From: a virus
IMG/VR virus record: IMGVR_UViG_3300028298_000013
Span: 1 to 42,977 of that record
Length of the DNA stretch: 42,977 nucleotides
Direction: 5' to 3' (one strand)
This document shows, piece by piece, positions 1-42,977 of this stretch. How positions within the stretch are numbered: the first letter of the stretch is position 1; each line of letters starts with the position of its first letter. Position numbers and translations under genes: made by a program. The notes below the pieces were generated by a model that searched no databases, was not told the origin of the DNA, and was given only the letters and a program-made list of their open reading frames with translations.

Positions 1-161
1 TTCCCCAACAGCGCGTCTTTTTACTTCCGTGGTGGAGATCTTCCGCATGGTAAATGCGGTCGTTCCATTCACGGTTGTATCTGCGGCGAGAGTGGTGCAA
101 AGAGCGTTAAAATTAACGAACAGCTTTCTGAGCATTGGATAAAGAGCTGCCCACGCCATTC
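1..161. repeat. Terminal direct repeat, copy 1 (circular join)
   Basis: This stretch is repeated at the far end of the window (42817-42977), offset by 42,816 bases. The only difference I find is T at 127 against C at 42943. The change turns AGA into AGG on the minus strand, so arginine is kept. A single reading frame continues across the join, which shows that the two ends meet. The repeat is either the overlap left by assembling a circular or circularly permuted genome, or a genuine short terminal redundancy. The single difference suggests sequence variants in the sampled population. Confidence 0.9.
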
Positions 162-396
162 CATTAACGTCAACGTCCTTATACGCCTCTTCCGGTTCAT
201 CCCTCACAGGCTCGTCTATCTCATTTTCGATGAAATAGGTGGCCCAATAATTCGTAGTGCCAAGAACTTCCCGATCCAGTTTCGATAGCACAAAGTTGAA
301 GCTATTGAGCATCTTACTGACAACGTAGAGAAGATCCGCTTGCGTACAGCCGCCCATTCGTATCTTAGCGATTGAATTCGATCTGTTAATGGTCAT
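1..396 (-). CDS. Poly-serine virion-type protein, N-terminal part (continues across the join)
   Basis: The ATG at 396 follows a good ribosome site (AAAGGGAGATGG). The frame stays open to base 1 and continues at 42816 down to a stop at 42271, giving a circular-genome protein of about 313 residues. This part encodes residues 1-132: a mixed alpha/beta-looking N-terminal domain without a signal peptide (MTINRSNSIAKIR at the start, acidic patch around residues 60-72). The C-terminal 120 or so residues, at the other end of the window, are nearly pure serine. I do not recognise the N-terminal domain. The gene lies between small structural-type genes downstream of the capsid gene, so a virion role (fibre or head decoration) is likely but inferred. 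Confidence 0.85.
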   Translation of the reverse strand, partial: MTINRSNSIAKIRMGGCTQADLLYVVSKMLNSFNFVLSKLDREVLGTTNYWATYFIENEIDEPVRDEPEEAYKDVDVNGMAWAALYPMLRKLFVNFNALCTTLAADTTVNGTTAFTMRKISTTEVKRRAVGE

Positions 397-405
397 AAGC
401 CATCT

Positions 406-418
406 CCCTTTTTATGTG
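406..418 (-). promoter_or_regulatory. Leader motif CACATAAAAAGGG, copy 1
   Basis: The minus strand reads CACATAAAAAGGG and runs into the ribosome site of the gene starting at 396. Nearly the same string precedes the genes at 770 (794-806) and 41867 (41876-41889). It could be a shared translation enhancer with an A-rich tract before the Shine-Dalgarno, or part of a phage-specific late promoter. The sequence alone does not decide. Confidence 0.4.
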
Positions 419-419
419 G

Positions 420-453
420 GAGAGCCGGCGGCCGGTGAGGACCGCCGGATCTC
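420..453 (-). terminator. GC-rich hairpin after the 101-residue gene
   Basis: Bases 420-431 pair with 442-453 in a 12-position stem with one mismatch (424 against 449) around a 10-base loop. It lies just after the stop of the gene at 465-770 and just before the leader motif of the next gene. No T-run follows on the minus strand, so it is not a textbook intrinsic terminator. It may be a weak terminator, an RNA-stabilising 3' hairpin or a processing site. A hairpin in the equivalent position is present at 41901-41935. Confidence 0.55.
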
Positions 454-464
454 TGGTTTTTGGC

Positions 465-770
465 TTAACGAGCGATAATGATCAGACGGATAGAAACTCC
501 GGTCCAATCATTAGCAGCCGTTGCTCCATCCGCTTTCACTTGCTTGATGGTGATTACAAGCCCCGAAAAAGAGACTTGCAGGATCGTATTCGCGGCATCA
601 AGACCCGCCTCGAACACCGGGATCACAGCCGCGATCTCCGTCACTTTGTCCGTGGCTCGCACCAAAGTCAAAGTATCAGAAGCCGCTGCCGGCACAACTG
701 TCTTGACGAGGATTTTCCAATCCCCCGCCATTTCCGTATCAACTACCTTTGTTCCTGCGATAGCACCCAT
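465..770 (-). CDS. Small structural-type protein downstream of capsid gene
   Basis: Encodes 101 residues, starting ATG at 770 with a strong AAAGGAG site 7 bases upstream. The protein is beta-rich and has no cysteine: MGAIAGTK at the start, an alternating Val/Leu/Ile pattern, and IRLIIIAR at the end. It directly follows the major capsid gene, the usual place of decoration, head-completion or minor head proteins, and precedes the poly-serine gene. No family is recognised. A role as capsid decoration protein is a positional guess. Confidence 0.8.
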   Translation of the reverse strand: MGAIAGTKVVDTEMAGDWKILVKTVVPAAASDTLTLVRATDKVTEIAAVIPVFEAGLDAANTILQVSFSGLVITIKQVKADGATAANDWTGVSIRLIIIAR

Positions 771-793
771 GACTTTCTCCTTTGGGGTAGATA

Positions 794-806
794 CCCCTTT
801 TATGTG
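794..806 (-). promoter_or_regulatory. Leader motif CACATAAAAGGGG, copy 2
   Basis: Lies between the capsid gene stop (824) and the start at 770. It is one A shorter than the copies at 406-418 and 41876-41889. Here it leads into a small inverted repeat, GGGGTATCTACCCC (784-797 region), and then an AAAGGAG ribosome site. It may control translation or mark a late promoter. Function unknown. Confidence 0.35.
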
Positions 807-823
807 TTTAGGTTATCGTTTGC

Positions 824-1846
824 TTAAGCGGTTGTCGCTTTAGCGGCTGCGGTTGCGATCGTGATCATTCCGTAATCCTCGGAATTGAACACCGGCTTGA
901 TGACGCCGAAAATACGACCCGCGGCAATACCCCATTTGTTTTTGTAATCCTTTTCTTCTTCGGTCCAGCGTTCATCCTCGCCGATACCCATGATCCCGGC
1001 TTGCTGCCCCAAAAGAATGGCGCGCGCGCAAGTGACGGATCCGGTGTTCGTGAAGTAGTACGCCAGCTCATGCTGATAGATGATCAGACCGTTGTATTCT
1101 GCGACCGCGCCCGACATGATCGGATTGGAACTGCCGCGGACGTTCGCTTCGCGCTGGATCTGATTGAAAACGGGATCCTTACGCAACGCGGAGAATTGAT
1201 ACGGGTGCATGATCACCACATATTTCGACTCGCCAGTTTCCTGAGAGTTTTCCATCTTGATCGGACGGACCTTCGGGGATACCGTCAATGCCAGTTCCTT
1301 CGCGGCATCGAGGACCTTCGTGTCCATCACCATCCCGGCCGTGAGGGAGTTATCCGCTCCGGCAGCTCCCGCCCAGATCGCGCGACCGGCGCTGGGGGAA
1401 GTAGGCGTATTCGCGAACGTTTTCGCGGTGACGCCGGACAGCTTGTTCAGGATCTCGCGGTCAATACGCTCGGCCCACCAAATTTTGAGTTTCTCTTTGG
1501 CGTCCTTACGCATTTGATACGCGACCTTCTTTTCGTCCATACGACCCTTGAGCCGGACCGCGTGACGGAGCTGGTCGATATGCAGCTCGTTCTGGAACGT
1601 GAGGATTTCTTCTTCGTTTCCTTCAAGCTCGTCATCCCCTTCAACGCCATCCCCGGAGAGCTTCGTCGAAAGACCGAACTCGATGTATTCCCCTGCGCTC
1701 TTTTGCAGATCCCGACAAACTTGAATCGGAGAATTGGCAGACTCGCCCATAAACCGGTTCATGAACAGCATTGTCGGAACATCCGCGAAAAGCTCCTTGT
1801 ACCAGAGCTTCGCGCGTAACGCCGCGATTGATTGTGTGTTTGCCAT
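824..1846 (-). CDS. Major capsid protein, N4-gp56 family
   Basis: Encodes 340 residues, starting ATG at 1846 with AAAGGGG upstream. The sequence has the features I associate with the N4-gp56 major capsid family: an N-terminal segment WYKELFADVPTMLFMNRFMG, the GEYIEFGLSTKLSGDGVEGDDELEGNEE stretch, which is the classic substrate-binding-like conserved block, then LRHAVRLKGRMDEKK and later WGIAAGRIFGV. It forms the icosahedral shell with an HK97-type fold (family knowledge). It sits immediately after the scaffold-like gene and portal gene in the usual head-gene order. The family is also found in podoviruses that lack an N4-type virion RNA polymerase, and none is seen here. This is one of the surest calls in the window. 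Confidence 0.95.
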   Translation of the reverse strand: MANTQSIAALRAKLWYKELFADVPTMLFMNRFMGESANSPIQVCRDLQKSAGEYIEFGLSTKLSGDGVEGDDELEGNEEEILTFQNELHIDQLRHAVRLKGRMDEKKVAYQMRKDAKEKLKIWWAERIDREILNKLSGVTAKTFANTPTSPSAGRAIWAGAAGADNSLTAGMVMDTKVLDAAKELALTVSPKVRPIKMENSQETGESKYVVIMHPYQFSALRKDPVFNQIQREANVRGSSNPIMSGAVAEYNGLIIYQHELAYYFTNTGSVTCARAILLGQQAGIMGIGEDERWTEEEKDYKNKWGIAAGRIFGVIKPVFNSEDYGMITIATAAAKATTA

Positions 1847-1881
1847 TGTCTTATACCCCTTTCAAAAGGATAGTGTTACGC

Positions 1882-2934
1882 CTAGAAAGTTTCGAGGATC
1901 CTGTCTCTTTGCGATTTCGGGAGTTTACCGAACTGAGCCTCCGGCATGTCAAGAAGCTCTTGGATCGTGTAATCCCCAGAAGCCGCGGCCCCGCCACCCG
2001 CTCCGGTCGTAACTGGTTTTTTCTTGTTTGTTTCGATACGTTCCGCACGTTCTTGATTCGTTCGAGCTTCTTCCTCGATCTTTTTCTGAACGTCAGTTTT
2101 CCCGCCTTCGGCTTTGAGTTTCGCTTCGATTGCCGGCCAATCCGGATGAGCTTTAACGAGATTGTAGGTCGCTAGGACCACGTTCCCACCGCGGCGGTGA
2201 ACATCCGCGACTTCGGCCTTTGCGTCCTCATCGTTAATCAAGAGTTTATCAGCGTAAGGCAACACCAAATTAAGATCGGGAGCTTTCTCTTTCGCGCGAA
2301 GCACCCAATTTTCCATTTGAAGGGTTTGAAGGCGTTGATCCGCTGCCGGAGCTGCCGGGGCTTCTTTCTTCCCCGCAAGAATTTTCTTGAGCTGCGCCGC
2401 GGTCAGTAAATCATCGTCGTCAAGACCATTGAACGGATCATGTTCCGCTTCTTCCGTGGCTTTCGCCTCGGCTTCAGCTTTCTCGCGTTCAAGTTGCTCC
2501 CTTGCTTCCTCTTTCGCTCGCTGGAACTTGAGCGTATCCGTTTCCCGTTGCGAATCCTGCCGTTTCCTGCGTTCTTTTCTGAGCTCAAAAAACAAAGCTC
2601 GCTCTGTCGGAGAGTATCCGGTGATGTCAACCTCATCGAGTGGCTTCTCCGCTGCCGCCTCAATGCTTTTCTTTCTCTCGACCTCTGCGGCGGTCGTATC
2701 CGCGGCCTCTTTTTCTTTCGCCTTGGCTGCTTCGGCGTCCTTTTCAGCGGGGGTATCCGCTGCTTTTGAAGTCTTTTCCTCTTTCTTGAGAACTACGGTG
2801 TCCGGATCCATCTCGTCCGGGGCATCTTCCGGTGAACTTTCGACGAGTTTTTGTTCTTCCGGGGACAATTCAAGCCCTTGGTCGATCTTATTCTCGATTT
2901 TCTCAAGTTTTTCTGTCGCTATTGGCTCGGTCAT
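1882..2934 (-). CDS. Scaffold-like head assembly protein
   Basis: Encodes 350 residues from ATG 2934 (AGGGAGA ribosome site); a longer in-frame start at 2961 lacks a good site. The protein is highly charged, rich in Glu, Lys and Ala, and strongly predicted by eye to form coiled coil over residues 1-210. A C-terminal part carries LQTLQMENWVLRAKEKAPDL and a Gly/Ala linker before the acidic-basic tail (SQRDRILETF). Size, composition and position between portal and major capsid genes match phage scaffolding proteins, which organise capsid subunits and then leave or are cleaved. No protease gene is seen next to it, so removal may be by exit rather than proteolysis (inference). Confidence 0.8.
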   Translation of the reverse strand: MTEPIATEKLEKIENKIDQGLELSPEEQKLVESSPEDAPDEMDPDTVVLKKEEKTSKAADTPAEKDAEAAKAKEKEAADTTAAEVERKKSIEAAAEKPLDEVDITGYSPTERALFFELRKERRKRQDSQRETDTLKFQRAKEEAREQLEREKAEAEAKATEEAEHDPFNGLDDDDLLTAAQLKKILAGKKEAPAAPAADQRLQTLQMENWVLRAKEKAPDLNLVLPYADKLLINDEDAKAEVADVHRRGGNVVLATYNLVKAHPDWPAIEAKLKAEGGKTDVQKKIEEEARTNQERAERIETNKKKPVTTGAGGGAAASGDYTIQELLDMPEAQFGKLPKSQRDRILETF

Positions 2935-2997
2935 GTGTTCTCCCTGTATTCTCGCGCTCAAGGCGCGTATATCGCTCCGGGAAGGTCCCGAAACGTG

Positions 2998-5220
2998 TTA
3001 TTTTGCTGGTTTCTTGACACCCGCGGCCGCCGCCGCTGCCTGTGCTTGCGCGTATTGCTTGATTCTGTTCATGATCTCGGTCTTGTTCGGAAGGTCCATG
3101 AACTCGATGAACACGTCCGGCGGCAGAGGAACGCCGCTTTGCGCCAACTGTACGAGATCCTCGAACGTTTCCTCGCGGATCGTGTCCGGTGCTCCAGCCT
3201 CGGAGATCTGGACGTTGTATTTTCCATCGTCAATCATCGTGAGGTACGCGTCCAAGCGCGCCCGGCTCAGATTATTCTCTTTGATGAATTTCTGGCCCAG
3301 CACTTTCTCCAGTTTCGCGCTGTCAAAGAGAATGGGAAGGATCGAGAATAGGAACTGCCCGATCATGATCTTTGTATAGCGGAAGTTCTCGAAGCTCGGC
3401 TGGAGGATGGTGATCGCTTGCCGGATGCGTAACGCGATCGCCTTGCCGCTGGGATTCGCGCTGTCCTGCATCGACAACAGATCTGAATTGATGCCGGACA
3501 CTTCTTTGAAATCGTCGTTTGCGGCCTTCTCCCGGAGTCCGTTCGCGACCGATGGCTCCATAGGATGAATCCGCTCAAGCGTCGAGCCTTTCTTCTTCTG
3601 GATGGTGATCCCGGCCACCGCTCCAAAGTTCTGAAGCTCGGTCCACTTGTCCGGGGTGAGCGCGTCCTCATCCCCGATCCAGCCGCTATTCGCGGACGTA
3701 TTGAGAATGTGAAGGAACTGCGACCGGCTCTTATTCTTCTCGCGCTGCGGATCCTTCAGCGACCGGACCAGCCCTTGATATCTCAGCTCTGGTTTATCGG
3801 CCTCCGGCGCCCACTCCGCGATATACCGGAAGAATGGGAATCCAGAGTAATACGGCTCGAAGGGACTATCCTGCAATCCATCGGTGAGAAAGAGCGCGCC
3901 GGCTTGAACCGCCACCTGCATTTTCACGACCTTCCGTTTCCGGATCGCGTACTGGACCTTAACGCTCTCAAGCGTAGGCGGGACCGGCTCCTGCAAATCA
4001 TCGACCGGAGGCGGTGTGCTGGTACTCTGCCCGACCTTCGCGACCACAGCCCGGATCCCGCGGATACGAAGCACGTCCTCCGCGGCCGCTTTCATCATCT
4101 TGTCGTGTTCCATGCGCTGCCGGCGGCTGATCTCCGCTTGCGCGCCTTCCTCGCTATCGAATTCCTCAATAGCGCCATCCTTCACGAAATACACGAACCA
4201 TTTATCGACGTACGTTTTTTTCCAGTATTCGATCACGGTCACGGCCTGTTGATCGCCTTGCATCTCCTCGCTCCCGCCGTCATCGAGCTGCCCTCCGCGG
4301 GGGACGATTGGATCGTTGCCGTAATCGGATTCATCACCGCTTGGCACGTTCTGCACGTTCGAGATAATCACGCTCAGAGAATCATCGACTTGCTCGTCGA
4401 TCTCTTTATCCTTGTCCGGGTACAGTTGCTTCAGACGCGCCTTCGTCAATCGCTGGACCTTGAACCCGAACCCGCAATCACTCAGATCGTACTCGACGCC
4501 CTGCGGATCCATGAAGATCTTGAACGGACCAAGATTCGGGATCTTGAGCTGCCCGAAGATCGGGTCCTCGTCATAATCGATATGAAACTCCAGCCAGTTC
4601 TTCCCGGCTTTCTCCCCGCCGGAGAAAAGATAGCTCATCTTGAAATTAAGATGCGACACCTTCTCGATGTGATCAATGGCTTTATCCATAACGGACGTGA
4701 AAGTCTCGTCCTCGCCGCCTTCCGGGAACGCTTGGATCCGCGCTTTCGTCTGGATCAGATGACCAGTTACGAGCTGGACCAGCGGTTTGATCTTGTTGAA
4801 TACCATGACCGGTCGATGTTGCCGGATGAGATCTTGCTTGTCCTGTTCTTCCCATTGCTCGCCAAGACAGAACTCGATATCCTCTTTCGCTTCAGTCACC
4901 CACTTCGAGTCGGACCTTATCGCGATCGGGAGATTCGTCAATATCTCTTTGGTTAGGACCTCAAGATCTTGATCGCTGGCCTCGCTCCCAGCCTTTTCTT
5001 CTTCTTTGGGTATGCCCGAAGCCTTGTCTGGATCCATCATTTCTTCGTCCGATCCATCGTCGATGCCCGCGACTTCCGACTCCGGGACTGTGGTGCTCGC
5101 GGCTGGCTCTGCCTTTGCTTCCGTTTCTTCAACGTCGCCAACCTCAAGCAAATTCTTCCGCGGTCGTTGATTAAGCTCGTCTTTGACCTTCGATAGCTTC
5201 TGTTTCTTCTTTTTCGGCAT
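2998..5220 (-). CDS. Portal protein, P22-like
   Basis: Encodes 740 residues, ATG at 5220 after GGGAGCC, 1 base after the TerL stop. Residues 1-80 are basic then acidic and probably disordered. The conserved core begins around residue 90, with FCLGEQWEEQDKQ, RPVMVFNKIKPLVQLVTGHL, a DP-containing wing and later FRYIAEWAPEADKP, PQREKNKSRSQ and KEVSGINSDLLSMQDSANPSGKAI. This arrangement is typical of P22-type portals, which form the dodecameric DNA gate at one capsid vertex. The last 15 residues are Ala/Gln-rich. The N-terminus carries a KLSKV string also found several times in the giant polyvalent protein. Position between TerL and scaffold supports the call. Confidence 0.92.
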   Translation of the reverse strand: MPKKKKQKLSKVKDELNQRPRKNLLEVGDVEETEAKAEPAASTTVPESEVAGIDDGSDEEMMDPDKASGIPKEEEKAGSEASDQDLEVLTKEILTNLPIAIRSDSKWVTEAKEDIEFCLGEQWEEQDKQDLIRQHRPVMVFNKIKPLVQLVTGHLIQTKARIQAFPEGGEDETFTSVMDKAIDHIEKVSHLNFKMSYLFSGGEKAGKNWLEFHIDYDEDPIFGQLKIPNLGPFKIFMDPQGVEYDLSDCGFGFKVQRLTKARLKQLYPDKDKEIDEQVDDSLSVIISNVQNVPSGDESDYGNDPIVPRGGQLDDGGSEEMQGDQQAVTVIEYWKKTYVDKWFVYFVKDGAIEEFDSEEGAQAEISRRQRMEHDKMMKAAAEDVLRIRGIRAVVAKVGQSTSTPPPVDDLQEPVPPTLESVKVQYAIRKRKVVKMQVAVQAGALFLTDGLQDSPFEPYYSGFPFFRYIAEWAPEADKPELRYQGLVRSLKDPQREKNKSRSQFLHILNTSANSGWIGDEDALTPDKWTELQNFGAVAGITIQKKKGSTLERIHPMEPSVANGLREKAANDDFKEVSGINSDLLSMQDSANPSGKAIALRIRQAITILQPSFENFRYTKIMIGQFLFSILPILFDSAKLEKVLGQKFIKENNLSRARLDAYLTMIDDGKYNVQISEAGAPDTIREETFEDLVQLAQSGVPLPPDVFIEFMDLPNKTEIMNRIKQYAQAQAAAAAAGVKKPAK

Positions 5221-5221
5221 A

Positions 5222-6706
5222 TTAGGCTCCCATTGCTGACGCGTATTGCGGGACCATTGATCCCGATTTACGCCGGCTATACATGTCTCTCGTCTTGATT
5301 ATTGGCGCGAATTGAAGTCCCCATATCGCCAGCTTGCGCGCGTCCCATGAGTTTGGGCTTCGTCCGATCCGCTCTTTAATGTCCTCTTTATCCTCGAGCT
5401 GGATCCTACCGCGCTGGTTCATGAAATATTGCTCGCAAGTTCCTTCCTCAAGCGCGACCTCGTTATCGTTCACGGATATCAATCCTTGCTCCATCAGCTC
5501 CCGGACGTAGAACGCGCACTCTGCCCGATGATTCTGATACTGGCTGTCTACTTGCTGCGTGTCTGAACATGAGCCGTGGAACTCGATCCAGTTGATCTCA
5601 AGATTGTCCGGGGCCATCTTCTTCGCCACGTCCAGATAAGGACCGCCCAGCCCGTCGCAATCAACGACGATCGCGATCTGCCCATGTGGGAAATGCTTCT
5701 TCTGCATGATCATGATCTCGCCGGCGCCTTCCACCGCGTCGCACTTCGGGATCAGTTTCTCATCGACGAGCTGGCCGTTATCGAATACGGTGATAACCAT
5801 GTCATCATCCCCGAACCGGGCCGGGTCCACTCCGATCGAGCCTTTACGAATAGGCTGGATTATCTGCCGGTCGATACATTTCCGGTATAAGTCCTCAGAT
5901 ACCACGGTGTTCACGCTCGTTGACGGTACCTTGCCGAGAACGCGCCCCATCCACCGCGGATCTTTGCCGGAGCCGTCAGCGTTCCACTTCACGCGCTTCT
6001 CATCGACCCACGCCTTTGACACCAGCCCCGGAATGACCTCGCGGCCCTCGATCACGTTCGGAGAATCAAGACAGGACAGCTCCAGAACCTTGTGATGAGT
6101 CGTATCCTTGATCATCTTCGCGAAACGCCCGGTCGATTGAATGGGATTCCCGATAATCAACATCTTCGAGTTATGCGACGTCATGATCGCTTCCGCTTGA
6201 TCAAAGATCAGCTCCTCGACCGCTTGCGCCTCAGAGATAACGACGAGAATGTTCGGAGAATGATAACCTTGGAACTTCCCGACCGATTGATTCACTTCCT
6301 TCGTCGTAAATCCTTCGACAAACCAATCATGATCGAGCATGAGCTTCAGACTCATCAGATCGCCATCGAGCTTGACCTTCGCGTTCTTGTACCGGCTGGA
6401 TAGCTCCATCCACATGATGTCTTTAACTTGGCGCTGCGACGGAGCGGTGAGAATAACCTTCGAGGGATAATGCGAGTATAAGAACCAGAGCGCGACAGCG
6501 GAGGCGATATAATCTTTGCCGAGCGCGTGACCGGAGGGAACAACGACTTTTTTATTATTGCGGAGAGCTTCGAGGATCTTTACTTGCCCGGCCCAGATCT
6601 TATCAATGCCGAGGATCTCGCGAACAAAGAACTGCGGATCGTCTTTGATCCGGTCCCGGAACTGTTTAGCTTCCAGCTTCTTCGTCGCGCTTTGTGGAAT
6701 AGGCAA
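5222..6706 (-). CDS. terL: Terminase large subunit
   Basis: Encodes 494 residues from a TTG start at 6706 inside the end of the preceding gene (41-base overlap). The ATPase half has a Walker A-like loop SGHALGKD (residues 58-65), a coupling segment ILTAPSQRQV, and a Walker B region ILVVISEAQ (153-161) in which Ser stands where Asp is usual. The C-terminal nuclease half has IGVDPARFGDDD (Asp 294, with Asp 300-302), VVDCDGLGG (about 347-355) and SWDARKLAIWG near 455-465, fitting the RNase H-like nuclease of packaging terminases. It pumps DNA into the prohead and cuts concatemers. It forms a packaging-head operon with the genes on both sides. Confidence 0.95.
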   Translation of the reverse strand: MPIPQSATKKLEAKQFRDRIKDDPQFFVREILGIDKIWAGQVKILEALRNNKKVVVPSGHALGKDYIASAVALWFLYSHYPSKVILTAPSQRQVKDIMWMELSSRYKNAKVKLDGDLMSLKLMLDHDWFVEGFTTKEVNQSVGKFQGYHSPNILVVISEAQAVEELIFDQAEAIMTSHNSKMLIIGNPIQSTGRFAKMIKDTTHHKVLELSCLDSPNVIEGREVIPGLVSKAWVDEKRVKWNADGSGKDPRWMGRVLGKVPSTSVNTVVSEDLYRKCIDRQIIQPIRKGSIGVDPARFGDDDMVITVFDNGQLVDEKLIPKCDAVEGAGEIMIMQKKHFPHGQIAIVVDCDGLGGPYLDVAKKMAPDNLEINWIEFHGSCSDTQQVDSQYQNHRAECAFYVRELMEQGLISVNDNEVALEEGTCEQYFMNQRGRIQLEDKEDIKERIGRSPNSWDARKLAIWGLQFAPIIKTRDMYSRRKSGSMVPQYASAMGA

Positions 6707-6899
6707 GTTTAATAACCTCTGAGAGCTTCAGCTCACCGCTCACGTTTAATTCTTTAACCGCGTCCGGAACTGTCTTGTCCCATACCTTGAGATAGATCTT
6801 GATCTTGTTTTCTTCACTCAGTCCATTCCAGCGCTTTTGATTCAACCAATTCAAAACCATCGTCTTGGTCCGGATCTGATCTACGCTTAACTGAGCCAT
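6666..6899 (-). CDS. Candidate small terminase subunit
   Basis: Encodes 77 residues, ATG at 6899 with AAGGATGG upstream. It is the first gene after the intrinsic terminator at 6953-6986 and overlaps the TerL start by 41 bases, suggesting coupled translation. The protein is helical, with an N-terminal segment QIRTKTMVLNWLNQKRW, then IKIYLKVWDKTVPDAVKELNVSGELKLSEV. The LNVSGEL tail resembles the C-terminal end of some small terminase subunits, but a full DNA-binding helix-turn-helix is not obvious and the protein is short for that role. The call rests mainly on position before TerL. Confidence 0.55.
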   Translation of the reverse strand: MAQLSVDQIRTKTMVLNWLNQKRWNGLSEENKIKIYLKVWDKTVPDAVKELNVSGELKLSEVIKLAYSTKRDEEAGS

Positions 6900-6952
6900 G
6901 ATTTTTCCATCCTTTCAGCAAGCCATGTCTTATCCTATTCCGCTTTTCGAGT

Positions 6953-6986
6953 AAAAAAAAGAGCCGGACGATTAATCCGACTCTTT
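6953..6986 (-). terminator. Intrinsic terminator before the packaging operon
   Basis: On the minus strand an 11-base-pair stem (bases 6986-6976 with 6968-6958, one G-T wobble) encloses a 7-base loop. It is followed by an uninterrupted run of T (the eight A at 6953-6960 on the plus strand). This is a textbook Rho-independent terminator. It would stop transcripts from the promoter at 7028-7057 and read-through from the early genes before they reach the terminase, unless anti-terminated. Confidence 0.92.
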
Positions 6987-7020
6987 ATTTACAGGGCTTT
7001 CGCTTTTTAGAGAGCTTCAT
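6985..7020 (-). CDS. 11-residue mini-ORF ahead of terminator (leader peptide candidate)
   Basis: An ATG at 7020 opens MKLSKKRKPCK, ending in TAA at 6985 at the very base of the terminator stem. The ATG lies about where the upstream promoter would start transcription, so the message would be almost leaderless. A short basic peptide whose stop sits in the terminator hairpin resembles an attenuation leader, but translation is unproven and chance is possible. Confidence 0.3.
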   Translation of the reverse strand: MKLSKKRKPCK

Positions 7021-7027
7021 ACCTCAG

Positions 7028-7057
7028 ATTATTACGTTCCGAGATATTCTCCGTCAA
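7028..7057 (-). promoter_or_regulatory. Sigma70-like promoter
   Basis: The minus strand has TTGACG (7057-7052), a 17-base gap and TAATAAT (7034-7028). This gives five of six matches to the -35 box, and five of six to the -10 box if AATAAT with an 18-base gap is used. It is the best bacterial promoter I found. The expected start is near 7021, so the primary product would be a terminated RNA of roughly 70 bases ending at 6953, or a regulated message for the packaging and head operon. The region 6900-7130 holds no other gene that I can support. Confidence 0.7.
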
Positions 7058-7130
7058 CCTAAAAACGTTAAAAATCTTTGATTGTGCTACCAGTAACGCT
7101 TTTTCTTCGTTTTAAACGCGATATGAGCGA

Positions 7131-7328
7131 TCATTTTATCTTGCCGGTCATAAACCTCGACCCCGAACAAGCGTAATCGCGGATCGCTTTCATGCTTTTC
7201 CTTTCCTCTGTTGGAAAGATGATCCCGCATTTTAAACACTTCCGGACGCGCCGGATGAATAACGAGCGCTTGATCGTCCTAACAACTTCCGTCCGTAATG
7301 ATCCGCACATGAATCCCGGACACCGCAT
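7131..7328 (-). CDS. Zinc-ribbon protein, NrdR/Ogr-like N-terminal type
   Basis: Encodes 65 residues, ATG at 7328, 2 bases after the previous stop, with GGGAGA inside that gene as ribosome site. It begins MRCPGFMCGS and continues RTEVVRTIKRSLFIRRVRKCLKCGIIFPTEE. Two Cys pairs (3 and 8; 31 and 34) with the IRR-RxCxxCGxxFPTEE signature match the zinc-ribbon half of NrdR-type regulators and resemble Ogr/Delta phage activators. The first pair is spaced CX4C rather than CX2C. The ATP-cone of NrdR is absent. Lying right upstream of the promoter and terminator before the head genes, it is a plausible late-gene regulator (inference). Confidence 0.75.
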   Translation of the reverse strand: MRCPGFMCGSLRTEVVRTIKRSLFIRRVRKCLKCGIIFPTEERKSMKAIRDYACSGSRFMTGKIK

Positions 7329-7330
7329 GA

Positions 7331-7582
7331 TTACATTCTCCCATTCCCGGTCGCGCCGCGCTTGAGAGTCTTGACGAATTCATCCTCAAGATACTTGACG
7401 CATGGCAGGAGATCTCCGTTAGGGAAATCGTTCGTGACGAAATGGTGTAGGACCTTCCCGCCTTCAACGACGTGGAGCGAGAGCATGAACTTACTTTTTG
7501 CTTTTATTTTTCCGAGGAGCTTTTCCAATATCGCCGCGGTCTGTCCCTCCGATCCGTTCGCTTCCTCCGACAAGTTCTCCAT
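7331..7582 (-). CDS. Hypothetical protein, 83 residues
   Basis: ATG at 7582 with AAAAGGAGAG upstream, starting inside the last 92 bases of the previous gene in another frame. The protein has an acidic N-terminus (MENLSEEANGSEG), a helical segment AAILEKLLGKIKAKSK, a beta-like centre FMLSLHVVEGGKVLHHFVTNDF, and a helix near the end (YLEDEFVKTLKR). I recognise no family. It is tightly packed between the DHH-like protein and the zinc-ribbon gene, so it is probably expressed with them. Confidence 0.7.
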   Translation of the reverse strand: MENLSEEANGSEGQTAAILEKLLGKIKAKSKFMLSLHVVEGGKVLHHFVTNDFPNGDLLPCVKYLEDEFVKTLKRGATGNGRM

Positions 7583-8168
7583 GATCGCTCTCCTTTTCCG
7601 GTTGTGTTTTCTGTTTTTCGGTAAGATGCGTTTTTCCCTGCTCGATCACGACCGCGAGATCCCGCGTCGCCAGCTCGTCCCAATCCTCAAAGCTCCGGCC
7701 GTAACATTCCTCGATCGCGAGCCGGACAAAGAACGGATTCATCTCTTTCCATTTCCATCGTTTCTCGTCCGTTGAGAAGTCCACGATCCACGGAGCGCTT
7801 GAGAACGCGTAATCCTGCTTCTTTTCTTTCCCGATCCGGACCCGGAAATCGCAGCGTAGATACTCCCACGCCATCCGCGCCGCGGTCTGTTTCATGTTCA
7901 CCTTCACCTCTTTGATGCCGGCCAGCTCGTTTTTCGCCTTGAAATCGTTGTCGATCATCTTGAACGCAGCCGCGGTCTTGATGCAGCTTATGACTTGATT
8001 GCGCGCGAAGGACACCCCAAGGATCAAAACATCCCTTCCAGTCATAAGCGGAAGATGATCTCCGGCGGCGAACTCCACGATCTGACAATCCCCCTTAAGA
8101 GCGCGCGTCACGACCCATGCCGCGGTAAAGCCTTCGATGGTTCCTGCCTCGACTATCACCAGTTTCAT
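7491..8168 (-). CDS. DHH-family phosphoesterase-like protein, catalytic motifs degenerate
   Basis: Encodes 225 residues, ATG at 8168 in an ATGA overlap with the previous gene and a GGAGGAAG site. The layout follows small DHH-type phosphoesterases: MKLVIVEAGTIEGFTAAWVV where active members have a His-x-x-x-x-Asp-Gly start, TGRDVLILGVSFAR where they have an Asp in VDFSY, and MIDNDFKAKNELAG where they have the DHH motif. WIVDFSTDEKRWKW and FEDWDELATRDL also fit the family. All the metal ligands appear replaced, so this is probably a pseudoenzyme. The last 45 residues are polar, low-complexity and overlap the next gene. Family membership is my judgement from the pattern. Confidence 0.65.
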   Translation of the reverse strand: MKLVIVEAGTIEGFTAAWVVTRALKGDCQIVEFAAGDHLPLMTGRDVLILGVSFARNQVISCIKTAAAFKMIDNDFKAKNELAGIKEVKVNMKQTAARMAWEYLRCDFRVRIGKEKKQDYAFSSAPWIVDFSTDEKRWKWKEMNPFFVRLAIEECYGRSFEDWDELATRDLAVVIEQGKTHLTEKQKTQPEKESDHGELVGGSERIGGTDRGDIGKAPRKNKSKK

Positions 8169-8452
8169 TCTTCTTCCTCCTCTTGGTTTTCTTTGAATTC
8201 GTTTCCGTCGATCGCCCCGCGCGCAAAAGCCTCGTCATCGTCCTCCGCGACACGCGGCGTTTCCGGTGTTGGGACCGATGGATTACCCGCGCGGATCCCA
8301 TCCTCGTCTGGGAGCGTGTATCCGGCCCGGTATCCGTCCCGGTACGACTCCCTCCAATCCGCGAGCGCCGTCGGCGTCCTCCAGATCCCGATAAGAATGG
8401 AGAGCGCGACCACCATAACCGTGATGATGAGGATCTCAAGAGCGCGGATCAT
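8165..8452 (-). CDS. Small membrane-anchored acidic protein
   Basis: Encodes 95 residues, ATG at 8452 after GGAGGTCC, overlapping both neighbours by 4 bases. One transmembrane helix spans about residues 5-24 (LEILIITVMVVALSILIGIW). The rest is soluble, with a Tyr/Arg-rich segment (ESYRDGYRAGYTLPDEDG), a proline-rich linker and a poly-glutamate C-terminus. It is likely a single-pass inner-membrane protein with a cytoplasmic or periplasmic acidic tail. Function unknown; superinfection exclusion is only one possibility. Confidence 0.7.
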   Translation of the reverse strand: MIRALEILIITVMVVALSILIGIWRTPTALADWRESYRDGYRAGYTLPDEDGIRAGNPSVPTPETPRVAEDDDEAFARGAIDGNEFKENQEEEEE

Positions 8453-8766
8453 AGGACCTCCAGAACATACTCGCCGTTTCCGTCCTTGAATAACACGCCG
8501 TGAGAGTAAAACGCTGGTTTATCGCCCTCCTCCATCGTCGATCCTTGATGGACATGCCGGTTCACGCAAGCTCGTCGCGCAGCCCTCATCCTGCGGCGCG
8601 CCTCCGCTTTCATCCGGTCCGGCCGCGCTTTCATCCGATCCGAGATCTTCAACATCGTCATTCTCGCCGCGTAATTCCTCCGCATCTGATCTTCGAGATC
8701 CTTTTGCGTGAGGACCTTTTCCTCTTTTCTGCCAAGAATTCTCCCGATCAGCTTTGTAAAATTCAC
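8449..8766 (-). CDS. Hypothetical basic protein, 105 residues
   Basis: GTG start at 8766 overlapping the previous TGA (GTGA), with GGGGGTGG upstream. The N-terminal 20 residues are basic (MNFTKLIGRILGRKEEK). The middle is a long Arg/Met/Ala helix (SDRMKARPDRMKAEARRRMRAARRA) that could bind nucleic acid or form coiled coil. A compact C-terminal tail FYSHGVLFKDGNGEYVLEVL looks like a beta hairpin. No family recognised. It is coupled by overlaps to genes on both sides. Confidence 0.65.
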   Translation of the reverse strand: MNFTKLIGRILGRKEEKVLTQKDLEDQMRRNYAARMTMLKISDRMKARPDRMKAEARRRMRAARRACVNRHVHQGSTMEEGDKPAFYSHGVLFKDGNGEYVLEVL

Positions 8767-8996
8767 TTGGCCACCCCCATTTTCCGCACATATCCGAGTG
8801 ATCTTCCATGCCTTTCTCCCCTTTTTCGATGTTTGATCTTCCGTTTTTGTTCAAAATTCACCTTTTCCACCATTCTTTTGAAGAAATCCCTCTCTACCAT
8901 TCGCTTTAACATCGGTACCGGATCAATAGCATGAGGATCTTCTTTTGTTTTGATTTTTTCCTTTTCCCAGAATACGTTCTTAAATAACTGGAGCAT
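8763..8996 (-). CDS. Hypothetical basic protein, 77 residues
   Basis: ATG at 8996 with AAAGGGGGATAC upstream, overlapping the end of the nuclease gene by 17 bases. The sequence is strongly basic and helical: MLQLFKNVFWEKEKIK, DPVPMLKRMVERDFFKRMVEK, then a Lys/Arg-rich tail. It has no cysteine and no membrane segment. It may be a small nucleic-acid-associated accessory protein, but nothing identifies a function. Confidence 0.6.
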   Translation of the reverse strand: MLQLFKNVFWEKEKIKTKEDPHAIDPVPMLKRMVERDFFKRMVEKVNFEQKRKIKHRKRGERHGRSLGYVRKMGVAK

Positions 8997-9396
8997 GTAT
9001 CCCCCTTTCGATTATCTCAGTTCGGTACGGATTCTTCCACGTCCCCATCCAGACCTCAAGCCGGCCGGGACCGACGATCCTCCACATTTCTTTGATCCAC
9101 GGCCAGTTTCCCATTGCGTCGTATCCCTTCGCCTCACAAAAAACAGTCTCTCCGTTCTCGACATACGCGAAATCGCAGCGCCAGAACTTCAACCCAAGCC
9201 GAACCGATACTTGCCGGCGCAGCCCGGAGATCTTCCCGGACTTCTCCAGAAGTTTAAGCCGGTCCCCGACGGACTTCTCCAGCTTGGACGGATACCCTTG
9301 GCATGTCTCGTTTCCGTACTTCGTTCCGCGTTCTCTGTGGATTAACACTTTCCATCTCCCTTTAGAAATAATATTTCTTTTCGCCAAGATACTCAA
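8980..9396 (-). CDS. Predicted DUF1064-like PD-(D/E)XK nuclease
   Basis: Encodes up to 138 residues from TTG 9396, directly after the previous stop. A GTG at 9348, with GGGAGATGG before it, is an equally good start and would give 122 residues. The core reads KYGNETCQGYPSKLEKSVGDRLKLLEKSGKISGL, then LKFWRCDFAYVENGETVFCEAKGY and WIKEMWRIVGPGRLEVW. The pattern of Ser-x-x-Glu, then Asp-Phe, then Glu-Ala-Lys-Gly matches DUF1064-type phage nucleases of the PD-(D/E)XK fold, proposed to act on branched or broken DNA. It would suit the nearby recombination genes. Confidence 0.7.
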   Translation of the reverse strand: MSILAKRNIISKGRWKVLIHRERGTKYGNETCQGYPSKLEKSVGDRLKLLEKSGKISGLRRQVSVRLGLKFWRCDFAYVENGETVFCEAKGYDAMGNWPWIKEMWRIVGPGRLEVWMGTWKNPYRTEIIERGIHAPVI

Positions 9397-9729
9397 TCAC
9401 CTCTCCTCTCCTTTGGCTATCTCACCTGATGATGAAGTGGGCTTAGGGAATGTCACTTCACCTTTCCAAATATATTCGTCCTTGTCCTCAAGATATTCTT
9501 GGGAATAGGACATCTCAAAAATCTTTACGTCAAATCCTTCTTGATGGCTGAACACCCCGACTTCATGCTCATAAACCGCACCGACAACAAGCTCCGTATC
9601 GTCCTGATATTCCGAAACGTCCTCTTTGAGCCGTTTCAATTCTTCGATGGCATCAAAAGCTGTCGAGCAATACTTCACGGTGTAATATCTTTCATCATCA
9701 GAAATATCTCTAATCTCGTATATCTTCAT
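9397..9729 (-). CDS. Hypothetical acidic protein, 110 residues
   Basis: ATG at 9729 with a perfect GGAGG site; the 17-base start region GGAGGAACGGAAATGAA is identical to that at 11050. The protein is acidic and beta-alpha in pattern (MKIYEIRDISDDERYYTVKY, AFDAIEELKRLKEDVSEY, DTELVVGAVYEHEVGVF) and ends in a Ser/Lys-rich tail. No family is recognised. It lies in the small-gene region and may be an early host-interaction protein (inference only). Confidence 0.65.
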   Translation of the reverse strand: MKIYEIRDISDDERYYTVKYCSTAFDAIEELKRLKEDVSEYQDDTELVVGAVYEHEVGVFSHQEGFDVKIFEMSYSQEYLEDKDEYIWKGEVTFPKPTSSSGEIAKGEER

Positions 9730-9754
9730 TTCCGTTCCTCCTTGTTAGATTGGT

Positions 9755-10078
9755 TCACATAATATGCGGATGCAGAGTTACAAATGCTTCAATCGCTTGC
9801 CGAATCTGCGGGTCTAAACATTCTTGAGAACATCGACCAATAGATTCTGAAATCTTCTCGCCCTTAGAATTGTGCCGATAATTTCCAACATAAGGGCAGA
9901 CAAGCTGAAGGGTGCAAGCGGGATAACCTTCTCTTTCTCCCCATTTGCACGGCTCTTGCTTATAGCTGAACTTTCCATCGGGATAAAGATACCCTACCTT
10001 CTTAATCCAACATGGTATCTTGTAAAAGGATTCCCTCGCCTTCATCGATATATGTGGGAACTTCCATTTCCTTTTCAT
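9755..10078 (-). CDS. Hypothetical cysteine-containing protein, 107 residues
   Basis: ATG at 10078 overlaps the previous stop (ATGA). Five to six cysteines are spread as IPCWIKK, EPCKWG, YPACTLQLVCPY and GRCSQECLDPQ, enough for a zinc site but without a recognised spacing. The protein is basic and begins MKRKWKFPHISMKARESFY. A short gap (9730-9754) before the next gene holds only that gene's ribosome site. Function unknown. Confidence 0.65.
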   Translation of the reverse strand: MKRKWKFPHISMKARESFYKIPCWIKKVGYLYPDGKFSYKQEPCKWGEREGYPACTLQLVCPYVGNYRHNSKGEKISESIGRCSQECLDPQIRQAIEAFVTLHPHIM

Positions 10079-10296
10079 CTCGCTTCCCGTCCTTTCTCAA
10101 ATGCGGCTGATACGACTGTGAACCATTCGCTATGTAGACATTCAAGCAACTGCATCTCCGTCATTCCTTGCCAACTCTTTACCTCAAGAATCTTTGCCCA
10201 TATTTCACTTGCCTCCTTCTCCCAATCCACCCTTGCCTCAGGAGGGCATACCATTTTGTTAACCTCACCGATATGGTCTTTCACATCTTTTACCAT
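10075..10296 (-). CDS. Hypothetical helical protein, 73 residues
   Basis: ATG at 10296 overlaps the stop of a micro-ORF and its own stop overlaps the next ATG. Sequence MVKDVKDHIGEVNKMVCPPEARVDWEKEASEIWAKILEV followed by two helices with conserved-looking Trp residues. No signal peptide or membrane helix. No family recognised. Confidence 0.65.
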   Translation of the reverse strand: MVKDVKDHIGEVNKMVCPPEARVDWEKEASEIWAKILEVKSWQGMTEMQLLECLHSEWFTVVSAAFEKGREAR

Positions 10297-10370
10297 TTGA
10301 AATACTTAATTACAATTTCTCCAACATAGATAAAGATTATCCAAAATAACAGTCCATAAATTATAATCAA
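10290..10370 (-). CDS. 26-residue membrane micro-protein
   Basis: A TTG at 10370 overlaps the previous stop (TTGA) and the frame ends at 10290 inside the start of the next gene. The product is almost one transmembrane helix: LIIIYGLLFWIIFIYVGEIV then KYFKW. The nested overlaps at both ends and the adjacent second membrane micro-ORF suggest it is real, but the start codon is weak. Confidence 0.4.
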   Translation of the reverse strand: MIIIYGLLFWIIFIYVGEIVIKYFKW

Positions 10371-10456
10371 TGTCCACCTGCCTTTGCCGCAAGATACATA
10401 AACAACCCAGTTATCAAGCACCCGATAATCATTCCTATTACTTTAAGAATCTTCAT
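10367..10456 (-). CDS. 29-residue membrane micro-protein
   Basis: ATG at 10456 with AGGAAG upstream, overlapping the end of the previous gene by 14 bases. The product is a lysine-flanked single hydrophobic helix (VIGMIIGCLITGLFMYLAA) ending in AKAGGH. It could be a small membrane toxin, exclusion or holin-type peptide; nothing more specific can be said. Confidence 0.5.
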   Translation of the reverse strand: MKILKVIGMIIGCLITGLFMYLAAKAGGH

Positions 10457-10733
10457 TCTTCCTCCGAAGGTTAGCATTCTCTTTTCTTAAGGCTTGAATA
10501 TCTCTGCCCTGCATTTCCAGAGCATCACAAAGAGTGTTACAAGCATCGTAATCACCAACAACTATCTGCGAAAGCCAACGCTTTTCTTGCTCTTGATAAA
10601 TGGAAAGTTTTTTCTCAAGAAAAATAATCTTTGCTTTCAAGTCATACACTTCCTGTGGAGTCCAATCGACATCTGGGCATCCGCACTCATAGCTTCCATA
10701 AGCACCGCATTGACATCCTTTTCCATCGCTCAT
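10443..10733 (-). CDS. Coiled-coil protein with cysteine-rich N-terminus, 96 residues
   Basis: ATG at 10733 with GGAGG 5 bases upstream, overlapping the previous micro-ORF (ATGA); an upstream in-frame ATG at 10775 has no comparable site. Residues 5-25 hold five cysteines (GCQCGAYGSYECGCP). Residues 35-95 form a likely coiled coil (VYDLKAKIIFLEKKLSIYQEQEKRW, IQALRKENANLRRKNED). The cysteines could bind zinc. No family recognised. Confidence 0.65.
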   Translation of the reverse strand: MSDGKGCQCGAYGSYECGCPDVDWTPQEVYDLKAKIIFLEKKLSIYQEQEKRWLSQIVVGDYDACNTLCDALEMQGRDIQALRKENANLRRKNEDS

Positions 10734-10819
10734 ACATCCCTCCCCTCTAAATCCTTCACCGCCTCCATGTACCACCCATGAAGTTTCCTTGCCATTAACG
10801 CCACCTCTGGGATGTTCAT
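10730..10819 (-). CDS. 29-residue micro-protein
   Basis: ATG at 10819 with GGAGG spaced 6 bases, right after a TAG, and ending in an ATGA overlap with the next gene. Sequence begins MNIPEVALMARKLHGWYMEA and ends KDLEGRDV, a probable amphipathic helix. The strong ribosome site and overlaps on both sides argue that it is translated. Confidence 0.55.
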   Translation of the reverse strand: MNIPEVALMARKLHGWYMEAVKDLEGRDV

Positions 10820-11050
10820 CTAACGCCTCCTCAATCCTTTGTTTTCCTCGTCCCTGAACTCTACATCAGAGCGGAGAGCCTTGTTTTCGGAAATCAAATC
10901 AACCAACTTCTTCTCCGTGACCTCAAACCTATCAACCCCTCCATGCTTCGTATCCCACGCCCCAAGGTGTCTGCGAATCCGAAGATATGCCTCAGATAGT
11001 TCTTCTTCTTAGGATCTCAGATTAAGCATCTTGTTGCTCATACGTTTCAT
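10820..11050 (-). pseudogene. Gene interrupted by an in-frame TAA (76 codons)
   Basis: ATG at 11050 follows a strong GGAGG site. The frame reads MKRMSNKMLNLRS, meets TAA at 11011-11009, and then stays open for 62 more codons that look like normal protein (EEELSEAYLRIRRHLGAWD, then KHGGVDRFEVTEKKLVDLI) to TAG at 10820. One substitution (for example CAA or GAA to TAA) explains it. The downstream part resembles small conserved phage proteins. A recent nonsense mutation, a sequencing error or stop read-through are all possible. The rest of the genome uses TAA as stop. Confidence 0.6.
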
Positions 11051-11100
11051 TTCCGTTCCTCCTTTTTATCTTGAGAAAGGGTTGACTTGGGTGCGTTCAT
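11047..11100 (-). CDS. 17-residue coupling micro-ORF
   Basis: ATG at 11100 overlaps the previous TGA, and its own TGA overlaps the ATG at 11050. Product begins MNAPKSTLSQDKKEERK. Its body contains the ribosome site of the next gene. It may serve only to carry ribosomes across a gap; no function can be inferred from the peptide. Confidence 0.3.
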   Translation of the reverse strand: MNAPKSTLSQDKKEERK

Positions 11101-11627
11101 ACAATCACCTTCTTTCCAGCTAACTGAGCCGCTAACTTTCTAAACTCTTTTTGCGCTTCACATTCTTCTCGTTTTTCATCGTCAGATAAAATCGCCTTAT
11201 TCTTATCATTCTTAATACGTTCTTTAGTTGTTGTTAGTCGTTTGTTAGTCGTTTGTTGGCCGTTTGTTAGCTGGCTAGTTAGCTGGCTTGTTTCCTCAGA
11301 CTGATATTTTTTCCAATTAACAATAGAAAACAAGGTAAAAGCGTTTGTTGGCTGGCATGTTAGCTCGCATGTTGAACTTAGGCGTTTCACTATTGTGCGC
11401 ACCATTTGTGACCCCAGCCTTTTCTTTTTTCCATGCTCTTTATATTCAAAACGTAAATGCTCGATTGAGGATATAAACTGTCCCGGTTTTATGGTAAATC
11501 CATGCCATTTTTTCGTTTTCCAGTTCGCCATAAACATAAGACGAATGAAAAACCAAAGAGTTATTGGATCGTCAAACCATTCCCAATCCTCGATTTTTCT
11601 CCATAATTTGATATAGCCGCGGTGCAT
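11097..11627 (-). CDS. Replication-initiator-like winged-helix protein
   Basis: Encodes 176 residues, ATG at 11627. The first 105 residues follow the pattern of phage O-type or replisome-organiser N-terminal domains: YIKLWRKIEDWEWFDDPITLWFFIRL, then IKPGQFISSIEHL, KRLGSQMVRTIVKRL and AFTLFSIVNWKKYQ. This is a winged helix-turn-helix typically used to bind iterons at the phage origin. Residues 110-150 are Thr/Gln-rich and low-complexity and correspond to an 11-bp DNA repeat array inside the gene. The C-terminus is helical. As in lambdoid phages, protein and origin may be encoded by the same DNA. No helicase-loader gene is recognised. Confidence 0.7.
   Translation of the reverse strand: MHRGYIKLWRKIEDWEWFDDPITLWFFIRLMFMANWKTKKWHGFTIKPGQFISSIEHLRFEYKEHGKKKRLGSQMVRTIVKRLSSTCELTCQPTNAFTLFSIVNWKKYQSEETSQLTSQLTNGQQTTNKRLTTTKERIKNDKNKAILSDDEKREECEAQKEFRKLAAQLAGKKVIV
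11231..11374. repeat. Iteron-like 11-bp repeats, candidate replication origin
   Basis: On the plus strand four tandem 11-base units lie at 11231-11274: TTGTTAGTCGT twice, TTGTTGGCCGT and TTGTTAGCTGG, with a 12-base relative at 11275-11286. After an AT-rich stretch (11290-11340) related units recur at 11345-11374 (TTGTTGGCTGG, CATGTTAGCTCG, CATGTTG). The period is not a multiple of three, so it is not explained by a protein repeat, and 11 bases is about one helical turn. The location inside a replication-initiator gene fits a lambda-type origin. Confidence 0.65.
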
Positions 11628-11628
11628 G

Positions 11629-11895
11629 TTATTCCTTAGCCCATTCGTGTTGTTTTACGGAATCATCGGAAAGGAAAATATCGCTTTGCATCTTCGGACG
11701 GTAAATCCAGTATTTTTTAAAGGACTTACCGTCCACAGTCACGAACTCGTCGCGGATATCAAGCTCCGGATTCGCGCGTTTTATCTCGCAGATCCGGCCG
11801 GAGAGGTTATTCCCCCATCCATTTTTGAGACAATCGAGCCATGTGATCGAGTTTCCAGCCTTCAAGAAAGCCAAAACACCCGCGACTTGAGTCAT
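11629..11895 (-). CDS. Small helix-turn-helix protein
   Basis: Encodes 88 residues, ATG at 11895. The pattern (MTQVAGVLAFLKAGNSITWLDCLKNGWGNNLSGRICEIKR, then LDIRDEFVTVDGKSFKKYWI) matches the small helix-turn-helix proteins common next to phage replication genes: three helices, a hinge GN-SIT, then a beta wing ending KxYW. It may help bind the origin or regulate the block. It ends 2 bases before the initiator-like gene. Confidence 0.7.
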   Translation of the reverse strand: MTQVAGVLAFLKAGNSITWLDCLKNGWGNNLSGRICEIKRANPELDIRDEFVTVDGKSFKKYWIYRPKMQSDIFLSDDSVKQHEWAKE

Positions 11896-11898
11896 AAA

Positions 11899-12615
11899 TC
11901 ACTTCGTCCTTACAGCCATACCGGATTCTTCAAAGAATTTGAGGCCGGGGACCGGCATAGTCCCTTTTACGGCCTTCGCATAAGCGTTTAATGCCCCCTC
12001 GTTGATGCTTACGATCCCAAGGGGCGCCCTACCCTCAGAAATGGATTTGAGGAGCGCTGGGAGGTCCGTAACCTCCGCTTTCCACGTCTTTTTGAACGCT
12101 GTCCCAGACGCTTGCGCGGTCGGAGGCGGGACAAACGTCACCGGAGCGACATACGCCTCCGCGTTATCCCGCAGCGCTTTCGCTTTCTCCGCGTTTCCTT
12201 TAGCTTCCGCGGCCTTGGCTTGGCGCTCCAGCTCCTCTTTCCGGACGCGCTCCTCTTGGAGTCGTTTCGCCTCGATCCTGTTCGCTTCCTCGCGCTGGAC
12301 CCGCTCGATCTCTTGCTGGAATGTCACGACCTTCCGCTTGATGATCGCTTCCGCTTCCTCGAACGGCCCCATAAAGAAGTTTTCGAGATCTTTCGCGGCC
12401 TTCCAAGCAGCGTGAGCGGACTCGACCGGAGCGTGGAACTTCTCATAGACGCGCTTGGCGACAGTCTTGATTTCCTTCAAAACCTCTTGCGCGCCAAGAC
12501 TGTCTTGGCTGGATTTAATCTGGAGCGCGTTTGCCGAGGCCACCTTCGGACTGATCTCCCGGTCAAGAAACTCCTGCTGATCCTTCGATAAGCTGATATT
12601 CGTCGTAGCTTCCAT
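11899..12615 (-). CDS. Coiled-coil protein of the recombination block
   Basis: Encodes 238 residues from ATG 12615 (AAAAGGAGAATC), inside the last 53 bases of the nuclease gene; a longer in-frame start at 12699 lacks support. Residues 60-165 are helical and heptad-like (FEEAEAIIKRKVVTFQQEIERVQREE, then a Lys/Glu/Ala-rich stretch). Residues 175-238 form a compact domain: TWKAEVTDLPALLKSISEGRAPLG, NEGALNAYAKAVKGTMPVPGLKF. This layout is common in phage proteins beside Bet/RecT and nucleases, of unknown role, perhaps organising the annealing complex. Confidence 0.7.
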   Translation of the reverse strand: MEATTNISLSKDQQEFLDREISPKVASANALQIKSSQDSLGAQEVLKEIKTVAKRVYEKFHAPVESAHAAWKAAKDLENFFMGPFEEAEAIIKRKVVTFQQEIERVQREEANRIEAKRLQEERVRKEELERQAKAAEAKGNAEKAKALRDNAEAYVAPVTFVPPPTAQASGTAFKKTWKAEVTDLPALLKSISEGRAPLGIVSINEGALNAYAKAVKGTMPVPGLKFFEESGMAVRTK

Positions 12616-13246
12616 TTGATTCTCCTTTTCTGTATTTGTTTTTTTTGGCCCAATGGAGTGACACGCAAGCGAGAAAATCATTCTCGTCGGTCTTATCATC
12701 GAACGGAACGAGATCGTAATGACCGGTCCCGGACAAGAGAAGCCCGAACACTTTCTTGATCTTGATCTTGAAATTCTCCTCGATGAGAATCTTGTACCCG
12801 CGGAGCTGGGGACCGACGCAGCGGTACATCTTCCACGTTGCTTTGAGGTCGATGATCACTTGCTCAGATCCCAGCGACGTTGTGTGAAGCCCTTGCCGGT
12901 CCGGGGAACCGCAGAACCGCCATTTCGCGGAGCGCAGCTTCGCTTCCGTGAGATCGGAATTCACTTCAAATCCGGTGAATTCACAGAATTTCTTATAGGC
13001 GTCAACGTAGGGTTTTATCCGCGGATCCAGATTTTCTTCGTCGAGGTTATGATGATCCAGAAGCTCGCAAGCGTAATGGACCCCGATACCAAGATCGCGC
13101 TTAAAATTCAAATGCGATCTTGGGACCGCTGAATAATCAATAAGCCCGAATTCTTGAAGCAGTTGCGTTACGCTTGGCTCAACGATGCCGGCGTAGCTAT
13201 ACTCATGCTTCTCGAAATCGAACTTAAAGAGCGGGTCTGGATTCAC
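12563..13246 (-). CDS. PD-(D/E)XK exonuclease (RecB/Cas4-like), recombination partner
   Basis: About 227 residues from GTG 13246, chosen for the GGAG spaced 7 bases; the frame is open to 13297. After DFEKHEYSYAGIVEPSVTQLLQEFG comes IGVHYACELLDHH (the conserved G-x-x-x-H), CGSPDRQGLHTT (second acidic site), VIIDLKAT (the D-x-K core) and GPQLRGYKILIEE (Gln-x-x-x-Tyr motif). The order matches PD-(D/E)XK exonucleases that resect DNA ends for phage annealing proteins. It overlaps both neighbours and lies two genes after Bet/RecT, forming a two-part homologous recombination system. Confidence 0.82.
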   Translation of the reverse strand: MNPDPLFKFDFEKHEYSYAGIVEPSVTQLLQEFGLIDYSAVPRSHLNFKRDLGIGVHYACELLDHHNLDEENLDPRIKPYVDAYKKFCEFTGFEVNSDLTEAKLRSAKWRFCGSPDRQGLHTTSLGSEQVIIDLKATWKMYRCVGPQLRGYKILIEENFKIKIKKVFGLLLSGTGHYDLVPFDDKTDENDFLACVSLHWAKKNKYRKGESNGSYDEYQLIEGSAGVS

Positions 13247-13433
13247 GCTTACACTCCTTGAGCCATTGATTGTTTTTATAATAAACCCAAACTCCATAAC
13301 CGATTATTGTGTTGTGGAGAACACGCGCCGGCCAATTCTGAAGAAACGCTGCCGGGACGCGGATATTGTTCGGCCCGTAAACAACTGATCTCCCATCGTT
13401 GGCAAGGGATATCAAATCAGCAATGCTTTTCAC
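13224..13433 (-). CDS. Small conserved protein between Bet/RecT and nuclease
   Basis: Encodes 69 residues from GTG 13433, preceded by AAAGGACG; the open frame extends to 13469 but would overlap the Bet gene. Sequence pattern KSIADLISLANDGRSVVYGPNNIRVPAAFLQNWPARVLHNTI then GYGVWVYYKN looks like a small conserved phage protein often seen in recombination blocks. No function is established to my knowledge. Confidence 0.65.
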   Translation of the reverse strand: MKSIADLISLANDGRSVVYGPNNIRVPAAFLQNWPARVLHNTIIGYGVWVYYKNNQWLKECKRESRPAL

Positions 13434-13446
13434 TCGACGTCCTTTC

Positions 13447-14229
13447 CTAGATGAGAGCGCGATCGGCATCGGATTTAATCCTTTCTTTTTTTGCTTTCAA
13501 AACCTCGTTCGCGGCCTTCGCTTCCGCGGCTTGAATATCGTCTTTCTCCTCTTGGGAAAGCTCTCCCGGAGGGATCATTTCAACGACAGGGCCGGCAAGG
13601 ACCGGTTCCGGGATCTTCGGCTGGGGCATCACGATCGGATCTTGGCCTCCGACGATCTGAGATTCGATAATGCGCTCCCCTTCATCGGGGTCGTAGATCC
13701 CAGAGAAGCCATAGGCCACGCGCGCGCATTGAATTATCGCCTTGTGCCTCAACATACGGCGAGGAAAATTCTTCCACGGCTCTTTGTTTCCGTTAAAACA
13801 TTCCTCCATGTACTCCGTGACCACGGTGGGATGAGTGCGCCCCTTCGTGAAAATCGTGGCCGTGATGCTTTCCACATCGGTCTTGGACGCGTTCTTCTGT
13901 CCGTCCTTGGCCTTGTTCTCTACCGTGGTTATTCCGTCATGGTCAAATTCCCCCGCTTGGTTTCTGTGCTTGTTCATGAGGGAGATCCATCCATCGACCG
14001 GAACGATCGGGACCACGCCGCCACCCTTACCGCTGAACGCGTAAATCTCTTTCAAGAGCGGGTTCAGTTGGTAGGTATTTGCCACAATGACGCAAGCCAC
14101 GAATTCCTCCGGCGTCTTGCAATCTTTAAAGGCGGTCATTTGCAGGGTCTTTTGAAGCTGCGTTGAAGATACTTGTAAGCGCGCGGCCATAGATTCGATA
14201 GCCGTTTTTCTTGCGAGTTCATTTGCCAT
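13447..14229 (-). CDS. bet: Bet/RecT-type single-strand annealing protein
   Basis: Encodes 260 residues, ATG at 14229. The core shows the Bet/RecT pattern: FVACVIVANTYQLNPLLKEIYAFSGKGG, then VPIVPVDGWISLMNKH, later VTEYMEECFN, PWKNFPRRMLRHKAIIQCARVAYGF and GIYDPDEGERI. Such proteins anneal complementary single strands at replication forks or resected ends. The C-terminal 70 residues are Pro/Glu/Lys-rich and probably flexible. Its start overlaps the end of the RlpA-like gene by 11 bases. The symbol refers to the lambda Bet family, not to strict orthology. Confidence 0.9.
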   Translation of the reverse strand: MANELARKTAIESMAARLQVSSTQLQKTLQMTAFKDCKTPEEFVACVIVANTYQLNPLLKEIYAFSGKGGGVVPIVPVDGWISLMNKHRNQAGEFDHDGITTVENKAKDGQKNASKTDVESITATIFTKGRTHPTVVTEYMEECFNGNKEPWKNFPRRMLRHKAIIQCARVAYGFSGIYDPDEGERIIESQIVGGQDPIVMPQPKIPEPVLAGPVVEMIPPGELSQEEKDDIQAAEAKAANEVLKAKKERIKSDADRALI

Positions 14230-14737
14230 GTCGTTTCTCCTTTTTTGTTTGTGTGGGGATTCGTTCGACTGTTACCACGATCATTCCTTTCTTTAGATCG
14301 GAGATTTGTCCGAAAGCAAATTTCCCAAGATCAATAATTCGAGCAAGTCTTTTTGACGGTCCATGATCGAGGATTTGCACCACGACGGATTTAGAATTTT
14401 CTTTATTCGTGACACGCACTTTCGCCCCAAGGGGGTACGACCATGAAGCTGCAAACAAGACTCCTTTTTCTTCGAGGGCATAGAGACTCTTTCCGGACGC
14501 GGTGAGACAGTCCTTTGTGTAGATTTTTTTGTGGGGTTCCGTACAGGCTTCCGTGGAATACCATGACGCTTTTCCAGTTTTGATCTCAGAAGCGGAGAGG
14601 TTCCCAGAGGCTCCGGACACGACGAGAAACGCCGTGATGAGGCACAATAAAGGCCTTGTCCTTTTACCAACTGGGAACGTTTTTGAGATTGAGTTTGATC
14701 TTATTGTTTTCATCATCATGCAACATATTACGACCAT
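14219..14737 (-). CDS. Secreted RlpA-like double-psi beta-barrel protein
   Basis: Up to 172 residues from ATG 14737; the triple ATG at about 14719-14711 is an alternative and no start has a strong site. A positively charged stretch then LLCLITAFLVVSGASGNLSASE forms a signal peptide. The mature part carries GKASWYSTEAC, TASGKSLYA, AASWSYPLGAKVRVTN, VVVQILDHGPSK and RIIDLGKFAF, the RlpA/DPBB hallmarks. RlpA of some bacteria is a peptidoglycan lytic transglycosylase acting on denuded glycan. As no other cell-wall enzyme is seen, this is the best endolysin candidate, reaching the wall by the Sec pathway. It could instead be a non-lytic wall-binding protein. Confidence 0.78.
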   Translation of the reverse strand: MVVICCMMMKTIRSNSISKTFPVGKRTRPLLCLITAFLVVSGASGNLSASEIKTGKASWYSTEACTEPHKKIYTKDCLTASGKSLYALEEKGVLFAASWSYPLGAKVRVTNKENSKSVVVQILDHGPSKRLARIIDLGKFAFGQISDLKKGMIVVTVERIPTQTKKEKRHGK

Positions 14738-14756
14738 CCATTTTAAAACTCAAGAT

Positions 14757-15137
14757 TTATTTTGAAATAAAAAACACCACAGAAAACGCTGCCCAATACC
14801 AAGCGTATCCAAGAATTCTCACAAGGAAATCGTTCTTGAGCCACCTATAAAGCCAAGAATCAATTCCGTACGTCATCGGGTTCAGCCATACCATGAAAGG
14901 AACGGCGAACCATATCCATTGATTCTTGGTACACATGAATGTCGCGAAACAAACCACAAAAGGAACGCCCAATCTACGGAATAGTTTATTGCCTCCGGAG
15001 ATCCCTCCCAACCTCCAAAGAAGTCCGCAGATCGCCATAACGGGAAGTATGGACCATCCCACGATGAAGTAGAGAGGGAACTGAAGAACCGCGCCTACGA
15101 AGTATTCTTCCGGCTCCAGCATAGCTTTCCAGTTCAT
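14757..15137 (-). CDS. Multi-pass membrane protein, 126 residues
   Basis: Start placed at ATG 15137, which overlaps the previous TGA (ATGA), rather than the upstream frame opening at 15218. Four hydrophobic segments are visible: GAVLQFPLYFIVGWSILPVMAICGLLW, VPFVVCFATFM, WIWFAVPFMVWLNP and ILGYAWYWAAFSVVFFI. It lies in the lysis region with two other membrane proteins and may be a holin, antiholin or exclusion protein. No family recognised. Confidence 0.65.
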   Translation of the reverse strand: MNWKAMLEPEEYFVGAVLQFPLYFIVGWSILPVMAICGLLWRLGGISGGNKLFRRLGVPFVVCFATFMCTKNQWIWFAVPFMVWLNPMTYGIDSWLYRWLKNDFLVRILGYAWYWAAFSVVFFISK

Positions 15138-15430
15138 CTCGGACTCCCAAAGAAGTAACTCGCCACTTCCCACCCAAGAACCCCAAGAGTGATGTAGCAG
15201 AAGAAGCTGAACCACCAAAGCTGCTTCCTAGCTAAGGTGATACCTAGCAAGCTAAGGTCGAAGCCAATAAGCATGAATAGACCGATGGTTCGAAGAACCC
15301 CTGGAATTCCTAAATGGATAGTCAGTCCAAGCATCGCCAAGGCAAAGCATGCCAATGCTGAGTATGACCATACTGGCTCCTTCTCATTCCAAGCATACCA
15401 TCTTTGAGAGATAGTCTTTCTCTTACTCAT
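15134..15430 (-). CDS. Multi-pass membrane protein, 98 residues
   Basis: ATG at 15430 overlaps the lipoprotein stop by 4 bases. After a basic N-terminus (MSKRKTISQRWYAWNEKE) three hydrophobic helices follow: SALACFALAMLGLTIHLGI, VLRTIGLFMLIGFDLSLLGITLA and LWWFSFFCYITLGVLGWEVASYF. Three short helices and a charged cytoplasmic end resemble class I holins in outline. Likely lysis or membrane role; unproven. Confidence 0.65.
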   Translation of the reverse strand: MSKRKTISQRWYAWNEKEPVWSYSALACFALAMLGLTIHLGIPGVLRTIGLFMLIGFDLSLLGITLARKQLWWFSFFCYITLGVLGWEVASYFFGSPR

Positions 15431-15594
15431 TTTTCAAGCCTCGCTTTCATAACCTCTTGAACGTATTCAGGAGACATACAGACGTATCCATCCACCATCT
15501 TGATGTCCTTGTCCGTAACGGGATGAAGGACAATAGTGCTACAACCTGTTAATCCTATCAAACATAGCAGTAATAGAACTTGGGTCTTTCGCAT
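15427..15594 (-). CDS. Small lipoprotein, possible outer spanin
   Basis: Encodes 55 residues from ATG 15594 with AAGGAGG upstream; a longer open frame to 15651 is basic and would spoil the signal. The start MRKTQVLLLLCLIGLTGC is a lipoprotein signal with lipobox LTGC (Cys 18). A 37-residue mature part follows (STIVLHPVTDKDIKMVDGYV ... ARLEK). Its 5' end overlaps the previous gene by 56 bases in a different frame, as in Rz/Rz1 pairs. It lacks the proline-rich tail of many Rz1 proteins. Confidence 0.65.
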   Translation of the reverse strand: MRKTQVLLLLCLIGLTGCSTIVLHPVTDKDIKMVDGYVCMSPEYVQEVMKARLEK

Positions 15595-15709
15595 TCGGAA
15601 CCTCCTTGAGAATTTCCTTGGCTTTTGCCTTCTGCTCATCGGTGTATTCAAACCATTTCCCGAGAAGCATCATGATGAGCTTGAGTGCGTTCCCGATGAT
15701 TTCAAGCAT
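15539..15709 (-). CDS. 56-residue protein overlapping the lipoprotein gene
   Basis: ATG at 15709, one base after the previous stop, ending TAG at 15539 inside the lipoprotein gene. The N-terminal 20 residues are amphipathic to hydrophobic (MLEIIGNALKLIMMLLGKWF), followed by a charged helix (TDEQKAKAKEILKEVP) and a short tail. If the lipoprotein is an outer spanin, this could be its inner partner, but the membrane helix is short and the coil is small, so it may be something else. Confidence 0.5.
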   Translation of the reverse strand: MLEIIGNALKLIMMLLGKWFEYTDEQKAKAKEILKEVPNAKDPSSITAMFDRINRL

Positions 15710-15895
15710 TTATTTCTTCGCCCAGTTCTTGATGATGTTCGTTCCAGTAACCACCAATGCGGCAATCACCGCACCGACAGTCATATTCTCAATGCTGTCA
15801 GGGACGAGCTTCAGAACCAACTGCGGAGTGATAAACGCTACCCCGAATGTCAACGCTCCCAAAAGACCTTTCTTAATCGCTATCCCGATATTCAT
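15710..15895 (-). CDS. Holin-like membrane protein, 61 residues
   Basis: ATG at 15895 after AGGAGGGTAAC. Two hydrophobic helices (residues 8-30 GALTFGVAFITPQLVLKLV; 38-55 VGAVIAALVVTGTNII) are joined by a short turn with PDSIENM, and the end is basic (KNWAKK). Size and two-helix topology fit small holins, and it neighbours the lipoprotein and other lysis-type genes. No sequence family is certain. Confidence 0.65.
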   Translation of the reverse strand: MNIGIAIKKGLLGALTFGVAFITPQLVLKLVPDSIENMTVGAVIAALVVTGTNIIKNWAKK

Positions 15896-15896
15896 G

Positions 15897-16049
15897 TTAC
15901 CCTCCTTTTTTGAACTGCTTTATTAAATTAACAACTTCGCGCACCGCCGCCTCGCGATCCTCCGCTTCCAGAACATTCGTTAATTTAAGTTCCAGAATTT
16001 GCAAAAAATTTAGACAAGCGTGACAGCCTATCTTTCCTTCGCAAATCAT
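15897..16049 (-). CDS. 50-residue protein with cysteine pair
   Basis: ATG at 16049 with GAGG upstream and stop TAA at 15897, one base before the next ATG. Sequence begins MICEGKIGCHACLNFLQIL and continues with a charged helix (EAEDREAAVREVVNLIKQF) to KKGG, which also encodes the next ribosome site. Cysteines 3, 9 and 12 with His 10 could bind metal. No family recognised. Confidence 0.55.
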   Translation of the reverse strand: MICEGKIGCHACLNFLQILELKLTNVLEAEDREAAVREVVNLIKQFKKGG

Positions 16050-16062
16050 GGCCTACCTCGAT

Positions 16063-16353
16063 TTATGTGTGTTTTATCAAGCTCGCAAGATGTTCAACGA
16101 CCACCGGTCCAAAAACGCGGAAGATATTTGCCGTTACACCGATCAGAACAATCCATGAGATCTTTTCAATGGTTTTTTGAGTATCAACGAGAGTTTGAAC
16201 TTGATATTGAAGTCCATGCTTAACGTCTCCGTTTCCGCGGACCGCGATAAAAAGCTCCTTCAACCACTTGTGATGAAGTGAGCAAAGCCTAGTGTCCTCC
16301 TCGCGAAAAGAATCCGGGTCCAGATCTTCGGGGTCATTTTTTCGTTTTAGCAC
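16063..16353 (-). CDS. Single-pass membrane protein, 96 residues
   Basis: GTG start at 16353 with AAAGGATAG upstream. The soluble N-terminal part carries MLKRKNDPEDLDPDSF and LCSLHHKWLKELF, then a predicted coil (VQTLVDTQKTIEKI). A hydrophobic segment WIVLIGVTANIFRVFGPVVVE lies near the C-terminus. The layout resembles small XhlA-like membrane-associated lysis proteins, though the match is not specific. It follows the giant gene by 11 bases and may begin the lysis region. Confidence 0.6.
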   Translation of the reverse strand: MLKRKNDPEDLDPDSFREEDTRLCSLHHKWLKELFIAVRGNGDVKHGLQYQVQTLVDTQKTIEKISWIVLIGVTANIFRVFGPVVVEHLASLIKHT

Positions 16354-16364
16354 AAACTATCCTT

Positions 16365-19300
16365 TCATTTCGTTTCAATTAAACGCTTAATTTCGTCAAG
16401 AACGAATTCCCGGCTGTAATTCGACTCCTCTTGTTTAAACTCTTTCATCTCTTTCTCGATGCCTTTAATGATGCCCCGGCGCTCGACCGCGGCTCCGTAC
16501 TCTGCGTCCGATAACTTTATTCTGTCGTTCTTATAATCGCCCAAGATCTGAGCGTTTCTTTCTTTGATGTCATAATAGCGCTGGACCATCCTCCCGAACT
16601 GGAAATAGTATTTCTTTACCAGAGGATTGTACGAGCTGTCCTTCGAGAACGGAACCTCTCCCAAGACCGGGCGCGCGACGCGGCCCATGTATCCGAGGAA
16701 TAGATGCTGGACCATGATTGGCGAGACTCCGAGTTTCCGGCCCATCCATTTCGGGAGCGGGAGCGTCCCTTGCGTGAATCTCTGGCCCGGCGTCTTATTC
16801 TTCTGAGACATGCCTTCCAGCGGGATCACTTTCGGGAACGTCCGGACGTTGGCCGTAACCTCAATCAGCGGTTTCAATATCTGCGGGATCCATGAATAGA
16901 ACGCTTTCACCGGATCCGAGAGATTTGCTTGCGTCGGGAGAATCTGCGTCCCGGCCGCGATAAAATCACCGGCGGTGTAATTCGCGCTCCGGTAATGATT
17001 CGCCAGAGCCATGTTAATGATCGTCCCGACCCCGGACATCTGCTGCGGGATCCGGATCTTGATGAGATTATCGCCCCAAGGATTTGGAAGAAAGATATTG
17101 TTCGAGAGTTCTTCCGGCTGGAGATCGTTATACTGATCCTTTTGCTTCCGGGACGCTTTCTCATAGAGATAATACTGACTCCCAAGGAGCGCCGCGGTGA
17201 TCGCCAGATAAGTAAATATCGCTCTATTCCTCGATTTCTCGCCGGTCATGGTCCTCAGATACTTCGCGAACACTTGAATTCCGGGATTGAAGAAAGGGAT
17301 CGACTTGACGACTGTCTTTCCCAAGGAGCCACCTCCAAGCTGGCCGGTGTGATGGAATGGAGCGGTCACTTCTCCGGCCTCCTCAAGCGCAACGATCTGC
17401 GGTTTCCCGGCCTTCCGCGCTTTGATGTATTCGGACGCGCGTGTGATGATCTCAGAATACTTTGAAGGAAGGCCGAGAATATTCTCTCCAGCCTCGATCG
17501 CTCCCAAGATGTGCATGATCACGTTCTTCTCCCCGGAAATCTTCTTGAAAAGTTCGCTGGGGTTCATGTCCTGCCAGCCCATGAACGTTTGTTTCTCGCC
17601 GCCGAGGATCATGTATTCCTCGAAAAAGCGATAGTCCTGCCCCTGCCTGTTCGCGATCGTCCGGAGGACCTCATTGAGCGCGTCATAGACCGGGATGTAA
17701 TTATTCCGGGTCTGCGCGACCGCGGAGATCTGGTCGATGGTGAAGTTCGTGACCGTGAACGGAGCGTAAAGCCCGGTCGTTCCTTTCGAGAAAATCCTGT
17801 TAAATGACGTGAGAAGTTCCTCAAAAATCCCGATATTCCGGAATTCGAGGATCTCGTCCACGACCTTTTTGATGAAGGACGAGACAAGGTATGGGACACG
17901 CTTTCCGTTCGCGTCCCGCGCCATGATGATGTTCGGATCTTTCTCCTGCGGGTAACTCACTTTCTTCGTCCGAGGATCATACGGCCTCTTTAACGGTTGC
18001 TGCTGGATGAGTCCGGGTACGTTTTTCGCGAGTTTTCCGATCTTGTTGTAAACGATCTGTTTTAAGGATTTCCGAACGATTTCCGCGTGGTTTCGGATGG
18101 CGTTGTAGAGCGGATTTATGATGGTCAGCTCTGAGCCTTTCCGACTGATGATGGACGATATCCTCGTTTTCCCAACCTTCACCGGGATCAGCTGGTCCTC
18201 GTCCCCCAAAACCTCGTCATACACGTCACGTTTCAAAGACGCGTACCCTTCTTTCGAGGAGTATTCCGCGTATTGCTTCGGAGTGATAAGCCCGACTGTC
18301 GGATCCGCGAGCAGCTGGAGGTCCGCGCGCACCAGCTTATCGAACTGGTCCGCTTCGTCCTTGAAAACGTCCTTGTGATCCTCGAAAGCCTTCGTCACGA
18401 CGCTCTCAGAGAATCCGTTCTTCGCGAGGACCTTCTTCAAATCCTCGTAGCGCTGGATGATCCCCTTCGCTTCCTCGATCGCTTCCTGTAAGGACCGGTC
18501 CCCCGCCATGTTCATTCCCTCGCCGGCCATTTCCGCGTAGGTTTTGAGCGCTTCCACGGCAAGGCGAGCTTCCTCTTTCTTCTTGGCGAGATCCTTGTAT
18601 TGGAAATGCTGGTCCCGCGCGACGAGCCAGTACCCAAAATCATCGACTTTTCCATTTTTCTGGAGGGATTCGATCACGTTCTTCCAGTTGAAATCATGGA
18701 TCTTTTTAAAAGCGTCTCCGGCGAGCGTCCAGTACCCGCGTCCACCCTTGATGTTGTTTAGGATGAGCGCGTTCGAGTTGTTGTACATTCTGAGCCAGAG
18801 CGCCGGATCCTGCGCGGTCATTTCGACGCCGGCCTCTCCCGCCATCTTCGAGATCGGGAACACGTTATCAGCCCAGAACGTGTTTATTCTTTCGATGAAA
18901 TTGAGGAACGTATCCTTTCCAAGCCCGGTCTGCTGCGGATCCGTCGTCACGCGCGCCGCGACCTTCCCAAGATCATCGAGACTCTGATACTGAGAAATGA
19001 CGGCTTGAACGTCCTTGAGGAACGCTGTCGTAACCGGTTTGTAGAAGCGACCGCCCGGCTCAAGGAACTCTTTCACCAGAGTCGGGTAATTCGCGAGCAT
19101 TACGGACGGTTTCTCGATGTATTTCTGAAGAAGCGTCGCGATCCCTTCGCGCATACGCACTTCGAGCTTGTGGGTTTTCAGTCCTCCGGTGTAGTGATTC
19201 GTATAGAGGTCCGTCATTTCCTTTCGGATCTGGAGCGTGGACGAGTCATAGATCGGGTTCCCGCTCTTTGAGGTCCCGGTCTTTCTCAAAATCTCGTCTA

Positions 19301-22300
19301 CGATCTTTCCCTTGAAATCAAGACCGTGGCCGAACTCATGGATCACGACCGTCGCGGCATTGAGCGCCACCGTCCGGACGGTATCGGTCGAGTGTTTATA
19401 CGTCCCGGCCGCGCCCTTCGCGCCGATATACCGCTCTCCAATGATCGAGACATATTTCTTTCCAAGAGCTTTGAACGCCTCAAACAGCTTGAAGCCCTTG
19501 ACCTTTCCGGCAGCTTTGACTTGTTTCTCGTATTCGTCGAGACTCCCGGATCCGTATGACGCGGAAGTTCCTTCCGAGATCCCTTTCGGTCCGTAAGTCT
19601 CTCCGGGATCCATAGCGTTATGCTCCGACCAAGAGCGATATGAATTCGCGTCCAAGACTTCGACGTTATCAAAGAAACGCACTCCGATCTTTGATAGTTC
19701 CTTCTTTACCGGAAGATAATTATCTCCGTTCAAGCCAGAGTTTATCGTTACAATTCCTGTCGCTCTCGCTCTCGCGGCGTATCGTACCGCTTCCACTCCG
19801 GAAAGTTGCCCTTTTGGGAATATCAAGACATTCAGAATACGCATCCCTTTATCCAAAAGCACCAAAAGACCCTCGTTATCACCGGTCTGGATCCCTTTCG
19901 CCAAATCAAAAAGAGCTTGGGGACTTCTCACATGCTCCCCGACTCCCGGAATGATGGTTTTCTCTCCGGCGCTCCATTCCAGATATTTCTTGAAAACTCC
20001 GACGTCTTTTGTCGCGGCGTATTGCTCATGCGTGAGAACTTGAGGGGTTTTTTTCGCAGAAAGATATCCAAACTGATCCCCTTCGAGAATGAGATGGCCG
20101 GCGTATTCGATGCCTTGGGGACCAAGAACTGAAGTTATCTTTGCGGTGATATCGAGGTCCGCCGGACTTGGTTCCACCTTCCCGGACGGATGATTGTGGA
20201 CGAGAAAGAATTGATCCGCTTGAACGTGATCCCCAAGCCCCAGCATTTCATAGGGATGGACCGCCGCTTCATCGACCGTCCCGGTCGCGTGTAATTCAAC
20301 GGCTTGGATTACTCCATCTTTCATGAATCCGATCCAGAAATTCTCGACCGCTTCCTCATGCAGAAAACGGAACGCGAAAGCGAGGGACGCGGGATTACCA
20401 TCCCAAACGAGCGAGGGAAAAGATAGTTTCCCTGTCTCTTTGAATCTCAGAGCGAACGGAGATTTATAGACCGATTTGTATTTGTCCCCGACCTTGACGA
20501 CAGCTTTTTTCGTAGAATCTAAAACCTTCTTATGATTCGCTTCTTTCTTCGCTTCGGATCCGTGGGCCGCTTCAGTCTCAGAAGTAGGGAACATCTTGAG
20601 CTGTTTCTCGTCTATCCCGACCTTTTCAAGATCTGTCGGGACCTCCGCTTGTTGCTTGAGAGAGCGCGCTTCTCCAAACTCCCGCTTTTTTCGAGTCGGT
20701 TCCTCCCCGAAAAGATCTCCCTGTTCTTTTACTCCCTTAGATTCAAAGAATTTCTCGACGCCGGCCTTTGCCTCCTCAAGCGTCTGGTAATTCCCGATAA
20801 CTTTCGATCCCTCCCCGGAGTTATTCGTCGCCATGAACGGAGTTTTCTGGTCTAGGACAAGTTTCTGTCCAACGATCGCCAAGGGCCGGCGCCGGCCGTT
20901 TCTTACGATCTCCCCAAAGAAATGGATATCATCTTCCGGGGTCGCTCCCTTTACTGCTTCCCATTGATCCCCTGCGCCAGCCTCCCTCTCTCGATTGCTT
21001 CTTTCAGCATCAAGCTCCTCTTTCGCGATTCGATCAGCTTCCGCGGCGGTCGCGGGATCGTATTCTGCGGCGTCTTTTGCATCCAAAGCCTCCTTTTCTG
21101 CAATGAGTTTATCCACGTCCATTCGTTTATCCGCGGTTCCGTCGATGAGCGCGCGGATCATCTGATGGTCTGATTCGTACTGCCCGAAAAGCTGCGGGTA
21201 TTCTTCCGCGAGACTCTGTAACATATCATCCGGATTACGACCGGTTTTCTTGGTTACTGCCTTAAACAAGAACGAGATTTTTTTTAGCTCCGATGGAGCG
21301 AAATTCTTGAATATCTCCGCTTTCCGGTTTAAACCACCATACGCAATAACGATCGTTTTTATGTCTCCGGCGTCCACCGCCTTTTGAACGTCGAATTTTC
21401 GTTGTGGACGGACCTTGATAACCTTGGCCTCTGGAGGATATTGCTCGACAAACTTCCCGGCTTTGCTTATGAATCCGGGGATGAGCTTCTTGTCAAAGAA
21501 ATCAATGTTCTTCGCTTCGATAAGATCCGCGTGATTGAAGATCTTGACTCCGTTGAGCGTAGAGCCAATCTTCGCGGCAAAGACCTTCCCCTTGTAAGAG
21601 ATCGCGACGTATCCCTTTTTCAGATCTGCCATCTTCTTGGGATTAAGCTCAAAATCCTCCGCGGTCCGGGAAGGCGCTCCAAAGTCCGGCTTGGCTTCTG
21701 GTCCAAATCCGGGAGGGGTAACGTCCGTCATTCCTTTGGTTTTATCTGCGATCTCTTGAAGATGCGGAGGGAGTTTCTTCTTAGCCGGTTTCTCGACTTG
21801 ACTGAGTTTCACCGGCTTCTTTTTAGGGGTAGCGCCATGATCCACCACCTTAACAACGGCCGGAGGAGTCCCGCTCTCAAGACGCGCGATCTCTCTCTTA
21901 TATTGCTCGATCTGAGACATGTTATGCTCGACGTGTCCCCGGACCATATTAATGGCACGTTCCAGAGCTAACTTCTCGTCGCCTCCGGCAAGTCTGATAT
22001 CGTTCTCGCTTATCTCCTTCGCGCCATTCTTCTTGAGATCCTCAAGGATTTTTGTGCTTTCTTTGGCAGCGACTTTGTTATGTTCAATTCCCTCTTTGAG
22101 CTGGACGATTGCTTTCTTTGGATCCGTCTTGATTTTTACGATTTTTGAGCCGCCGGCGTAAACGTAGGAAACGCGGTCTTGCTCCTCGTCAATCTTCTCT
22201 TTTTTGGACGAGATTTTCTTCGGACCTTTCTTTTCTTCTGACTCCGGAGTTTCCCCGCCGCCTTTTTCCGCTTCCCGGTATTTCTTCTCAAGAGCCGAGA

Positions 22301-23984
22301 TCTTCGCTTTCACGTTCTCCGCGGATACTTGATTCATCGGGAGCGCGAGCGTGTCCCCGGACGGCGCTTGGAACTGGATCTGCGTGGGGACGATCGTTCC
22401 GTCCTTTTTCGTGAATCCGGGCAAGGATCCCAGCCAAGTACCGCCTCCGGCCTGTATAATTGGCTCAAACGCCTCTTGGATAGGGGTTTTTGCCACTTTC
22501 CCTCCCGTTTGGGGAGGTTTCTGCGTTTTGGGGGCTGGTGTGGCCGGTTTGGATTTGGATGGCTCATATCCAATTTCTGAGAGTTTTACTCCGGGCTTCG
22601 TCGGTCTTTCCGTAACGACCTTTTCCGGGGTCGCTTTCAGTCCGATCGCTTCTTTCAGAGATTTCCAGTACGGACGGTCCCGGAGCGTCGTGATCTTCTC
22701 GACCGGGACCTTTATCGTGACGCCTTTCGTGAACGCTTCCTTGTAGCCTTTCGCGTTCAGTCCGAGGCCGGTGACGAGATCCAGTTCTTCCGGGGTGATG
22801 GGGTTCCCTGTCTCGCTTGGGGTCCCGAAAATGCTGCGGATCTTCACCGGGTCGATGAATACTTCGCGCGGGAGATTATATTTGTTGATGATCTCTCTCG
22901 TCAGATACTCCGAAATCTTCGGAGCGCGTTTCCCGATCCCTCCGAGAAGTAATCCTTTCCCGATAAAATCAATCATGTCAACGACAGCGGCCGTCGCTTC
23001 GGACGCTTGCTCCGGAAGGAGATCCGATATCCCTTTCCCAGCGCCGAGGATGTACGGTCTTTTCTTTATGGAGGAAACGACTTTGTTCTCGATCTCGTCG
23101 ATCGCCATGAATCCAGCGACGCCCAAAGCGACGCCGATGGGGTTCGACATAAGACCGATCGCGACCAATCCGGTCATGGGAATACTCAAAAACTCCTCAA
23201 ACGTCGGTGTATCCGGCCTCATTCCGGTGATCTCCGGCCTCCGAATCAGTTCCTTGTATTCCTGTCTGATTTCTTCAAGGGGTATCCCTTTCCAATTCTT
23301 GAGAGATTCTTCGCGGCCTTCGACGACGCCCTCTCCCAGCTTCTCTTTCATGAATTCCGGAGCGTTTTTGTAGATATGATCGAGGCGCGCTTCCCTCTCA
23401 AGATTCTGCTGGATCGCGTAGATATTATGAGATTTCGCGTTCTCGACCGCGGGATCTGCTTTATACGCGCCGGACTCCTCCGCGGCGTAATGCGCTGCGC
23501 CGGTCAATCCTCCCATGACGATCTTTCCAAGCCCTTCCATGACCGTCTTTTTGTCCGGCTTTGGAGGTCCGATCTCAAGCTCGTTCCTTCTCAGTTCCGG
23601 CGGGAGAAGTTTATCGGCCATCTGCGATTCCGTGAGTTCCTTTTTCGCCACGGTCGCGTCATACATTGCCTGTTCTTCCGGGGTCTGTGGCTTCGGCGCT
23701 TCTTTCTTAAACCGGGTACTGGACCAGTTCTCCGGCTGGTTCTGTGCCGCTTCTTGCTTCGCGATCTCCTGCTCCTTGGCGTAGGCAGCTTTCTGCTGAT
23801 CCTCAAGCTCCTTCTTCCGTTTGTTAAGAGTATCCTCAAGAGCGTTGTCGTCTTGGACCGGCGGCTCCGCAACCTTCGATAATTTCATAGGGGATCTGGC
23901 GGGAGCGGAGAGCGTGGACAGCTTTACAGGACCTTTTGGAGCGGAGATATCTGTATCGGTAGAATCAAGCGACGACAGTTTCAT
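16365..23984 (-). CDS. Giant polyvalent protein with RadC-like, zincin-like and LPD38-like parts
   Basis: Encodes 2,539 residues (about 18% of the genome), ATG at 23984 with AGGAGC. Residues 1-110 and 455-790 are charged, low-complexity linkers with repeated KLSx(L/V/I) strings (2-6, 21-25, 34-38, 467-471, 726-730). Around 250-310 there are hydrophobic glycine-rich segments. At 1263-1276, HNHPSGKVEPSPAD gives the HxH...D metal site of RadC/JAB domains. At 1549-1556, HEFGHGLD is a zinc-metalloprotease motif. Residues about 2090-2450 resemble the LPD38 region of phage polyvalent proteins (NFTIDQISA; membrane-like TYLAITAALLG). Such proteins are packed in the virion and delivered into the host. 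It follows two ejection-type genes, supporting that role here. Confidence 0.85.
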   Translation of the reverse strand: MKLSSLDSTDTDISAPKGPVKLSTLSAPARSPMKLSKVAEPPVQDDNALEDTLNKRKKELEDQQKAAYAKEQEIAKQEAAQNQPENWSSTRFKKEAPKPQTPEEQAMYDATVAKKELTESQMADKLLPPELRRNELEIGPPKPDKKTVMEGLGKIVMGGLTGAAHYAAEESGAYKADPAVENAKSHNIYAIQQNLEREARLDHIYKNAPEFMKEKLGEGVVEGREESLKNWKGIPLEEIRQEYKELIRRPEITGMRPDTPTFEEFLSIPMTGLVAIGLMSNPIGVALGVAGFMAIDEIENKVVSSIKKRPYILGAGKGISDLLPEQASEATAAVVDMIDFIGKGLLLGGIGKRAPKISEYLTREIINKYNLPREVFIDPVKIRSIFGTPSETGNPITPEELDLVTGLGLNAKGYKEAFTKGVTIKVPVEKITTLRDRPYWKSLKEAIGLKATPEKVVTERPTKPGVKLSEIGYEPSKSKPATPAPKTQKPPQTGGKVAKTPIQEAFEPIIQAGGGTWLGSLPGFTKKDGTIVPTQIQFQAPSGDTLALPMNQVSAENVKAKISALEKKYREAEKGGGETPESEEKKGPKKISSKKEKIDEEQDRVSYVYAGGSKIVKIKTDPKKAIVQLKEGIEHNKVAAKESTKILEDLKKNGAKEISENDIRLAGGDEKLALERAINMVRGHVEHNMSQIEQYKREIARLESGTPPAVVKVVDHGATPKKKPVKLSQVEKPAKKKLPPHLQEIADKTKGMTDVTPPGFGPEAKPDFGAPSRTAEDFELNPKKMADLKKGYVAISYKGKVFAAKIGSTLNGVKIFNHADLIEAKNIDFFDKKLIPGFISKAGKFVEQYPPEAKVIKVRPQRKFDVQKAVDAGDIKTIVIAYGGLNRKAEIFKNFAPSELKKISFLFKAVTKKTGRNPDDMLQSLAEEYPQLFGQYESDHQMIRALIDGTADKRMDVDKLIAEKEALDAKDAAEYDPATAAEADRIAKEELDAERSNREREAGAGDQWEAVKGATPEDDIHFFGEIVRNGRRRPLAIVGQKLVLDQKTPFMATNNSGEGSKVIGNYQTLEEAKAGVEKFFESKGVKEQGDLFGEEPTRKKREFGEARSLKQQAEVPTDLEKVGIDEKQLKMFPTSETEAAHGSEAKKEANHKKVLDSTKKAVVKVGDKYKSVYKSPFALRFKETGKLSFPSLVWDGNPASLAFAFRFLHEEAVENFWIGFMKDGVIQAVELHATGTVDEAAVHPYEMLGLGDHVQADQFFLVHNHPSGKVEPSPADLDITAKITSVLGPQGIEYAGHLILEGDQFGYLSAKKTPQVLTHEQYAATKDVGVFKKYLEWSAGEKTIIPGVGEHVRSPQALFDLAKGIQTGDNEGLLVLLDKGMRILNVLIFPKGQLSGVEAVRYAARARATGIVTINSGLNGDNYLPVKKELSKIGVRFFDNVEVLDANSYRSWSEHNAMDPGETYGPKGISEGTSASYGSGSLDEYEKQVKAAGKVKGFKLFEAFKALGKKYVSIIGERYIGAKGAAGTYKHSTDTVRTVALNAATVVIHEFGHGLDFKGKIVDEILRKTGTSKSGNPIYDSSTLQIRKEMTDLYTNHYTGGLKTHKLEVRMREGIATLLQKYIEKPSVMLANYPTLVKEFLEPGGRFYKPVTTAFLKDVQAVISQYQSLDDLGKVAARVTTDPQQTGLGKDTFLNFIERINTFWADNVFPISKMAGEAGVEMTAQDPALWLRMYNNSNALILNNIKGGRGYWTLAGDAFKKIHDFNWKNVIESLQKNGKVDDFGYWLVARDQHFQYKDLAKKKEEARLAVEALKTYAEMAGEGMNMAGDRSLQEAIEEAKGIIQRYEDLKKVLAKNGFSESVVTKAFEDHKDVFKDEADQFDKLVRADLQLLADPTVGLITPKQYAEYSSKEGYASLKRDVYDEVLGDEDQLIPVKVGKTRISSIISRKGSELTIINPLYNAIRNHAEIVRKSLKQIVYNKIGKLAKNVPGLIQQQPLKRPYDPRTKKVSYPQEKDPNIIMARDANGKRVPYLVSSFIKKVVDEILEFRNIGIFEELLTSFNRIFSKGTTGLYAPFTVTNFTIDQISAVAQTRNNYIPVYDALNEVLRTIANRQGQDYRFFEEYMILGGEKQTFMGWQDMNPSELFKKISGEKNVIMHILGAIEAGENILGLPSKYSEIITRASEYIKARKAGKPQIVALEEAGEVTAPFHHTGQLGGGSLGKTVVKSIPFFNPGIQVFAKYLRTMTGEKSRNRAIFTYLAITAALLGSQYYLYEKASRKQKDQYNDLQPEELSNNIFLPNPWGDNLIKIRIPQQMSGVGTIINMALANHYRSANYTAGDFIAAGTQILPTQANLSDPVKAFYSWIPQILKPLIEVTANVRTFPKVIPLEGMSQKNKTPGQRFTQGTLPLPKWMGRKLGVSPIMVQHLFLGYMGRVARPVLGEVPFSKDSSYNPLVKKYYFQFGRMVQRYYDIKERNAQILGDYKNDRIKLSDAEYGAAVERRGIIKGIEKEMKEFKQEESNYSREFVLDEIKRLIETK

Positions 23985-23993
23985 TTTAGCTCC

Positions 23994-24698
23994 TTAAACT
24001 TCTTCTACGTCCGGATCATTTGGATCATCAACATTCAGAACTTTGTACGTTTTTCCGTTTGAGTGCTGAAACGTTTGCCCGACTTTCGTTTCTCCGGGGA
24101 CGTAACTCTGCGTCGCTTCTTCGTCTTGAGAGACTCCGGTGAGCTTCTCAAGCTGTCTTTCGTATAATCCAGACTTGTTATCCAGCTTCTTGATCTTCTC
24201 CGCGTCTTTCTTCGGATCGAGATTTCCGAGCTGGCGTTTTATTCCGGTGAGCATGTTCTCAAGAGACACCATTCTCTGAGCGTCCCCGGTCCCTGTCTTG
24301 GTCCCGGACTCTCCGGATCTCCGGTTATACCAGCCGGCAACAGCCGTATCCTTCGCGGCCGCGGCCTTGTCTTTCGAGGTCTTTGACACGAACGTATCAT
24401 TTTCCGGTTTGGAGAATCCCGCGGAGTCTTTCTTGAGGATCTTATTCAAGAATCCACCGGAGAACTGTTTATTAACGCGCGCGGTCGCTTCCTCCGCGGA
24501 ATATCCCGCTTCGCGCAATTCTGTGTAATAAGAGAGTTTATCCTTCTCCTTCTTGAGTTTTTCTTCCTGTCCCCCGCCCTTCATCATTCCCCCAAGGAAG
24601 GAACTGAGGAACTCCGTCCCTTGGCTGGGAGCTTGATTGATCGTGATATCCGTTCCGCTGACTGTATCGCCCTGTCTCAAAAAATCATTCTCTGCCAT
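23994..24698 (-). CDS. Candidate internal virion/ejection protein, 234 residues
   Basis: ATG at 24698 with AAAGGAG. The sequence is hydrophilic, lacks cysteine and is mostly helical: MAENDFLRQGDTVSG, a Gly-rich patch (FLGGMMKGGGQ), REAGYSAEEATARVNKQF, and a coil (LENMLTGIKRQLGNLDPKKDAEKIKKL). The C-terminal 40 residues form a small beta-rich domain, VGQTFQHSNGKTYKVLNVDDPNDPD, a tail common in phage structural proteins. It lies between the 286-residue protein and the giant polyvalent protein, as ejection proteins do in podoviruses. Confidence 0.7.
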   Translation of the reverse strand: MAENDFLRQGDTVSGTDITINQAPSQGTEFLSSFLGGMMKGGGQEEKLKKEKDKLSYYTELREAGYSAEEATARVNKQFSGGFLNKILKKDSAGFSKPENDTFVSKTSKDKAAAAKDTAVAGWYNRRSGESGTKTGTGDAQRMVSLENMLTGIKRQLGNLDPKKDAEKIKKLDNKSGLYERQLEKLTGVSQDEEATQSYVPGETKVGQTFQHSNGKTYKVLNVDDPNDPDVEEV

Positions 24699-24708
24699 AA
24701 ATTCTCCT

Positions 24709-25569
24709 TTACGCGATTGCCGCGGTCACGGCCGCGGATCCAATTTGACCGAGGAACGATCCCCAATTAAAGGTTGGGGCCGGATTAGTCCCAACGGTCT
24801 TAAAATCTCCAGCGTTGAAGCCTTTCGCGGCCTGTATCGGCATTGCCATTTCCGTTCTCTGGTTCAGCCATGCTTGATATTGGCGCTCATAATCTTTCTG
24901 CTCTAACTCTCTTGGGATCGCCCCGAACGTGGTTGCCGCCGCGATCGGAGCGATTTGTGCTGCGGTTCTCGCCTTATCAAGAGATTGAGCCATCGGGACC
25001 GCGTTCAATCGGTTCATTCGCTCTTTTTCGGACATTGCTCCAAGCGTCTGCTGGAGAAAGTTCGTGGTCCTAGTATTGAGCTGCTGCCCCTCGTTTAAAG
25101 CCTCACTTGAGAAATATTTGTTCCGAGCGCCAAGCCCTTGATTCTGCGTGTTCAAGGCGTCCTGTCTTTCGGTCATGGCCGCGTCCCGAGTCGCTTTATA
25201 GAACTGAGACGTCGAAGGATCGTAATCCCCGGTCAGAGTCTTTGTGATCTCGTTTTCCGCAAGACCGAGCATAGGATTTGCGTTTGTGGCGCTGGCGTCC
25301 GTCAAATAATTCTGAAGGAATCCCATCCCGGCAGTTTCAAAACCGTTCATTCCAGCGCTCAATTTCCCGCTATAAGGAGTCCCCGGAGCAAAGCTGGGCG
25401 TATATTTTGTGATCCAATCGGCCGAGGATTTATCAACCGCTTTCTGTTCCGGAGTCCTCGTATCAATCATTTCAACCTTGCCACCCTTTCCTTTGCTCGT
25501 AGACATGCTTCCGACAGCCCCCCCGATTACTGCTGATCCCGTAACAACGCCAACGGCTATCCAAGACAT
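24709..25569 (-). CDS. Candidate ejection protein with glycine-rich hydrophobic N-terminus
   Basis: Encodes 286 residues, ATG at 25569 with GGAGGG. The N-terminus SWIAVGVVTGSAVIGGAVGS is a hydrophobic glycine-zipper-like helix. It is followed by a Pro/Ser-rich segment (SFAPGTPYSGKLSAGMNGFE) and then long Gln/Ala/Asn-rich helices (TRDAAMTERQDALNTQNQGL) to a Trp-rich end (NWGSFLGQIGSAAVTAAIA) that is again hydrophobic. This bipolar pattern is typical of podovirus internal proteins that form the trans-envelope channel. The role is inferred from pattern and position. Confidence 0.7.
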   Translation of the reverse strand: MSWIAVGVVTGSAVIGGAVGSMSTSKGKGGKVEMIDTRTPEQKAVDKSSADWITKYTPSFAPGTPYSGKLSAGMNGFETAGMGFLQNYLTDASATNANPMLGLAENEITKTLTGDYDPSTSQFYKATRDAAMTERQDALNTQNQGLGARNKYFSSEALNEGQQLNTRTTNFLQQTLGAMSEKERMNRLNAVPMAQSLDKARTAAQIAPIAAATTFGAIPRELEQKDYERQYQAWLNQRTEMAMPIQAAKGFNAGDFKTVGTNPAPTFNWGSFLGQIGSAAVTAAIA

Positions 25570-25572
25570 GAT

Positions 25573-26046
25573 TTAACCCTCCAAGTGTTTTGTTTTGAAT
25601 TCTTGAAATTCTTTGTAATCTTTCGCAATCACGACTCTTTCGATCTCCATGAGATCCGTTTCGTTCGTCGCGTGAACGGTGATCCAAATCGTGTCCTCAA
25701 GCGCCAAGACGATTCTCTTGGTCCCAGCCTTTGAAATGATCGAGAGCGGAGCTTTGAGATGTTCCTTGCCTTCATGCTCGGTAATGACGAGGACCTCTCC
25801 TTTTAGAATAAAATTAGGATGGTCGTGTTTATGAATTTTCCCGACAACGCATGTCCCTTTCGGGATGAAGATCTCCCGGACGTACATTCCCGGAGCGAAT
25901 TTGTGGGTAAGGGGACATTGATCAGAATCCCCGAAAAACGCTCCCGGAAGTTTGGAAAGCTCATCTTGGAACGCGAGGATCTTCTCTCTTGAGACTTCGC
26001 GCGCCACTTCTTTCTCTTTGATCTTTTCAAGGACTTGAGCGTTCAT
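25573..26046 (-). CDS. Cupin-fold protein
   Basis: Encodes 157 residues from ATG 26046, which overlaps the previous stop (TGATG); the frame is open further up to 26115 but lacks a start signal. After a helical N-terminus (NAQVLEKIKEKEVAREVSREK), residues 55-140 read YVREIFIPKGTCVVGKIHKHDHPNFILKGEVLVIT and IISKAGTKRIVLALEDTIWITVHAT. The double beta motif with His-x-His-x(several)-Glu and a final His matches a cupin. Cupins in tail loci of phages are sometimes sugar-active or structural; no substrate can be inferred here. Confidence 0.75.
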   Translation of the reverse strand: MNAQVLEKIKEKEVAREVSREKILAFQDELSKLPGAFFGDSDQCPLTHKFAPGMYVREIFIPKGTCVVGKIHKHDHPNFILKGEVLVITEHEGKEHLKAPLSIISKAGTKRIVLALEDTIWITVHATNETDLMEIERVVIAKDYKEFQEFKTKHLEG

Positions 26047-26393
26047 CAAAACACCAGTACCGTTATTGTTGGAGAGGAAACAGAACTTTTCAAATAAAGC
26101 GTGGTCGCTGTCCAAGCCGAAGATCCATTGTAGATGTCTCCGGTTTTGTCTTTTGAGACAACCATGTACCCTGTCGGAATTTTTCTGAGATTATGCGTAA
26201 TCTCTAATTCCGTACCTACGACAGCGCTCAAAGTCACGGTTTGAATATTGCAATCAAAGTTATCTTGAAAAATAAGACCTTTTGTGAGAATTAAGGAGAG
26301 TTGTTCCGTGAGTTTCTGAAATGTTTTTTCGAGATTCTTCTCAAACTCAGTCTCCGCGGGCGCTCTCCCTGTGTTTACCTTGTCGAGTTGCAT
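26046..26393 (-). CDS. Small tail-locus protein, 115 residues
   Basis: ATG at 26393 shares its first base with the previous TAA (TAATG). The N-terminal half is helical (ETEFEKNLEKTFQKLTEQLSLIL). The C-terminal half is beta-rich: VTLSAVVGTELEITHNLRKIPTGYMVVSKDKTGDIY, then STTVxVF-like end SSPTITVLVF. This N-LRKIP-GY pattern is common in small podovirus tail or collar proteins of unknown role. It is tightly coupled to the tail-hub gene. Confidence 0.65.
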   Translation of the reverse strand: MQLDKVNTGRAPAETEFEKNLEKTFQKLTEQLSLILTKGLIFQDNFDCNIQTVTLSAVVGTELEITHNLRKIPTGYMVVSKDKTGDIYNGSSAWTATTLYLKSSVSSPTITVLVF

Positions 26394-27931
26394 TATGGTT
26401 TCTCCACGTTTCCAGAATCCATGTAATAAGGGATAAGCGATCTGAAAGTGAAATATCCTTTAGGATCAAGATTCTCACATTTGAAACGAATGGTTGGAGA
26501 GATAACGTCGAAATAAACTGTTCGCTTCTTGATCTCTGGGGTAAGAGTCAGGGTCTTTACGAAGGTCCAAGAGTCTCCCTCGTCCAAGGAATAGTAAACG
26601 TCAATGCTTGTTCCGGACGCCCAAACGTCGAGTTGATACCATTCTTGATCGTTCTCCGGTCCGATCTGGCCGGAGTCACCAAGACCGCAGAAATCCCGAC
26701 TTTCGTGAGAGGCGGTATAGACGTCCCCTCCATCCGTCAAGATGCGAGGATCGCGCCTGTAACATAGACCGTCGTCACGGCCGAACACTTGAAAAGGAAA
26801 ATCCGCTTGCCCGGATTGATCCGACCATTTCCACGATTGAGAGAGCCATGCCCCGACAAGATCCGTCCAGCGAATATTAGTCGTTTGCGTGAAATTTGTT
26901 CCGCAAAGACAATTAAACGCTGTGTCCTTGTACCAGAATCCAAGATCGTATTTGTATTTCCATACTTCCGTCGGGACGGTGTTTCCGGTGACGGTTATAA
27001 AGAACCAGATCTCTTTATATTCGTCCACCATTATGGCCCAGCAAGAGTTATTAACAGAACGATTCAAGCGATTGAAAACAAACTCACGGATCGGTCCCCC
27101 GATATCGTCAATCCGGACGCCGTTATTCACATGAAAATCGGTCGTCCCCATATAGAAATGCTTTCCATCGGCTTCCGCGAGAGCGCGAGGAGCGTAAAGT
27201 CCCCGGTCTTGAGAGTGAATGATAAAACTGAAAATATCAGCGGTAGCGACAAGCCAACCCCGGTATGTCATCCCGAATTTGTAGACAAAAATATACTCTC
27301 CCATCTTCTTGACGCGCCGGATCTCCGTGGGATCATCGGTAAAAAGAACCGAACCCGCGTTATTCGTACTCCAGTTTGTCGGATCTCCGGTGTCGCACCA
27401 AGCTCCTTTTGTCGGAATCGCCAGACCCCCCTCGTTCAAATTTGCGATAAAGACGTAAGGAGTCATATATTCCATGAAACGAGCTTTTGGAGGATTTCCG
27501 GCAAGGACCGCGCTGTTCCCGACGTCCGAGATCTTTCTGATGCTATCGACGTAATTGGTGTATAGATACCAATCGAGTTCCGGGACCGTACAGCTATCGA
27601 AATAATCGTCGTCGTCCCCGGTGTGATCAGCCAAGAATCCAGTCAGATCATCGAACTTGTTCGTCGAGGAATTATATTCATAAACTTGTTTTTTCGTATG
27701 CGCGATCAATCTCTGAACGCGCGTGGAGAGTTTGAACGTGTCCAGATGAATGAACGGAATATTTCCAAACGACGGATTCCCGAACTTAGATTTTCCGTCG
27801 CGTTTCCTCAAAAGACCGCGATCGTACTGAAGATTTAAAGGGGAGCCATATCCCTCTTTCGTGAAAAGAGAGGGGATGGATAGATCGTATCCCTTGACCG
27901 GGAGAAGTTCTCCTTTTCTAAGGTATGGCAT
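26393..27931 (-). CDS. Tail hub/stabilisation-type beta-propeller protein
   Basis: Encodes 512 residues, ATG at 27931 with GGGGTAAAAT. The protein is entirely beta-rich with repeated Trp/Tyr/Asp-Gly blades: LIAHTKKQVYEYN, CTVPELDWYLYTNYVDSIRKI, GEYIFVYKFGMTYRGWLVA, GKHFYMGTTDFHVNNGVRID, IMVDEYKEIWFFIT and VWKYKYDLGFWYKD. This resembles the propeller-like stabilisation or tail-tubular B proteins of P22- and T7-type podoviruses, which sit under the portal and adaptor. It clusters with the adaptor-like gene at 29028-29711. The family is inferred from pattern. Confidence 0.72.
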   Translation of the reverse strand: MPYLRKGELLPVKGYDLSIPSLFTKEGYGSPLNLQYDRGLLRKRDGKSKFGNPSFGNIPFIHLDTFKLSTRVQRLIAHTKKQVYEYNSSTNKFDDLTGFLADHTGDDDDYFDSCTVPELDWYLYTNYVDSIRKISDVGNSAVLAGNPPKARFMEYMTPYVFIANLNEGGLAIPTKGAWCDTGDPTNWSTNNAGSVLFTDDPTEIRRVKKMGEYIFVYKFGMTYRGWLVATADIFSFIIHSQDRGLYAPRALAEADGKHFYMGTTDFHVNNGVRIDDIGGPIREFVFNRLNRSVNNSCWAIMVDEYKEIWFFITVTGNTVPTEVWKYKYDLGFWYKDTAFNCLCGTNFTQTTNIRWTDLVGAWLSQSWKWSDQSGQADFPFQVFGRDDGLCYRRDPRILTDGGDVYTASHESRDFCGLGDSGQIGPENDQEWYQLDVWASGTSIDVYYSLDEGDSWTFVKTLTLTPEIKKRTVYFDVISPTIRFKCENLDPKGYFTFRSLIPYYMDSGNVEKP

Positions 27932-27940
27932 ATTTTACCC

Positions 27941-28273
27941 CTATTTTCCTATTGATTCTTTTCCGGTTTCCGTGACCTTGCAGTTTGCGTCCAGTTTGTT
28001 CTCGCTTTTGAGTGCAGCAATCGCAAGCTCTCGTTTCTTCGCTTCGATGAGAGTTTCTAGTTCTTGAGCGGCGAGGACTTCTGCGGAAGGAGGTTGAGGA
28101 ACATTGATGATAGATAATTCTCCATCTATCTCACGGATATTTCCTATGTTTCTATTTATTATAGAAATCTTCTCAACGTCATCGGTAATAAACAGAGACT
28201 GTCCCTCCTCTAAATCTATATCTCCAGAAACTGAAACATTAATTAAGTTTTCTGAATTCTTAACATATCTCAT
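27941..28273 (-). CDS. Hypothetical tail-locus protein, 110 residues
   Basis: ATG at 28273 with AGGAGTT, 1 base after the previous stop. The first 60 residues are beta-like (NVSVSGDIDLEEGQSLFITDDVEKISIINRN) and the last 50 form a helix (SAEVLAAQELETLIEAKKRELAIAALKSE) with a single Cys. It could be a fibre-assembly or minor tail protein, since it follows the fibre-like gene. No family recognised. Confidence 0.6.
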   Translation of the reverse strand: MRYVKNSENLINVSVSGDIDLEEGQSLFITDDVEKISIINRNIGNIREIDGELSIINVPQPPSAEVLAAQELETLIEAKKRELAIAALKSENKLDANCKVTETGKESIGK

Positions 28274-28274
28274 G

Positions 28275-29018
28275 TTATTTAACTCCTATAATTATATAGT
28301 TTGCAACCGCAAGTGTAAGTCCATCGACAAGTCCTTGAATGGTTACGACTCTGGTTCCTATTGCTGTGAATACAATTCCAAAATCTGTTCTGTGCTGGTC
28401 TGCATTAAACCGCCATTGGCCGTGAGATACTAACCAATTACACTGCCCCTCTGAGTATCCTTCGGGAAGTGGAATTGTTGCTCCATTTGCAATAGTTCCG
28501 CTAAGGATAGAAATTTTTGATATCCCAGTCAGCAAACTCCCATCCACGGCGGGGAGCTTGGCGTCGGCGGTAAGAATTACCGCTCCATTCGCAGCATTGA
28601 CAGCCCCGGTCGGGACTACAACGCCACCAGCTCCGTTCGCGTCCGCGGATGATCCGGTCCCTCCGTAGGTTGTCGCGAGGACCGCGGAAAGAGCCGCGAC
28701 GTTTAATTTTCCTCCGCTGGTAAGCTGGATCACGGTGTTATCAGCCATGACAAGAAAAAGCTCGACCTTCCCAGTGATCGTTTTTCCGAAAAGACGGACA
28801 GTGCCGGCAGCTCCCAGCAGATCCGCGACTTGATCCACAAGCGTCGCTTTATTGTGATGTCCGATATTCGCGTTTCCTCCCTCGATAGCGAGAGCGACGT
28901 GATCTATCGCGAGGCGCTCCCGAACTGCGACCGTTAATCCTCGAATATCATCAGCTCCGAGACTAGCAAGCTGGTTATCAGATGGGAATGTCTCATCCCA
29001 AGTTTCCATGAACGCCAT
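28275..29018 (-). CDS. Tail-fibre-like protein, 247 residues
   Basis: ATG at 29018 with AAGGAGG. The N-terminus (MAFMETWDETFPSDNQLASLGADDIRGL) is typical of phage fibre or appendage attachment regions. A repetitive Gly/Ala/Thr-rich centre follows (TYGGTGSSADANGAGGVVVPTGAVNAAN), then a beta-rich C-terminal domain (GQWRFNADQHRTDFGIVF, VTIQGLVDGLTLAVANYII). It probably contacts the host surface. No receptor can be inferred. Confidence 0.72.
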   Translation of the reverse strand: MAFMETWDETFPSDNQLASLGADDIRGLTVAVRERLAIDHVALAIEGGNANIGHHNKATLVDQVADLLGAAGTVRLFGKTITGKVELFLVMADNTVIQLTSGGKLNVAALSAVLATTYGGTGSSADANGAGGVVVPTGAVNAANGAVILTADAKLPAVDGSLLTGISKISILSGTIANGATIPLPEGYSEGQCNWLVSHGQWRFNADQHRTDFGIVFTAIGTRVVTIQGLVDGLTLAVANYIIIGVK

Positions 29019-29027
29019 AAATCCTCC

Positions 29028-29711
29028 TTAGAGCGGTTGATTTCTCACTATTGAAGCGGCACTAAAATTGTCGTGATCGAGCTGGCGCAACAGATTAAGA
29101 CCTCCGACGAGCATGTATCCATCCCCTTCGGATCCGTTGATGTAGACTTTCCTCCAGTAATCGGAATCGGTGTAGAGCTTCACGGACGCAAAAAGCCGGT
29201 GTAACGCCCCGGCCATGATCGTTTCGTCCCAAACTGAGGAAAGGATCGAATCATCCGCGTCCTCCAGAAGATCCACCGGCTCTCCACCGAGCGGGATCTC
29301 AAGAATATACGTCTTATCCGGGATCGACGTAAGATAAATCGAGTTTTTCCAGAGTGTGTATCCCCAAGGGATCCCGACACCGGGGACAGCAGACTCCGGG
29401 TAAGGCTCAACTGTATCGTATTCCGCTTTCGTCATAAATCGCAGAGGATAGGAATTGGTTCCCTCGCTCCCGCCCATCGGATCAATGATTTTTATCGGAT
29501 TCTCGATCCGGAGAATACCCAAAGGAAGCGTAATTTCATACTGACCGACGGCGATATCCTTATACATTCGATCCTGTAATTTATGATGGCCGATCACGGA
29601 CAGCATGGCCTTATAGGTGTCATTTATCGCGGTCTTTACAGGAAGCGTATCCGCGTCGTTTCTCTTGTAGATCTGTTTAACCTTTGTCTCTAATTCCGCG
29701 AGAGTAGACAT
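29028..29711 (-). CDS. Head-to-tail adaptor-like protein
   Basis: Encodes 227 residues, ATG at 29711 with AAGGAG. A helical N-terminus (TLAELETKVKQIYKRNDADTLPVKTAINDTYKAML) precedes beta-rich segments with IPWGYTLWKNSIYL and YILEIPLGGEPVDL. Then comes a helical end, SILSSVWDETIMAGALHRLFASVKLYTD, with WRKVY. This pattern is seen in podovirus adaptor/tail-tubular-A-type proteins that bind the portal. It sits beside the tail hub gene. The family is judged from the pattern. Confidence 0.68.
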   Translation of the reverse strand: MSTLAELETKVKQIYKRNDADTLPVKTAINDTYKAMLSVIGHHKLQDRMYKDIAVGQYEITLPLGILRIENPIKIIDPMGGSEGTNSYPLRFMTKAEYDTVEPYPESAVPGVGIPWGYTLWKNSIYLTSIPDKTYILEIPLGGEPVDLLEDADDSILSSVWDETIMAGALHRLFASVKLYTDSDYWRKVYINGSEGDGYMLVGGLNLLRQLDHDNFSAASIVRNQPL

Positions 29712-29720
29712 GGATTCTCC

Positions 29721-29963
29721 TTATGTGGATCTGGATGAACTCGAACTTGAGCTGCTGGACCGAGACGAACTCGAACTGGATGAACTTGATGAACTCCGGG
29801 AGCTGGACGAGCTGTAAGAACTCGAAGAACTCGAACTCGAAGAACTCGACGAACTCGAAGATGACGAGGACGATTTTGAGGATGAGGAGCTGCTTGACGA
29901 GGAACTCGACGAGGATACCGCGTATCCTTCCGCTCGTATTCTCCAAGGATCACATTCTGACAT
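29721..29963 (-). CDS. Poly-serine protein, 80 residues
   Basis: ATG at 29963 with GAGGGGGC. After 16 ordinary residues (MSECDPWRIRAEGYAV), the rest is serine with occasional Lys, Tyr and Arg. Serine is encoded by mixed AGY and TCN codons. It is the smallest of five poly-serine proteins in the genome. It may be a linker or a surface brush; poly-serine stretches are typically flexible, and serine is an O-glycosylation acceptor. The functional claim is inference. Confidence 0.7.
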   Translation of the reverse strand: MSECDPWRIRAEGYAVSSSSSSSSSSSSSKSSSSSSSSSSSSSSSSSSSYSSSSSRSSSSSSSSSSSRSSSSSSSSSRST

Positions 29964-29972
29964 AAAGCCCCC

Positions 29973-31178
29973 TCATGAATTTTCTGGAAGAAACACAGGA
30001 TCTCTAACAGGAATAGATTCTACACAATTTTCTGTTCTGCCGGGCCAAGAGTTTTGAACTTCCGGAGCAAAAACAGCATCCCGGATAGGGATTTTTTCAG
30101 AACAATTTTCCGGACGTCCGGGCCAAGAGCTATTTAACGAGGAAGAACTACTAGACGAACTTGAAGAGCTTGATGAGCGAGACGAACTAGAGCTGGAAGA
30201 ACTACTCGAACGAGATGAGCTGGAAGAACTTCTGGAACTCGACGAACTCGATGAACTGGAACTATAAGAACTTGAACTGGAACTCGAACTAGACGAGCTG
30301 GAACTGGATGAACTAGACGAGCTGGAACTCGATGAGCTTCGAGAACTGGATGAACTTGAACTCGACGAACTTCTCGAACTTGAGGAGCTAGATGAGCTTG
30401 AACTCGACGAACTGCTTGAACGCGACGAGCTGGACGAACTACTGGAACTCGACGAACTTCTCGAACTTGAGGAGCTAGATGAGCTTGAACTCGACGAACT
30501 GCTTGAACGCGACGAGCTGGACGAGCTTGAACTTGAAGAACTCCTTGAGCTTGAGGAGCTGGACGAGCTTGAACTTGAAGAACTCCTTGAGCTTGAACTG
30601 GACCGACTCGATGAACTGGACGAGCTGCTAGAAAGTGAAGAGCTTGAGGAGCTGGAACTCGACGAACTGGCGAGAGTTTCCATCATTGCAAGTTCGTCAA
30701 TAGCAACGTATGCCCCATATTCAGCCGACGACTCAGTGATGTTTATTCGGTAGTAAGAATAAGCATTTGTGTTTGAGAACGTATACTCCTTCACCTCACT
30801 TGATGTGAAAGTTTGATCTGTTTGAGTATCCAAAGTAGTCCAATCAGATCCGTTATTGCTTCCTAAAAATGTCCAGTCTCTAGGGTATAGACAACCTTCA
30901 TTTACCGGCATATTCCTCGATCTGATGGTGTATTTTGTAACCGTCTTTGTCGAAGGAAATTGATATTGAAGCCAGTGAGGATAACCAAGCTGTGAGTGCC
31001 AAACAGGGTAGCCATTAAGCTGATACGGAGTCTGTCCGGAAAGGGGAAGCTCCTTATTAAACGCACGGAAAGCCTCAGTAGACCCATCACTAGTTACAAG
31101 ACAAGTGCTTGCGCTACACGTCCCGCTCGGAGCGGTATCTGAAGTCATCACAGGTATGATATCGTCGCTGTATGCCAC
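29973..31178 (-). CDS. Discoidin-like domain plus poly-serine plus C-terminal repeat protein
   Basis: Encodes 401 residues from GTG 31178 (GAGAGG). Residues 1-165 resemble an F5/8 type C (discoidin) carbohydrate-binding domain: AFNKELPLSGQTPYQLNG, WLQYQFPSTKTVTKYTIRSRN, PRDWTFLGSNNGSDWTTLDTQ, YYRINITESS. About 180 serine-rich residues follow, with Arg, Leu and Tyr interruptions. The last 50 residues hold two related units (SWPGRPENCSEKIPIRDAVF and SWPGRTENCVESIPVRDPVF). It could be an adhesin, with a sugar-binding head and a stalk. Confidence 0.78.
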   Translation of the reverse strand: MAYSDDIIPVMTSDTAPSGTCSASTCLVTSDGSTEAFRAFNKELPLSGQTPYQLNGYPVWHSQLGYPHWLQYQFPSTKTVTKYTIRSRNMPVNEGCLYPRDWTFLGSNNGSDWTTLDTQTDQTFTSSEVKEYTFSNTNAYSYYRINITESSAEYGAYVAIDELAMMETLASSSSSSSSSSSLSSSSSSSSSRSSSSSRSSSSSSSSSSSSSRSSSSSSSSSSSRSSSSSSSSSSSSSSSRSSSSSSSSSSSSRSSSSSSSSSSSSSSSRSSSSSSSSSSRSSSSSSSSSSSSSSSSSSSSSSSSYSSSSSSSSSSRSSSSSSRSSSSSSSSSSRSSSSSSSSSSSSSLNSSWPGRPENCSEKIPIRDAVFAPEVQNSWPGRTENCVESIPVRDPVFLPENS

Positions 31179-31215
31179 TTTAAACCTCTCGGACTGTCGT
31201 TTTCATAAAGAATCC

Positions 31216-32175
31216 TTAAACGTGATCCGGATTATCATTGAGATCTTTCGTAGCTTTTTTAACTGGACAATCCTCAATTCGCTGCGCCCAAGGAAGGACC
31301 GACTCTGGGATCGCTGGATCTTTGGACGCCTTCTTATCGACACAAGGACCGGGAATGAGGACCCACCGGTGATCATGGGACGATGAACTGCTAGACGAGC
31401 TTGAAAGACTTGAGCTTGAGGAACTGGACGAACTTGAACTGCTGCTCCGGGATGAGCTGGAGCTGCTGGAGCTGGACGAACTGCTGGAGCTGGATGAGCT
31501 GCTTGAACTTGACGAGCTAGACGAGCTAAATGAGTACGAAGAACTTGATGAACTTGAGCTGGACGAGCTTGAACTGCGAGAGCTTGACGAACTTGAAGAA
31601 CTGGATGACCGGGACGAGCTTGACGATCTCGAAGAACTGCTAGAGCTGCTCGAACTGCTTGAGCTAAGAGAGCTTGAGGAGCTGGAACTGCTGCTGGAGC
31701 TTGACGATTTCGACGATGACGATGAGCTGGAATGGCTGCTGGAACTCGACGAGCTTGAGGAACTGATCGAGCTAGACGAGCTTGAGGAACTGGAGCTGCT
31801 GATCGAGCTGGAACTACTGCTGGAGCTGGAGGACAGGGATGAGGACGATGAACTCGATGAGCTTGAGCTTGACGACGAAGAACTCGATGAAGAAGAAAAC
31901 GAAGAACTGCTGGATGAACTGGAGCTTGACGAAAAACTGGAGCTTGAGCTGGAGCTTGAGCTGCTGGAGCTGGAGCTGCTGGAACTCGAACTCGAACTAC
32001 TGGAGCTGCTTGAAAAAGAGGAACTGGAGCTGGATGAACTGGAGCTGCTACTGGATGAAGATGAGGAGCTAGACGAGGACCGGCTAGACGATGATGAGGA
32101 GCTGGAAGCCTCCCCATCGTAAAGCGATCTTGAATCCTCGTATTCTGCTTTTGGCGCGTCATATATGATTGACAC
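31216..32175 (-). CDS. Long poly-serine protein, 319 residues
   Basis: GTG start at 32175 with AAGG 9 bases upstream; an ATG two bases earlier is in another frame. A 23-residue head (SIIYDAPKAEYEDSRSLYD) leads into about 245 residues of nearly pure serine with isolated Arg, Phe, Ile, Leu, Lys, Tyr and His. The tail HDHRWVLIPGPCVDKKASKD and PWAQRIEDCPVKKATKDL has two Cys-containing units related to those ending the previous protein. This is the longest serine tract. Likely a virion surface stalk. Confidence 0.72.
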   Translation of the reverse strand: MSIIYDAPKAEYEDSRSLYDGEASSSSSSSSRSSSSSSSSSSSSSSSSSSSSSFSSSSSSSSSSSSSSSSSSSSSSSSSSFSSSSSSSSSSSFSSSSSSSSSSSSSSSSSSSSLSSSSSSSSSSISSSSSSSSSSSISSSSSSSSSSHSSSSSSSKSSSSSSSSSSSSSLSSSSSSSSSSSSRSSSSSRSSSSSSSSSSRSSSSSSSSSSSSSYSFSSSSSSSSSSSSSSSSSSSSSSSSSSRSSSSSSSSSSSSSLSSSSSSSSSHDHRWVLIPGPCVDKKASKDPAIPESVLPWAQRIEDCPVKKATKDLNDNPDHV

Positions 32176-32181
32176 ATTCTT

Positions 32182-32505
32182 TTACCTTGTGAGTTGTCCG
32201 ATTTCTACAACGTATGATGCTTTTACGAGATCTTGTCGTTCCTTCGTCTTTCGCTCCGGACAGATCCACGTCAAACACATTTCAGAACGTAACTCTATTG
32301 GGAGGAGACAGCCTTCCTTCCCTAAAAACCCTTTCTTGTTCCAGCCGTACTTATCTTTCAACTCCTGCAATTCCTTTGGATCAATGATGAAGTAATGACC
32401 ATCCGATCCGAAGCATTGCTCGCAACACGCAAAGGTCGTACACCCCGCACAGATATCCTTGAACACGTTCTCAATCTTACTTGCCGAGGTTAATTCAATA
32501 GGCAT
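32182..32505 (-). CDS. YkgJ-like cysteine-rich metal-binding protein
   Basis: Encodes 107 residues, ATG at 32505 with GGAGCGAC. Cysteines are arranged CAGCTTFACCEQC near the start, then EGCLLP and MCLTWICPE further on. This CxxC-x4-CC-x-x-C plus downstream cysteines matches the YkgJ-type zinc- or iron-chelating family. The biochemical role of that family is poorly defined. It lies among the poly-serine and beta-rich genes rather than in metabolism and overlaps the previous gene by 16 bases. Confidence 0.7.
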   Translation of the reverse strand: MPIELTSASKIENVFKDICAGCTTFACCEQCFGSDGHYFIIDPKELQELKDKYGWNKKGFLGKEGCLLPIELRSEMCLTWICPERKTKERQDLVKASYVVEIGQLTR

Positions 32506-33470
32506 AAAGTCGCTCCGGCGGCAAGCATATCCGAGTTTCTAATCTGGTTCACGCCCCTGCAATTATTTCTCTCAATGAACACTCCGCGAAGATTGGTTCC
32601 CGTGACTTTTACATCCGTCAGGATCGCGTTATGAATGTAGCAATCTGCGACACCGCCAGTAAAGTTTATCGTAAACTGCGTCCCCGGAGTCGTGGATTTT
32701 ATCTCCGTGGAGTATGGATAATTCCCTGCAATATAAATCGAGTCCGTGACATTGATTGTTATTCCAGAGACTAAGGACGAGGCAGCGTTTGAGATCTGCG
32801 TCAAAGTGGCCGTTCCTGCACTTCTAAAAATCGCAACATTCCAATCGAAAGCTCCGGAAAAAGTAGTCGGCTGAATCCAATCGGCTTTTACGGCATTGAA
32901 AGTGTCTAAAAATGTAATAGCTCCAGAAAATGTAACAGTGTTCCACGTCATCTCCGCGGTGTCGATACTTGAACCGGATGCAAAGCTCGCGATATGAGCG
33001 GGATTGAAGGACATCGTACCACCCGTATACTTCACGATCCCAGAAAAGGAATTTGTGTTATTTCCCCAAGATATCACTCCTGCCGACATGATGAGATCGG
33101 CCCCGAAAGAAAATGAAGGAACTGTCTGATTTCCGTTAAGATTGATTGTGGCGGTCGATGCCGCTGATACCGAGCCTTTCAATCCTACGGTAATTCCTCC
33201 ACCGATGAATAAAGTTGCTATTCCGGCAAGAATATCCGCGCCTGTGAATGTCACCACCCCGGAGACAGTCAAATTCGCGTCGAAGGTCGTCGTGCTTGCC
33301 TTCTGGATTGTGAAGGTCGAGCAAGCGGCCGGCACTCCTGTCGGGATCCGGAGCGCTCCAGAAGTTGCGGCAATGATAGCGGTATCTCCCGCGACCGGAA
33401 AAGAGGCAGATCCCCACGTCGCTCCAACATTCCAATCCCCGCCTCCAACGGCCACTGTAAAAGTAGGAAT
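32490..33470 (-). CDS. Beta-rich GGGxW surface protein, probable ATT start
   Basis: About 326 residues. A GTG at 33455 is available, but ATT at 33470 has GGAGG 6 bases upstream and gives a start (PTFTVAVGGGDWN) that lines up exactly with the next gene's MANKWAITGGGTWN. The body is Thr/Ser/Gly-rich with repeated short beta strands (FTIQKASTTTFDANLTVSGVVTFTG, TINLNGNQTVPSF), like right-handed beta-helix or G8-like phage surface proteins. It is a paralogue of the protein at 33472-34674. No catalytic residues are seen. Confidence 0.75.
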   Translation of the reverse strand: MPTFTVAVGGGDWNVGATWGSASFPVAGDTAIIAATSGALRIPTGVPAACSTFTIQKASTTTFDANLTVSGVVTFTGADILAGIATLFIGGGITVGLKGSVSAASTATINLNGNQTVPSFSFGADLIMSAGVISWGNNTNSFSGIVKYTGGTMSFNPAHIASFASGSSIDTAEMTWNTVTFSGAITFLDTFNAVKADWIQPTTFSGAFDWNVAIFRSAGTATLTQISNAASSLVSGITINVTDSIYIAGNYPYSTEIKSTTPGTQFTINFTGGVADCYIHNAILTDVKVTGTNLRGVFIERNNCRGVNQIRNSDMLAAGATLCLLN

Positions 33471-33471
33471 T

Positions 33472-34674
33472 TTACACCTCCACTAACTGAGGCATCACGA
33501 GCCTCGTATTATCCGCATCCGCAACATCGCAATTCGTTACCCTCGTATTCGTTCCGAACCAGTTATACATCTTCCGAGGTGAAGTGAATTCAATGTCCCC
33601 CATGTTCGTTCCCATGATTCGATAGTCATCTTCCCCGCCCGTGAAATTCACAAAAGCCTTTTGGCCGGAGGTTGTAGAAGTAAAAGTACTTTGAATTGCG
33701 TCATTCCCACTAAAATATAAATGAGCCGCTGTAAGCGTAGACCCATTCTTTAATCTGGTTGTGGAATTTGCGACCGAAGTGAAGGTATCGCAGTTGATGG
33801 CAAAGGGACTAGCTCCCGCAAACGATAAGGTTGCTCGATTATTGTCTATGATCGTTGCGTTGAAGGCAGAGCTAAGAGTCGTTGACGCTGTTCCAGAGAA
33901 AACAACGTTAGCAAATGTCATCCCACTCGTATCGAAGCTATAAGCCCCAAACACACCAACCACGCAAGCGGAGGTATCGACATTCCCACGGATGTAAGTG
34001 AACGTTTTAATTGAAGTTCCAAACCTCACGCTTGCTCCGAAAGTAATAGTTCCAAAGGTGTCAATCTCAACATCACAACCGAGAGTGAGAGTCGTTGTCC
34101 CGAACGTTCCCGTCCCGCACATTACGATTATCGGAGTTCCGGACGGTCCGGTTACTGAGCCGCCTTTCTGATTTCCACTCACATAAAGCCTCTGAGTTCC
34201 ACTTGCCCACAGAGTTAAAACCTCTGAATGAACGGTCGCTACGCTTCCAGCGAAAGTTATCACTCCGGATGCCTGTACGATTTTCGCCCATTCACAATCA
34301 ACGCCGGTAGAAAGAACGCATCCGGTAACATTCAAAGTTACTGTCCCGAAAGATGTCGCGGTTCCGCTTAGAGTAGCCCCGGACTGAAGGGTAATTGCTC
34401 CACCTCCAGTTATCGTCCCGCCTAAAATACTTCCGAAATTTTGCAGGGTTAAAACCATCGTTTTCGGAATATCTAAGGTGTTCGCGTACCCGCTCATCAC
34501 AACGGTTCTCGCGCCTTCGTTCGCCGTAAGCGTAACATTTCCCGAAAACTCATCCATGTAAGCGTTATCTGTGGCGGTTGGCTTGGTTGTGTCTGAGACG
34601 CTCTGATTGCTACTTGTCGCCCAAGTAGCTCCATTCCAAGTCCCGCCTCCTGTAATTGCCCATTTATTTGCCAC
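33472..34674 (-). CDS. Beta-rich GGGxW surface protein, 400 residues
   Basis: GTG start at 34674, 2 bases after the previous stop, with GAGGAG upstream. It starts ANKWAITGGGTWNGATWATS and continues with Thr/Gly/Ser-rich beta repeats (AYMDEFSGNVTLTANEGARTVVM, FGTVTLNVTGCVL). The predicted solenoid has many TFGTxTLG-like turns. It is likely a fibre or decoration that contacts the host. It is paralogous to the following gene. Confidence 0.75.
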   Translation of the reverse strand: MANKWAITGGGTWNGATWATSSNQSVSDTTKPTATDNAYMDEFSGNVTLTANEGARTVVMSGYANTLDIPKTMVLTLQNFGSILGGTITGGGAITLQSGATLSGTATSFGTVTLNVTGCVLSTGVDCEWAKIVQASGVITFAGSVATVHSEVLTLWASGTQRLYVSGNQKGGSVTGPSGTPIIVMCGTGTFGTTTLTLGCDVEIDTFGTITFGASVRFGTSIKTFTYIRGNVDTSACVVGVFGAYSFDTSGMTFANVVFSGTASTTLSSAFNATIIDNNRATLSFAGASPFAINCDTFTSVANSTTRLKNGSTLTAAHLYFSGNDAIQSTFTSTTSGQKAFVNFTGGEDDYRIMGTNMGDIEFTSPRKMYNWFGTNTRVTNCDVADADNTRLVMPQLVEV

Positions 34675-34676
34675 GG

Positions 34677-35519
34677 TTAAGGCTCCTCAGATTGTGAGCT
34701 GGAACTGGAGCTGGACCTCGAAGAACTGGACCTCGAAGAACTGGAACTCGAAGAACTCGATCTCGAACTCGAAGAACTGGAACTCGAAGAACTGGACCTC
34801 GAAGAACTGGAACTTGACGAACTGGAACTTAAAGAGCTGGAACTCGAACTTGAACTCAAAGAACTCGAACTCGAACTCGAACTCGAAGAACTAAACGTAG
34901 GAGAAATTAATAAATTTAGAGTGAGAAGCCACGTCACATTGTAGTCCGTGGGATCCTCGTCAAAACTGAGAAAAATTACCATCCCCGGAGGAATAATTCC
35001 GGTCCCTCTAGCGGATAATGACATGTCCTCTCTTGAAGATTTTCCGTGATCGCTATCAATGACGTCAATGAGCGTGACTCCAGTTCCCGGAAACGGTCCA
35101 TCCCCGCCGTCGCAATATTTTAGGTTTGCATTTATTTCCGTCGTCGGATCGCTTTCAGAGGAGTCCAGATACCAAGAAAGAATTGTCACTCCGTTTGGAA
35201 ACGCCAAGACCGAGCGTTTAAGATCTAGGAGCCGCCAATCAACTTTTACGTTAAAAAGCGCTCTGAAATCTCCTGAGAGCTGAAGCGGTTTTGTCGCTCC
35301 ATAACGTAGATCCGCGGCCGAAAGACCGCTTACAACCTTTCCAAGAGCGTCCGTCGCAAGAACCGGGATGGATGGGATGGCTTTTATCGTCGCGTTCCCA
35401 GAAGCATCGATATTGAGACTCTCGTCCGGGGCAGCGAGATCCACCCCAACGACACGATGGAGCTTGCTATGCGACGGCGCGTCTAATTTGTCTGTTGGAT
35501 TAGGTTGCGAGACAGCCAT
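34677..35519 (-). CDS. Fibre-like protein with poly-serine tail, 280 residues
   Basis: ATG at 35519 inside the end of the GT9 gene (37-base overlap). The first 205 residues include PNPTDKLDAPSHSKLHRVVGVDLAAPDESLNIDASGNATI, a phage fibre-type start, and a beta-rich domain (TILSWYLDSSESD, LIDVIDSDHG, MVIFLSFDEDPTDYNVTW). The last 70 residues are poly-serine with Leu and Arg interruptions, ending SQSEEP. It adjoins the glycosyltransferase cassette directly, which makes its serine tail the closest acceptor candidate. Confidence 0.75.
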   Translation of the reverse strand: MAVSQPNPTDKLDAPSHSKLHRVVGVDLAAPDESLNIDASGNATIKAIPSIPVLATDALGKVVSGLSAADLRYGATKPLQLSGDFRALFNVKVDWRLLDLKRSVLAFPNGVTILSWYLDSSESDPTTEINANLKYCDGGDGPFPGTGVTLIDVIDSDHGKSSREDMSLSARGTGIIPPGMVIFLSFDEDPTDYNVTWLLTLNLLISPTFSSSSSSSSSSSLSSSSSSSSLSSSSSSSSSSRSSSSSSSSSSSRSSSSSSSSSRSSSSRSSSSSSSQSEEP

Positions 35520-36307
35520 TTTTTTACTTCCCCTTGATAGTCCTTCAAATTCGCAATAGCGATATTCTCTTTCGTGAAATGCTCTCGTTTCAGATCCTTT
35601 TCGAGAAGCATCACTCGATCCGGTCCTAAGATCGAAAGCGCGAGGTGAAAATTCCCGCCCACAGTTCCAATAAAAGCGTGGCAGCTAGAGAGTAGAGCCA
35701 TAAGCGTTTCAAGTTTGGCCGGACACCCACGAACGTGAGCATCCACAAAAGAATAAAGTTGATTGTCGGGATTAGCAAAGCAATGAATAAATTGAGTTTC
35801 GATAGGGACATACCCCGCCTCCTTGATATCGTTCCAGATCTTTTCAGCGACCTCAAGATCCGCGTTTGCCATCCAAGGGACGGACGTACATTGAAAACAG
35901 ACCCCAACGAGCTTTTTAGCTCCGATAGGAACGTGACCGCACACCGGAGGGATCCCGATCTCCACTTCGCAAGAAACTTCCGCTTTCGTCTTGGTGAGAT
36001 CGTCAATCCTCTCAAGCGGGAAATTGATAGGGAACACCAGATCAAAACCGAGAGTAAGCGCTTTCTCCCGCCAATCGCCATCGAGAAGGACCGCTCCGGG
36101 AACGAACTTTTCTTGATCTAATCCCCTGCATAACCCAAGAGAAAACTCGATATGCGGATACAGTTCCCGAAGTTTTTCGACGATTGGAAGGACCATCACG
36201 ACGTCGCCGACCCCATGCCAGAAGGGAAGAAGAACGGTACGGAACTTCCCGGTATCGAGATGCTCCGCGAGTTTCATTCCGTTTGTCGCTTCAGTAATGT
36301 AACTCAT
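35483..36307 (-). CDS. GT9-type glycosyltransferase
   Basis: Encodes 274 residues, ATG at 36307 overlapping the previous stop by 4 bases. The pattern FRTVLLPFWHGVGDVVMVLPIVEKLRELYP, ending CHAFIGTVGGNFHLALSILGPDRVMLLE, matches the GT9 (heptosyltransferase-like, GT-B fold) family. It is short relative to typical 320-360-residue members. The donor and acceptor are unknown. It may glycosylate the virion's poly-serine proteins or the host surface. It is the last gene of the sugar and methyl-transfer cassette. Confidence 0.8.
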   Translation of the reverse strand: MSYITEATNGMKLAEHLDTGKFRTVLLPFWHGVGDVVMVLPIVEKLRELYPHIEFSLGLCRGLDQEKFVPGAVLLDGDWREKALTLGFDLVFPINFPLERIDDLTKTKAEVSCEVEIGIPPVCGHVPIGAKKLVGVCFQCTSVPWMANADLEVAEKIWNDIKEAGYVPIETQFIHCFANPDNQLYSFVDAHVRGCPAKLETLMALLSSCHAFIGTVGGNFHLALSILGPDRVMLLEKDLKREHFTKENIAIANLKDYQGEVKKWLSRNLIQQTN

Positions 36308-37302
36308 ACCAGCTCTTTTCCCATTTCTTCATACGTTTGATCCGGGAGGCCGTCGGTCGTGTATTCCTTTGTCGCGTCGATGACGATAGGACCGGCAAGA
36401 CATTTCTTGAAAAACTCGTAAAGACAGTTCATGGATCCTTCGGCCATAGCGTCGCAACATTCCGTTGCTTTGAGATAGCCGGCGGCGCAGCCATGCCGGT
36501 TAATGACCTGCTGTTTTCTCCATTTTTTCGTATAATACCGGCCGTGGAAAATAAAGATAGGTTCCCCGGATTCGGTCCAAAGAAGTCCGTCGCTCTGAGT
36601 CGTAACGCGCGTGTACGGTTTCAGCAGCTTCTCGTTACTTCCCACCCAACACATGTTAGGTAGCAGCACAACGTTTTTAGTGAGATCCTCAGCGACGAGG
36701 ATCATGTTAAACGCTTGCTGATCCGGGGCTTTGAAGTTATTAACAGGATATCCCCAAGTGAAGATATCCCACGCTTTTCGGAGCTGCGGTCCGTATGTTT
36801 TCGCGTTTATGAACATCGGGGTACAGCACATGTCTTGTGTGTTCCACGTCGGAGTCTTTACCAGATGCTCGCCAAGGACGCGCTGGTGATCATGGCCTTG
36901 CTCATCGGTCCCATAGGTCGTTTTCTGTTCCAGAGTTACGCCTAGGATCGTCCCAGAGGCCGCGATTCTGAAAAAGGCGCCCATATCCCTAACCACGATC
37001 ATATCCGCGTCCAGAACCACGATAGCGTCGTATTCTGACCCCCATTCCGCGGCTAACCAGTAACGTTTTCGGCATAAAATCTCCGATTCTCCCCCAAACT
37101 CGCGGGCGTCGGCCTCAGAAATTGGATGATGGATGATTTTATAGCCGACTTTCCCGAATTGCTGGACGAAATCCTCCGGGAGATTGAAGCCGTTGACGTG
37201 AACGTCGTGGACGTTGTGAACGTTTTCGAGACTGTTAAGAAGCGCGCACAGTTCCGGGACGTATTTCTTGCAAGCGGATACGATAATTCCGTATTTAGGC
37301 AT
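36304..37302 (-). CDS. GT-A-type glycosyltransferase (GT8-like), DAD motif
   Basis: 332 residues from ATG 37302, which overlaps the previous stop by 8 bases; the frame open to 37362 has no site. PKYGIIVSACKKYVPELCALLNSL is the nucleotide-sugar entry fold. VVLDADMIVV (Asp 98, Asp 100) is the metal-binding DxD motif. NTQDMCCTPMFINAKTYG, APDQQAFNMI and IFIFHGRYYTKKW match the later parts of GT8-like enzymes. It probably transfers a sugar from a nucleotide donor with divalent metal. Donor and acceptor cannot be inferred. Confidence 0.8.
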   Translation of the reverse strand: MPKYGIIVSACKKYVPELCALLNSLENVHNVHDVHVNGFNLPEDFVQQFGKVGYKIIHHPISEADAREFGGESEILCRKRYWLAAEWGSEYDAIVVLDADMIVVRDMGAFFRIAASGTILGVTLEQKTTYGTDEQGHDHQRVLGEHLVKTPTWNTQDMCCTPMFINAKTYGPQLRKAWDIFTWGYPVNNFKAPDQQAFNMILVAEDLTKNVVLLPNMCWVGSNEKLLKPYTRVTTQSDGLLWTESGEPIFIFHGRYYTKKWRKQQVINRHGCAAGYLKATECCDAMAEGSMNCLYEFFKKCLAGPIVIDATKEYTTDGLPDQTYEEMGKELV

Positions 37303-38416
37303 AGATCCACCAAGTTTGATCGTGTCCTTCGTGGACGTCGATCCCTTGCAAGGTTTGGTCAATCGCTTCCTTCACGGTCTGGAAATCATGACCGCCGAGG
37401 ATCCCGCCGGGCTTCACCATCTGAAGGCCATGCTCGATATCCCGGACCACGGTCGAAACGGTGTGATCTCCGTCGATCCAAACGAAATCGACTTGCTCGT
37501 TTATCTCTTTAAACGCGTCGTCGCTCGTCATGGGCATGATTTTTACGCGATCGCCATACACTTTTAACGCGTTTTCCGCGTGTTCGCGCATGGTCGTCAT
37601 TTCCTCTTGCGGTCGGGCGGCTTCAAACGTGTTTCCCTCTTGATGCGTCCAAGGATCCACCGTATAAAGCCCGATATTCTGACATTCTGAGAGGATCGCT
37701 TTGGTAAGACAGCCGTAATGCGTCCCGATCTCAAGTCCCAACACCTTTTTATCGCCAAAATGCTGTTTTAAAAGGTCGAGGACTTGTCCGTGATGGCTCG
37801 CGATCCGTTTTTTCTTGAAAAGTTTCATGTCCCCGCCAACCATTTCCCATTCCGCGTTAGGAAAGAACGTTTCCTCACCCATATTTGGATCATGGAGATA
37901 GATGAACTGACTTGAGACTTGCATAGCGATCCAAACTTCGCGGGATCGCTCTTGCGGACCGTCAACGAACACGAAATTCCATTTCCGGCCGGGATAAAGC
38001 TCCATAACCGGAGGATTCGTTCCGTATTCGTAGGCGTGGAACTTCGCTTTATTCTTTCCTGAGTAACTCGCTCGCATGGAACTGCATTTTGCGAGCATGG
38101 CGATATGAAAATCCAACACGTCAAAACTCACCAGATCAAGACCTTCGAGGAAGAAAAGTTCGCTTGAAAGACCGGCGCCAAGCTCCAGCACCTCAGAGAT
38201 ATGATTCTTCCGGATCAGTTCCCGGAGATTTTCCCAACAACCGGGAGCGAGCTTCCCGCCACCCCAATTTATGTTAATCACGTCCCCGCTGATTCTGGAT
38301 CCGATGAACCTTTCGACCTCAAGAAGATCGAACGGGCAAAGATTATACGTCTTTCCAAGGCAAACCAGAGCGCTCGTCCCCTCGTCTTGATCTCTCTTGC
38401 AAACGTCGCAAATCAT
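37295..38416 (-). CDS. Tandem two-domain methyltransferase with zinc-ribbon-like start
   Basis: Encodes 373 residues, ATG at 38416 right after the previous stop. MICDVCKRDQ with LVCLGKTYNLCPFDL near the start could form a zinc ribbon. The first Rossmann-type domain shows ISEVLELGAGLSSELFFLEG and FVFVDGPQERS. The second shows VLGLEIGTHYGCLTKAIL, LYTVDPWTHQ, VDFVWIDGDHTV and GGILGGHDF, as in Methyltransf_24-like enzymes. Two SAM-type domains in one chain may give two sites or one degenerate regulator. Substrate unknown. Confidence 0.75.
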   Translation of the reverse strand: MICDVCKRDQDEGTSALVCLGKTYNLCPFDLLEVERFIGSRISGDVININWGGGKLAPGCWENLRELIRKNHISEVLELGAGLSSELFFLEGLDLVSFDVLDFHIAMLAKCSSMRASYSGKNKAKFHAYEYGTNPPVMELYPGRKWNFVFVDGPQERSREVWIAMQVSSQFIYLHDPNMGEETFFPNAEWEMVGGDMKLFKKKRIASHHGQVLDLLKQHFGDKKVLGLEIGTHYGCLTKAILSECQNIGLYTVDPWTHQEGNTFEAARPQEEMTTMREHAENALKVYGDRVKIMPMTSDDAFKEINEQVDFVWIDGDHTVSTVVRDIEHGLQMVKPGGILGGHDFQTVKEAIDQTLQGIDVHEGHDQTWWIYA

Positions 38417-39067
38417 CTAATCCCTCCAATGTCTTTTAGATTCGTCCCAGCCTTCCATTTTACGGAAGATGCAAAGCCCGTAACATGAGAAGATTCTGAC
38501 AAATTCAAAGTTAAATACGCCCTCGTCGATGAGTTTTTTTATAGCGTGAAAGCCTTCTTCTGCCGGTCCGAAACAATCGTGCATGATCCAGTAGCCTTTT
38601 CCTTCACCCTTGAGCTGCGGATACATGGTTTTGATCTCTTGGACGACATGCTCCGTATCATGGCATCCGTCTTGAAAGATCACGTCAAAGAGAACGTCCT
38701 TAAACGTGTCTGGAGTCAAAAGCATCGAGTCCAGCTCCCGGATATCCACCGGCAATCCTTTCGCCTCAAGCGCGGCCCGGACCTTCTCTGTCTGAACGAT
38801 ATCAATGCCGTAATACTTGTTCCCAGCCATTCCGTAACGCGTGGCGTTATCCTTGACAGCGTTCGCGAGATAATGAGCGGTGTATCCTTCCGCGTGACCG
38901 ATCTCTAGCACTTGTTCCGCGCCGATATCGCGCAGGAGGAAATACATCATCGGTCCGAAAAACGAGATCGTTGAGTTGATATTCGTGTGATGCAGCTCTT
39001 GAACTGCTTGCATAACCGGAGCTGGATACTCCCCAAAATATTCTATGTCTTTTTCATGTGTGAGCAT
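38417..39067 (-). CDS. Class I SAM-dependent methyltransferase
   Basis: Encodes 216 residues, ATG at 39067, overlapping the previous gene by 14 bases and ending one base before the next ATG. EQVLEIGHAEGYTAHYLANA is motif I, YYGIDIVQTEKVRAAL motif II, FDVIFQDGCHDTEHV motif IV and YWIMHDCFGPAEEGF follows. The pattern fits sugar or small-molecule methyltransferases as well as others. The neighbours suggest methylation of the transferred sugar (inference). Confidence 0.78.
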   Translation of the reverse strand: MLTHEKDIEYFGEYPAPVMQAVQELHHTNINSTISFFGPMMYFLLRDIGAEQVLEIGHAEGYTAHYLANAVKDNATRYGMAGNKYYGIDIVQTEKVRAALEAKGLPVDIRELDSMLLTPDTFKDVLFDVIFQDGCHDTEHVVQEIKTMYPQLKGEGKGYWIMHDCFGPAEEGFHAIKKLIDEGVFNFEFVRIFSCYGLCIFRKMEGWDESKRHWRD

Positions 39068-39614
39068 TGACCCACTCCTGTAATGGTTTAGGATCCGAAA
39101 CGTGACATTGATCGTCGCTCATTGCGGGATTCAAGAAGCCGTCCTTGTCCGCATATTGATCGTAAAGGTCAATGTAGGTATACGGAAGTTTCTTTAAGCC
39201 ATCGTTCATGCGGCGCACGAAGGAAAGACGCTCCTGATCTGATCCGAGGAAGGGATAATCCGGATTCTCCGCTTCCACGTGAGGAAGTCCATCCCGGCGT
39301 GGAGGAGGAACGCCGTAATTCACCCAAACGCGTTTTGGATCCCGGCCGACCGCGTTCGCGTCCAGAGCCAGTTTGTAATTCTCCACAAGTTTGTCGATCG
39401 TTTCCTCCCAAGGCGGGAACTTATGGATCTGACACCGGCAATCAATCTCTCCATACGAGAATACGACGACATCCTCCAAAGGAACTTTGCTGGTCATTAC
39501 CGGCTTGTAAAATCCGAAATGATAGAGCGTCATCGGTCCCGGAGAGAACGGCATTGTATTCTTGATCTTGAGCCAGCAATGCCACGCGTGAGAATCGCCA
39601 AACGTGTAGATCAT
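39054..39614 (-). CDS. SGNH-like hydrolase or acyltransferase-type protein
   Basis: 186 residues from ATG 39614, which overlaps the previous TGA (ATGA); the longer open frame to 39662 is poor. It begins MIYTFGDSHAWHCWLKIKN (GDSH block I with nucleophile Ser), has DVVVFSYGEIDCRCQIHK (block II/III-like) and ends DDQCHVSDPKPLQEW where the Asp-x-x-His catalytic pair is expected (here D-x-C-H). This is consistent with an SGNH-fold enzyme that may add or remove acyl or acetyl groups from sugars. Family fit is moderate. Confidence 0.68.
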   Translation of the reverse strand: MIYTFGDSHAWHCWLKIKNTMPFSPGPMTLYHFGFYKPVMTSKVPLEDVVVFSYGEIDCRCQIHKFPPWEETIDKLVENYKLALDANAVGRDPKRVWVNYGVPPPRRDGLPHVEAENPDYPFLGSDQERLSFVRRMNDGLKKLPYTYIDLYDQYADKDGFLNPAMSDDQCHVSDPKPLQEWVNAHT

Positions 39615-40261
39615 TTTCGGAACGCCCACGCGACCCCCTTCCCGGCCATGTTCTGATGCCATTCGTATTCAGACTCATGCTCCTCTTTGAATTGCTGCCA
39701 AACGTCGATTAGCCCGCACTCTCCGGGAGCGTCCGAGATATCATCGAACACGATCACGCCACCGGTAGCAACAAGGGAATGAACGGATTCTAGGTCCTCG
39801 CGCGCCGCGGCCTTGGAATGATCGCCATCGACGAGGATGTAATCAAAGAGATCCTTTTCGAGATAAATCATCTTCGGAAGGAAGTCTTTTGACAAGCCGA
39901 CCAAGAACTCAACTTTCTCGACCGGGAGATTAAGACACCGCAAGTTCTTCTTCACCAGCTCCGCGGAGGTGTAAGGATCGTTAAAGGGATCAATGCACAC
40001 GACTTTTTGAATCTTTAATTGATCCACGAACGAGCTGAGAAGCTGGCAGAGAGAAATCCCGGTCCTTGTTCCGATCTCTAGGATGCGCGCCGGATGTTTC
40101 GTGCTTCCAATCTCCCAAGCGAGCATATACTGATCGTAGAAATTCTCTCCGTTTCTCTGGAGATGTCCCCAATAATTTTCGTAATAACAGTCTCCGGGAT
40201 TCTCGCGTTTCAAGATCCGAAGTGTGTTAAAGATCACCGCTTGCAAGAGGATGTTAGGCAT
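39611..40261 (-). CDS. Class I SAM-dependent methyltransferase (Methyltransf_24-like)
   Basis: 216 residues from ATG 40261, overlapping the previous stop in the string ATGCCTAA, the same overlap found at the GT-A gene start. PARILEIGTRTGISLCQLLSS is motif I, KVVCIDPFNDPYTS motif II, FDYILVDGDHSKAAAREDL and GGVIVFDDISDA follow. This is the CmcI/Methyltransf_24 style. It lies between the methyltransferase-GT9 fusion and the SGNH-like gene. Substrate unknown, possibly a glycan. Confidence 0.8.
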   Translation of the reverse strand: MPNILLQAVIFNTLRILKRENPGDCYYENYWGHLQRNGENFYDQYMLAWEIGSTKHPARILEIGTRTGISLCQLLSSFVDQLKIQKVVCIDPFNDPYTSAELVKKNLRCLNLPVEKVEFLVGLSKDFLPKMIYLEKDLFDYILVDGDHSKAAAREDLESVHSLVATGGVIVFDDISDAPGECGLIDVWQQFKEEHESEYEWHQNMAGKGVAWAFRK

Positions 40262-41867
40262 GAAGCACCCCACCGAGGTAATAAAGCTCCATGGCCCGGA
40301 CGATATCTTCCGGCCGGATCATATCCATACAGAGAGGAACGCCGGAGACAAGATGCTTACATTCCTCCGTCTTGGATTGCCAGCAGCCGTCATACAGCGC
40401 GCAATCCATCGTTCCATTCGTATAGAGGAACCGATGGGATGGATAAAGCTCCCAGCGCGTCCCTTCCCGGCCTCCGGCGACAACGACGCATGGTTTCTCT
40501 AAGGCTGCGGCAATGTGCATAGCGAAGGAAACGCATGAAAGAACGCCCTCCGCTTTCTCGATCACTCGAAATAGATCCCGGATGCCAGTTTTTCCTCGTA
40601 AGTCGATGGCGCCGCTCAATGGTTTGTGATTGTGTTCGGCCTGTCCGACTTGCACGAGCTTAACATCCGGGAATTTTGACGCCCATAAATCCACCACTTC
40701 CTGCCAGCGGTGATATTGCTTGAGCGTGTAATCTGATTTTGAGCCGGCGTTAATGACCCAATATTTTCCGTCATAGCCGGTGTGTTTTAGGACCGGGCTG
40801 GGCCATAATTTCTCGTCCTGCGTCAAAAACACGTCTGGAAGTAATCCGACGCGGGGTATCTCAAGGTCTAAGACCGTTTCGAGATATTTCCTGTGACCAT
40901 CACTAAAGTGCCGACCACTCGCGCCGGATTTATTTATCTCCGGATAGTGCATGTCAATGACTTGCCCGACTCCGTTCAGTTTCGTAAGGAAAGGACTGTT
41001 CTCAAAGATCTCGTTGCAAGGTGTGTCAACGTCGATATAGAATTTATTGCCATGCGCGTCATGCAACGCGCGGATCGCGACGGACATGACGAGAACATCA
41101 CCCGGAGAAAGTCTGTTTCTGAGGATAATCCCGCGTTTTGAGGGTAGAGGAGAACACTCCCGACCGGTAGATACCGCGGCAGAGAGCGGTGTAGCGTCAA
41201 AATCATTCTGCAATTTAGGCCGGGAGCGGAAAACCTTCGCTGGATGCGGTAAATCGCCCCAGATCATACGCTCCACGACCGGCTCTAAGGCCGTTGTACG
41301 CTCGAAAAGATCGCTTTCTTCCGTGAAAAATCGGGATATTTCCTCGCGGATGTTCACGCCCAAGAAACGATCGTCAAAAAATCCACCTCCGTCAAATCGG
41401 ATTGCCATTCGATAGTCGGATGACGCGTAAATGAGGAGTCCACCGGGCTTGAGAAAGGTGTGGATCCGTGATAAGACATCTCGTAATTCAATAGCGGGGA
41501 CATGCTGGAGACAATAGATGCAGTATACAAGGTCCACCTTCTGATTTAATTCGTTTGGAAGGATTGGAATGAACCGGCTATCGTTGACGTATTCTTTCGC
41601 GATCTTGAGCTGATGCGCGGATGCGTCAAGGCCGAGGACCGTCACGTTTGGATCTTGTTTGAGGATTTCTTTCGCGAGCCGGCCGACCCCGGTCCCATAA
41701 TCGAGAATCGTGAATCCAGCTTTGCTTTCCGCTCTCTCTAGGATCGCTTTCGCGAACACAGGAGTTTCCTTCTCCCATCGTTCTCTTGCCGGGATCCCGT
41801 TGCAATCGCCCACGGTGTTATGAATCCCTTCTTCAAGCGACTTCGCTCTGAACAGATCGTGTTCCAT
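40254..41867 (-). CDS. Methyltransferase-GT9 fusion protein
   Basis: 537 residues from ATG 41867, with AAAGGGG spaced 8; a GTG at 41876 lies within that site and is less likely. Residues 50-180 are a class I methyltransferase: FTILDYGTGVGRLAKEIL (motif I), VTVLGLDASAHQL, VDLVYCIYCLQHVP and KPGGLLIYASSDYRM. From about residue 245 to the end is a GT9-type domain: GIILRNRLSPGDVLVMSVAIRALHD, YWVINAGSKSDYTLKQ, KLVQVGQAEHNH, HIAAALEKPCVVVAGGREG and DGCWQSKTEECKHL. Fusion of sugar transfer and methylation suggests one modified glycan. Confidence 0.82.
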   Translation of the reverse strand: MEHDLFRAKSLEEGIHNTVGDCNGIPARERWEKETPVFAKAILERAESKAGFTILDYGTGVGRLAKEILKQDPNVTVLGLDASAHQLKIAKEYVNDSRFIPILPNELNQKVDLVYCIYCLQHVPAIELRDVLSRIHTFLKPGGLLIYASSDYRMAIRFDGGGFFDDRFLGVNIREEISRFFTEESDLFERTTALEPVVERMIWGDLPHPAKVFRSRPKLQNDFDATPLSAAVSTGRECSPLPSKRGIILRNRLSPGDVLVMSVAIRALHDAHGNKFYIDVDTPCNEIFENSPFLTKLNGVGQVIDMHYPEINKSGASGRHFSDGHRKYLETVLDLEIPRVGLLPDVFLTQDEKLWPSPVLKHTGYDGKYWVINAGSKSDYTLKQYHRWQEVVDLWASKFPDVKLVQVGQAEHNHKPLSGAIDLRGKTGIRDLFRVIEKAEGVLSCVSFAMHIAAALEKPCVVVAGGREGTRWELYPSHRFLYTNGTMDCALYDGCWQSKTEECKHLVSGVPLCMDMIRPEDIVRAMELYYLGGVLHA

Positions 41868-41875
41868 TTCAATCA

Positions 41876-41889
41876 CCCCTTTTTATGTG
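41876..41889 (-). promoter_or_regulatory. Leader motif CACATAAAAAGGGG, copy 3
   Basis: The third copy of the motif seen at 406-418 and 794-806. It lies directly before the start of the methyltransferase-GT9 gene and provides its Shine-Dalgarno. It follows a hairpin at 41901-41935, the same hairpin-then-motif order as upstream of the gene at 396. Confidence 0.4.
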
Positions 41890-41900
41890 TGTGAGGTTAG

Positions 41901-41935
41901 GGGGCGCGTACCCCACAGAGTGAGGTACGCCTCCC
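41901..41935 (-). terminator. Hairpin between the 105-residue gene and the cassette
   Basis: Bases 906-912 of this kilobase (41906-41912) pair perfectly with 41924-41930. The stem extends outward by 41901-41904 with 41932-41935 across one mismatch, around an 11-base loop. It lies 6 bases after the stop at 41942 and 12 bases before the leader motif. No T-run follows on the minus strand. Weak termination, RNA processing or message stabilisation are possible. Confidence 0.55.
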
Positions 41936-41941
41936 GTTTTA

Positions 41942-42259
41942 TTAACCGTTCCCGTCATATCCGATCGCGCAATCCATCTCTCCCGCGGTTAAAGACGGGA
42001 GATAATACAAGCCATCAACAAACTGAAGGCCGACTGATGGAAGAACGACGTTTATTCCGGAATTATTCGCCTCGTTCAAAGTGACTTGACAGATGAGTTT
42101 AGCGCTTGCGCCAACCCCATCATACAAAAACACTTTGTTTCCGGCGGTGACTCCGCGCCAACTCAAGAACACCGAGTAAAGATTTCCGACCCCGGTCATT
42201 ACTTGAACTGCCGCGGATGCAACCTTCGAGAACTTCACTCCTTGCGGTCTGGTAGCCAT
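41942..42259 (-). CDS. Small structural-type protein, 105 residues
   Basis: ATG at 42259 with AAAGGGGGATG. The sequence is beta-rich and Gly/Val/Ala-rich (AAVQVMTGVGNLYSVFLSWRG, KVFLYDGVGASAKLICQVTLNE, GLQFVDGLYYLPS, MDCAIGYDG), resembling small phage decoration or tail accessory proteins. It is between the poly-serine gene and the sugar cassette. No family is certain. Confidence 0.75.
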   Translation of the reverse strand: MATRPQGVKFSKVASAAVQVMTGVGNLYSVFLSWRGVTAGNKVFLYDGVGASAKLICQVTLNEANNSGINVVLPSVGLQFVDGLYYLPSLTAGEMDCAIGYDGNG

Positions 42260-42270
42260 AGCATCCCCCT

Positions 42271-42977
42271 TTAGGCGCTAACACTCGACGAGGATGAACT
42301 CGACGAGGAGCTTGACGAACTCGACGAACTCGACGAGGACGAGGATGAACTGCGGCTGGACGAGGAGCTACTCGATGAACTGCTGGATCTGCTTGAACTC
42401 GAAGAACTTGAGGAACTCCGAGAACTGGAGGAGCTTGAGCTTGAGCGACTCGAAGAACTTGAGGAGCTGCTCGAACTAGAAAAACTCGTCCCGGAGGAAC
42501 TTGAGGATGAGCTTCTACTTGACGAGGAACTACTCGAAGAACTGGAGCTGCTCGAACTCGACGAGGAAGAACTCGAACTCGATGAAGAACTGCTCGAACT
42601 CGATTTGCTGCTTGAGGAACTGGAGCTTGAGGAGCTTGAACTGGATCCGGACTCAACGATATCTGAAACGGCGAACGCGGACTTGTAATCTGTTCCGGTC
42701 ACTCCAAGATCGCTATCAAGTGACCCTAGAACCGCGTTAAACATCTCAATCCAGAGATCGCAAAAGCTGACGAGCGTCACGAAAGAGTATCCGTTTGCTT
42801 GAATCTCGGATCCATATTCCCCAACAGCGCGTCTTTTTACTTCCGTGGTGGAGATCTTCCGCATGGTAAATGCGGTCGTTCCATTCACGGTTGTATCTGC
42901 GGCGAGAGTGGTGCAAAGAGCGTTAAAATTAACGAACAGCTTCCTGAGCATTGGATAAAGAGCTGCCCACGCCATTC
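42271..42977 (-). CDS. Poly-serine virion-type protein, C-terminal part (starts across the join at 396)
   Basis: The frame runs from the window end to a stop at 42271 and joins the reading frame at 1-396, giving about 313 residues. This end encodes the remaining part of the N-terminal domain (VGEYGSEIQANGYSFVTLVSF, LWIEMFNAVLGSLDSDLG). It then encodes a serine tract of about 120 residues from VESG, interrupted by single Lys, Arg, Gly-Thr and Phe, ending SVSA. An internal Met at 42975 is an artefact of the window edge, not the true start. The gene lies on the opposite side of the sugar cassette from the other poly-serine genes. Confidence 0.85.
   Translation of the reverse strand, partial: MAWAALYPMLRKLFVNFNALCTTLAADTTVNGTTAFTMRKISTTEVKRRAVGEYGSEIQANGYSFVTLVSFCDLWIEMFNAVLGSLDSDLGVTGTDYKSAFAVSDIVESGSSSSSSSSSSSSSKSSSSSSSSSSSSSSSSSSSSSSSSSSSSSRSSSSSSSGTSFSSSSSSSSSSSRSSSSSSSSRSSSSSSSSSRSSSSSSSSSSSRSSSSSSSSSSSSSSSSSSSSSSSVSA
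42817..42977. repeat. Terminal direct repeat, copy 2 (circular join)
   Basis: Matches 1-161 except for C at 42943 where position 127 has T. Both copies encode the same part of the poly-serine protein, and the difference is silent (Arg). It marks the point where the two ends of the contig overlap. Confidence 0.9.

Follow-up and report, generated by a model that had tools for sequence, protein, structure and literature searches.

Many uncultivated phages add long, almost pure serine tails to proteins of their particles and carry a matching set of glycosyltransferases and methyltransferases, so they probably coat their own particles with sugar, although no biochemical or mass-spectrometry evidence exists. 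We analysed a 42,977-nucleotide stretch of viral DNA (IMG/VR record IMGVR_UViG_3300028298_000013; hereafter the window), in which five poly-serine genes flank a seven-gene glycosyltransferase/methyltransferase operon on one strand. An initial annotation had described this arrangement, and its observation is confirmed, as all of the genes that it named are present. Positions 1-161 and 42817-42977 are the same sequence (1 mismatch), and the window is therefore a circular phage genome of about 42,816 bp. The relevant features are:

42271..42977 (-), poly-Ser-1, C-terminal part (the gene continues at 1-396; 42817-42977 duplicates 1-161)
1..396 (-), poly-Ser-1, N-terminal domain
41942..42259 (-), small conserved 105-aa protein of unknown function between poly-Ser-1 and the cassette
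40254..41876 (-), methyltransferase-GT9 fusion, with the GT9 domain at about 40254-41153
39611..40273 (-), Methyltransf_24/TylF-like methyltransferase
39054..39662 (-), SGNH-like protein, possible sugar esterase or acyltransferase
38417..39067 (-), Methyltransf_24 methyltransferase
37295..38416 (-), two-domain methyltransferase
36304..37362 (-), GT8-like (DxD) glycosyltransferase
35483..36307 (-), stand-alone GT9-like glycosyltransferase
34677..35519 (-), poly-Ser-5, overlapping the last glycosyltransferase gene by 37 bp
31216..32175 (-), poly-Ser-4, with a 243-residue tract and a C-terminal W-x-x-R-x-E-x-C-type repeat
29973..31178 (-), poly-Ser-3, with an F5/8-type carbohydrate-binding-like domain, a 177-residue tract and a C-terminal repeat
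29721..29963 (-), poly-Ser-2, 80 aa, almost all tract
824..1846 (-), major capsid protein (context)

The cassette enzymes were assigned mainly with Pfam. The fusion protein matches a methyltransferase (PF13489, 1e-13) and GT9 (PF01075, 1.9e-5), and Methyltransf_24 (PF13578) matches 39611-40273 (1.7e-17; TylF, 4e-7), 38417-39067 (1.3e-11) and the second half of 37295-38416 (4e-19, residues 228-345), of which the N-terminal half has no Pfam match and was assigned by inspection. The GT8-like protein has only a weak hit (PF01501, 3e-4, below its cut-off), but its LDADM motif is invariant. The stand-alone GT9-like protein has no Pfam hit and keeps the GT9-type HGxGD motif, invariant in 6 phages. 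The SGNH-like protein likewise has no hit above cut-off, but its GDSH and DDQxHVS motifs are conserved in two relatives. Sequence-profile searches of the PDB found nothing useful for the GT8-like enzyme and only a weak GT9 match for the stand-alone GT9 (3tov, E 0.49). The major capsid protein is clearly recognised (PF13252, 8e-58; phrog_334, 6e-77). No membrane-spanning segment stands out in the cassette.

The five tracts are 61-243 residues long and 91-93% Ser. The 688 Ser codons in the five genes comprise all six types (AGT 138, TCG 130, AGC 123, TCC 115, TCA 112, TCT 70), so that the tracts are held at protein level, and the idea that they are DNA slippage repeats was rejected. A 22-unit WSN pattern matched 77 times in the window and 0 times in 100 shuffles. 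Read across the join, poly-Ser-1 is one open 313-aa frame with its tract at residues 190-310. Its N-terminal domain is conserved (67, 60 and 37% identity in three relatives) next to the capsid gene, but a model of moderate confidence (pLDDT 77) matched no fold in PDB or BFVD. The 105-aa protein is 56, 49 and 41% identical in three relatives. Poly-Ser-3 contains a PF22633 domain (1.5e-8). The tract of poly-Ser-5 covers residues 210-275, and its N-terminal domain is related to a long protein next to the GT8-like gene in another locus, L374 (30%), and to a gene in the 63.8-kb phages (49%).

The association of enzymes and tracts extends well beyond the window. Searching IMG/VR with only the GT9 domain of the cassette found 27 independent families (clusters at 80% identity), of which 25 have an ORF with at least 20 Ser in 30 aa on the same contig. 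This was the case for 0 of 120 random viral loci (Fisher p about 3e-26) and 0 of 9 contigs sampled around generic phage glycosyltransferase or methyltransferase genes. The initial annotation had named glycosyltransferase genes in relatives without poly-Ser proteins as an outcome that would count against its reading; we found this in 2 of 27 families, on a 90-kb and a 22-kb contig, of which only the former is long. The only two hits in 84,980 bacterial and archaeal species genomes also have poly-Ser ORFs in the flank; these are metagenome bins and may be phage contigs, and host identification was not attempted in depth. The linkage crosses virion backbones: most of the families share no detectable capsid, portal or terminase with the window phage, and capsid homology was detected in only 11 of 61 cassette loci, while GT8-like and second GT9 genes co-travel in 50 and 47, respectively. 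A full survey of complete IMG/VR genomes for the Cys-finger GT9 and Ser-rich virion proteins, with phylogenetic correction, was not run. In the two closest relatives the cassette is 53-88% identical, above terminase for most genes, and genes of the cassette overlap one another.

Searched from the tract side, the association is less marked. Enrichment of glycosyltransferase and methyltransferase genes was strong in one set (23/30 versus 3/20) but weak in a length-matched replicate (12/25 versus 6/25, p = 0.07), and many poly-Ser phages show no recognised glycosyltransferase on the fragment examined. Adjacency was only marginal (14 observed versus 9.8 expected, p = 0.057; Fisher combined p = 0.46), and we do not use adjacency across unrelated poly-Ser phages as evidence. 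In other phages, the tracts sit on recognised virion proteins, namely tail tube (Phage_tube_2, 5 of 108), cement, baseplate wedge and head-closure proteins, often at the very C-terminus (68 of 108). The five window proteins are not matched to known virion families, which leaves undecided whether they are virion structural proteins themselves.

The GT9 domain, which we consider the core enzyme of the module, has four conserved cysteines and an invariant SPGD-type motif (alignment of 38). In TibC, which heptosylates autotransporters, an iron finger uses four Cys and is needed for heptosylation of the protein substrate (PMC4358343). The predicted structure of the GT9 (pLDDT 91) matches GT9 enzymes in Foldseek, with TibC among the top hits (E 4e-12, TM 0.64-0.69), and thus has the GT-B catalytic fold; equivalence of the invariant P-G-D aspartate to the essential D110 of TibC is inferred. 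Foldseek does not separate TibC from other GT9 enzymes (3tov, 1psw), and on sequence a PDB profile search did not reach TibC but only heptosyltransferase II, weakly. The four Cys lie in a similar C-terminal place, but their spacing differs from Cys 339/342/358/370 of TibC; metal binding was not measured here, and whether they form an iron finger is left undecided. In several relatives, split HldE-like genes (rfaE_dom_I, 1e-47 to 1e-59; rfaE_dom_II, about 1e-48 to 1e-51) and, in the relative L404, an HldD-like epimerase (4e-60) lie directly upstream of this GT9, pointing to ADP-heptose, although HldE was not recognised in the window phage.

We consider it likely that the cassette is a phage module for glycosylating its own particle. 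In this view, several late virion proteins end in, or contain, long poly-Ser tracts that serve as dense O-glycan acceptors, and the cytoplasmic enzymes of the cassette glycosylate these serines before or during assembly. The most likely first step would be transfer of a heptose from ADP-heptose by the GT9 with the four-Cys finger, working like the bacterial autotransporter heptosyltransferases (TibC/AAH). The GT8-like enzyme and the second GT9 would extend the glycan, the Methyltransf_24/TylF-type enzymes would O-methylate it, and the SGNH-like protein might trim or acylate it. Our analysis demonstrates the presence of the genes, their operon layout, the tight linkage of enzymes and tracts across phages, and the virion identity of tract-bearing proteins in other phages, whereas the serine substrate, the heptose donor, the order of steps and the benefit are inferences. 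The interpretation in the initial annotation, that the phage decorates its own fibres with a methylated, perhaps acylated, glycan as a disguise, adhesion or stability coat, is partly supported. Its core, modification of the phage's own poly-Ser proteins, is strongly supported by comparison, but it has not been shown that any serine is glycosylated, that the proteins are fibres (poly-Ser-1 has an orphan N-terminal domain), that acylation occurs (the SGNH gene was seen in only 9 of 61 loci), or what purpose the glycan serves.

Virion glycosylation has been shown for a few mycobacteriophages, in which phage-encoded glycosyltransferases are reported to place glycans at the C-termini of capsid and tail-tube subunits (Freeman et al. 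2023, as cited in PMC12619734). The window phage also encodes glycosyltransferases, and Ser tracts sit at the C-termini of tail-tube and cement proteins in cassette or poly-Ser phages; a glycan on the virion protein was not assayed here. The poly-Ser acceptor, the core of Cys-finger GT9, GT8-like enzyme and second GT9, and the ADP-heptose genes are not described in the literature examined, and searches of open-access papers, which leave out subscription journals, found no description of poly-Ser phage glycosylation. Among 50,697 phage records, no GT9 homologue was closer than 24%. With the bacterial autotransporter heptosyltransferases (PMC4358343) the module shares the GT9-type GT-B fold, a C-terminal four-Cys motif, ADP-heptose supply genes in relatives and a candidate protein substrate encoded near the enzyme. 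However, the N-terminus is a methyltransferase domain, to which this GT9 is often fused, and no beta-barrel was seen; no autotransporter was recognised among the proteins scanned, and the neighbours are phage virion genes. We rejected membership of this family on these two defining features, although the enzyme may work like one; the dodecameric state was not examined. Serine-rich repeat adhesins are likewise flanked by their own glycosyltransferase genes, including GT8-type enzymes, but no GtfA/GtfB-type initiating pair or accessory Sec system was found among the cassette hits in Pfam and NCBIfam, and the context here is that of a phage virion.

We speculate, at about even likelihood, that a horizontally shared module of Cys-finger GT9, GT8-like enzyme and second GT9, with methyltransferases and in some phages their own ADP-heptose synthesis, hyper-heptosylates poly-Ser tails fused to tail tubes, capsid cement, baseplate and fibre proteins across many uncultivated phage lineages. 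This would be a phage counterpart of autotransporter hyper-heptosylation that coats the virion with mucin-like brushes. A recognisable module with an obvious acceptor would make virion glycosylation predictable from sequence in uncultivated phages, give a way to study what a sugar coat does for a phage, and offer an enzyme-plus-tag system for dense O-glycosylation of proteins. It also suggests that phages spend ADP-heptose, an LPS precursor, on their own particles.

Modification of host surface glycans or of phage DNA had been raised in the initial annotation as alternatives. The cassette might remodel host lipopolysaccharide or another surface glycan, for example for superinfection exclusion, with the tracts being unrelated flexible linkers. 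GT9 is classically the LPS heptosyltransferase family, Foldseek matches WaaF/WaaC, GT8-type enzymes also act on LPS, and ADP-heptose is an LPS precursor. We consider this unlikely, because the GT9 is tightly linked to poly-Ser proteins across unrelated virion backbones, with none on the 9 contigs sampled around generic phage glycosyltransferase or methyltransferase genes, because the cassette is embedded in the late virion operon with its last glycosyltransferase gene overlapping a poly-Ser gene, and because no membrane protein or flippase was recognised in it. Attachment of the glycan to phage DNA is very unlikely. Phage glycosyltransferases commonly glycosylate DNA, and the Methyltransf_24 genes hit a PHROG labelled DNA methyltransferase, but no base-hypermodification enzyme was recognised among the window proteins scanned (not all small ORFs were included), and linkage to poly-Ser virion proteins would not be explained.

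It is also possible, but again unlikely, that the poly-Ser tails are bare, hydrophilic flexible spacers or spikes and that the linked enzymes glycosylate other virion surfaces, such as the capsid, tail or other fibre domains. Poly-Ser linkers between domains occur in bacteria, for example in Teredinibacter turnerae (PMC2699552). Such linkers can be read as plain spacers, and the poly-Ser phages without a recognised glycosyltransferase fit this view. However, the constant feature shared by otherwise different GT9 phages is the Ser tract itself, and not one particular virion domain.

The first and last 161 bases of the IMG/VR virus record (positions 1-161 and 42817-42977) are the same, with one mismatch, so the genome is circular and about 42,816 bp. 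It encodes a P22-type portal (PF16510, 1e-84), a PF13252 capsid protein and a terminase-like protein. The block of interest lies on the minus strand, in the following order:

1846-824, minus strand, capsid gene
396 across the join to 42271, minus strand, poly-Ser-1
42259-41942, minus strand, gene for a 105-aa protein
41876-35483, minus strand, seven-gene cassette
35519-34677, minus strand, poly-Ser-5
next in order, minus strand, two further proteins
32182-32505, in this block among the poly-Ser genes, small Cys-rich protein without a Pfam hit, possibly metal-binding
32175-29721, minus strand, poly-Ser-4, -3 and -2

Most cassette genes overlap their neighbours, and the last glycosyltransferase gene overlaps poly-Ser-5 by 37 bp. 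The tracts are 91-93% Ser, interrupted mainly by Arg, Leu and Phe, and use all six Ser codons. Because TCN and AGY codons are two substitutions apart, this mixture reflects selection on the protein. Short repeats of the type W-x-x-R-x-E-x-C, followed by K/R-D, are found after the Ser tract in the C-termini of the proteins encoded at 29973-31178 and 31216-32175, and also in relatives such as L131 and L132. They are shared between otherwise different poly-Ser proteins and are possibly an anchor or recognition tag.

Capsid searches found three informative relatives of the window phage, with 88, 84 and 63% capsid identity. All three keep poly-Ser-1 next to the capsid gene. The two closest relatives keep all seven cassette genes in order, whereas the most distant one keeps the GT9 part of the methyltransferase-GT9 fusion, the GT8-like gene, the second GT9 and two methyltransferases, but has no recognisable SGNH gene. 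Cassette identities (53-88% in the two closest relatives) mostly exceed those of the terminase (71 and 51%). In contrast, the downstream poly-Ser proteins swap their N-terminal domains freely (glycine-rich, F5/8-type and others).

The initial annotation had called for a search of related genomes for co-occurrence of serine tracts and glycosyltransferase genes. To test the association from the enzyme side, we ran three profile searches that used no information about serine. The GT8-like profile returned six loci. Two of the phages that it added, L373 and L374, share no detectable capsid, portal or terminase with the window phage, yet carry Ser-rich proteins: 636 Ser of 887 residues directly downstream of the cassette in L373, and a Ser-rich C-terminus on a tail-tube protein in L374. 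The GT9-domain profile returned 57 loci and the second-GT9 profile 24. Clustered at 80% identity, the GT9-domain hits form 27 families, of which 25 have an ORF with at least 20 Ser in 30 residues on the same contig. Such an ORF was found in 0 of 120 random viral loci (maximum 19), and in 0 of 9 stretches around generic glycosyltransferase or methyltransferase genes of nine other phage contigs. The loci around the GT9 are about twice as long as the random ones, which cannot explain a difference of this size. The six seed sequences came from poly-Ser phages, but the other families were found by the enzyme alone. Glycosyltransferase genes conserved in related phages without poly-Ser proteins had been named beforehand as evidence that would count against the interpretation. 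The two exceptional families were followed further: a 90-kb contig has no tract, and a 22-kb contig has none in the 20 kb read. Across 61 loci, capsid homology is seen in 11, the GT8-like gene in 50 and the second GT9 in 47, so the three glycosyltransferases travel as a unit between virion backbones.

The converse test started from the tracts. Contigs obtained from two scans for poly-Ser DNA patterns and from one random pattern were searched for PF13578, PF01075 and PF00535. At least one of these families was present in 23/30 tract contigs versus 3/20 chance-match contigs, and in 12/25 versus 6/25 in a length-matched replicate (pooled p about 2e-5; replicate alone 0.07). Adjacency was marginal, with 14 cases observed and 9.8 expected within 3 kb (p = 0.057). 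Therefore, poly-Ser proteins are more widespread than this enzyme set, or other enzymes do the work elsewhere, or the enzymes are hidden by the fragmentary state of the contigs.

Among 108 non-redundant tract-bearing ORFs from many phages, those with a named family are mostly virion parts: Phage_tube_2 tail tube (5), baseplate wedge proteins (5-6), cement, Dit-like and head closure Hc3, plus F5/8, laminin-G and Ig-like domains. Tract-bearing proteins matching phrog_219, phrog_10646 and Phage_gp53 are T4-type baseplate wedge proteins. The tract ends within 12 residues of the C-terminus in 68 of the 108. One phage contig, L110, carries poly-Ser C-terminal tails on five virion-region genes (5142-12474): two cement-like, one unassigned and two tail-tube proteins. 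Glycans at the C-termini of capsid and tail-tube subunits of mycobacteriophages have been reported (Freeman et al. 2023, as cited in PMC12619734), and this is the closest experimental precedent.

The GT9 domain was modelled at pLDDT 91. The best Foldseek matches of the predicted structure are a GT9 from Veillonella, TibC and WaaF, at nearly equal E-values, so the fold indicates GT9 but does not by itself choose protein over LPS as acceptor. Two further observations favour a TibC-like role. Four conserved Cys form a C-terminal motif (C-[AC]-x-[YW]-[DN]-G-C-W ... C ... P-x-C), two of them invariant and two nearly so in 38 sequences; in TibC, four Cys hold an iron finger that is required for the dodecamer and for heptosylation of TibA (PMC4358343). 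In addition, five groups of relatives (one on a contig binned as a WOR-3 bacterium) carry an HldE kinase-like gene a few genes or less upstream of the GT9, at least three with an HldE adenylyltransferase-like gene and one, L404, with a clear HldD-like epimerase, whereas none of the 120 random loci shows the HldE motifs. The HldE-like genes lie upstream of the GT9 at the following positions in these loci:

L404, 6336-9631 (with the HldD-like epimerase)
L374, 395-2234
L417, 7626-9903
L433, 6262-9588
L416, 5666-8048

They likely represent a phage ADP-heptose pathway and point to ADP-heptose as donor. All of them fall below the equivalog cut-offs of NCBIfam, and are therefore divergent members. 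In the window phage HldE was not recognised, and it would have to use the pool of the host. Whereas the linkage between enzymes and tracts was observed directly in the comparisons, extension by the GT8-like enzyme and the second GT9, and methylation by the TylF/Methyltransf_24-type enzymes, are inferred from family membership only.

The system does not qualify as a bacterial autotransporter heptosyltransferase (BAHT) on architecture and on substrate, with no autotransporter recognised among the proteins scanned, and it lacks the defining parts of SRRP glycosylation, which were not found among the Pfam and NCBIfam hits of the cassette. Modification of DNA or LPS is not excluded by experiment, but neither explains the linkage to serine tracts. 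The arrangement described in the initial annotation, a glycan cassette flanked by poly-serine genes, is correct. Its interpretation is supported in part: the main idea, that the phage glycosylates its own poly-Ser proteins, is well supported by comparative evidence and still unproven biochemically. No cultivated phage record holds a GT9 closer than 24% identity, which may explain why the module has gone unnoticed. Elsewhere in the genome, a 2539-aa ORF (16365-23984), of which one stretch (residues 1210-1311) matches a PHROG called DNA repair protein, probably encodes a giant internal or ejected virion protein, and the genes at 13447-14229 and 14219-14737 encode a RecT recombinase and a DPBB/RlpA-type lytic transglycosylase-like protein.
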